Origin: Fibrobacter sp.
GTDB lineage: Bacteria; Fibrobacterota; Fibrobacteria; Fibrobacterales; Fibrobacteraceae
Assembly: GCF_017551775.1 (NCBI RefSeq)
Contig: NZ_JAFZKX010000049.1
Coordinates: 1 to 34,007, forward strand
Direction of reading: 5' to 3'
Length of the DNA: 34,007 bases
Position 1 is the stretch's first letter; each line of letters starts with the position of its first letter. Both the position numbers and the translations under genes were made by a program. The notes beneath the pieces are model-generated. The model saw nothing but the letters and a program-made list of their open reading frames with translations, was not told the origin of the DNA and did no database searches. Shown in pieces: positions 1 through 34,007 of the stretch.

Positions 1-1
1 A

Positions 2-454
2 AAGTTCTCGACACATGTTTTAGAGTACGATGAATCTCTTGATCGTTGGAACCCTATAGACAGTGTTATTGCAACTTATGACGAGACTATTGATCCAGAC
101 GATCCGATGGCTGATCCCAATAGGGGGCATCGGACGTATCATAATACCCCTTTTAAGAGGTACGCTCTTGCTTCAGATGGAAAGCATCTTTTTGTTGCGG
201 GAGATAGCCCTGTTTATCCGGCGGTGTATATGGGCGATTATGGGGCTCCCTATGGGTTTGAAGAAAAGGGGTGGAAGTTCGTGAAGGGCAATTTTTGCGA
301 TAATTTGAAATGCATGTCGACCGCAGCTACTTACGATATGGAAGCGATAGGCGACACCCTGTATCTGGCTAATTGGAGTGGCGTTTTGAAATTTCCTCTG
401 GCAGACTTGGATAGTGCTATAGCCAAGGAAGAATCATTCCCTAGAGTGAAATAG
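2..454 (+). CDS. C-terminal fragment of an unrecognised protein (5' end outside window)
   Basis: The frame is open from the left edge to a TAG stop, giving about 150 residues; an internal ATG at 107 is not needed because the reading continues upstream of it. The fragment is rich in Asp, Tyr, Gly and Trp, with short stretches such as GDTLYLANWSG and ASDGKHLFVAGD that resemble strands of beta-propeller or WD-like surface proteins. I cannot assign a family. It contains two close Cys (FCDNLKC). A strong hairpin terminator follows 20 bases after the stop, so this is the end of its transcription unit. Function unknown. Confidence 0.75.
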   Translation, partial: KFSTHVLEYDESLDRWNPIDSVIATYDETIDPDDPMADPNRGHRTYHNTPFKRYALASDGKHLFVAGDSPVYPAVYMGDYGAPYGFEEKGWKFVKGNFCDNLKCMSTAATYDMEAIGDTLYLANWSGVLKFPLADLDSAIAKEESFPRVK

Positions 455-473
455 GACTGTTTTTTTCCAAAAA

Positions 474-511
474 CAAGAAACCCGACTCTCTGCGAGCCGG
501 GTTTCTTTTTT
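474..511. terminator. Bidirectional rho-independent terminator
   Basis: Arms 475-488 and 494-507 pair over 10 bp (AAGAAACCCG/CGGGTTTCTT), then one A-C mismatch and a further 3 bp, around a 5-base loop. A T run follows on the plus strand, and the complement of the upstream A-rich stretch gives a T run on the minus strand. It lies between two convergent genes and can serve both. Confidence 0.9.
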
Positions 512-526
512 ATAAAGCGATTTCCG

Positions 527-2140
527 TTAGTCTACTACGCAGCGGACGCTTCCGTATTGGGTGTCGTCAATCTTTGATTTCCCGTGCGGGAAGGCGTAAA
601 GGTTCCTGTTGATCCAGTCGCGTGTATATTTGTGGCCGTAGTCGGAACCGATGTAGTGGGCGTCGAAGTTCAGTTTGTCCCATTTGAGGTTGTAGAACGA
701 ATTGCTGGGTGGATAGGTCCCAGGGAATGTGATGCTTAGCCCGGTTTCGTTGCTGTTGTGGCTGTATTCGCCGTCGAAATCGTCAACGATGTAGCTGCTT
801 ACCAGGTCTTTGTTGTAATCGTACATCTGGTAGAGGGTGTAGTATTCGTCGTAGGTTGCTAGGTGCGAACCCGGCGGGCAGTTGCCCTGCCAGTGTCCGG
901 CAGGTATCGAATCCCCTTCGGCAAGCGCCTGCTTGTGGGTGTAGAGCCTTCCGTAAAGGTTACAGTAATATAGCGAGTCTTCGTAGCAGAGGGAGCCTTC
1001 GAGCGCGTAGTTTAGGTTTTCGGCAAACCAGACGACTCCGTCGATATCGATGGTCTTGTAGTATTGCCCGTCGCGGGTGTCTTGGAATATGCCGTATTCC
1101 TTTTCTGGGTTCAGGAGTATCCACGAAGGCTTGTAGACGGAATCGGTGGCGCGGTCGCGGATGACTCCGTCTATGCAGTTGTATTTTTTGCCGTCGTACT
1201 GGTGCCCGTAACAGACATCGTAGGCAACGTCATCCTGGCAGAATTGCTTGGTGTAGTCGATGTATTTCCCGCCGCACTTGAGGGTGTTGCTGAGGCAGCG
1301 TACGGAGAGCCTGGTGTCGGGTTCGCCGTTGATGAAACATGTCCTTGTAGGCGAAGCGTTCTTGCTTCCCCTGCAGAATGGGTTCGTGTCTCCGTATTCG
1401 GACTGGGGAGCGGTAGAGTCTACTTTAGAGGTGGGGTGCGGGTCGAACTTGAAGAAGACCATCGTACTGTAGTTGCCGAAGTCGTGCGTGGAGGTCCAGA
1501 AGTTTTCGTCGGTTCCGGTTCCGTTGCCGCTCTCGACGGGCTTGGCGTTGAACCCATATTCGTCGGTGCCGTTCCAGTCATCGTAGGCGGGCATGTTCGG
1601 CCAGCCGGTAGTGCTCTTGAGTTTCTGGCCGGCGATATCGTCGCCGCCGGCGTAGGCGACAAGCGTCTTGAATTCGGCGGAGGAGGGGAGGTGGAAACCT
1701 TCTGGGCAGATTTTCTGGGCTTCCTGGGAAACGTACAGGCTGGAATCGCCGTACTTCAGGTCTTCGGCCATCCAGATCTGTGAACCGATGGTGACAAGCT
1801 TGTAGGTCTTGCCGTCGCGGGAGTCGGTGAAGGAATCGCCGGGGGAGGCAAGTCCCGTATCGGAAGAGGAACTTTCTTCCGGGCTCTCCGAGGATTCCGG
1901 GTTAGTAGACGACGAGGAGTTTGCGGTTTCCGATGTGCCGGAAGAGAGCTTCGTGTCGGCCGATGATTTTGCGTCCTCGCTGGACGAGGACTTTGCCTTG
2001 TCCGAAGAGGAGTCGATGGTTTCGGAGCTTTCGGGCTCTTCGGGGGTATCTACCGAGGCGGAGTCGGTACAGGCGGTAATCGCCAAAGAGAGAAATGCTG
2101 CAAGGGGAAGGGCTTTTTTGAACATGATTTTCTTCTTCAT
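527..2140 (-). CDS. Lipoprotein with two Fibrobacter major paralogous (TIGR02145) domains
   Basis: The 537-residue product starts with a lipoprotein signal (basic start, hydrophobic core, ITAC lipobox, Cys24). Residues 30-100 form a Ser/Glu/Asp-rich linker typical of Fibrobacter surface lipoproteins. Two copies of the TIGR02145 (FISUMP) domain follow, about 102-284 and 350-537. Each opens with a D-[ST]-RDG-x-x-Y-K element, continues with I-[GD]-x-x-[IV]-W-[MF]-A-E-[DN]-L and CP-x-G-x-HL, and closes with SVRC. A GGAGA sequence about 10 bases before the ATG supports the start. The family is expanded in Fibrobacter and is generally of unknown function; surface location and binding of a polymer or partner is inference. 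The gene is divergent from the GH9 endoglucanase at 2267. Confidence 0.93.
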   Translation of the reverse strand: MKKKIMFKKALPLAAFLSLAITACTDSASVDTPEEPESSETIDSSSDKAKSSSSEDAKSSADTKLSSGTSETANSSSSTNPESSESPEESSSSDTGLASPGDSFTDSRDGKTYKLVTIGSQIWMAEDLKYGDSSLYVSQEAQKICPEGFHLPSSAEFKTLVAYAGGDDIAGQKLKSTTGWPNMPAYDDWNGTDEYGFNAKPVESGNGTGTDENFWTSTHDFGNYSTMVFFKFDPHPTSKVDSTAPQSEYGDTNPFCRGSKNASPTRTCFINGEPDTRLSVRCLSNTLKCGGKYIDYTKQFCQDDVAYDVCYGHQYDGKKYNCIDGVIRDRATDSVYKPSWILLNPEKEYGIFQDTRDGQYYKTIDIDGVVWFAENLNYALEGSLCYEDSLYYCNLYGRLYTHKQALAEGDSIPAGHWQGNCPPGSHLATYDEYYTLYQMYDYNKDLVSSYIVDDFDGEYSHNSNETGLSITFPGTYPPSNSFYNLKWDKLNFDAHYIGSDYGHKYTRDWINRNLYAFPHGKSKIDDTQYGSVRCVVD

Positions 2141-2160
2141 AGGGAAATTCTCCGCATTGC

Positions 2161-2166
2161 AATATA
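2161..2166 (-). promoter_or_regulatory. Probable -10 element of the TIGR02145 lipoprotein gene
   Basis: TATATT on the minus strand, about 20 bases before the start codon and just upstream of the GGAGA ribosome-binding sequence. The same hexamer recurs upstream of many genes in the window. No clear -35 box is seen. Confidence 0.5.
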
Positions 2167-2214
2167 GAAAAACTCGGGTACGGGGAAAGGCTCCTGTTTC
2201 CTGCTGAAAACACG

Positions 2215-2251
2215 AAATGCGCCCGCAGTTGCTCCTTTACGGCGCATTTTT
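2215..2251 (+). terminator. Terminator-like hairpin inside a divergent intergenic region
   Basis: AAATGCGCC (2215-2223) and GGCGCATTT (2241-2249) are perfect complements around a 17-base loop, and the right arm runs into a T run. It sits just upstream of the GH9 start, where no upstream plus-strand gene needs terminating. It may insulate the GH9 promoter or act on a short leader RNA; role uncertain. Confidence 0.45.
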
Positions 2252-2254
2252 AGG

Positions 2255-2260
2255 TATATT
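2255..2260 (+). promoter_or_regulatory. Probable -10 element of the GH9 gene
   Basis: TATATT ends 6 bases before the GH9 ATG at 2267, so a start of transcription at the usual distance would fall on or next to the start codon. No good -35 box is visible. Confidence 0.4.
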
Positions 2261-2266
2261 CAGGGT

Positions 2267-4000
2267 ATGAGTGTATACAAGAATGTTTTTTATTCAGGCG
2301 CGGTCATGGCTGCGCTTTCTCTGTCTGCGGTTACCGCTTCTGCGGGCCCACTCGTGAACCAGCTGGGTTATTACCCCGAAGCCGAAAAGAGCGTTGTCTA
2401 CCCGGGCAACGATGCGAACGGCCTCGAAGTGCGTGACCTGAACGGCAAGACGGTGCTCAAGCTCGACGCCCCTGACGTGTACGACTGGGATTACAGCGGC
2501 GAGGAAGTGCAGACTTTTGATATCTCGGCGATCAAGACTCCGGGAACCTACCGCCTGTTCCGCGGCGGCGCCTATGTGGGCAACCCGATTACGGTCGGGA
2601 AGAATGTTTACGAAGACCTGGTGAAGGCTAGCCTCAAGTGGTTCTACTACCAGCGCGCGAGCATGCCGCTCTTGCCGCAGTATGCGGGCAAGTGGGCGCG
2701 CGCCGCGGGCCACATGGATGACAAGGTTATCATTTACGGTTCCGACAAGGTGACCGGCGGCAAGGGCGCCGGGAAGGTCATCAATTCCGCCCGTGGCTGG
2801 TACGATGCCGGCGACTACGGCAAGTATATCGTGAACTCCGGCATTACCGTGTTCACCCTGCTCGAGATTTACGAGCACTTCCCGAAGTACATGGATTCGC
2901 TTACCTGGAACATTCCGCGCGAATTCCCGAAGTACCCGGAACTGCTCGAAGAAATCCGCTACAACCTGGACTGGATGCTCACCCTGCAGGACAAGGACGG
3001 CGGTGTTTACCACAAGGTGACGACGCTGAAGTTCGGCGGGAGCGTGCTGCCCGAAGACGATGTCGCGCCGCGCTATGCGATTATCAAGAACATGCCCGCG
3101 TCGCTTGACTTTGCCGCCGTGATGGCGCAGGCGAGCGTGGTCTACAGGAATATCGACAAGGCCTACGCCGACAAGATGCTCAAGGCGGCGGAAAGCGCTT
3201 ACGCCTGGGCGAAGAAGAACCCGAAGGCGATTTACAAGCAGCCTGCCGACGTGCAGACGGGTGGCTACGTGCCCGGTGACGAAGACGGCAAGGACGAATT
3301 CCGTTTTGCCGCCGCTGAACTCTACCGCGCGACCAAGAAGAAGAACTACCAGGACGACCTGAAGAAGAATCCGTTCACGGCGAATGGCGCCTGGTGGGGC
3401 GATGTGAACATGCTCTCCGCGTTCCGCGTGGCGCTCGATTCTACAGTATTCGACAAGGACCTCGTCGCTGCCGCGAAGAAGGTCGTGATGACCGAGGCGA
3501 ACAACCTGCGTGCCGTGGGCGACACGAGCGCCTACCGCCTGCCCGCTTTCCCGTGGAGCTGGAACTGGGGCTCCAACAGCGCGATGGCGAACAACGGCAT
3601 GGTGCTGGTACACGCCTACCTGCTTACGGGTGACAAGAGCTACCTGGATGGCGCACAGCAGTGCCTCGATTACTTGCTCGGCAAGAACCCGATGGACATT
3701 ACCTACGTGACGGGATTCGGTTACAGGAGCCCGCGCAACCCGCACCACCGCCCGAGCGAATCTGACTTGGTGGACGATCCGGTGCCCGGCATGCTCGTGG
3801 GTGGCCCGCATTTGGGCAAGCAGGATATCAACCTGGACGGCAAGGAACATTGGAAGTGCCCGAACTATGCCGCCGCCGACAAGCCGGCGCTCGCCTACAT
3901 CGACGACCGCTGCAGCTATGCGACCAACGAGGTGGCCATCAACTGGAACGCGCCGCTCGCGTACTTGGCTGCCGCTCTCGAGGCGATTTACAGCAAGTAA
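2267..4000 (+). CDS. Secreted GH9 endoglucanase (cellulase) with N-terminal Ig-like domain
   Basis: The 577-residue product has a signal peptide with predicted cleavage near ASA-G (residue 26-27). An N-terminal cellulase Ig-like (CelD_N type) domain spans about 28-110, opening with the characteristic NQLGYYP. The GH9 (alpha/alpha)6 catalytic domain covers about 118-575. It keeps the expected active-site elements: the DAGDY motif (Asp180, Asp183; the catalytic base lies here), the substrate-binding histidines in RSPRNPHHRP (His493/494), and the second signature with Asp546/Asp547 and proton donor Glu555 in ATNEVAIN. There is no carbohydrate-binding module and no sorting tail after the catalytic domain. 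It should cut internal beta-1,4-glucan bonds in the periplasm or outside the cell. No Shine-Dalgarno sequence is visible; M1 is chosen because it supplies the basic residue of the signal peptide. It appears monocistronic. Confidence 0.96.
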   Translation: MSVYKNVFYSGAVMAALSLSAVTASAGPLVNQLGYYPEAEKSVVYPGNDANGLEVRDLNGKTVLKLDAPDVYDWDYSGEEVQTFDISAIKTPGTYRLFRGGAYVGNPITVGKNVYEDLVKASLKWFYYQRASMPLLPQYAGKWARAAGHMDDKVIIYGSDKVTGGKGAGKVINSARGWYDAGDYGKYIVNSGITVFTLLEIYEHFPKYMDSLTWNIPREFPKYPELLEEIRYNLDWMLTLQDKDGGVYHKVTTLKFGGSVLPEDDVAPRYAIIKNMPASLDFAAVMAQASVVYRNIDKAYADKMLKAAESAYAWAKKNPKAIYKQPADVQTGGYVPGDEDGKDEFRFAAAELYRATKKKNYQDDLKKNPFTANGAWWGDVNMLSAFRVALDSTVFDKDLVAAAKKVVMTEANNLRAVGDTSAYRLPAFPWSWNWGSNSAMANNGMVLVHAYLLTGDKSYLDGAQQCLDYLLGKNPMDITYVTGFGYRSPRNPHHRPSESDLVDDPVPGMLVGGPHLGKQDINLDGKEHWKCPNYAAADKPALAYIDDRCSYATNEVAINWNAPLAYLAAALEAIYSK

Positions 4001-4053
4001 CGATAAACGGCTTTTAAAACCGGCCGCCCCGTTTTATATGCGACGGGTGCGGC

Positions 4054-4084
4054 TTCTTTATGCAACAAGGCGTTGCATAAAGAA
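4054..4084. promoter_or_regulatory. Perfect 13-bp inverted repeat upstream of the TIGR02147 regulator
   Basis: TTCTTTATGCAAC (4054-4066) and GTTGCATAAAGAA (4072-4084) are exact reverse complements around a 5-base spacer. A related half-site GTTGCATAGAA lies at 4142-4152, immediately before the -35 box at 4156. No T run follows on either strand, so an operator fits better than a terminator. A role in binding the regulator encoded at 4190 is inference. Confidence 0.55.
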
Positions 4085-4155
4085 ATAAAAAATCTAAACT
4101 TTTATAAAAACTTGGGATTTTGATTGAAAAATAACACTTTTGTTGCATAGAACTA

Positions 4156-4184
4156 TTGACAATCGGCTTTCCGGGATGTATAAT
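4156..4184 (+). promoter_or_regulatory. Consensus sigma-70 promoter of the TIGR02147 regulator
   Basis: TTGACA (4156-4161), a 17-base spacer and TATAAT (4179-4184) match the housekeeping consensus exactly. Transcription would begin at about 4190-4192, on the ATG of the gene, implying a leaderless mRNA. Confidence 0.85.
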
Positions 4185-4189
4185 TATAG

Positions 4190-5029
4190 ATGATGAGACC
4201 GATTGTCGAATATTCCGATTTCCGCCAGTACATGCGGGACTACTACGAGGAGCGCAAGCGCTGTTCGGTGTTCTCGTGGCGTGAATTCTCGAAACTCGCG
4301 GGCTTTACCTCGTCTTCGTACATGAAGGTGGTCTGCGACGGCAAGAGCAAGCTGAGCCGTGTCGGGGTGGAACGTACGGGACAGGCCATGGGCCTCGTCG
4401 GGTTCGAGATGGAATATTTCCGCGCCATGGTCGAGTTCGGCCAAAGCGAGACCGAGTTTAAGAAGAAGGCGGCTTACGAGAACATGCTGGCCATCGCCAA
4501 GGCCCACAAGGTCCGCGTGATGGAAGGCGACCTGTTCGAATTTTACGATTCCTGGCACAACCCGGTGGTGCGCGAACTCGCCCCGCTGATGCCGGGCGCC
4601 ACTCCCGGCGATATGGGGAAGATGTGCTGTCCCGAGGTCACTGCGGCGGATGTGCAGAAGAGCCTGAGTTTCCTTACGAGGGCGGGGCTCCTGAAAAAGG
4701 CCGGGAACGACGCCTTCGTGCAGGCCGAGGCCTCGATCGTGGGGACACCGGATGCGACCCGGCTCGCGCTTCGGGGAATGCACGGTCAGATGTCTAGGCT
4801 CGCGACGTCCGCGGTTGAGCTCCCTGTGGACGAGCGCCATTTTAGCGGAATCACCATGGGGCTTTCGCGCAGGAGTTACGAACGCATCGCCAGCCTGATT
4901 GATGAATTCCGCCGTCAGGTTATCGCCGTTGCCGCCGAAGACAAGGATATCGACCAGGTTTACCGCCTGAACATGCAGCTTTTCCCCTTGAGCAGGAAAG
5001 TGAAGGAGTGTGAAAATGAAAAAGCTTGA
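4190..5029 (+). CDS. TIGR02147/DUF4423-family putative transcriptional regulator
   Basis: The 279-residue soluble protein has no signal peptide. It opens with the family's typical start (RPIVEYSDFRQYM), followed by a helix-turn-helix-like stretch at about 27-66 (FSWREFSKLAGF, then a basic segment). The remaining helical region includes the 'SLSFLTRAGLLKK' winged-helix-like element and corresponds to DUF4423. The family is a Fibrobacter paralogous group thought to regulate neighbouring genes; the DNA target is not known. The ATG at 4190 sits 6 bases after a consensus -10 box with no ribosome-binding site, so translation may be leaderless; ATG 4193 is an equivalent alternative. It overlaps the next gene by 14 bases, suggesting translational coupling with the lipoprotein genes that follow. 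Confidence 0.88.
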   Translation: MMRPIVEYSDFRQYMRDYYEERKRCSVFSWREFSKLAGFTSSSYMKVVCDGKSKLSRVGVERTGQAMGLVGFEMEYFRAMVEFGQSETEFKKKAAYENMLAIAKAHKVRVMEGDLFEFYDSWHNPVVRELAPLMPGATPGDMGKMCCPEVTAADVQKSLSFLTRAGLLKKAGNDAFVQAEASIVGTPDATRLALRGMHGQMSRLATSAVELPVDERHFSGITMGLSRRSYERIASLIDEFRRQVIAVAAEDKDIDQVYRLNMQLFPLSRKVKECENEKA

Positions 5030-5783
5030 TTTGTGCATTCCTTTTGTGTTTGTGGTCGCGATTGCATCTTGCCTGTGCACGGGATGCGGGGTCTTTGGTC
5101 TTGCGGGTACGGCCGAAGAACCGAACGAATTTACGGCGGATAATCCGACGAGTAGCTCGTCTCCGTCGTTCGTTCAGCCGGAAATGTCGAGCGAAATGGT
5201 GCCCACGCCGCGCTATTCTTCGGGCGGTGAACTTTCTGGGCCGAATGAATTTGAATCATCATTGAAGGAGCGCTACCTCGCGCAGTTCGGGATAGGTACC
5301 CTCCGGTTTGACGGGCGAGTTCTTTCCGCCAGGGCGACGCAAAGTTGCATCAGTTCTTCGCAAGCATGCGATCCTGACGTTGAAATGGAATTTGAAGGCC
5401 CGTGGCCCCACCGGCTTGATGAACGCAATATCGGCACAGTGGAAAAGTTCTTCCCGGAAGCGGCCGGGGAATATGCGGATCTGGTCGACGCCGTGAGGGA
5501 CGGTTCCGCAAGTGATGATTGCGGGTTGTATGTGATGGCGGTCGATAGCGATTCGAGATTTGCCGCGTTCGTGCTTGCCGGCATCGCGAAGGATACGGTC
5601 TCCGTGTTCGATATTGCGGCGCCAAATTGCAAGGAGGCTGCGGAATATACGGAAATCGGCTTCCTGTTCCGCTATTGCGGTGAAATCGATGAGCGTCCTG
5701 AAATCGTGCACAAGACTGTTGACGTCGATATGCCTGCGGACAAATGTCCGGACCTGCAGTCGGAATGGGTCTTGAAAAGATGA
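5016..5783 (+). CDS. Putative lipoprotein of unknown function, coupled to the regulator
   Basis: I place the start at ATG 5016 because AAGGAG (5003-5008) lies 7 bases ahead; the in-frame GTG at 5010 is too close to it. The 255-residue product has a lipoprotein-type signal: IASC (Cys19) fits the lipobox best, with a second possible Cys at 24. A Ser/Pro-rich linker follows (about 45-75) and then a globular region of about 175 residues with several Cys (pairs near SCISSSQAC, DDCG, APNC, RYCG). I do not recognise the family. The gene overlaps the end of the regulator and lies 44 bases before the next lipoprotein, so the three probably form one unit. Confidence 0.8.
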   Translation: MKKLDLCIPFVFVVAIASCLCTGCGVFGLAGTAEEPNEFTADNPTSSSSPSFVQPEMSSEMVPTPRYSSGGELSGPNEFESSLKERYLAQFGIGTLRFDGRVLSARATQSCISSSQACDPDVEMEFEGPWPHRLDERNIGTVEKFFPEAAGEYADLVDAVRDGSASDDCGLYVMAVDSDSRFAAFVLAGIAKDTVSVFDIAAPNCKEAAEYTEIGFLFRYCGEIDERPEIVHKTVDVDMPADKCPDLQSEWVLKR

Positions 5784-5827
5784 AATTTTTGGGAAGATAA
5801 ATTGGAATCTAAAGAAGGAGTGAAACT

Positions 5828-6784
5828 ATGAAACAGAAAATAATGGTGTTGGGAGCCGCCACGATTTTTGCCGCGCTTGCGCTTGCTGCCTGTGACGACG
5901 CCAATGTAAGTGGGCCAGACCGCACGCCGAGTTCTTCGTCGCACACGCCGAGTTCATCGTCGGTCGTAAGCTCCAGTTCGACTGAACCTGATGGCGAATG
6001 CGTCCACGTTAATCACAAGTGCAATGATTGCGAAGGCCCCGATTGCCCTGTTTATGTTCAGCCTTGCAACGCATGCGATAATTTTGGCATGAAGGCTGTA
6101 GAATGCGGTTCGGGAGAGGCCTATGTGTGCCTGGGCATTTGGACCGAAGAACGCGAAATCTATGACGAAAATTTCTATTGCGGGGAGATTGCGCCATACC
6201 CGTGCATGGAAGATGGAGAAACATGCGGGTACAGGCCTTGCAATCCTGATGGCCCGCGAAACAAGCAGGATTGCTTCACGGGGGAAAATTACGAGTGCGA
6301 GTCCGGTTACTGGCTGCCTGTCGAAAGATGCCGCAGCATTACCGACCAAGGCAATCAGCTTGCGCCGCATTCCTGCGATGTCGAACTTGAGGTTGCCAAG
6401 GATTGCGCCAAGGGCTTTTACATGATGTGCGCCAATGGATATTGGCTTGAAGCGCCGGATTGCGACCGCAGCGCGAGCAGGTGCGGGTACGACGACAACA
6501 AACTTTGCAATGAATTCGACCTCAGGGATTTCTGCAAAGACGATCGCGTGGATAGCGCAAATCATGATAACGGCCTGTTGGACCAAGGAAACGGAGCTGA
6601 CGATTCCGGCCTGGAATCCTGCCTCCACATCACCGATAACGAGTGCGTGCGGACGAAAATGTGCAGCATGACTCCGTGCATGTCAGGGACCACGGCGGTC
6701 GATTGCGCGAATCATGCGGATTATGTCTGTGACGGGGGAGTCTGGATGCGTTTGTCCGATACTGATTCGACCGCGACGGAATAG
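5828..6784 (+). CDS. Cys-rich repeat lipoprotein
   Basis: AAGGAG at 5815-5820 precedes the ATG by 7 bases. The 318-residue product has a clear lipobox (LAAC, Cys22) and a Ser-rich linker (about 35-55). The rest contains 28 further Cys. At least four degenerate units share the pattern C-x(7-11)-[DE]-C, Y-x-C, then G-x-W; the tails read YVCLGIW, YECESGYW, YMMCANGYW and YVCDGGVW. This suggests a string of small disulfide-stabilised modules on the cell surface or in the periplasm. No catalytic motif or family was recognised. It lies downstream of a second lipoprotein and the regulator and ends in a strong terminator. Confidence 0.85.
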   Translation: MKQKIMVLGAATIFAALALAACDDANVSGPDRTPSSSSHTPSSSSVVSSSSTEPDGECVHVNHKCNDCEGPDCPVYVQPCNACDNFGMKAVECGSGEAYVCLGIWTEEREIYDENFYCGEIAPYPCMEDGETCGYRPCNPDGPRNKQDCFTGENYECESGYWLPVERCRSITDQGNQLAPHSCDVELEVAKDCAKGFYMMCANGYWLEAPDCDRSASRCGYDDNKLCNEFDLRDFCKDDRVDSANHDNGLLDQGNGADDSGLESCLHITDNECVRTKMCSMTPCMSGTTAVDCANHADYVCDGGVWMRLSDTDSTATE

Positions 6785-6806
6785 GAACAATAAATCTTTT
6801 CTTTTG

Positions 6807-6830
6807 TTGCTCCTTCACGGAGCAATTTTT
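6807..6830 (+). terminator. Rho-independent terminator
   Basis: TTGCTCC (6807-6813) and GGAGCAA (6819-6825) form a 7-bp stem with a 5-base loop, followed by TTTTT. It closes the 4190-6784 unit. Confidence 0.85.
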
Positions 6831-6844
6831 GTCTACGAAAAGTA

Positions 6845-6850
6845 TATATT
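6845..6850 (+). promoter_or_regulatory. Probable -10 element of the DUF4874/DUF4832 gene
   Basis: TATATT directly after the terminator of the preceding unit and 10 bases before the GGAGG ribosome-binding sequence, leaving a very short leader. Confidence 0.5.
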
Positions 6851-6868
6851 GATATAGATGGAGGAATT

Positions 6869-8566
6869 ATGAAAGGAAAGGTTTCTTTTGTGATTGCGGC
6901 CCTGGCACTTGCTTTTTTGCAGGCGCCGGTTTTTGCGGCGGGCCTCGTAAAGCAGAAAATCGACACGACGGATGCGATGGCGACGCTCGCGAATTACGAC
7001 CGCGGATTCTATACGCCGCAGGTTCTGCACTTGAAACCTTCGGGTGGCAAGCCGATCGGTAAGCCGTGGGCAAAGCTTTTGCACCTGCGCGCCGAAATAT
7101 CGGAATTTAGCAGCCATGCTTGGCTGGGCATCGATACCACCGGCGGCAAGAACGATACCACCTGGGGCAAGAACCAGGACTTGACCGAAGACGCCCTGAA
7201 TGTGCTGCAGGAATCGCTTGACAGCATCCGCGCGAATAGGGGCTTTGCTGTCGTGCGCATCTGTTACGACCCGTGGTACAACGGCCGCAGCAACGTGACG
7301 CCGGATCATGAGTGGGTACTGAAGCACGTGAAACAGCTTGCTCCCGTGCTCTCGAAAAATACCGATGTGATTGTGGCGCTCGAGATGGGAATGCACGGCG
7401 CCTACGGCGAGATGCACAGCGATACGAACATCACGTACGACCGCATTGCCGAAGCGACGAACCTGATGCTGCGCAGCACACCGCCCGAACTGAAAATCCT
7501 GACGCGCACGGGCAACTACTCGGCGAAGGTGCTGGGGTTTGACAACTGGGGAGTCGACTTCCATATAGACGGCGAGAAGTTTGCCGAAATCGCGAAGGCG
7601 AAAGGCGACACCATGTACCGCGTGGGAATGTTCAACGACGGCTACTTGGGAACGCAATACGATTACGGTACGTGGGGTGCCGACTGCAAGACGTCCATTT
7701 GCCGCGAAGAGGGAGTGGCCTGGCTCGAGAAGTACGGCATCAACACGCCCTACGGTGGCGAGGCGCTCACGACGGCCGAAAATTACCAGGTCATCAATAC
7801 GCCGGAGTTCCTCTCTTACGAGGGCTTCCGCACGCATACGAGTTACCTGAACATCCAGTGGAACAACAACCTGATCGACAGCTGGAAAAAGACGCCGTTC
7901 AACGTCAAGGATTTCGATTACGATTTTGAGCGCGTCGATTCGCTCACGGGTTTCAAGTACATCAACGACCATCTGGGCTACCGCTTCGTGCTGCGCGAAG
8001 CCTGGATTACGGATACGGTGGGCGCCGACGGCATTTTCAAGGCGAAGGTGCGCATCCAGAACGTGGGCTTTGGTAATTTGACGTGGAAAGCTCCAGTCCG
8101 GCTTGCCGTTTTGACGGACTTGGAAGGAACTGATTTGTTGATTTGTCCGATGCCCACGTATTACGACTTGCCGGACATCGATTCCCGCGATATCCATAGC
8201 CGTACCATATCGATTGCGGGCGGCGATACCGTGATGACGTTCGACGGCAATAACGAAATTGAGATTTCGACCAAATTGAATATACGGGGCAAAGGGCGTT
8301 ACCAGGTGTATCTGAAGATTGGCGATATTCAGTTCGCCAATCACGAAGTTTCCGGCATAGGGTCTTGTGGCGAAGAGCGGCCTGCCGCTTACTTGGGCAA
8401 GGTCTATTATGATGAGGACATTAAGACTTCGATTCCGCGCGCATTGACGACTCGTGATTCGCAAAAGCAGAACGCCCCCTTCGTGCAGAGGGTGCGCCAC
8501 AATGCGATTGTCCGCGATGGTGAAAAATCCTACCGCCTGAATGGAGCGAAGGTTCTGAAAAAATAA
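6869..8566 (+). CDS. Secreted DUF4874/DUF4832 protein, putative glycan-related
   Basis: GGAGG at 6860-6864 supports the ATG. The 565-residue product has a signal peptide (cleavage near VFA-AG, about residue 24). The N-terminal half matches DUF4874: the 'DRGFYTP' opening, the LKHVKQLAPVLSKNTDVI stretch and an MGMHGAYGEMH element where family members have GxxGxWGEWH. The second half matches DUF4832, with MFNDGYLGTQYDYG and TPYGGEAL; a beta-rich tail of about 170 residues follows. The first domain is probably a TIM-barrel related to glycoside hydrolases, and the conserved Glu of GAYGEMH could be catalytic (inference; activity is not established). It stands alone between a terminator and a convergent gene. 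The basic end (GAKVLKK) is not a clear sorting domain. Confidence 0.85.
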   Translation: MKGKVSFVIAALALAFLQAPVFAAGLVKQKIDTTDAMATLANYDRGFYTPQVLHLKPSGGKPIGKPWAKLLHLRAEISEFSSHAWLGIDTTGGKNDTTWGKNQDLTEDALNVLQESLDSIRANRGFAVVRICYDPWYNGRSNVTPDHEWVLKHVKQLAPVLSKNTDVIVALEMGMHGAYGEMHSDTNITYDRIAEATNLMLRSTPPELKILTRTGNYSAKVLGFDNWGVDFHIDGEKFAEIAKAKGDTMYRVGMFNDGYLGTQYDYGTWGADCKTSICREEGVAWLEKYGINTPYGGEALTTAENYQVINTPEFLSYEGFRTHTSYLNIQWNNNLIDSWKKTPFNVKDFDYDFERVDSLTGFKYINDHLGYRFVLREAWITDTVGADGIFKAKVRIQNVGFGNLTWKAPVRLAVLTDLEGTDLLICPMPTYYDLPDIDSRDIHSRTISIAGGDTVMTFDGNNEIEISTKLNIRGKGRYQVYLKIGDIQFANHEVSGIGSCGEERPAAYLGKVYYDEDIKTSIPRALTTRDSQKQNAPFVQRVRHNAIVRDGEKSYRLNGAKVLKK

Positions 8567-8664
8567 AGCCCGCGGGCATTAAATCTGCGCGGACTTGAAA
8601 TGTGTGGACGCAAAAACTGTGCGTGCGATTGCCCCGTTTGGGAATGCGCGGGGCATGACTGCGC

Positions 8665-10539
8665 TTAGGGAATCGCTTCCATAATCAGGCCGGTGGTGAG
8701 CAGTTCCGGTAACACGACCTGCTTGCTTATGTCTCCCTTCGGATAAATCGCGTAGGCGGGCACGCCGGATTTTCCCATGCTGCGCAGCAGTTCGTTCACC
8801 TCGGGCGTTTCGCGGGTCCAGTCCGCCTTCATGCGCACGACTCCCGCGCTGTCCATCGCTTTGCGGAATTCTTCGCGATCGAGAACTGCGGCTTCGTTCG
8901 TCTTGCAGGTAAGGCACCAGTCGGCGGTCGCGTCTATGAAGATGGTCTTGCCGGCCTTCGCGAATTCGGCGACGAGTTCCGGTGAGTAGCGGTACCACCC
9001 GCCTTCGAGCACCTGCTGGGCCATGCGGGCTTCGAAGCGTTCGTTCAGGTTTTGCTCGTATTGCGGTGCAAAGTAGGCGAACCAACTGAAAACAAATGCG
9101 ATGGCGCCTATGATGAGTATTCGCATTTCACCGGCGAACGAAGAACCCGGAGGTGCAAATTTGCCGAGGGCAAAACTGAAGACGACGGTCGCGAGGATGA
9201 TGCCTACAAAGAGCGCGACGCCCATTCCGCCGGCCTGCTCGTTCACGATCCACAGGAGCCAAGCGACGGTGGCGAGCAAGAGCACGCCCATCACTTTCTG
9301 GAGCGTTACCATCCACTGGCCCGGTTTCGGGAACACCTTCAGCACGGCGGGGAATACGCTCACCAGCAGGTAGGGGAGCGCGAGCCCGAGCCCTGCGGCG
9401 GTAAAGAACAAAAAGAGCACGGGTGTCGATGCGGTAAAGGCGAATCCCATCGCGGTCCCGAGGAAGGGAGCGGAGCAGGGGGTGCTCAGAAGGACGAGCA
9501 GCGCTCCGGTGAAGAACGCCCCGACAAGTCCCGACTTGTGGCCCGCGGCGTCCATCTTCGTGGTGGCCGATCCCGGGAGCCAGATTTCAAAGACCCCGAA
9601 GAAGCTCATCGCGAATGCCGTGAGGATGATGGCCATGAAGGCGATGAAACCCGCGCTCTGGAACTGCATTCCCCAGCCGGCAGCTCCGCCGCCGGCCTTG
9701 ATGGCGGCAACGATTCCGGCGAGAATCCAGAAGCTTGCGAGGATGCCTGCGGTCGTCGAGAGTCCGAGCGCGAGCAGGCGCTTGCGGGATTCGCCCGCCT
9801 GCTTGATGAGACTGAAGAGCTTGAGCGAGAGCACCGGCAGTACGCACGGCATCAGGTTCAGGATGATGCCCCCGAGCAACGCGAAGAACAGCAGGAGTGC
9901 CGCGGCGGCGGCGCCTTTGTTACCGGCAAAGCCTTCGTTGCCAGCAAAGCCGTTTAATTCCTGTGCGGTCCCTGGGTCCGCTCCGTCATCGTTTTTTTTT
10001 AAGCCGGAGGCTCCGATGCCCGAACGGCTCCCGATGCGGATGTCCACGCTCGCGGGCGCGAGGCAGATGGAATTGTCGCAGGCCTGGTAATGGAATGTCG
10101 CGTTCGTGGTGAGGCTGTCGTAACCGTCCGCAACGGCGGTCACGGGAATCTTTATCTGGAAATGTCCCTTGAACACGAGGTTTTCAAATTCAAGGACTTC
10201 GTTGTATTCCTTGATGGGTTCGGGCCAAACGGGTTCGCCGAATTCGATTCCGCGGGCTGCGATTTCGATGGAAGACGGCTTCAGGAATTCGTCGGCTGCG
10301 ACGTTCGCGTTCACATGCCAGTTGTCCGGAATTACGATGTCGACGATGACGGAAGATTCCTTGGAAAGTGCCCCTGCGGTGTAGTGGAGCGCCGCCTCGG
10401 GCGGCTCCATCGCGTTCATGTTGAATTCTTGGGCCTGCACTTTGGTAACAGCCGTTGACAAAATGCAAAGAAAAATTGCGAAAAAGCAACTAATGGTTGC
10501 ATAATTTTTTCGGGTCTTGAAAATCGCACTGATATTCAT
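8665..10539 (-). CDS. dsbD: DsbD-type protein-disulfide reductase
   Basis: The reading frame extends to 10590, but the ATG at 10539 gives a proper signal peptide and avoids overlap with the divergent sigma factor gene, so I use it (624 residues). Domains in order: periplasmic DsbD-alpha domain (about 40-170) with paired Cys154/Cys159 (CDNSIC); an eight-helix membrane domain (about 212-490) with the electron-transfer Cys232 (MPCVLP) and Cys355 (STPCSAP); and a C-terminal periplasmic thioredoxin-like domain with Cys542/Cys545 in WCLTCK. All six redox cysteines of the family are present. The enzyme passes electrons from cytoplasmic thioredoxin across the inner membrane to periplasmic disulfide isomerases and related proteins. 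Length is slightly above that of E. coli DsbD (565). A Gly/Ala/Asn-rich linker precedes the first membrane helix. Confidence 0.95.
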   Translation of the reverse strand: MNISAIFKTRKNYATISCFFAIFLCILSTAVTKVQAQEFNMNAMEPPEAALHYTAGALSKESSVIVDIVIPDNWHVNANVAADEFLKPSSIEIAARGIEFGEPVWPEPIKEYNEVLEFENLVFKGHFQIKIPVTAVADGYDSLTTNATFHYQACDNSICLAPASVDIRIGSRSGIGASGLKKNDDGADPGTAQELNGFAGNEGFAGNKGAAAAALLLFFALLGGIILNLMPCVLPVLSLKLFSLIKQAGESRKRLLALGLSTTAGILASFWILAGIVAAIKAGGGAAGWGMQFQSAGFIAFMAIILTAFAMSFFGVFEIWLPGSATTKMDAAGHKSGLVGAFFTGALLVLLSTPCSAPFLGTAMGFAFTASTPVLFLFFTAAGLGLALPYLLVSVFPAVLKVFPKPGQWMVTLQKVMGVLLLATVAWLLWIVNEQAGGMGVALFVGIILATVVFSFALGKFAPPGSSFAGEMRILIIGAIAFVFSWFAYFAPQYEQNLNERFEARMAQQVLEGGWYRYSPELVAEFAKAGKTIFIDATADWCLTCKTNEAAVLDREEFRKAMDSAGVVRMKADWTRETPEVNELLRSMGKSGVPAYAIYPKGDISKQVVLPELLTTGLIMEAIP

Positions 10540-10569
10540 AAATTTTCGCTTAAATCTTTGGTTTGGACA

Positions 10570-11133
10570 ATGTTTAATCATTCGGAACAAAAAATAGAAT
10601 ATCGCAAGTCGATCGAGGAACTCTGGCGGCGGTATTCGGAAACAATCTACAAATTATGCGTCGTGCGGTGCAACTCTGCCGAAGAAGCGAAGGACTTGTT
10701 CCAGACCGTGGCGTTGAAATTCTGCGAAAACATTGAACAGCTGTCGGACAGGGAAGACATGCTGCCGTGGTTGATTTCGGTCATGCGGCATACGCATTTG
10801 GATTTGCGAATCGAGAAAAACCGTACGCTGTGCATGTCGGGATATCAGGGCTGCTATTCGGAGTATGCCTCCTTCTGCGAGGAGGAATCCATGTTTTATG
10901 AGGGCAGGCCCGCTTCTGAATTGCTGTACGCGATGGAAAAGACGCTCGAGCGGGTGACGCCCCTCGAACGGATGCTCGTGGAGATGAAATTTTACGGCGG
11001 GTTCTCGGTTCGGGAACTGAGCAATATTTTTGGCCTTTCCGAAAATGCTGTCCGGAAACGCCGCTTTGCCGCCCTGCGAAAAATGAAGCGCATGATGGAA
11101 GAATGGTTCGAACCGACGAAAATGGCGCAATAA
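10570..11133 (+). CDS. ECF-like sigma-70 family RNA polymerase sigma factor
   Basis: The frame can begin at TTG 10558, but ATG 10570 (187 residues) is more likely. Region 2 covers about 10-85 (AEEAKDLFQTVALKF and PWLISVMRHTHLD, the core-binding and -10 recognition helices). Region 4 covers about 125-178, with the helix-turn-helix FSVRELSNIFGLSENAVRKRRF for -35 recognition. Regions 1 and 3 are absent, as in ECF sigma factors. The linker between regions 2 and 4 carries Cys88, Cys95 and Cys103, with Cys30, Cys34 and Cys52 in region 2. No anti-sigma gene follows. Only 30 bases separate it from the divergent dsbD gene. No Shine-Dalgarno sequence was seen. Confidence 0.88.
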   Translation: MFNHSEQKIEYRKSIEELWRRYSETIYKLCVVRCNSAEEAKDLFQTVALKFCENIEQLSDREDMLPWLISVMRHTHLDLRIEKNRTLCMSGYQGCYSEYASFCEEESMFYEGRPASELLYAMEKTLERVTPLERMLVEMKFYGGFSVRELSNIFGLSENAVRKRRFAALRKMKRMMEEWFEPTKMAQ

Positions 11134-11182
11134 AGAGGCAAAACCGCTTTTCTCGCGGGCGATAAATTCGTAATTTTACATT

Positions 11183-13324
11183 GTGAAGTTTTTATTGAGT
11201 ATATTGGCCCTTTTCGGGGGCTTTATGTTTGCGTTCGCCGCGGATGCGTGGCACAATTATTCTGTACCGTTCCCTATACGGGATGCAGTCCCCGCCGATG
11301 AGGATGGCGTCTGGCTTGCGACCGAAGGCGGCGTGAGGTACAGGGATAGCGTGAACGATTACGTCTTTACTCCGGCGAATGGCTTGGAGGCTTCGAATTT
11401 CTATGGAATCGCCAACACGCCGATAGGGGTGTACGCGGTTTCTGAATATGGCTTGATCGCCCGCATGAACGATGACTTTGCTTCGTGGAAAGTCCTGAAC
11501 AGGTCTTTTGCCGCGGGTAACGTCCGTGTTGTTCCCGGGATGGTCGAATATGCGGATGGCGTCCTGGTAATCGCCTTCGAAAACAAGGTCGCCTTCATCG
11601 ATCTGGAATCCGGACGCTCTATAATTTCGGTCGACCACATCGGTGACGTGGTCCTTTCCGTGTATGGTCCGGAAAAGATTGAAATCCGTGGCGATTCCCT
11701 GTATGTATCGACGCTCGTCGGCACCTTGGCCCGTCGCATGGACTGGAAACACCTGGCGGACGATGTGCGCCTTGTGGACCCGGAAACATGGAAGCGGGTG
11801 AAGAATGTGTGCCTGCATTGCCGTGATTCCCTGAAGGTCGTTGTCGATGGCGTGACCCTCAAGGACCCCCTTCTTTACAGCGACGGCAAGAGCAGCGTCC
11901 TGTGGCAGTTCAAGGAAGGTGACAAGACTTATCTGGTGGGGCGGGAATTTGTCGCCACCTACAGCAAAAAGAAACAGAAACTGACGGACTTGACGGACTA
12001 TATTCCGTTCAAGCTTAACGGGGCTTACGTAGTTCAGGCGATACCGGAAGGCGGCGTGATTGCGGCTTCGGTCGACGGCTACATGTCCGTGTATACGGGC
12101 AAATTCTGGTACGATCCCGTGATGGTGTATCTGGGGTACCCGGCCGGCGCGGAAACGTATAATTACCGGCTGAAAAATTTGTCGATACTGCCGAGAGGCT
12201 TTGTCGTGGCACATATATGGGGCACGGGCCTTCACCTCTATTGGTCGCTGGGGCAGCAGCCGTTCTTCGATGCGCTTCCGGGTGTAGGGAACTGCTTGAG
12301 CGAGTATGACGAAAATTTCTCTGTGGTTGTCGGTACCACGGTCGCTCCCGATGGGAGCGGATTTCTGGCGGCAACCTCGGCGCCGGATCGGTATGGTATC
12401 GATTTCCTCTCTCCTGACGCGAATCTCAGCTGCGCATCCGAGGTCGGAAGCCATTCGATTGCGGGCCCGATGGCCGCACGCCTGGATTCCGCGACGCAGG
12501 ATTGGATTGTGTATGTCTCTTACCGCACCGAAGGCGACTTTAGCGCCTTTTCTTCTGGAGGTCTCGATATTGTTCGCTTCCCGTCTCCCTCAAAGAACGG
12601 CGGGCGCCTGCTCAATCCCGAGTTGAAAACGCTGGAGGGCCTTGAGGGCAATACTCTTATCGACATGGCTGTTGACGAAGAGAACGAAGTCTTGTGGTTC
12701 GTGACGGCTACCGGAATAGGATACGTGGAATTCGACAGGGATACGATTCGGAAGCCGCTCTCGATTAACGGGATGCTTGGCGCGGAATATACGTCGATAG
12801 ACGTGGACCCGCATGGCAACATCTGGGTCGGAACGGCAATGCAGGGCATATACCGCCTGGAACGCCGTAACGGGTCGTTCGATACATTGTCTGCGACGCA
12901 CTTTACTATGGTCGACGGCCTTTTGAACAATATGGTCCTGGATTTGTCTATCGACAAGAAGAACGGGGCGATATGGGCCGCTCACGAAAACGGGGTTACG
13001 AGTTACCACCGCAATGACTTGCGCAGGGCCAAGACCTTCATGACGGATTCCGCCGATGCCGAAATCAAGGTGTACCCCATTCCGTTCAATCCGCACTTGC
13101 AGCGGTTCCTGACTATAGACCACATATCGGAAGATGCCCGAGTCGACATCTACAATCGTGGAGGTTCCCTGATTCGCTCGTTTGCCGGTGACGAGGTTGC
13201 TGGCGGTCGACTTGAATGGGACGGCAAGGGCAAAAACGACAGGTATGTGACGCCGGGCGTGTATTTTTACGTTGTTCGCACGTCGTCCAAGGTTAAGAGG
13301 GGCAAGTTTATCATTAAACGCTGA
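11183..13324 (+). CDS. Secreted beta-propeller protein with T9SS-like sorting tail
   Basis: The gene starts with GTG at 11183, which gives a signal peptide cleaved near AFA-AD (about residue 20). The 713-residue product contains propeller-like repeats of the 'two-component regulator propeller' type: DGVWLATEGGVRY near 40-55, GNIWVGTAMQGIYRL near 545-560 and GAIWAAHENGVTSY near 600-615. The last 85 residues form a beta-sandwich of the FlgD-like/T9SS type A sorting kind (VYPIPFNP, VDIYNRGG, GVYFYVVRTSS, ending in a basic strand). This layout resembles PorZ-type accessory proteins of T9SS, but a secreted cargo with a propeller is equally possible. The stop overlaps an ATG of the next gene (TGATG), suggesting an operon with the lipoprotein and nucleotidyltransferase genes downstream. 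Confidence 0.82.
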   Translation: MKFLLSILALFGGFMFAFAADAWHNYSVPFPIRDAVPADEDGVWLATEGGVRYRDSVNDYVFTPANGLEASNFYGIANTPIGVYAVSEYGLIARMNDDFASWKVLNRSFAAGNVRVVPGMVEYADGVLVIAFENKVAFIDLESGRSIISVDHIGDVVLSVYGPEKIEIRGDSLYVSTLVGTLARRMDWKHLADDVRLVDPETWKRVKNVCLHCRDSLKVVVDGVTLKDPLLYSDGKSSVLWQFKEGDKTYLVGREFVATYSKKKQKLTDLTDYIPFKLNGAYVVQAIPEGGVIAASVDGYMSVYTGKFWYDPVMVYLGYPAGAETYNYRLKNLSILPRGFVVAHIWGTGLHLYWSLGQQPFFDALPGVGNCLSEYDENFSVVVGTTVAPDGSGFLAATSAPDRYGIDFLSPDANLSCASEVGSHSIAGPMAARLDSATQDWIVYVSYRTEGDFSAFSSGGLDIVRFPSPSKNGGRLLNPELKTLEGLEGNTLIDMAVDEENEVLWFVTATGIGYVEFDRDTIRKPLSINGMLGAEYTSIDVDPHGNIWVGTAMQGIYRLERRNGSFDTLSATHFTMVDGLLNNMVLDLSIDKKNGAIWAAHENGVTSYHRNDLRRAKTFMTDSADAEIKVYPIPFNPHLQRFLTIDHISEDARVDIYNRGGSLIRSFAGDEVAGGRLEWDGKGKNDRYVTPGVYFYVVRTSSKVKRGKFIIKR

Positions 13325-13335
13325 TGGGGGTGAGT

Positions 13336-13797
13336 ATGTTCGCGAAAAAGACATTCGTTTCCTTGGCGGCTTTGTTGGTCGTGGCTGCCGTGACGTTTAT
13401 ATTCCAGGCCTGCGCTGGCGAACGCCAGGGGCTCGTGTGTTCCGAAATCCAGTATAGGCTCGATACGCAGACTTATTCCCCGGACCAGCGCGCCTATATC
13501 GAAAATGAATTGAACGAGTGCCGTGCGGAAGAGGCGAGAAAACGCGGCGAGGATGCCCAGATCAGGCAGGGCATTTACGAACGATATGCAGCGAGCGGCA
13601 TTGCCGATACCACTTCGGCGGATTCGAGTTCCGGTGATATTTCCGTTTCGAAGGCGCTGGAGGATTCTTCGGCGGCTGCTACGGTGAGCATCTACGAGCG
13701 CTACAAGGCGGTCGACACGACGGGCACGTCTGCTCCGGGCGCTGACGCTGCCGAACCGGCCGATACTTCCGCTGCCGAAGCAGGCAGTTTCCAGTAG
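13336..13797 (+). CDS. Small putative lipoprotein with duplicated IYERY motif
   Basis: ATG 13324 overlaps the upstream stop, but ATG 13336 follows GGGGGTGAG at a better distance and starts directly with a basic signal peptide, so I choose it (153 residues). The signal ends in IFQAC (Cys26), an acceptable though not ideal lipobox. The mature part has a charged helical segment (about 45-85) and then a low-complexity Ser/Ala/Thr/Asp-rich region. GIYERYAASG and SIYERYKAVD mark a short duplication. No family recognised. It sits between the propeller gene and the tRNA nucleotidyltransferase gene, 14 bases from the latter. Confidence 0.75.
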   Translation: MFAKKTFVSLAALLVVAAVTFIFQACAGERQGLVCSEIQYRLDTQTYSPDQRAYIENELNECRAEEARKRGEDAQIRQGIYERYAASGIADTTSADSSSGDISVSKALEDSSAAATVSIYERYKAVDTTGTSAPGADAAEPADTSAAEAGSFQ

Positions 13798-13811
13798 GGC
13801 GGTTCCCGTAG

Positions 13812-15092
13812 ATGGCACGCATCCAGACACTTGCGGGAGAATGGTTTGAACCGGACCTGCCGGGACGCCTCCTGAAGATTGCGGGCGATATCCGCGATGC
13901 GGGTGGCCGCGCCTTCTTGGTGGGCGGCTGGGTCCGCGACGCGCTTTTGGGAAAGTCTTGCCGCGATTACGATGTCGAAGTGTACGACATGGCGCAGGAC
14001 GCCCTGGTGCCCATCCTTTCGAAGTATGGCCGCACGAACCTGGTCGGGAAGGCTTTCGGCGTGATTCACCTCGCCATGAAGGGGCTTTCGCTCGACTTCT
14101 CGTTCCCGCGCACCGAAAGCAAGGTGGGCTACGGGCATCGCGGTTTCGTGGTGCATACCGACGAGAAGCTCAGTTTCAAGGAGGCGGCGCTCCGGCGCGA
14201 CTTCACCATCAACGCGATGGGCATGGAACTGCCGGAACTCACGCTGTGCGACCCTTATAACGGGATTGGCGACCTGAAGGAGCGCGTATTGCGCCACGTG
14301 GGTCCCGCCTTCGCGGAAGATTCCCTGCGCATATTGCGCGGGGTGCAGTTTGCGAGCCGCTTCGGGTGCACGCTCGCGCCCGAGACCGTTGAACTCTGCC
14401 GTACGCTCTCGCTTGATGACCTGAGTGTGGAACGCCTGTTCGAGGAATTCAAGAAGTGGCTCCTGAAGCCGGGCAAGCCTTCGCTCGGGCTCCGCGCCTT
14501 TTTGGACATTAAGCTCGACGGATACTTCCCCGAAATCCGCCCGTTCGAAGGTTCCTGGGAGACGCTCGGCGAAATCCTCGACAATATGGTGGAATTGCGG
14601 GATTGCAGCGGCCTTTCCGACAGCCAGAAAATGGATTTCGCTTTTGCCGCGCTTCTTGCGGGGAGTGCGGGAACGTCCCTCGATTTTCTCGGACGTATTA
14701 CCAATGAAACGCACCTGCTGAAGAATGTCCCGTTGCAGTTGCAGGCGCTCCGGCAGCTTGACGAAGGCATCGTAAACGACATTCCGGCGCTCCGCCGTCT
14801 GGCTGTAAAGCTGGATGGGCTCAGGCCGCTTTGCCTGCTGGTGCAGAGCATCCCGTGCCGTTTCTTCAAATCGCCTGATTTTGCGAAATGCTTGTGGAAA
14901 TCCGCCGGCGAATACAGCCTGCTCGAAGCCGCCCCGCAGCCCTACCTCACAGGCAAGATGCTCATGGACCTGGGCGTAAAGCCCGGCAGGCAGATGGGCG
15001 AAATCATCAAGCAGAGTTTTGAACTGCAGCTTGACGGCAAGATTGCTAGTGCTGAAGACGCAGTTGCTTGGGCGATGAGCTTTCAGCAGTGA
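13812..15092 (+). CDS. CCA tRNA nucleotidyltransferase / poly(A) polymerase family protein
   Basis: The 426-residue cytoplasmic protein is a class II nucleotidyltransferase. It has the GGWVRD motif (Gly38, Gly39, Arg42, Asp43) and the metal-binding carboxylates Asp52 and Asp54 (CRDYDVEVY). The RRDFTINAM nucleotide-recognition motif begins at Arg128, and the neck element EDSLRILRGVQFASRF is present. The C-terminal half is helical and divergent, as usual, with no HD domain seen. It most likely adds or repairs the 3' CCA end of tRNAs; poly(A) polymerase activity cannot be excluded from sequence alone. There is no obvious ribosome-binding site, but it lies 14 bases after the small lipoprotein gene and may be read by coupling. 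It is convergent with the glycosyltransferase gene. Confidence 0.9.
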   Translation: MARIQTLAGEWFEPDLPGRLLKIAGDIRDAGGRAFLVGGWVRDALLGKSCRDYDVEVYDMAQDALVPILSKYGRTNLVGKAFGVIHLAMKGLSLDFSFPRTESKVGYGHRGFVVHTDEKLSFKEAALRRDFTINAMGMELPELTLCDPYNGIGDLKERVLRHVGPAFAEDSLRILRGVQFASRFGCTLAPETVELCRTLSLDDLSVERLFEEFKKWLLKPGKPSLGLRAFLDIKLDGYFPEIRPFEGSWETLGEILDNMVELRDCSGLSDSQKMDFAFAALLAGSAGTSLDFLGRITNETHLLKNVPLQLQALRQLDEGIVNDIPALRRLAVKLDGLRPLCLLVQSIPCRFFKSPDFAKCLWKSAGEYSLLEAAPQPYLTGKMLMDLGVKPGRQMGEIIKQSFELQLDGKIASAEDAVAWAMSFQQ

Positions 15093-15272
15093 TTTTTTTG
15101 AACTTAGAGCTTAGATAAGTTCCTAGTTCTGAGTTACTAGGATTGCATTTACCGAGAAGATTCTTGATAAAAGCTATACTAGTAACTAGGAACTACTAAC
15201 TATTAACTGCCGCTATACAAAACTTGGCAACTTGTTGCCTAGTTGCTGTTATCCACTATGTGGAGAAGCGGC
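15093..15272. repeat. Intergenic heptad (CTNNNAA) inverted array, first copy
   Basis: Four direct heptads lie head to tail at 15179-15206: CTAGTAA, CTAGGAA, CTACTAA, CTATTAA, ending in CTGCCGC. Upstream, 15120-15140 holds three heptads of the same type on the opposite strand (read as CTAGTAA, CTCAGAA, CTAGGAA). The two arms can partly pair, 9 bp around AGTTACTAG being perfect. A second imperfect inverted repeat at 15221-15244 (GGCAAC-TT-GTTGCC core) lies near the end of the minus-strand gene and might help terminate it. No gene is seen in this stretch. Confidence 0.75.
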
Positions 15273-16376
15273 TCACTTCCAGCGGAACATTCCCGTAATG
15301 CCCGCGGGCACGGCGAACACTATCATCGGAATCTGGATGAGTTCTGTCGGCAAGAAGGCGAACATCTTGCGCTTGGAATGCAGTTTCCAGGACGCAATCA
15401 TCAGGAATACGAAATCCACGACGATTTTGGGCGCGATGCTGAAAACGCACCACTGCCACGGGAAGTCCAGGAAGGCGACGCACCACGGGCTTATGAACAT
15501 CCAGATGTAATACGTGTAGATGAGCGTGAGCAGCAAGACGTAGGCCTTGCTCTCGTAGTTCGTGCCGTTGCTGCTCCAGCGGGCGCGCTGGTTGAACAGC
15601 TGCTTCCACGTGTGTACCGGCGCGGTCTCTATTACGGCGTCCTTGTCCAGGTTGTAGCAGACCTTGGTGCCGGGAATCTTCATCATCTTGTGGATGAGCA
15701 TGTCGTCGTCGCCGCTCGAGAGGTTGATGAGGTCGCCAAATCCGCCCACCTTGAAGAACAGTTCCTTCTTGTAGGCGAGGCATGCGGCGCTCGCGACGAT
15801 CGGGTGTCCCCAGCTGAACCCGGCGGCTTCCATCGCGGTGTAGCCGAGGGTTTCGAGTTTCTGGTAAAGGTGCGGCATGGTGCGGCTGCCGTTGTTCTGC
15901 TTCGGCCCCTGCACGATGCATATCCCGTCCACGAACCGGCCCGCCATCGCGGTTATCCAGCTCTTGCGTGGGATACAGTCGGCGTCCATCGTCAAAAGCA
16001 CTTCGTTTTTCGCGATTTTGAACGCGCTTTCGAGGGCCCGCTTCTTGGGACTAGCGATTACGGGCAAATCGGGGGAGAGGCTGAGCACGCGGAACTTCGG
16101 GTGCGTCGCGGCGAATTTCTCGAGAATCTCGCGGGTGGAATCCGTGGAGCGGTCATCCACGCAGATGACTTCCCATTCGCCGGCGTAGTCCTGTTCGGCC
16201 AGCGCTTCGAGCGTGCGTTGCGCAAATTCCTCTTCGTTCCTCATTGGGACCACTACCGAGACGCTCGGGGTCGCTTTCGGCCCCTTGTAACGGTGCGTGC
16301 GGACAAGCCCTATTATGAAGAATAGGAACAGGAGCACGTAGAGTGCGGTGAGGCATGCGATGATAATACCGCCCAT
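15273..16376 (-). CDS. Membrane GT2 glycosyltransferase
   Basis: The 367-residue protein begins with a membrane helix (about 3-24) and a basic segment. A GT-A catalytic domain follows, with VSVVVPMRNEE, the CVDDRSTDST nucleotide-binding motif (Asp74/75), the metal-binding DAD (Asp131-Asp133), an SSGDDDML element (Asp223-225) and QRARW (263-267). Three or four hydrophobic segments lie between about 280 and 365. The Q-x-x-RW motif places it with processive or lipid/polysaccharide-type GT2 enzymes, so it probably transfers a sugar from a nucleotide sugar to a cell-envelope acceptor on the cytoplasmic side. Acceptor and sugar are unknown. No Shine-Dalgarno sequence is visible, and a TACATT hexamer lies 7 bases upstream of the ATG. 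Heptad arrays flank it on both sides, and no other sugar-assembly genes are adjacent except lpxA. Confidence 0.9.
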   Translation of the reverse strand: MGGIIIACLTALYVLLFLFFIIGLVRTHRYKGPKATPSVSVVVPMRNEEEFAQRTLEALAEQDYAGEWEVICVDDRSTDSTREILEKFAATHPKFRVLSLSPDLPVIASPKKRALESAFKIAKNEVLLTMDADCIPRKSWITAMAGRFVDGICIVQGPKQNNGSRTMPHLYQKLETLGYTAMEAAGFSWGHPIVASAACLAYKKELFFKVGGFGDLINLSSGDDDMLIHKMMKIPGTKVCYNLDKDAVIETAPVHTWKQLFNQRARWSSNGTNYESKAYVLLLTLIYTYYIWMFISPWCVAFLDFPWQWCVFSIAPKIVVDFVFLMIASWKLHSKRKMFAFLPTELIQIPMIVFAVPAGITGMFRWK

Positions 16377-16399
16377 GCGCGCAAATGTAGTAAAAAGAG

Positions 16400-16490
16400 T
16401 TCTTCGTTCTAAGTTCCCAGTTCCTAGAGTGAGCCTGCTTTTTTCTAAATTACCACTAGTAACTCGTAACTAGTAACTGGTAACTGCGCC
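16400..16490. repeat. Intergenic heptad (CTNNNAA) inverted array, second copy
   Basis: Four direct heptads at 16456-16483 (CTAGTAA, CTCGTAA, CTAGTAA, CTGGTAA, ending in CTGCGCC) face four minus-strand heptads at 16400-16427 (read as CTAGGAA, CTGGGAA, CTTAGAA, CGAAGAA), with a 28-base spacer. The layout copies the array at 15120-15206: opposite arm first, spacer, direct arm, then CTGC. Confidence 0.8.
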
Positions 16491-16498
16491 TTTGGCGC

Positions 16499-17275
16499 AT
16501 GCATATTATGATTCACCCGTCCGCATTTGTGAGCCCGCAAGCCAAAGTCCACGAAACAGCCTCTATTGGCCCGTGGTGCCTAGTGGACTGCGGTGCGGAG
16601 ATAGGGGAAAACGTGGTTCTCGAGTCCCGCGTGCACGTTTACGGCGGGGTCTCCGTCGGCGCGAACACCCATGTCTATGACGGGGCCATCCTCGGCGCTC
16701 CTCCGCAAGATTTGAAATATGCGGGTGAGCCGACACGCCTCAGCATTGGCGAAAACTGCACCATCCGCGAGTACTGTACGCTCAACCGCGGTACGGTCCA
16801 GGGGGGCGGCTGCACGCGCGTTGCAGACAAAGTATTGGTCATGGCTTACTCGCACATCGCACACGATTGCGACATCCGCGAAGGTGTCGTCATCGCGAAC
16901 GGCTGCCAGATTGGCGGGCACGTGCGAATCGGCGAATATGCGACCCTCGGGGGCGTTACCGGAATCCAGCAGCGTAACCAGGTGGGCGCCTATGCCTTCG
17001 TGGGCGGCACGCACAAGGTGGACCGCGACGTGCCCCCCTGCACCAAGGCGTACGGGAGCCCCATCCGCTTCGGCGGGCTCAACCTGCATGCGCTCCGCTT
17101 GCACCCGGACCTGTTCCCCGAAGAGCGTGTCGAGGCGCTTTCCCGCGCTTACCGGGAACTCTACCGCAGCGGCCGCCCCGTATCCGAGGTTGTCGAGGAA
17201 CTGAAAAAAGGCCCGGAACTCCTGTTCCAAGCCTTTTTCGACGAGCATTGGGGCGGCACTCTCGTTCGCCCGTAG
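16499..17275 (+). CDS. lpxA: LpxA: acyl-ACP--UDP-N-acetylglucosamine O-acyltransferase
   Basis: The 258-residue protein is a left-handed beta-helix acyltransferase with hexapeptide repeats from about 10 to 185 and a helical C-terminus. By hand alignment with E. coli LpxA (offset 3), the catalytic His125 is His122 (SHIAHDC) and His122 and His144 are His119 and His141. The position of His160 is Gln157 (GIQQRN instead of AVHQF). Gly at the position of E. coli Gly173, part of the chain-length ruler, is kept. The enzyme performs the first step of lipid A synthesis in the cytoplasm. M4 (16508) is an alternative start that matches E. coli better. It stands apart from the usual lpxD/fabZ/lpxB neighbours and has no clear ribosome-binding site. 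Confidence 0.9.
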   Translation: MHIMIHPSAFVSPQAKVHETASIGPWCLVDCGAEIGENVVLESRVHVYGGVSVGANTHVYDGAILGAPPQDLKYAGEPTRLSIGENCTIREYCTLNRGTVQGGGCTRVADKVLVMAYSHIAHDCDIREGVVIANGCQIGGHVRIGEYATLGGVTGIQQRNQVGAYAFVGGTHKVDRDVPPCTKAYGSPIRFGGLNLHALRLHPDLFPEERVEALSRAYRELYRSGRPVSEVVEELKKGPELLFQAFFDEHWGGTLVRP

Positions 17276-17286
17276 CTAAAGCTTCT

Positions 17287-18462
17287 TTAGATGGTCGGGA
17301 ACGCCTTTACTGTGTAGGCGTCGAACGTCTTTTTCATTTCGGGGAACCATTCACCGGCTTCCTGGTTGTAAGCCTGGAACCCGCTGGTCTTGCCGTAGGC
17401 CCAGTAGTGCCAGCTGATGCCGTAGCTTTCGGCGGCCTTGATGACGTACTGTGTCCATTGCGCGCGCATGGCTTCGCTCGGGGCATCAGCTCCGCATTTC
17501 GAACCATTGCGGCCGATTGCGCCGAATTCGCCCATGTTCATGGGAACGCCGTGTGTGCCGTCTGTATCGGGGTAGTACGCTTTGGCGGAATCGACATACG
17601 ATTTGAAATCCCTTCCAATCTGGGTCAGGTCGGAGCTCGTGATTCCCGCTCCGCAGGGGTACGTGGTGGCGGTACCCTGGTGGGTGAACTCATAGGGATC
17701 GTAGTAGTGACCGCTCACGATGATGTTGCCGTCCTGGGGAAGGTCGAGCTGCTTGATGGCGGCGAACTTGGAGTAGCCGTTGCCCTCGAACATGATGGTC
17801 TTGGTCTGGGTTACGGCGCGGATGGCGTTGTAGCAGGCCGTCATGATGGCGTTCACGGTCGAACTCTTCTTGATGTCGTGCGGTTCGTTCATGATTTCGT
17901 AGACGAGCAGGCTATCCGGGAATTCGTTCAGCGCTGCCGCCACCTGGGTCCACATGATGACGAACCTGTTCAGTTCTTCGTTGAAGGCCACGGGATCGTC
18001 CTCGTAGTGTACCGCGGCGTAGTTCATGTCGTTGTAATGGTGGAAATTGACGATAACCGCAAGTCCGAGGCTGTGCGCGATTGCGATGTCTTCCTTGACG
18101 CCGGCGAGGCGCAGCGGGTCGATGTTGCCGTCGATATCGGCATCCTGTTCCCAACGTACGGGAAGGCGCACGGAATTGAAACCGGCTGCCTTGATAATCT
18201 GGAAGTCCTCGTCCTTGATGCAGTTGCCCCAGCCGCAGTCAGCGTTCGCGCCGGTGCCAACGGATTCCCAGGAGTTGCCGAGGTTGATGCCGTGGCCGAG
18301 CCTCTGGTTCATGGCTCTGCCCTTGGAGTAGTCGACCGCCGGGTGGCTCTTGGTATTCTTGTCATCGTTTTCCGAAGCCTGGTTTAGACCCCCGCCGCCT
18401 GAGTTGCAGCCTGCGAGGATTAATGCGGTCGAAAGAGCGATAATGTATTTGTAAAAAAGCAT
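17287..18462 (-). CDS. GH5 endoglucanase lipoprotein
   Basis: The 391-residue product has a lipoprotein signal ending in LAGC (Cys19), then a Gly/Asn-rich linker to about 45 and a single GH5 (beta/alpha)8 catalytic domain to the end. Typical landmarks are INLGNSWE (60-66), SVRLPVRW (97-104) and FHHYND (140-145). The acid/base is Glu193 (YEIMNEPH) and the nucleophile Glu312 (MGEFGA). It probably cleaves beta-1,4-glucans while anchored to a membrane; the number of glucose units or preference for other glucans cannot be told from sequence. AGGTGAT just before the ATG is a good ribosome-binding site. It is divergent from the surface-protein operon at 18712 and shares its 249-base upstream region, so joint regulation is possible. 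Confidence 0.94.
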   Translation of the reverse strand: MLFYKYIIALSTALILAGCNSGGGGLNQASENDDKNTKSHPAVDYSKGRAMNQRLGHGINLGNSWESVGTGANADCGWGNCIKDEDFQIIKAAGFNSVRLPVRWEQDADIDGNIDPLRLAGVKEDIAIAHSLGLAVIVNFHHYNDMNYAAVHYEDDPVAFNEELNRFVIMWTQVAAALNEFPDSLLVYEIMNEPHDIKKSSTVNAIMTACYNAIRAVTQTKTIMFEGNGYSKFAAIKQLDLPQDGNIIVSGHYYDPYEFTHQGTATTYPCGAGITSSDLTQIGRDFKSYVDSAKAYYPDTDGTHGVPMNMGEFGAIGRNGSKCGADAPSEAMRAQWTQYVIKAAESYGISWHYWAYGKTSGFQAYNQEAGEWFPEMKKTFDAYTVKAFPTI

Positions 18463-18579
18463 GGATCACCTGTCGTTGGTAGTTCTATACTGAAATTTAG
18501 ACATATTCGTCCTTGTAGGGATATGTTTTTAAAATAATTCGGTTACGATAGTAAACGAGTGATAATTTGTAAAATGTGA

Positions 18580-18595
18580 AAAAAACATGTTTTTT
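18580..18595. promoter_or_regulatory. 16-bp perfect palindrome between the GH5 gene and the surface operon
   Basis: AAAAAACATGTTTTTT is a perfect palindrome in the AT-rich divergent intergenic region (18463-18711), with looser matches outward (GTG before, CAC after). It is about 120 bases from each start codon and could be an operator for both units. This is inference. Confidence 0.4.
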
Positions 18596-18673
18596 ACCAC
18601 ATCATTTGTCATGTTTACACGTATGAGTACACTTTTTCAAAAAAAAAGGTAGTACAATGTCCAAAAAACAAGT

Positions 18674-18679
18674 TATATT
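18674..18679 (+). promoter_or_regulatory. Probable -10 element of the six-gene surface operon
   Basis: TATATT, 32 bases before the ATG at 18712 and upstream of the GGAGA ribosome-binding sequence at 18696. The -35 region is unclear. Confidence 0.5.
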
Positions 18680-18711
18680 GTAAGCCATTGAATTTGGAGA
18701 TTTTGTACCAT

Positions 18712-19449
18712 ATGAAATCACATCTGCAGACCATCATCTGGAAGTGCGCCGTGGGCTCGCTTCTTCTTGCGTCTTTCTCCTTTGCGAGTTTCAGCGACTT
18801 TAGGGATAGAGATAATTCCCGCTTCGTTACACGCGAGGCTAAACCTTTCCGTCCAGACAAGGACGTGGTAAGCGTCGTCATGCGCGAAGCCATCCCCCGC
18901 GGCGGTGGATATACCTACCAGTACCCGCGTGAAAACCCTGAACCGATCCTCACGGATAAGTACGCCATGGAAGGTGCTCTTTCCATGGAAATTGAGCTTA
19001 TCGCGAGCGACTATTCCGGTGTGGCTATCTGTATTGCCGGTTCCGTGGACCTTACCCCCTATTTTGAGGAAGGCGTCCTCGAGTTCTGGATCAAGGGCGA
19101 CAAGGGCGGTGAAAACGCTCTGTTCGTGCTCGTCGACGACGGCGTGAAGAGCAACGGTGAATCCCTTCAGGTGAAGCTCCGCTCCAAGAGCCTCGGTGAA
19201 ATCACCACCGAATGGAAGCATTTCAGCATTCCGCTCAAGCTGTTCGGCAAGACCGGTGTGTACTGGGACGCGAAGAACACCCGCGAAGTCATGCTCCCGT
19301 TCTCTTGGGAAAACTTCAAGGGCTTCCGTCTCGAAGTCCGCAAGGATGAGAACGAGTCCTTCAAGGTCTGGATTGACGATATCGTAATCAAGAAGCACGG
19401 CAAGGCTTACGAAGGCCCGGCCAACTACCCGTTCCGCAACGCAATTTAA
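18712..19449 (+). CDS. Secreted carbohydrate-binding-like protein, first gene of the surface operon
   Basis: ATG 18712 is chosen over the upstream in-frame TTG at 18688 because GGAGA lies 11 bases before it and the signal peptide then begins at residue 1 (245 residues, cleavage near SFA-SF, about 26). The mature part looks like one beta-sandwich. The run from about 110 to 225 (GVLEFWIKGDKGG, the 'EWKHFSIPL' strand, 'FKGFRLEVRKDE', 'KVWIDDIVI') resembles the galactose-binding-like fold of CBM11/CBM30-type modules and of CIA30-like domains. No catalytic residues were recognised. A role in binding plant polysaccharide or an outer-membrane partner is inferred from the fold and from the three outer-membrane protein genes that follow, the first starting 9 bases after the stop. 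Confidence 0.8.
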   Translation: MKSHLQTIIWKCAVGSLLLASFSFASFSDFRDRDNSRFVTREAKPFRPDKDVVSVVMREAIPRGGGYTYQYPRENPEPILTDKYAMEGALSMEIELIASDYSGVAICIAGSVDLTPYFEEGVLEFWIKGDKGGENALFVLVDDGVKSNGESLQVKLRSKSLGEITTEWKHFSIPLKLFGKTGVYWDAKNTREVMLPFSWENFKGFRLEVRKDENESFKVWIDDIVIKKHGKAYEGPANYPFRNAI

Positions 19450-19458
19450 GAGGTCCCC

Positions 19459-22026
19459 ATGCGTAAATTACCGTTACTCTTTACGACTTTGCTTTGCTCT
19501 TCCCTCGCTTTTGCGCAGGAAACCGAAGATGCGCTGGATGCTAGCGTCCCTGAGACCGAAGCGGTTGAAGAAGCCGCTCCTGCCGAGGAAGCTGTTGCCT
19601 CTGAAGAATCTGCTCCTGCTGAAGAAGCCGCTCCCGCCGAGGAAGCCGTTGCTTCTGAAGAATCTGCTCCTGCCGAAGAAGCCGCTCCGGTAGAGGAAGC
19701 CGCTGCCGAGGAACCGGCTGTCGAGGAAGCCGCTCCGGTTGAAGAAGCCGCGGCCGAACCGGCACCCGAGGAAGCCCCCAAGAAGGAATTCGCTTCGGCT
19801 GCACCTACGGCAGTACCTGCCGCCGTGGTCGACGCTCCGGCAACCAAGCCTGCCGAAGAACAGTTGAAGACCATCGAAGACAATATGGACAATATTGCCG
19901 AAAACATGGAATCCACGCTGATGGGCAAGGATGACGCCCCTCTCGCTGTTTCCGGTTTCATGGCGTTCCGTCTCAAGAACTTCCACTATTCCGAACCTTC
20001 CGAGTACTTTGCTAGCGATAAGGCTCGTACCTCTGTCGACGCTATGTTCAAGGCGAACATTGTCGCGATGCCGAACTCCTACATGACCCTCTGGACGAAC
20101 CTCACGTTCCCGTTCGACCTCTCGGGTTTCTTCTCTAACAACCTCGGTTCTCAGCCGACCAACGTGCCCACGTCTAACGAACGCGTGCTGTTCGACCACT
20201 CTACCGACTACTACTCCTCCACGATCGATGAAGAAATGAACTTCGGTATCGATATCCGTGCTGGCGTGTTCGGTGCCTATGTCACGGCGGGCGGCGTCAT
20301 CTGGGCGAACTCTTCTCCGCTCACCATGTGGGAGCGCGAAACCATGCCCCGCTTTGGTTGGGTGTACGAAACCTTCGAAGACGAAAAGACTGTTAGCACC
20401 TACTACAAGGAAAAGGTGTTCAAGCCGGTCAAGGAAGGCGGCCGTGCCTTCTGGACCAACCGCTCCTTCGGTGGCGTTTTCCTGAGTGTTTACCAGTTGC
20501 CGTTCGACTTGACCGCCCAGGCGATGGTGTCCCAGCCGGCTGACATGGACGTCGGTACTCGTGACGGTCTGCGCATGTACGGTGGCCAGCCGGGTGAACT
20601 CGAAATGTCCGGTGACTATGATCTCCGCGGCGCCGTCTACCATGGCCGCATTGCGAAGAACAAGATTGCCGAGAACCTGACAATCGGTGCCAACTACATG
20701 GGCGTCGTCTTTGACGAGGCTGTCGTGTACGAACCGGAATTCTACGGCCAGTACAATGCGTTGAGTGTTGATCCTTACATCATGAACACGCATGTGGCCT
20801 CCATCGACTTCAAGGGCAATGTCACCCCGAAGCTCTACCTCATGGCCGACGTGGCCTTGAGCTTGACGGATTCCCTCAAGTTCTACAAGGGTGAAGGTGC
20901 CAAGCATAACTCCGGCTACCAGGAAGACACTTACAAAACGAAATGGAACACTCCGCAGGTCGGTGTGTACGTGAAGGCCCAGAGCAAGTACCTCGAAGGC
21001 TGGCCGATGACTCTCGAAGCCATCTTCCTCCAGAAGGACTTCTACTCTCCGTTCTCCATGTCCAACCCCTCTCGCTTCCTTGCTTGGCGCAAGGATGAAT
21101 TCGCCCTCAACTCCGGTTCTATGCGCTATACCCCCAACATGGCGGGTCTTAACCTGAAGATCGAACCGGAATTCAACCGCGGACACCTCGATATCCAGTA
21201 CGGCTTGCACAGCCAGGTCGAAGAGGGTGACGACGTGTTGCTCTTCAACTACCGCTTGAACGGCCGCAACCTCTGGGAATCTTCGAACTCTTGGACCAAG
21301 CACAAGCCGCTCTTCTGGGCCGACTCGGGTAACGCTATTTACAACGGCTACGTGGAACGTGCCGGTGTGCTCACTCCGGGTGTCGGCGTGAAGATGACCC
21401 GCCAGCAGGGTGGTCTCCGCGGTGGTACGTGGGAAATGTGGGAAACCTTCGTCGCTTACGAAAATGCCCAGCAGATTCAGGACTCCGTTGTCCCGAGCCA
21501 CACCAAGTGGTCCAGCTACCTCTCCCTCGCGGGCGGCTATGATATCGGCCACTGGTTCGGTACCGACAGGAACATCGTGATGAGCGGTTATGCCTCTATT
21601 TCCGGTGTCTCCAAGACTATTGCCCCGATTGCTTACAGCGAATCTCAGAGTGACATGCTCTTGTGGAGCTTCTACGGTCAGCTTGAACCCGCCATCGCGG
21701 TGACGCCGACCTTCCACCTTGTGGGCATCCTCGGTCTCGAATCGTTCCGTTCCGAATACGGCTACATCATCGACTATGCGTCCAACAACATCGAAAAGTC
21801 CACTCCGAAGAAGCCGACGCATTACAACGATGTGAACACGATGCTGTACCGCAAGGCTCCTATCAATTACCTCGAAACGGCTCTCGGTCTCGGTTTCGAC
21901 TGGAACTTTGCCGACCGTGCCGGTATCCATGTCCGCTACAAGTGGGCTACACATTCCGACGAGACGGAGCCTGACAACGATTGGAAGGGCCATTACATCT
22001 ACGCCGAAACTAAAGTATGGTTCTAA
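19459..22026 (+). CDS. Outer-membrane beta-barrel protein with E/A/P-rich periplasmic segment
   Basis: AAGAGGT 5 bases before the ATG supports the start. The 855-residue product has a signal peptide (cleavage near AFA-QE, residue 19-20). A Glu/Ala/Pro-rich low-complexity region (about 30-110) includes an 18-residue unit repeated twice (37-54, 55-72), followed by a short predicted coiled coil (about 131-158). From about 165 the sequence alternates hydrophobic and polar residues like beta strands and ends in Phe, as outer-membrane barrels do. The element SSPLT (285-289) corresponds to YSPLT of the next two genes, so the three are likely distant paralogues. The E/A/P region could span the periplasm. 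Substrate, if it is a porin, is unknown. Confidence 0.82.
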   Translation: MRKLPLLFTTLLCSSLAFAQETEDALDASVPETEAVEEAAPAEEAVASEESAPAEEAAPAEEAVASEESAPAEEAAPVEEAAAEEPAVEEAAPVEEAAAEPAPEEAPKKEFASAAPTAVPAAVVDAPATKPAEEQLKTIEDNMDNIAENMESTLMGKDDAPLAVSGFMAFRLKNFHYSEPSEYFASDKARTSVDAMFKANIVAMPNSYMTLWTNLTFPFDLSGFFSNNLGSQPTNVPTSNERVLFDHSTDYYSSTIDEEMNFGIDIRAGVFGAYVTAGGVIWANSSPLTMWERETMPRFGWVYETFEDEKTVSTYYKEKVFKPVKEGGRAFWTNRSFGGVFLSVYQLPFDLTAQAMVSQPADMDVGTRDGLRMYGGQPGELEMSGDYDLRGAVYHGRIAKNKIAENLTIGANYMGVVFDEAVVYEPEFYGQYNALSVDPYIMNTHVASIDFKGNVTPKLYLMADVALSLTDSLKFYKGEGAKHNSGYQEDTYKTKWNTPQVGVYVKAQSKYLEGWPMTLEAIFLQKDFYSPFSMSNPSRFLAWRKDEFALNSGSMRYTPNMAGLNLKIEPEFNRGHLDIQYGLHSQVEEGDDVLLFNYRLNGRNLWESSNSWTKHKPLFWADSGNAIYNGYVERAGVLTPGVGVKMTRQQGGLRGGTWEMWETFVAYENAQQIQDSVVPSHTKWSSYLSLAGGYDIGHWFGTDRNIVMSGYASISGVSKTIAPIAYSESQSDMLLWSFYGQLEPAIAVTPTFHLVGILGLESFRSEYGYIIDYASNNIEKSTPKKPTHYNDVNTMLYRKAPINYLETALGLGFDWNFADRAGIHVRYKWATHSDETEPDNDWKGHYIYAETKVWF
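19567..19674 (+). repeat. Two tandem 54-bp coding repeats
   Basis: Each encodes the same 18-residue unit (EEAAPAEEAVASEESAPA). Silent differences between the copies show that they are not a very recent duplication. Further partial units follow to about 19780. Confidence 0.8.
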
Positions 22027-22044
22027 TGGAGGCGCGATAAGAGT

Positions 22045-24336
22045 ATGAATTTCAACAAAAGTGCTTCAAAAATGATGACTAGAACTTTGAGTGTCCTTGC
22101 GCTGACTGCCGGAGTCGCTGCCGCATCTGTGGCCGGCAACCAGGAAGCCCTTGCAAGCAAGGTCGATTCTGCCAACGCTCACCGCGGCCTCGAGGTCACG
22201 GGTGCTGTACGCGGCGTTGCCCAGGCTGCTTATTTCGAGACCAAACAAGATCCATTCGGCGCGGTTACGATGCCCGATGTGGAAAGGAACGAGTTCGTGA
22301 ACGCCGACTTCAACTTCGGCTTCCGCCCGTGGGAAAGCGTCCGTGCGAATGCGATGCTGCGCCTCTATGCAGGCATGCAGGATTACTTCGCTTCTGCCGC
22401 AAAGATTATCGAGGTCCCCTGGATCAATGTCGAAGGTCAGGTTGGCAACAACTTCCACTGGGTTGTGGGGGATTTCCGCCAGCAGTACTCTCCGCTGACC
22501 TTGTTCGCTCCGGATGTCGACATCCTGTACGAACCGCAGGTGTTCGCTCGCAAGCGCCACATGGCCGAAAAGCAGCAGCTCCTCGAGGGTAACCAGAGAA
22601 ACCTCCAGGGTGTGAACCTGCAGTTCCGCAGTGATTTGAGCGATGCGCTCGGACAGGTCCGTGCCGAAGGTATCTTCGCCAGGCTGAACCGTGCTCAGGC
22701 GCTTGACCTTTCCGGTGCCGAAGGCAACATCCTCCCGAACGACTCGCTGCCGGGTGCAACGCAGGCCTCCAATACCGACAAGTTCCTTTTGGCTGGTAAC
22801 TTCGAATTGTTCCCGCTCAAGAAGAACCTGTACGTGGCTGCTACCGCGATGTACATCTTCGATGACGAAGATAGCTACGCCTACACGTATCGCCACTATA
22901 ATGATGGTGGCGAATTGACGACGGATGTGGGCGACCCGTACAAGCTTGACGAAATCAATCCGTTCGAACTTGATCCGCAAAAGACTCTCGTCGCGGCTGG
23001 CCGTCTTGGTGCCGATATCGCCGGCATTGTGGATAGCAAGAACCTCATTCTCGACCTTACGGCGGAAGCTGCCATGTCGATGGATGAAGTTACCACATCT
23101 TCCAAGTTTGTGCATCCGAATGCCACTAGCGCGGATGCCGTGCCTCTGGACCTGAATGAGGATGGAGCCATTACTCCTGACGAAATCTTCGCTATTGATC
23201 CTATTAGTGGTGGATTCAAGATGGAACGCGTGACGGAAACCAAGAACGGTTTGGCCGTCAATGCGAACGTCAATGTGGGTTACAAGACCGACTCTTGGAC
23301 AGTCCGCTTGGCCGGTGATGTAATCATGAACGATAGCCTCTGGTTCAACAACCTTGCCCAGTCGCCCAAGTTCTTCGCCCAGCGCATCCTGAATTCCGAC
23401 TACGATGGAAATACCGTCAAGTACAGCGTGCATTCCCCGCTTTACACGACCTTCGACGCTCTCTACAACTTCGCTCCGAAGTTCTCTCCGGCGCCGGTTA
23501 CCATGAGAACGGACGACAACGGTTTCAAGACGCAGCCTGAAAGCTACAACATCGCTCCGTACAACAAGAACTCCTGGACGGGCAATGTTTACACGAAGGC
23601 GCAGATTGCCCTCCTCAATGCTATGTCCGATCCTGCGATCCAGATGATTCTCCCCAACGGTATGGCTACTGCGAACCGTACGGGTGGTCGCGCGACCTTG
23701 ATTGGAAACGTGGGTGAATGGCTCGAAGCGCAGGCTCTGTTCGGCGTCTTCTCCCAGACATCCCCGCTTAGCGGTTTCAAGAAGGTTGCATATACGGAAT
23801 TCGGTGGCGGAGCGAAGGCTGACGTGTTCAAGGTGCTCGGCATTTCCAGACCGCTCGAAATTTCTGCTTCCTACCGCCATTCCGAACGCAACATGGACTA
23901 CGATCCGGCCGTGGCTGTCGGCAGCGCCGTAATGAAGACGGACTTCATCAACGCTGGTATCTATTGTCAGTTCCTCCCGCGTCTTGGCATTACCGCTGGC
24001 TTCCAGATGGTGACAATGGAAATGAACGATCTCCAGCAGAAGCAGAGCATGGTGGATTACGCTGCTATCGCATCGATTGCCCCGCTTGCCAAGGGAAAAC
24101 AGTACCAGTGGATGGTTGGTCTTGACTATACGCTTGACAAGAACGCTTGGCTTTCCCTCAACTATGGCTGGGTGACTTCTTCGAATACCTATAATACTGG
24201 CCTCGGAAATGCCGGTGCTGCTGTGAACCTGCCTGCCTATGCAGCTGATGCCAAGGTGGATGATGCATGGCCTGGCGAATTCACCAGCAAGTTCTCACAA
24301 AATATTATTGAAGCCTCCATTAACGTGGAATTTTAA
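22045..24336 (+). CDS. Outer-membrane beta-barrel protein, second of three paralogues
   Basis: The 763-residue product follows the previous gene by 18 bases, with TGGAGG 12 bases before its ATG. A signal peptide (cleavage near VAG-NQ or SVA-GN, about 30) precedes a porin-like body. Residues 148-152 read YSPLT and are followed by P, IL-x-EP (163-164), [VI]F and R. The same pattern sits at the same positions in the next protein, which shows shared ancestry. Asp-rich insertions such as LDLNEDGAITPDEIF (about 370-384) resemble an EF-hand-type Ca2+ loop in an extracellular loop. The C-terminus is INVEF, a typical barrel-insertion end. The function is probably an outer-membrane channel or scaffold of the surface complex; the ligand is unknown. 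Confidence 0.82.
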   Translation: MNFNKSASKMMTRTLSVLALTAGVAAASVAGNQEALASKVDSANAHRGLEVTGAVRGVAQAAYFETKQDPFGAVTMPDVERNEFVNADFNFGFRPWESVRANAMLRLYAGMQDYFASAAKIIEVPWINVEGQVGNNFHWVVGDFRQQYSPLTLFAPDVDILYEPQVFARKRHMAEKQQLLEGNQRNLQGVNLQFRSDLSDALGQVRAEGIFARLNRAQALDLSGAEGNILPNDSLPGATQASNTDKFLLAGNFELFPLKKNLYVAATAMYIFDDEDSYAYTYRHYNDGGELTTDVGDPYKLDEINPFELDPQKTLVAAGRLGADIAGIVDSKNLILDLTAEAAMSMDEVTTSSKFVHPNATSADAVPLDLNEDGAITPDEIFAIDPISGGFKMERVTETKNGLAVNANVNVGYKTDSWTVRLAGDVIMNDSLWFNNLAQSPKFFAQRILNSDYDGNTVKYSVHSPLYTTFDALYNFAPKFSPAPVTMRTDDNGFKTQPESYNIAPYNKNSWTGNVYTKAQIALLNAMSDPAIQMILPNGMATANRTGGRATLIGNVGEWLEAQALFGVFSQTSPLSGFKKVAYTEFGGGAKADVFKVLGISRPLEISASYRHSERNMDYDPAVAVGSAVMKTDFINAGIYCQFLPRLGITAGFQMVTMEMNDLQQKQSMVDYAAIASIAPLAKGKQYQWMVGLDYTLDKNAWLSLNYGWVTSSNTYNTGLGNAGAAVNLPAYAADAKVDDAWPGEFTSKFSQNIIEASINVEF

Positions 24337-24351
24337 TGGGAGGGAATGACA

Positions 24352-26460
24352 ATGATGAATAATAAGAAGACCACGCTCGTTATTGCGACTGCACTTATGT
24401 TCTCTGCGTCGGCGGCATTCGCTGATGCGGATTCCTCCGTCGTCGTTAAGCAGACTTCGTTCTTGCAAAAACTTGATTCCCTGAACAAGGCCATTCTCGG
24501 CCTTCGTCTGGGCGGTACGGCCAAGGCGGGTGGTGCCATTTCGCAGGTGCATTCCAATCAACTCGCGGACTACTCCGCGACTAAGGAAAATGAGCTCTAT
24601 ACCGATGTGAACCTCAAGTTCCTCGCCCAGCCTTCTTCCGAGACCCGCCTCGATGTGCAGGTGCGCCTCCACAAGGATTGGCAGAGTGCCATGGACGAGA
24701 ACAACAACCCGGTTATCGGCCACTGGTTCAGCTACGATGGCAAGATTCTGAATAACCATGTCGATTTCAACTTGGGCTACATGCGTATCGGCTATTCGCC
24801 GCTTACCATCAATACCCCGCAGATTGAAATCCTCCAGGAACCGGAAATTTTCCGTCAGAATCGTGTCGAAGCGCTCTCTTACCGTAACCTCGACACTACG
24901 TCCCGCCGTCTTATGCAGGGTCTGAATGCCGAGTTCCATAGCGGTGCCGTGGGTGTCGTTGACGATATCTATGCGCAGGCTACGGGTGCCCGTATGCGTA
25001 ACACCGCCAAGAAGAACGACCAGGTGTTCTTCGACTTCGACTGGGCTGACCGTTATGCTTACGGTCTGCGTTTCGGAGCCAGCACCTTCGGCTTCAACCT
25101 CGGTGCGAACTATGTCGGTGCTTTCGACCGCCGCTTGAGCACGCGCTCCCGCGACATGGGCCTGAAGGACACGATTTTCTATGACAACAACAGCGTTTTC
25201 TCGGCTGAATTCGGATTCAATTCGAAGAAACTGCTGTCTGACCTGCCGATCAGCTTTGGCTTGAACGCCGAATATGCGATGTCTTGGTGGGATGTCGACA
25301 TCGAAACGAAGGATGATAGTCCGACGTTCAACACGCAGATCAAGGAATACACGGGCTTCCCCAGTGGCGACCTTACGACGACCCTTGTGTACGTGTCTAA
25401 CACTGTCGATCTGACCGGTGTCGAAAGAGTCACGAAGGATTTCCTTGACGACAAGGGCAATGCCTTGAATATCAAACCCTACGTGGAAGGTTCGTTCTCC
25501 AAGTTCAATTTCAAGGTGAACGGCATGTACTTGATGAACGACAAGGAATTCTGGTCCGAACTCGCTTCTTCGCCGAACTACACGAACAACGGGATTATTT
25601 TCAATGCGAACGCCCTCTATGGCGATGCTGATAATGCTCTGATTTCGAACTTTGCCTCGGGCAACCTCGAAAATCTCTACTTCATGGTCTACAACACCGA
25701 CCTGTTGACGGCTGCAACGCTCATGACCTCTTCCTCCAAGACGGTCCTTTCGGGCAACTCCGAAGCAAGAGAAATGTACTTCCGCCTGTACAACAACTAC
25801 AAGTTGGCTCATTTCTACCGCAACGGCTACGATGCCAACACCATGAAGAAGCTCGAAGCCGCTCAGGCCGTTCTCCTGATGGATCCGTCCGTGAATCTCG
25901 CTCTGCCTTATGGTGTTGCTACGCCTGATCGTAAGGGCTTCGCTGCATCTCTCGATGCTGACTGGGACGATGCTGTCAAGCTTAACGTGCGCTTCTCCCA
26001 GTACACTGCCGAAGCGGATGAAAACAAGTTCACGACGATTGGCGCTGGCGTTGGCGTAGATTTGGGCCGTCTGATTCCGAGCCTGGAACGTAAGCTGGAA
26101 CTTTCCGCTTCCTTTGAAAAGGCGTCCGAGAGTTCCTTCCTCAAGCGCTCCTCCCAGCGCGTTGTCGCGGGCGCTTCCGCCGATATTTGGGGCCCGATTG
26201 GCCTTCAGCTTGGCTTGCAGAAGCTGAACAAGGAATTCGAAGCTCTCCCTGTTGGCACGGCTTTCGTCCAGAAGGTTGACGAACTGCTCATCTTCGTTGG
26301 CCCCAAGTTCCGTATCGCTCCGGAATCCTATGTTACGGTCCGTTACGGCATGCTGAATAACTCCGTGGATTACCTGACCACGGATGCGACTGGGATTGTG
26401 AAAAAGAATCTTTCTGTCGACAAGAACCTTATCACTGCCGACGTTACGGTTAATTTCTAG
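24352..26460 (+). CDS. Outer-membrane beta-barrel protein, third of three paralogues
   Basis: GGGAGGG (24338-24344) lies 7 bases before ATG 24352, which I prefer over ATG 24346, only 1 base from it. The product has 702 residues. A signal peptide (cleavage near AFA-DA, about 25) precedes a barrel-like body that ends in TVNF. YSPLT at 148-152 and the EP pair at 163-164 match the preceding paralogue at identical distances. Overall similarity is clear in this segment and weaker elsewhere. It is followed without a gap by a lipoprotein gene. As with its neighbours, porin-like transport or attachment is inference. Confidence 0.82.
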   Translation: MMNNKKTTLVIATALMFSASAAFADADSSVVVKQTSFLQKLDSLNKAILGLRLGGTAKAGGAISQVHSNQLADYSATKENELYTDVNLKFLAQPSSETRLDVQVRLHKDWQSAMDENNNPVIGHWFSYDGKILNNHVDFNLGYMRIGYSPLTINTPQIEILQEPEIFRQNRVEALSYRNLDTTSRRLMQGLNAEFHSGAVGVVDDIYAQATGARMRNTAKKNDQVFFDFDWADRYAYGLRFGASTFGFNLGANYVGAFDRRLSTRSRDMGLKDTIFYDNNSVFSAEFGFNSKKLLSDLPISFGLNAEYAMSWWDVDIETKDDSPTFNTQIKEYTGFPSGDLTTTLVYVSNTVDLTGVERVTKDFLDDKGNALNIKPYVEGSFSKFNFKVNGMYLMNDKEFWSELASSPNYTNNGIIFNANALYGDADNALISNFASGNLENLYFMVYNTDLLTAATLMTSSSKTVLSGNSEAREMYFRLYNNYKLAHFYRNGYDANTMKKLEAAQAVLLMDPSVNLALPYGVATPDRKGFAASLDADWDDAVKLNVRFSQYTAEADENKFTTIGAGVGVDLGRLIPSLERKLELSASFEKASESSFLKRSSQRVVAGASADIWGPIGLQLGLQKLNKEFEALPVGTAFVQKVDELLIFVGPKFRIAPESYVTVRYGMLNNSVDYLTTDATGIVKKNLSVDKNLITADVTVNF

Positions 26461-26471
26461 TGAGGTCGAAA

Positions 26472-27305
26472 ATGAAGAATTTAAAGATTTCTCTTCTTGC
26501 TGCCGGTGCGACTATTGCGCTTTTGGCTTGTTCCTCCTTGGAAGTCAGCAATCCGGAAGCCGAGAATTTCCCGGTTGGCTGGTCGCTTGCTGAATATATA
26601 AGCGTGAACCCCGATCTCCGTGCGCTCCAGATCATGGACAAGGTCACCATCATCAACTCGATTTCGAAGTTGCCTTCTGATTCGGCCGAGTTCATGGCTA
26701 ACCCTGATTTGAAGCAGTTTGCCATTACCTACGCAGGCTTTACCGAAGAAAGCTACGACGTGGATAATATCGACAAGCGTAAACACCTCAAGAACTTCAA
26801 CATCAACGGAGTCTCCAACGAGGCCGTGGTGTTCGATTCCCTGCTCGCAGGCAAGACCGTGTGTGCGGCGATGCTCAATGGCAAGGGAGTGGCTTTTGAT
26901 TCGACGGTGATTGAACGCCAGTATCTTGTCTATGGCAAGACCGAAGGCCGTCCTTTCCGCAAGTGCGGGGCGGGTGACCAACTCGTGAAAAAGGGTGAAT
27001 GCCAGGCTGACGCAAGCGAGGCTGTTGGCTATAGCAAGCACCTGTACTGCGCTTCTGAGGGCGTGACCTACTGCATCGACTGTGACCTGGTTTTGGATGA
27101 TTGCCCCGAAGTTATCGTCGAACCGGAGAGCTCTAGTTCCGAGGCGGCTCCTGAATCTTCTGAAGCTGCGGCCGAAGTCGAATCCAGTTCTTCTGAAGCT
27201 GCACCCGTGTCCAGCGAAACTGTTGAACCCGAAAGCTCTGCCGGCGAAGGCGGTGAAACCGCTGAACCGCAGTCCAGTTCTGCAACGGAACCTGTTACTG
27301 AATAA
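26472..27305 (+). CDS. Lipoprotein with Ser/Glu-rich C-terminal tail, surface operon
   Basis: GAGGT (26462-26466) is 5 bases before ATG 26472, so I reject the GTG at 26460 that overlaps the previous stop. The 277-residue product has a good lipobox (LLAC, Cys20). A globular region of about 185 residues follows, with Cys pairs toward its end (RKCGAG, GECQ, YCASE, YCIDCD, DDC). The last 60 residues are Ser, Glu, Ala and Pro only. Such tails are usual as linkers in this genome's surface lipoproteins, but here the linker is C-terminal with nothing after it. No family recognised. It may anchor or assemble the neighbouring barrels and the GH18-like protein. Confidence 0.82.
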   Translation: MKNLKISLLAAGATIALLACSSLEVSNPEAENFPVGWSLAEYISVNPDLRALQIMDKVTIINSISKLPSDSAEFMANPDLKQFAITYAGFTEESYDVDNIDKRKHLKNFNINGVSNEAVVFDSLLAGKTVCAAMLNGKGVAFDSTVIERQYLVYGKTEGRPFRKCGAGDQLVKKGECQADASEAVGYSKHLYCASEGVTYCIDCDLVLDDCPEVIVEPESSSSEAAPESSEAAAEVESSSSEAAPVSSETVEPESSAGEGGETAEPQSSSATEPVTE

Positions 27306-27319
27306 AAGGTGGGATTACT

Positions 27320-28375
27320 ATGAAACTCAAACTTTTTGTAACGACAATTGCGGTTGCCTGCGTGGCAATGTCCCAGGCTGCAGCCGACAAGGTGATTGGC
27401 TATTTCCCCTACTGGAGCCAGTATTCCCAGTTCTATCCGAAGGATATCCGCTACAACACGGTTACCCACATCCACTATTCTTCGCTCCTGCCTGCTGAAG
27501 ACGGCTCGCTCGCTTTCCCCGACGAAAACGACGCTCCGAACTACGACTCGCTCGCGAACATGTGTGCCGCCAACAATGTGAAGCTGGTGGTTTCTGTCGG
27601 TGGCGTGGAAGCCGAAGGTGCACTGAAGGCTATCGCTGGTTCTGACGAGGCCCTCTCGACGTTTGTTGGCAACCTCAAGACTTGGGTTGGCGAACATAAG
27701 GCGAATGGCGTGGAACTCGACTGGCAGAACATCACTGCTGACGATGCCGCGGACTATGCGAAGATGATGAACGCCCTCGTGGATGCCTTCTCCGGCATCA
27801 TCGTGGCTTCTACCATGTACCCCTTGGCAGCGATGGAACCGTACACCGCTGAGGTAATGAACAAGCTCTCTTACATCAACGTGTTCATTCCCGACCAGAT
27901 GAGCGAAGAGAACTCTACGCTCGTTCCGAACCAGGGCGGCAAGATTATCGCCGAAACTCTCGAGAAGGCCGCTGATGCTGGCATTCAGAAGAGCCTCCTC
28001 GTGCCGGTGGTCTACTTCTACGGCAAGTCCTTCCTGGGCGCTACGGGCTTCGGTTCTTCGCATCAGGGAACGGGTAGCGGTAACGAAGGTTACCTGCCGT
28101 ACAAGGAACTCATGAGCAAGTTCGACACTCCCGACTACAAGGTTTCCTTCGATTCTGACTCTCAGTCCGAAATTGCCGTGAGCAAGGAAGAAGCCATCGT
28201 GTTCATGGGTATTCCTTCTGTGAAGGCTGTCGCCGTGAACGTGAAGAACAACGGTTATGCCGGCGTGGCGGTTTACGATGTGTCGCAGGACCATCATGAA
28301 CCCATCGTCTCCGTGCTGGTGACTATCGGCTTGGAACTCCGCCCCGGCGTGAACTACAAGGCTGCGAAGAAGTAA
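27320..28375 (+). CDS. Secreted GH18-fold protein lacking the catalytic glutamate (pseudo-chitinase)
   Basis: AGGTGGG before the ATG and a signal peptide (cleavage near AAA-DK, about 22) support the start; the product has 351 residues. The GH18 (beta/alpha)8 fold shows in KVIGYFPYWS (24-33), the KLVVSVGG strand (88-95) and the position of the DxxDxDxE motif. Here that motif reads NGVELDWQ (129-136): the first Asp is Asn, the second Asp is Glu, the third Asp (134) is kept, and the catalytic Glu is Gln136 (codon CAG at 27725-27727). Family knowledge says an E-to-Q change there abolishes hydrolysis but allows sugar binding. It is therefore probably a lectin-like protein. It is the last gene of the operon and ends in a strong terminator. 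Confidence 0.88.
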   Translation: MKLKLFVTTIAVACVAMSQAAADKVIGYFPYWSQYSQFYPKDIRYNTVTHIHYSSLLPAEDGSLAFPDENDAPNYDSLANMCAANNVKLVVSVGGVEAEGALKAIAGSDEALSTFVGNLKTWVGEHKANGVELDWQNITADDAADYAKMMNALVDAFSGIIVASTMYPLAAMEPYTAEVMNKLSYINVFIPDQMSEENSTLVPNQGGKIIAETLEKAADAGIQKSLLVPVVYFYGKSFLGATGFGSSHQGTGSGNEGYLPYKELMSKFDTPDYKVSFDSDSQSEIAVSKEEAIVFMGIPSVKAVAVNVKNNGYAGVAVYDVSQDHHEPIVSVLVTIGLELRPGVNYKAAKK

Positions 28376-28402
28376 TCTCTCGCAATAGAACATTTAAGAA
28401 AG

Positions 28403-28430
28403 CGTCCGGCCTACCGGACGTTTTCTTTTT
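28403..28430 (+). terminator. Rho-independent terminator of the surface operon
   Basis: CGTCCGG (28403-28409) and CCGGACG (28414-28420) form a 7-bp GC-rich stem with a 4-base loop, followed by TTTTCTTTTT. Confidence 0.92.
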
Positions 28431-28449
28431 GTTCCCTCACGTTATCCTG

Positions 28450-28960
28450 CGTCGCATCTCGTCACACTGCCGCCTTGTGCGGCAAGGCAAGTGTGCCCAC
28501 GTCACCCCGCGTCACCCCGCACGCCGTAGGGGCAAGAGTGTCCATAAACATTGTTTGGCAAGCGTGTCCACTGGCATCAGCCCGTGGATGCCCTTGTCTC
28601 GCCATAGTCTCGCCATCGGCATGACGTAGGGCAAGGGGGCCCTCGCACATTGCGTCTCTTCGCGTTCGGGCGTGGCGTAGGGCAGGGATATCCTCGCCGC
28701 CCACGTTCACCCTGCGTCACACCGCCGCCTTGCGCTGCCAGGCAAGTGTGCCCGCGTCACCCCGCACCCCGTAGGGGCAAGGGTGTCCATAAACATATAA
28801 GGCAAGCGTGTCCACTGGCATCCGCCCGTGGATGCCCTTGTCTCGCCCTGGGCACGCCATCGGCATGGCGTAAAGAATGGACTCCATCGCACATTGCGTC
28901 TCTTCGCGTTCGGGCATGGCGTAGGGCTGGAGCATCCTCGCCGCGTCCGTCGCATCTCGT
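28450..28960. repeat. Non-coding tandem duplication, about 250 bp x 2, with internal short motifs
   Basis: The stretch from GTCACAC at 28461 is repeated from GTCACAC at 28716 with roughly 80% identity by eye and small indels (offset 255 at the left end, 244 at the right). The array is bounded by identical 13-mers CGTCGCATCTCGT at 28450-28462 and 28948-28960. Inside, shorter degenerate motifs recur: GGCAAGNGTGTCC-like, GTAGGGCANGG...CCTCGCC-like, and GCCATCGGCATG (a third copy of the last at 28963). It is GC-rich, unlike normal intergenic DNA here. Open frames across it on the minus strand have no start signals and only reflect composition, so I see no gene. Confidence 0.8.
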
Positions 28961-28982
28961 TGCCATCGGCATGACGTCGGGC

Positions 28983-29013
28983 AAAACAAAAACCCCGGCG
29001 ATGTGCCGGGGTT
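28983..29013 (-). terminator. Rho-independent terminator of the GH5 gene (minus strand)
   Basis: AACCCCGGC (28991-28999) and GCCGGGGTT (29005-29013) are perfect 9-bp complements with a 5-base loop. On the minus strand the stem is followed by TTTTTGTTTTG. It lies 24 bases after the stop of the gene ending at 29037. Confidence 0.92.
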
Positions 29014-29036
29014 AAATTCTTGCGGGCTGTTAGCCT

Positions 29037-31238
29037 TTATTTCTTTTCCCAGGTGTAGCTGCTGAAGTTGCTGCCCTGCTTGATGCGGACGAAGTACTTG
29101 CCAGCGCTCATGCCTTCAACCGGAATCCAGTTGGTTCCCGCACCGAGCATCACCTTCTGACTCTTTTCCACATGGCCGAGAGCTGTGAAGATTTCGACGG
29201 ATGCGAGGCCTGCCTTCGGGCTGGTCAGCATGATGCCTTCGTTGTTGAACTTCGCCTTGAAGGCTGCCTGCGGCTTCTGGGCCATAATCGGGTTCTTTCC
29301 GCCGTTGCCCACGATGACGATGACGGTCGAGTCGATAGCAGCTCTTTCAGTTGTTTCGGCAGCGACAGCCCTGATGGCCACGGTGGCGTCCTGGTCGGCG
29401 GTAATGAGGAAGCCTTCGCTATTCACGAGGTAGATGGAGGATTCCGCTCCGTCAAAGGTGTAGTAGATCGGAGCCTTGCCGTAGAATGTCTCGCTGGCGA
29501 AGAATCCCGGGATTACGGCACCCTTGTCAACGGTCATCGACTTGAAGTTGTCGCCCAGCTTGTCGTCCATCTTGGCGTATTTGACCGTAATCGTGTCGTT
29601 AAAGGCGATGTAGCCGGTTGTGGCCGGAGCGGTGGCCACGATTTTTGCCGTGCCGAGGGTTCCGGTGAATTCGTACATGTACACGCTGGCGCCTTCAGCC
29701 TGGCCGAAGCAGGACTTGGAGTTGGAGCAGGTGGCCTTCTTGATCTTGACGATTTCGGGGTTCAGAGACTGGACCGTGAATTTGGATCCCTGGTCCGTCT
29801 CGCCACTAGCGGATACGATAACATCCATCGTCTTGCCGTCCTGGTCCAGGTCTCTTCTCTGCTTGCCCCTGGTGCAGTCACCAGATGTAAAGCAGTTGAA
29901 GTCAACGAAACCGCTGATGGTCTGCTTGGGTTCGGCAGTAACAACAATGACCGACTGGGAACCGTCGTTGCCGGTCATGATGACGAAACCGGCGGATTTG
30001 ACGGCACCTGCCGATGTAACGACGGATTCGTCGCTGGAGGTGTAGGTACAGCCGGACTTAAAGGAACTTGCAACGCTGCCGGCAGTTTCCTTGACGGTGG
30101 TTGCCGAGAACGAGCAGCTTCCGCTTTTCAGGGTCGAGGCATATTCCGAGGCCCAGTTGGTGGCGTGTCCGGTGAGGTATTTCTTTACGAAGTTACCCGA
30201 GTTGGTGTAGCTTGCGGTGGCGAGGTCGGACTGCTTGGTGAGGGCCTTGTCGCCTGCGAACATGGCAGATCCTTCATCGGAAGCGTTACCAATCTTGGTC
30301 ACCTTCTGGCGGAGGCTCCAGTTGCAGTTGCTTATCTTGTTCTGCTCCATGAAGTTCGTCCAGTCGGAAGAAGCGCTCGTGTTGGCGTCGCTCTTACCGT
30401 CGGCAGTCGTTGTACCCCATTCGGTAATGAACACGGCGTTTCCGCCGTTCTTGCACGATGTGACCGCTCCGCCATAGGAACCCACGGAGTGGGTGCCTGC
30501 ATAGAAGTGGAACACGTAGCCGATGTTGTCGCCGCTTACGCCGCCGCAAGATCCCATCTGGGACCAGTTCGGGGTACCTACGAGGGCGAGGTTCTTGCTG
30601 CCCGCACTGCGGATGCCGCCGATAACGTCGTTGGCGTAGCTCTTGATCTGGCCCCAGTCATTGTAACTACCGGCAGGTTCGTTGAACACTTCCCAAATGA
30701 TGTTCGGCACGTTCTTGTACTTTGCGGCCATTTCACTGAAGAAGGCCTTCGCCTTGGGCTTTTCCTTGCCGTCATAGGCGCGGTGGCTGTGCCAGTCGAT
30801 GATGATGTAGATGTCGTTCTCGATAGCGGCTTCGACCATTATGTCGATCTTGCCGGTCTGCGATTCAGGGGTGCTGAAATAGGAGTATTTTTCGTCGAGC
30901 GGATTGGACGAGCCACCATCGCTATCGTAGTACTGGATACCCATTGCGTAACGGAACACGTCGATTTTCAGGTTATCGACGGCCCACTTGATAACTTCCT
31001 TGTTGTAGTACTGGATGCCGGTTGCATCGGACCAGAACATGCTCATGCCGCGGATCATGGCTTCCTTGCCACTTTTCTGACCCACAATTTTGTTTCCATT
31101 AGTACCAAGGGCGCCGTGGACTTGCACCGGGCCTACGCGGAGGGGCTTAGCCGTTGATGCGGCTGCATTGGCTTCTACCGCGCCGAGGAGGAGCGCGCCT
31201 GCTGCCAATGCCTTTATCGTTTTGCTGATTCTAGTCAT
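29037..31238 (-). CDS. Secreted GH5 endoglucanase with T9SS-like sorting tail
   Basis: AAGGAG 6-7 bases before ATG 31238 fixes the start (733 residues), rather than an upstream in-frame ATG at 31277. The signal peptide is cleaved near ANA-AA (about 25). The GH5 domain (about 35-330, resembling subfamily 2) shows IRGMSMFWS, FRYAMG and IIIDWHSH. The acid/base is Glu187 in IIWEVFNEP and the nucleophile Glu273 in FITEWGTT. Two or three beta-rich regions of unknown family follow (about 385-650). The last 75 residues form a beta-sandwich with VEIFTALGH and AGKYFVRIKQG, like T9SS type A sorting domains, so export across the outer membrane by T9SS is likely. It follows the GH8 gene on the same strand by 70 bases. 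Confidence 0.93.
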   Translation of the reverse strand: MTRISKTIKALAAGALLLGAVEANAAASTAKPLRVGPVQVHGALGTNGNKIVGQKSGKEAMIRGMSMFWSDATGIQYYNKEVIKWAVDNLKIDVFRYAMGIQYYDSDGGSSNPLDEKYSYFSTPESQTGKIDIMVEAAIENDIYIIIDWHSHRAYDGKEKPKAKAFFSEMAAKYKNVPNIIWEVFNEPAGSYNDWGQIKSYANDVIGGIRSAGSKNLALVGTPNWSQMGSCGGVSGDNIGYVFHFYAGTHSVGSYGGAVTSCKNGGNAVFITEWGTTTADGKSDANTSASSDWTNFMEQNKISNCNWSLRQKVTKIGNASDEGSAMFAGDKALTKQSDLATASYTNSGNFVKKYLTGHATNWASEYASTLKSGSCSFSATTVKETAGSVASSFKSGCTYTSSDESVVTSAGAVKSAGFVIMTGNDGSQSVIVVTAEPKQTISGFVDFNCFTSGDCTRGKQRRDLDQDGKTMDVIVSASGETDQGSKFTVQSLNPEIVKIKKATCSNSKSCFGQAEGASVYMYEFTGTLGTAKIVATAPATTGYIAFNDTITVKYAKMDDKLGDNFKSMTVDKGAVIPGFFASETFYGKAPIYYTFDGAESSIYLVNSEGFLITADQDATVAIRAVAAETTERAAIDSTVIVIVGNGGKNPIMAQKPQAAFKAKFNNEGIMLTSPKAGLASVEIFTALGHVEKSQKVMLGAGTNWIPVEGMSAGKYFVRIKQGSNFSSYTWEKK

Positions 31239-31292
31239 AAAAGACTCCTTTATACGCCAAAGATAAATTATGTACACCCATCCAGAGTGTAA

Positions 31293-31298
31293 AATATA
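31293..31298 (-). promoter_or_regulatory. Possible -10 element between the GH8 and GH5 genes
   Basis: TATATT on the minus strand in the 70-base gap after the GH8 stop. It could give the GH5 gene its own promoter in addition to readthrough from the GH8 gene, since no terminator is seen in the gap. Confidence 0.4.
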
Positions 31299-31308
31299 AT
31301 TTCATTGT

Positions 31309-33411
31309 TTACTTCCGTATCCGTAGTATCTGCGTTTTGCGACCTTCTGTGACCTTCATCGCATAAACTCCCGCACCGGGAACCAGCTGGTCTACGGGAA
31401 GGCTTCCCGACTTTGTAAGATTAATTTTACGCACGATTTTTCCGCTCATGTCGAAGACGGAAATCGTTGCTCCAGAACCGAATCCCTGGAATTCTATCAT
31501 GTTGCCGACTTGACGCACATCCCTGTGCGCCGAAATCTTTTTTGCCTCGGGAACGGAGACGAGTCCTTGGAGGGCTGCGACCGTATTCCCTGCGGAATTG
31601 AGAATCTGGAGGCTCGTGATTTCGAAGGAACCATAGCCGCCCTTGCTCATCTTGGCTTCGAATTTGATGCCGCGTACCGCCTTGAGGACGTCGTCCCTGC
31701 TGCAGGCGAAGGCCCAACTGGGGGTCACGAGTTCGGTGAAGTCTCCGTATTGGTCGGCGGCAAGGCTAACGGTCACGTCCTGGAAATCGTCGGAGGGGTG
31801 GAAAAGGTAGCCCGGCTCGCCGCCTTCGTCGCCGGTTTCAAGCGTCGCCTCGTTGAGAAGCGCCATGCGGATAACACCCTGCGTGTGGATGCGCACCTTG
31901 ATGCTGGCCGCGTCGGAGATGTCGAGGTTGCTTTCGTCGGCCTTGAACGATACCGCGACACCTGCAAAGGGGTACTTGAGGTCGGCAGAGGCGTCGTAGG
32001 TGGGTTCCGGGGCGATGTACATGGAGGCGGCGACCCTGGTTCCTGTTGCCGTCTGGTATATGGCCGATTGTCCTGAATCCGGCTGCATCTTGGTGACTCC
32101 GAACTTGTCGCTGTAGGCTCCCCATTTCCAGAACCCGGCGGCGAAGGTGGACGGGTCGTTGGGTAGCAGCGTGCCTACCGGGGCCGTTACCTGTCTCCTG
32201 TTGTTCTCGCTGGGCGTGAAGGCCGTGTAGCCGGTCATGTTGTAGAAGTTGGGCATGTTGCCCGTCATGAGCAAAAGGTAGAGGATGTTGAGGGTCGCGG
32301 GGTAGTATTTTTCACCCTTCGGGGAATCGGGCTTGGTGCGCCCTTCGGTGTTGATGAGCGTTTCGTACAAAGTTTCCATATAATGGCCGGGCTCGGAAGC
32401 CGAAGCCATGGCGAGTCCGAGGCCACCGACGAACGAGGAGGTGACAAAGTCGCGAACGGGAGTGCCGTCGAGCTTGTAGCCGGCGGAGATGTAGGTGGCA
32501 TGCTCGTACGAGGTTTCCTTGAGCCAGGGGACGATCTTGTCGTTAACGGCCTTGGCTCCGGTATCGCCGTACCAGTAGTAGGCCCAGGCCATGCGCCACG
32601 GGGTGCGGCTCGCGTCATCGAAGAATCCGATACCGTTGGTAATGGCTGCGTTGCCCTGTACGGCCTTGTGGCTGTTCCAGTCGCACCAGTCGGGTACGAG
32701 GCCTGTTTTCGAATCCTGGCACTGGCTCACGTCGCTCAGGGTCTTCTTGATGGCGGTATCCCAGAAGGTGTCGTTCGTGACTTCCTTGAACAGGTGGAAT
32801 GCGCCTATCGCCGCGTAGCTCGGGTTGAAGTAGTTGTTCCAGTTGCTGCCGGGTTTCACGCTTCCGTCGCTGGTCATGTCGTTGCTCTTGATCCAGCTGA
32901 TAAGGCTCTTCGCGTCAGATAGGTAGCTCGCGTCGCCCCATTGCTTGGATGCCATCACGAGGGCTACCGCGGCGTCGAATTCGGCGTCGGTGGCGCTACC
33001 GTCGTCGGCTTTGCCGTTATTGGTGTTGATGTGCCACTTCATGCCGCTGGCGCCGCCGCCCATGGAATACTTTTTCCAGAAGGCCCAAAGCTTGTTGAAT
33101 TCGCTCTGGTAGTCGCCCTGCGAACCCGACATGTACACCATGATGAGCATGCCGTAGGCGATGCCTTCGGAGACGGACATCTCGGTACTGTCGTTAGGGC
33201 TGATGATGCGGGCGGTTCCGTCGCCCATATCTTTGTACCAGCACCCTTTCCAGGTGTCGAAATGAGCCTTGATTGCGCTCGGGACGGCAAACTTGGCCGT
33301 ATTTCCCTGCGGATAGGCCTGGTTCTGCGGGAATGGGAAAGCGGGCGCGGCGTTAGCTACGCCTGCCAAAACGGCTATGCCGGCGATTGCTGCTAAGTGA
33401 CGTAGTTTCAT
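31309..33411 (-). CDS. Secreted GH8 endoglucanase with C-terminal binding-like and sorting domains
   Basis: The 700-residue product has a signal peptide (cleavage near ANA-AP, about 21). The GH8 (alpha/alpha)6 domain spans about 25-395, with the acid Glu82 in VSEGIAYGM and the probable base Asp266 in FFDDASRTPWR. The family signature ATDAEFD (140-146) has Glu144 where most members have Asp. A beta-sandwich region at about 410-610 (FWKWGAYSD, FAGVAVSFKAD, GYGSFEITSLQIL) looks like a carbohydrate-binding module of galactose-binding-like fold. The final 75 residues (ISVFDMSGKIVRK, GAGVYAMKVTEG, ending RIRK) resemble a T9SS type A sorting domain. The enzyme should cut internal beta-1,4-glucan (or mixed-linkage glucan/xylan) outside the cell. 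AAGGA about 12 bases upstream is the likely ribosome-binding site. Confidence 0.94.
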   Translation of the reverse strand: MKLRHLAAIAGIAVLAGVANAAPAFPFPQNQAYPQGNTAKFAVPSAIKAHFDTWKGCWYKDMGDGTARIISPNDSTEMSVSEGIAYGMLIMVYMSGSQGDYQSEFNKLWAFWKKYSMGGGASGMKWHINTNNGKADDGSATDAEFDAAVALVMASKQWGDASYLSDAKSLISWIKSNDMTSDGSVKPGSNWNNYFNPSYAAIGAFHLFKEVTNDTFWDTAIKKTLSDVSQCQDSKTGLVPDWCDWNSHKAVQGNAAITNGIGFFDDASRTPWRMAWAYYWYGDTGAKAVNDKIVPWLKETSYEHATYISAGYKLDGTPVRDFVTSSFVGGLGLAMASASEPGHYMETLYETLINTEGRTKPDSPKGEKYYPATLNILYLLLMTGNMPNFYNMTGYTAFTPSENNRRQVTAPVGTLLPNDPSTFAAGFWKWGAYSDKFGVTKMQPDSGQSAIYQTATGTRVAASMYIAPEPTYDASADLKYPFAGVAVSFKADESNLDISDAASIKVRIHTQGVIRMALLNEATLETGDEGGEPGYLFHPSDDFQDVTVSLAADQYGDFTELVTPSWAFACSRDDVLKAVRGIKFEAKMSKGGYGSFEITSLQILNSAGNTVAALQGLVSVPEAKKISAHRDVRQVGNMIEFQGFGSGATISVFDMSGKIVRKINLTKSGSLPVDQLVPGAGVYAMKVTEGRKTQILRIRK

Positions 33412-33526
33412 AAGGTTATATGTCCTTTACAAGTTGACACACACACCCACCCATATAAAAGATATGCTCTGTATTAGGACTATACTGGTAAACATATTTT
33501 TACAGTGACGCACATCTCACGAAAAA

Positions 33527-33556
33527 TAGACTGGGGGTGGCGGTTCGGGGTATATT
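33527..33556 (+). promoter_or_regulatory. Possible promoter of a short RNA
   Basis: TAGACT (33527-33532), an 18-base spacer and TATATT (33551-33556). Transcription from about 33563 would run into the hairpin terminator at 33609-33637. Confidence 0.4.
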
Positions 33557-33562
33557 GTCCCT

Positions 33563-33637
33563 ATTTTACGCCAAAAAGGCATACTTACACCAAAAATGTG
33601 ACGGATAGAACGCTTTTTCGAAAAAAGCGTTTTTTTT
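33563..33637 (+). ncRNA. Candidate small RNA of about 75 bases, or attenuated leader
   Basis: This is the interval between the promoter-like element at 33527-33556 and the intrinsic terminator at 33609-33637. It contains no start codon with a ribosome-binding site. It lies in the divergent region between the GH8 gene and the secreted-protein gene at 33733. The RNA itself is inferred, with no homology recognised. Confidence 0.3.
33609..33637 (+). terminator. Hairpin terminator in a divergent intergenic region
   Basis: AACGCTTTTT (33609-33618) and AAAAAGCGTT (33622-33631) pair over 10 bp with a 3-base loop and are followed by TTTTTTG. No upstream plus-strand gene exists within the intergenic region. 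Confidence 0.7.
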
Positions 33638-33648
33638 GCTTTTTGTTA

Positions 33649-33676
33649 TTGCTTATCCCGAAAAAAAAGATATATT
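33649..33676 (+). promoter_or_regulatory. Probable promoter of the gene at 33733
   Basis: TTGCTT (33649-33654), a 16-base spacer and TATATT (33671-33676). This predicts a leader of about 50 bases. Confidence 0.5.
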
Positions 33677-33689
33677 TGCGGTAAACCAT

Positions 33690-33706
33690 GCCCCCTTCGG
33701 GTGGGC
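33690..33706 (+). promoter_or_regulatory. 5' leader hairpin with UUCG tetraloop
   Basis: GCCCCC and GGTGGGC close a C(TTCG)G loop with one bulged T. Such loops are exceptionally stable; near the 5' end of an mRNA one could protect it from decay (inference). Confidence 0.5.
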
Positions 33707-33732
33707 TTCACATATAAAAAGAGAGAGATACT

Positions 33733-34007
33733 ATGAACAAGAAAATTACACTCGCTGCAATTGCCGGTGCTGCTGCTATGGCTTGCGCTCAGGGCGCTGT
33801 TGCTTCCAGCTTCCTTTGGGATGGCTCTGTCGATACTGAAGGCCGCGTGGAAACCGGTTCTGACGAAAAGACCGCTGGCTACTGGTATGAATACGACGAC
33901 TCCAACGACAAGGGAACTTCCAAGTTCACTTTCCCGGCTGACGTCGAAGAAAACACCTATGGCAACTTCTACGGCCCGCTCGTCGAAGCCTACGGTGGTA
34001 TCAAGGC
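33733..34007 (+). CDS. N-terminal part of a secreted protein (3' end outside window)
   Basis: The frame is open from ATG 33733 to the right edge (91 codons). A purine-rich GAGAGAG lies about 5 bases before the start. The signal peptide (MNKKITLAAIAGAAAMACA, cleavage near AVA-SS, about 24) leads into a segment with FLWDGSVDTEGRVETGSD, GYWYEYDDSNDKG and FTFPAD. This W/Y/G/D pattern resembles N-terminal galactose-binding-like (CBM-type) domains of Fibrobacter secreted proteins. The rest of the protein, and therefore its function, is not in view. Codon choice is strongly biased toward C-ending codons like the surface operon, suggesting high expression. Confidence 0.85.
   Translation, partial: MNKKITLAAIAGAAAMACAQGAVASSFLWDGSVDTEGRVETGSDEKTAGYWYEYDDSNDKGTSKFTFPADVEENTYGNFYGPLVEAYGGIK

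Follow-up and report, generated by a model that had tools for sequence, protein, structure and literature searches.

Degenerate tandem heptads are familiar from cyanobacteria, both as STRR repeats, whose units are of the CCCCAGT type, and in the Nostoc tRNA-Leu intron, and we know of no back-to-back pairs around a core in either. The REP and BIME elements that go with RAYT transposases are dispersed, intergenic and modular, carry small stem-loops and form inverted pairs; to our knowledge none contains heptad arrays. The available part of PMC4692102 describes GGGNATC heptads in Xanthomonas and GGGGA(C/T)T heptads in Nostoc, with a preference for four units and with 70 and 75 inverted pairs, called convergent, in two Xanthomonas genomes, and links them to G-quadruplexes. 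The TAACTGA heptads of Beggiatoaceae, cyanobacteria and Bacteroidetes are, in the excerpt of PMC4679880, one fixed heptad in two to six copies, mostly in one orientation and just upstream of start codons. At the parS site of pSM19035 one ParB dimer sits on each 7-bp repeat, and fewer than four contiguous repeats do not suffice (PMC9499535, in the section available). Heptamers are over-represented in several bacteria, and we found no accepted reason for seven or for four units.

The DNA analysed here is a stretch of 34,007 nt (the window) from contig 49 (NZ_JAFZKX010000049.1) of the rumen-type Fibrobacter sp. GCF_017551775.1, a genome of 3.2 Mb in 114 contigs. Among named genomes it stands closest to assemblies of Fibrobacter succinogenes (up to 99% identity in the glycosyltransferase). 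A first-pass annotation had pointed to two heptad arrays on either side of a glycosyltransferase gene, each with minus-strand heptads, a spacer of 28-38 bases and four plus-strand heptads ending in CTGC. Reading the sequence again confirms positions and layout in both elements (Table 1), the CTGC arising where both plus arms continue into GC, and the arrays stand far above chance, with six three-unit CTNNNAA runs in the window against none in 100 dinucleotide shuffles. At the orthologous locus of the relative G167 the minus arm of element 1 is identical and its core differs by one substitution.

Table 1. Genes and repeat features around the two heptad elements of the window.
Feature	Position	Strand	Basis or remark
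Poly(A) polymerase / tRNA nucleotidyltransferase family gene	13812..15092	+	PF01743, 6.9e-22; convergent neighbour
Element 1, putative decayed outer heptads	15100..15117	-	sequence reading
Element 1, minus-strand arm, three good NNNAACT units	15118..15140	-	sequence reading
Element 1, core of 38 bases, palindromic class, around CGAGAAGATTCTTG	15141..15178	.	
Element 1, plus-strand arm, four units (AGT, AGG, ACT, ATT before AACT)	15179..15208	+	
GC stem GCCGC/GCGGC with long insert in loop	15209..15272	.	also a dispersed repeat
Family-2 glycosyltransferase gene	15273..16376	-	PF00535, 2.2e-25
Putative -10-like box reading toward glycosyltransferase gene	16383..16397	-	sequence, common to relatives
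Element 2, minus-strand arm, four units, one decayed	16398..16427	-	
Element 2, core of 28 bases	16428..16455	.	unchanged in G167
-10-like box reading toward LpxA-like gene, inside element 2 core	16439-16454		putative promoter
Element 2, plus-strand arm, four units (AGT, CGT, AGT, GGT before AACT)	16456..16485	+	
Outer mini stem-loop GCGCC(TTT)GGCGC	16486..16498	+	
LpxA-like acyltransferase gene	16499..17275	+	PF00132, 8.9e-24; PF13720, 9e-10; divergent from glycosyltransferase gene

Both arrays belong to a dispersed repeat family of the Fibrobacter succinogenes group that is modular and does not code for protein. The earlier suggestion of a dispersed repeat is borne out by the 30-base pattern CT(NNNAACT)x4, which matches the genome 22 times on the plus and 20 times on the minus strand, whereas the backward control matches neither strand, and many of the copies are common to near relatives. 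The first-pass annotation had named a lack of further copies and of conservation between strains as what would make the arrays chance; both are present. The looser pattern AACTNNNAACTNNNAACT gives 61 matches on each strand, against 1 and 1 for its backward control. Across the phylum, a four-unit match is present in 85 of 167 genomes; the backward control matches in some genomes too (G011, for example, with 13 and 21), probably because of other heptads there. Strong backward-control matches occur in G011, G012 and G015, species that may hold heptads with a TCAA-type core.

The anatomy of the repeat was read from 58 loci of the same genome, among the 100 listed of 122 AACTNNNAACTNNNAACT matches, and from loci of two relatives, an arm being defined as at least three exact units (81, 68 and 51 arms in the three genomes). 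A half-module comprises about four NNNAACT heptads, often closed off on the outside by a small hairpin (5-bp stem, three-base loop); as a rule two halves flank a core of 20-38 bp and point away from it. Arm length peaks sharply at four units (46/81, 33/68 and 24/51 arms). The inverted pairing noticed in the window is general: within 110 bases, 53/81, 46/68 and 31/50 arms have an opposite arm as inner neighbour and only 2, 0 and 0 have one as outer neighbour, while random 110-base windows of the same loci contain one in 47/1160, 47/1140 and 51/1000 cases. AGT is by far the commonest core-proximal unit, seen in 45 of 80 arms, so that arms look like diverged copies and not only like local expansions. 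Exact-unit edges are exactly 48 bases apart in 9 of 29 paired elements, and many cores with this spacing have a common palindromic consensus around CAAGAAGCTTCTTG.

Outer stem-loops accompany 22 of 90 arms (1.7 expected), and triloop hairpins with five-bp stems number 35 in heptad-bearing intergenic DNA, where shuffles give 3.1. Loops of the form C(GNA)G, which make very stable DNA hairpins, have AACT directly 5' on the same strand in 17 of 25 cases. Because all intergenic DNA sampled from Fibrobacterota has an excess of general GC stem-loops, only the triloop and the AACT-strand bias beside arms are specific. A GC stem with a long loop insert, like that at 15209-15272, adjoins heptad arms also at loci L018, L151, L031 and L032; at L151 its letters are flipped (GCGGC...GCCGC) and the pairing is kept.

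Judged against the available part of PMC4692102, the Fibrobacter arrays resemble the Xanthomonas and Nostoc heptads in having a 7-bp unit with fixed and variable positions, in being dispersed and intergenic, in occurring most commonly as four units, often in inverted pairs, and in varying in length among relatives. They thus show the features by which bacterial intergenic heptameric repeats are recognised there, namely degenerate 7-bp tandem units, dispersal, four-unit preference and inverted pairs. Unlike those repeats, they are arranged back to back with a core of fixed length class in between, have outer C(GNA)G stem-loops and come in many heptad sequences within one genus. Unlike GGGNATC, the Fibrobacter units (AGT, AGG, CAG or CGG before AACT) also lack a G-tract, so that a G-quadruplex can neither explain the four units nor cover both groups. 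With the TAACTGA heptads the arrays have in common an intergenic position and 7-nt indels between near strains (PMC4679880, in the excerpt available), and TAACTGA itself is the case of NNNAACT in which NNN is GAT. GAT occurs once among the Fibrobacter AACT units counted, so the arrays do not consist of the exact TAACTGA heptad; they differ further in their variable NNN, paired arms, use of both orientations and lack of gene-context bias.

The pSM19035 parS site is comparable in its contiguous 7-bp units, each taken by one dimer and at least four of them required for full activity (PMC9499535, in the section available), and differs as a plasmid centromere with a known protein and a WATCACW unit that is absent from the Fibrobacter unit list, the Fibrobacter copies being chromosomal and dispersed. 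The CCCCAGT-type units of the STRR are likewise missing from that list. The proposed likeness to cyanobacterial heptads stands as one of kind, going by the available parts of PMC4692102 and PMC4679880, while neither the sequence nor the inverted-pair arrangement is the same. The literature searched, which lay mostly outside subscription journals, held nothing on heptads of Fibrobacter, and we regard the arrays as a variant, not described before as far as we found, of already known heptad repeats, those of Xanthomonas, Nostoc and Beggiatoaceae being the closest in print. It is doubtful whether Fibrobacter, Xanthomonas and Nostoc represent one phenomenon, in which a common process that measures 7 bp with little care for sequence would place about four heptads in intergenic inverted pairs in unrelated bacteria, neither G-quadruplexes nor translation being the cause. 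The Fibrobacter case distinguishes among the causes put forward so far (polymerase slippage geometry, G-quadruplex, binding protein): the length of seven stays constant although arrays differ in sequence, there is no G-tract, and single units are gained and lost among near relatives. The causes of heptad periodicity thereby become testable in a group with cultured species.

As the best explanation of the whole we tentatively favour a modular intergenic repeat that acts, through its AACT letters, as a multi-site binding platform. Several loci hold composite copies, and arrays gain and lose whole 7-bp units, which fits slipped-strand replication. In 29 hand-paired loci aligned with G167 (relative L031), the indels in or near arrays measured 7 bp (six), 14 bp (two), 42 bp (one) and 2 bp (one), that is, multiples of 7 bp in nine of ten. 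Automatic alignment of the same genomes gave such multiples in 10/16 indels near arrays against 4/90 elsewhere; in the pairs with G168 the figures are 6/32 and 3/16 against 4/89 and 5/89, the excess fading with distance and alignment noise.

Base changes in the units add a modest signal, AACT letters being altered less often than NNN letters in each of the three genome pairs. In symmetric counts of all arms, AACT changed at 12/760 positions and NNN at 16/408 in the first genome pair (p 0.016), at 6/529 and 18/288 in the second (p 9e-5), and at 1/576 and 9/309 in the third (p 5e-4), other intergenic DNA differing by 5.7-8.4% between the compared genomes. Restricting the counts to arms whose locus another arm recovers, which corrects for the way loci were found, weakens the contrast: 10/474 against 12/252 (p 0.07), 4/312 against 8/167 (p 0.03) and 1/408 against 4/216 (p 0.05), a borderline outcome in three pairs that have lineages in common. 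Nine arrays without AACT changed at 5/144 conserved and 11/108 variable positions; that count is biased toward conservation, its arms having been delimited in a single genome and its loci located through the pattern itself, and we place no weight on it. Changed NNN units differ by a single base in 29 of 35 cases, which indicates point mutation and not unit exchange.

On the binding-platform reading, AACT at 7-bp spacing would probably be kept by selection, and a candidate DNA-binding protein with a 7-bp pitch would sit on each unit, about four in a row being needed. The ribbon-helix-helix ParB of pSM19035 on its own heptads could serve as a model for such a binder, and the effect, speculatively, may be local DNA organisation or insulation between neighbouring genes and not control of the glycosyltransferase. 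A profile of the Omega repressor (PF07764) matched in 0 of 12 genomes, where control profiles gave no matches either. The many different heptad sequences in the genus would mean that several proteins are needed. The protein-binding array proposed by the first-pass annotation is compatible with the modest AACT constraint suggested by the alignments, and no binding protein was found.

The main rival, which we consider quite possible, is that the arrays are functionless slippage DNA, neutral or selfish: polymerase slippage would favour 7-bp units, arrays would arise from many seeds and persist in the free DNA between stop codons and promoters, and AACT would be uniform only because unit exchange cannot alter letters common to all units. 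The idea of a polymerase origin is quoted in the available part of PMC4692102, and the 7-bp indels between near relatives agree with it. Also in its favour is a sequence-blind scan for four identical columns over four units at periods 4 to 13, in which period seven dominates. Intergenic DNA of the glycosyltransferase loci (44 kb) held 43 distinct period-7 arrays against 0-3 for each other period, and that of five further genomes, sampled at contig starts (54 kb), held 20 against 0-6, their coding DNA having 8 in 449 kb; G099 had no period-7 array in its sampled DNA. Period 14, as the double of seven, was also in excess (15 and 10), and averaged autocorrelation gave z 12.9 at lag 7 and z 15.0 at lag 21, with signals at lags 1 and 2 and weaker ones at others. 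AACT is missing from the conserved columns of 69 of the 88 period-7 arrays, and 37 of 56 relatives have no array at the glycosyltransferase-LpxA site, both as slippage from many seeds would have it.

Slippage without function accounts best for the many sequences and worst for the four-unit mode and the layout, as unaided slippage should give unit numbers that tail off smoothly, without a peak at four, and no set back-to-back arrangement. An inverted partner was present for 26 of the 88 period-7 arrays (8.6% in a swapped control), including 16 of the 69 without AACT. Nor does it fit that AACT still changes less where point changes, and not unit exchange, dominate at NNN. In coding DNA of L204-L213, L219-L223 and L234-L243 the scan also returned period-12 and period-15 arrays, 60 and 82 distinct ones in 449 kb.

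We think it unlikely that arms and core are the ends of a REP-like or MITE-like non-autonomous transposon served by an enzyme in trans. Such an element would explain two composite copies of about 178 bp in the genome (L019/L175) that are 87% identical, the palindromic consensus of the 38-base core, the presence of filled and empty sites among relatives, and a 42-bp difference that corresponds to one half-module (stem-loop plus arm), present in the genome of the window (G000) and absent in G167 (L171/L191). No clean target duplication was seen in the few pairs read by eye (L153/L179, L171/L191 and L149/L201), and the Y1 transposase (PF01797) is present in only 5 of 12 genomes and in none of the array-rich G014, G019 and G102. 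As the transposase does not track the arrays, we rejected an identity with REP/RAYT elements.

At the gap between the glycosyltransferase and LpxA-like genes, a period-7 array lies within 230 bases before the gene in 19 of the 56 relatives' loci, with AACT triples in nine, and L032, L037, L041, L048, L054 and L076 have heptads of quite different sequence there. Loci read by eye show the two -10-like boxes nearly abutting at an empty site; at a filled one, one arm lies between the boxes and the other between the LpxA-like gene and its box. Because the LpxA-like box lies between the arms, a filled site would lengthen that gene's leader relative to an empty one (comparison loci L033, L085 and L086). 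The idea that the arrays are a recombination target around the glycosyltransferase finds no echo in these loci, where the relatives' sites are empty or hold other repeats. No inverted glycosyltransferase gene was seen among the loci read by eye, which were not counted, and we set aside inversion or switching of the gene, of which those loci give no sign.

That arms and core fold into a long transcript hairpin acting as a terminator or RNA-processing element is highly improbable, for although the folding of element 1 exceeds that of shuffled sequence on either strand (z -4.2 and -5.2) and the core of L161, with an A-run, a hairpin and a T-run, resembles an intrinsic terminator in both directions, element 2 shows no such excess (z -0.3 and 0.2), eight arrays are located between divergent genes, and cores pair no better than with their right halves swapped (854 of 2000 permutations reach the observed pairing), so that the core palindrome reflects shared sequence and not covariation. 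Arrays with AACT occur in both orientations and in all three gene contexts, with 25 codirectional, 13 convergent and 8 divergent gaps against 16, 7 and 6 for other gaps. This amounts to no preference, and a terminator role was rejected for want of gene-context bias.

Elsewhere in the window, positions 19566-19776 of a long gene (19459-22026) are tandemly repetitive, with units of 54, 48 and 18 bases, and the repeat unit seemingly encodes an acidic stretch rich in alanine, glutamate and proline.

Follow-up and report, generated by a model that had tools for sequence, protein, structure and literature searches.

Proteins that keep the fold of glycoside hydrolase family 18 (GH18) and lack its catalytic Glu are a known kind. 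Among animal chitinase-like proteins, Ym1, Ym2 and the insect IDGFs have a natural Gln at this position, and YKL-40, YKL-39 and OVGP1 have Leu or Ile; the account of chitolectins in PMC1945033 gives Gln for Ym1/Ym2 and IDGF and Leu or Ile for CHI3L1 and OVGP1. GH18-like proteins of Bacteroidales (BT1284, B. faecium) are likewise bacterial, catalytically impaired and encoded with glycan-uptake genes, next to endoglycosidases (PMC11180146); they are described as being of the ENGase type, with an N-terminal DUF1735 domain, in N-glycan loci, a description that sets them apart from the protein considered here. No measurable binding of high-mannose N-glycan was reported for the Bacteroidales pseudoenzyme (PMC11180146), and therefore glycan binding cannot be assumed from the GH18 fold.

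The protein Fisuc_1530/FSU_2012 of F. succinogenes S85 (A7UG63; GH18 'chitinase' CBP-9) is secreted and reported to bind cellulose. It is tabulated as a GH18 'chitinase' with the characterised activity 'cellulose binding' (PMC3079729, Table 3; also PMC6851124, Table 1), the entry in PMC3079729 citing Mitsumori 1996 for 'cellulose-binding protein 1'; the binding is cited here as reported, from these secondary citations. A signal at residues 1–20 is listed for the protein (PMC6851124, Table 1), which was detected in the outer membrane and, about 6-fold more abundantly, in the medium (PMC4668043). Expression of its gene was stable and above the 90th percentile (PMC6204037), and the protein was slightly less abundant on cellulose (-1.30-fold; PMC6851124) and is therefore not cellulose-induced. 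The decrease was tied to lower chitinase activity and peptidoglycan turnover, the activity of the S85 envelope on a chitotriose substrate having fallen along with FSU_2012 (PMC6851124). Two GH18 'chitinases' are counted for S85 (PMC3079729, PMC4704652), and chitin hydrolysis has been inferred for the whole phylum from GH18 counts (PMC4704652). The main texts of the open-licence papers treat FSU_2012 as a chitinase or simply as cellulose-binding, and no mention of a missing catalytic residue was found in them.

Fold and active site of the GH18-like protein

The window, i.e., the whole 34,007-nucleotide stretch of DNA that was analysed, comes from Fibrobacter sp., a fibre-degrading gut bacterium, and carries a GH18-like gene at the end of a six-gene operon (Table 1). 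Its open reading frame starts with ATG and encodes 351 amino acids plus a stop codon. Gene order identifies Fisuc_1530/FSU_2012 as the orthologue in S85: the genes for the ECF sigma factor (Fisuc_1517), GH5 (1523), CBM30 (1525), GH18 (1530) and GH9 (1531) correspond, and the gene counts agree. The GH9 gene, reported as Fisuc_1531 in S85 (PMC4668043), directly follows the orthologue in L072 and L074.

Table 1. Features of the operon and of its GH18-like gene, in window coordinates
Feature	Position	Strand	Basis
Secreted CBM30 protein, first gene of the operon	18688..19449	+	PF21582, E 8.3e-18
Outer-membrane beta-barrel, 855 aa	19459..22026	+	Structure model, fold search
Presumed outer-membrane protein, 763 aa	22045..24336	+	Sequence appearance only
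Presumed outer-membrane protein, 704 aa	24346..26460	+	Sequence appearance only
Lipoprotein-like protein (LLACSS, Ser/Glu-rich tail)	26460..27305	+	14 bp upstream of the GH18-like gene
GH18-fold pseudoenzyme gene	27320..28375	+	ORF, Pfam, AlphaFold2 model, fold search, gene order
Signal-peptide-like N-terminal segment, residues 1-22	27320..27385	+	Sequence; pLDDT <50 in the model
Degenerate catalytic motif NGVELDWQ, residues 129-136	27704..27727	+	DNA AATGGCGTGGAACTCGACTGGCAG
Glu132	27713..27715	+	Glu in 94/94 of the pseudoenzyme clade, Asp in 16/16 sister and paralogue enzymes
Gln136 codon, CAG	27725-27727	+	ORF sequence
Pro191 in place of the GH18 Tyr (ChiB Tyr214)	27890..27892	+	Alignment
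Tyr319 in place of the GH18 strand-8 Trp (ChiB Trp403)	28274..28276	+	Alignment
Terminator-like hairpin, 14 pairs and T tail, operon end	28396..28427	+	Pattern match only

The predicted protein matches the GH18 profile PF00704 along its full length (residues 24–324) with 101 bits (cut-off 29.6; E 1.1e-28), and the structure predicted for it by AlphaFold2 (pLDDT 86, pTM 0.87) is a (beta/alpha)8 barrel with the alpha+beta insertion of the family. A fold search with this model retrieved GH18 structures at Z of about 37 over 304–327 residues, including BRP-39, acidic mammalian chitinase, YKL-40 and Ym1; the scores for Ym1, Ym2, YKL-40 and BRP-39 were 36–37. The NCBIfam search yielded no family for the GH18-like protein; the same was true of the lipoprotein and of two outer-membrane proteins out of the three. 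A GH18 fold had been proposed in the initial annotation from its retained landmarks, SVGG (residues 92–95) and the strand-4 LDW, and both the profile match and the superposition bear it out, the predicted structure giving no sign of a different fold. Export via the Sec-type signal-like segment is predicted from the sequence.

Relative to the motif D-G-x-D-x-D-W-E, the protein has D129N, D132E and E136Q, with D134 retained. The initial annotation had read the motif, the CAG codon and the change of three of the four acidic positions exactly as they stand in the DNA. It missed two further residues: the Tyr of MxYD (ChiB Tyr214) is replaced mostly by Ala, Thr, Pro or Gly in the protein and its orthologues, and the strand-8 Trp (ChiB Trp403) by Tyr or Phe. 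The roles of Tyr214, Trp403, Asp140 and Asp142 in ChiB, like those of the YKL-40 residues considered below, are the ones generally given for these families.

Single loss of the catalytic glutamate in Fibrobacteraceae

Relatives were drawn from genome contigs as well as from 126 class genomes, giving 94 distinct orthologous sequences from 11 genera, i.e., all genera of Fibrobacteraceae. None of the 94 carries Glu at position 136; Gln predominates there (69 sequences), followed by Gly (12), Ile (5), Val (2) and Leu (2), with single occurrences of Thr, Met, Ala and Asp, and no orthologue with an intact DxxDxDxE was found in Fibrobacteraceae among the 126 class genomes searched. The closest intact sequences are a sister clade outside the family (L060–L063, L125) and the second GH18 of the genus itself (L002 and others); they served as the 16 comparison enzymes, and the catalytic Glu is present in 5/5 of the former and 11/11 of the latter. 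Position 132 (ChiB Asp140) is Glu in every orthologue and Asp in every intact sequence, and position 134 (ChiB Asp142) keeps Asp in 93/94 orthologues. Hence the alterations at 132 and 136 are a fixed state and no stray mutation, N129 is a local variant (Asp in 56/94), and what is conserved at position 136 is the absence of Glu rather than the Gln on which the initial annotation had focused.

Two orthologues are unusual in their own right. The outlying L102 sequence (9090–10148) has EVYWD replacing ELDWQ, with Tyr for the otherwise retained Asp and Asp at the catalytic position, and the L067 sequence (3749–4996) contains a Glu/Ala/Pro-rich insert of about 50 residues shortly past the degenerate motif.

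Within the clade, the residues listed for the two further positions include neither the MxYD Tyr nor the strand-8 Trp. Because this Tyr, this Trp and the Glu are gone and D132 is Glu, the subsite -1 machinery for N-acetyl-assisted hydrolysis is dismantled. The protein thus lacks what makes an active GH18 chitinase, namely the catalytic Glu and the Tyr and Trp of subsite -1, and the hydrolytic function was, to judge from the alignment, lost as initially proposed. It resembles the chitolectins in having a GH18 fold without the catalytic Glu. The chitin-stacking residues of YKL-40 are W31, W99 and W352 in the numbering generally used; W31 is kept as W32, which is invariant in the clade, and the other two are replaced, W99 by Met, Ala, Ile or Val (a change also visible in the alignment to mouse CHI3L1) and W352 by Tyr or Phe.

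In an IQ-TREE phylogeny built with the motif columns omitted, the 38 representatives without Glu formed one clade (support 100/99) beside the intact GH18 enzymes, and therefore the catalytic Glu was lost once; a single change accounts for the loss, and eight letter changes at position 136 are needed in all. Since Gln is the commonest state and is present in both basal branches of the clade, it was possibly the first replacement, and may then have been swapped for Gly or hydrophobic residues in one branch. Owing to a long-branch warning (L104, L063, L076 and the outgroup), the rooting of the clade is less secure than its unity. Genus g23 (L097, L098, L099) has one genome of the Gln type and two of the Leu type on different sides of the tree, a split suggestive of operon transfer or of an old duplication with loss.

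The GH18-like gene is under purifying selection and is not decaying. The frame is open in every orthologue listed, and dN/dS of the window gene against orthologues with 66–99% protein identity is 0.03–0.17, values at the larger distances being rough because dS is near saturation. Mean conservation is 0.623 for loops of the catalytic face versus 0.544 for those of the opposite face (permutation p 0.03 and 0.02), a rough comparison with loop limits taken from the DSSP string of the predicted structure. The derived residues Q34, R44, E132, P229, Y261, P342 and Y346 are invariant or nearly so and point to a constraint specific to the pseudoenzyme clade.

Compared with the animal chitinase-like proteins, the Fibrobacteraceae clade has an independent bacterial origin and an outer-membrane operon setting, carries D132E, has lost the Tyr and lacks two of the three chitin-stacking Trp.

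Operon setting

The initial annotation had placed the gene at the end of a surface operon, and it is indeed the last of six, preceded by the genes for the CBM30 protein, the 855-, 763- and 704-aa outer-membrane proteins and the lipoprotein, with intergenic gaps of 9, 18, 9, -1 and 14 bp, and followed by the terminator-like hairpin. The S85 counterpart of the CBM30 gene is Fisuc_1525/FSU_2007 (PMC4619616, PMC3079729). Pfam at curated cut-offs gave no match for the three outer-membrane proteins, and NCBIfam gave one weak match for the 855-aa protein, in an acidic N-terminal stretch. The 704- and 763-aa proteins are weak paralogues (22–25% identity). The structure model of the 855-aa protein is a beta-barrel (pLDDT 77), and the fold search matched it to porins, ushers and TonB receptors with Z of 12–15.5 at 6–12% identity; because these matches are generic only, no transport class is assignable. 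The segment 18688–26460, encoding the CBM30 protein and three large outer-membrane proteins without a named family, is in itself a candidate cellulose-related outer-membrane system.

The operon block recurs in all genera with long enough contigs. The barrel and the GH18-like gene are both present in every Fibrobacteraceae genome of at least 90% completeness, the few genomes without one or the other being 62–88% complete. Lipoprotein orthologues were detected in many relatives, though some gave none. Outside the family, the 855-aa barrel is encoded in three genomes (G056, G059, G061) that gave no GH18-like match at the cut-off used. In three genomes of another family of the class (L060–L062), an intact GH18 with 28–30% full-length identity shares the neighbourhood of CBM30 and outer-membrane proteins and retains its own DGID(I/L)DWE, M(T/S)YD and Trp. 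Its gene is divergent from the adjoining CBM30 gene, and the three outer-membrane protein genes follow in the two cases with sufficient contig reach. This arrangement suggests that an ancestral enzyme beside the operon was drawn into it, catalysis then being lost.

A cellulase-rich region of the window, with GH9 at 2267–4000, GH5 at 17287–18462 (minus strand) and GH5/GH8 at 29037–33411 (minus strand), also includes a gene for a DUF4832/DUF4874 protein adjoining lipoprotein-like genes (6869–8566). The intergenic region between the GH18-like and GH5 genes, at 28460–28984, contains an imperfectly duplicated sequence (period about 244 bp), its segments being 144 nt at 87%, 51 nt at 90% and 46 nt at 96%; this stretch, whose G+C content is raised (up to 0.64), gives rise to spurious ORFs on either strand and hardly recurs elsewhere in the genome.

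Probable function and alternatives

We consider it most probable, at roughly 0.6, that the gene encodes a cell-surface and exudate protein that binds glycans without cleaving them, its ligand most likely being cellulose or a cellulose-like beta-1,4-glucan. The dead GH18 TIM barrel would be exported via its Sec-type signal and, together with the CBM30 protein, would keep the polymer or pieces of it at the envelope, perhaps through the old substrate groove, in the place where the outer-membrane barrels and the neighbouring cellulases operate; the operon products would work jointly. The initial annotation had likewise favoured a lectin over a chitinase. This idea holds for the most part, and the S85 orthologue is recorded as cellulose-binding and as envelope-associated and extracellular (PMC3079729, PMC4668043, PMC6851124). 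The supporting argument that an E-to-Q change keeps sugar binding is weak, as in related lineages with the gene at the same operon position this residue is G, I, V, L, M, A, T or D, and the chitin-binding subsite is dismantled. Because residue 136 varies, the Tyr and Trp are lost and the YKL-40 Trp99 site is not Trp, the binding mode, if any, would not be that of a chitinase. The retention of only one of the three YKL-40 stacking Trp, W32, counts against glycan binding as the main function, as do the genomes G056, G059 and G061 with a barrel and no GH18-like match at the cut-off used. An overlapping and more specific proposal, which we regard as doubtful, is that the operon is the Fibrobacteraceae counterpart of a Bacteroidetes SusCD-type system for outer-membrane cellulose capture and cellodextrin uptake, with the former chitinase as its cellulose-binding subunit.

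The main rival, rather unlikely in our estimate, is that the protein serves the outer-membrane barrels in structure or assembly, as a subunit or chaperone, with glycan binding secondary or lost. In every Fibrobacteraceae genus its gene stays linked to those of the three outer-membrane proteins, which would fit this role, as would the invariant or near-invariant derived residues beyond the old active site (R44, P229, G337, P342, Y346) and the drift of the catalytic site among Q, G, I, V and L while the rest is constrained; however, the S85 protein is mostly extracellular, about 6-fold over the outer membrane (PMC4668043), and is listed as cellulose-binding. Less likely still is a role as a lectin for chitin or peptidoglycan, which would make the protein the bacterial equivalent of Ym1, IDGF or YKL-40. 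The fold, the Gln and Leu/Ile replacements shared with animal chitolectins (PMC1945033) and the invariant W32 speak for it, but the equivalents of YKL-40 W99 and W352 are changed, the Tyr contacting the N-acetyl group is lost, and the binding reported for S85 is to cellulose.

That the protein is still an enzyme, using Glu132 as a relocated acid or some other mechanism, seems very improbable despite the complete coupling of D132E to the loss of Glu136 (94/94 versus 0/16): the residue at position 132 is located within strand 4 and is not known to be the proton donor in GH18 enzymes, and the Tyr that stabilises the oxazolinium has been lost. The chitotriose activity of the S85 envelope that fell along with FSU_2012 (PMC6851124) can be accounted for by the intact second GH18 in the genome. 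Least probable of all is a former chitinase decaying without function, which would explain the loss of several catalytic residues but conflicts with the dN/dS values, the open frames, the retention in all genera and the high expression in S85 (PMC6204037).

Cellodextrin transport across the Fibrobacter envelope is stated to be unknown and cellulose attachment not fully settled (PMC6851124). A family-wide dead GH18 that is highly expressed in S85 and locked to a CBM30 protein and outer-membrane proteins offers a compact candidate set for both. The annotation of S85 is also affected, since one of its two GH18 'chitinases' is very probably unable to hydrolyse. The family-wide loss of the catalytic Glu makes FSU_2012 an unlikely source of the envelope chitinase activity, the intact second GH18 being the better candidate, and the attribution of this activity to FSU_2012 is probably mistaken; the connection proposed in PMC6851124 of this protein with chitinase activity and the turnover of peptidoglycan calls for re-examination in the light of that second enzyme. 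The second GH18 of the genus is intact in all copies examined, and in the genome of the window (L002) its motif reads DGLDMDWE.
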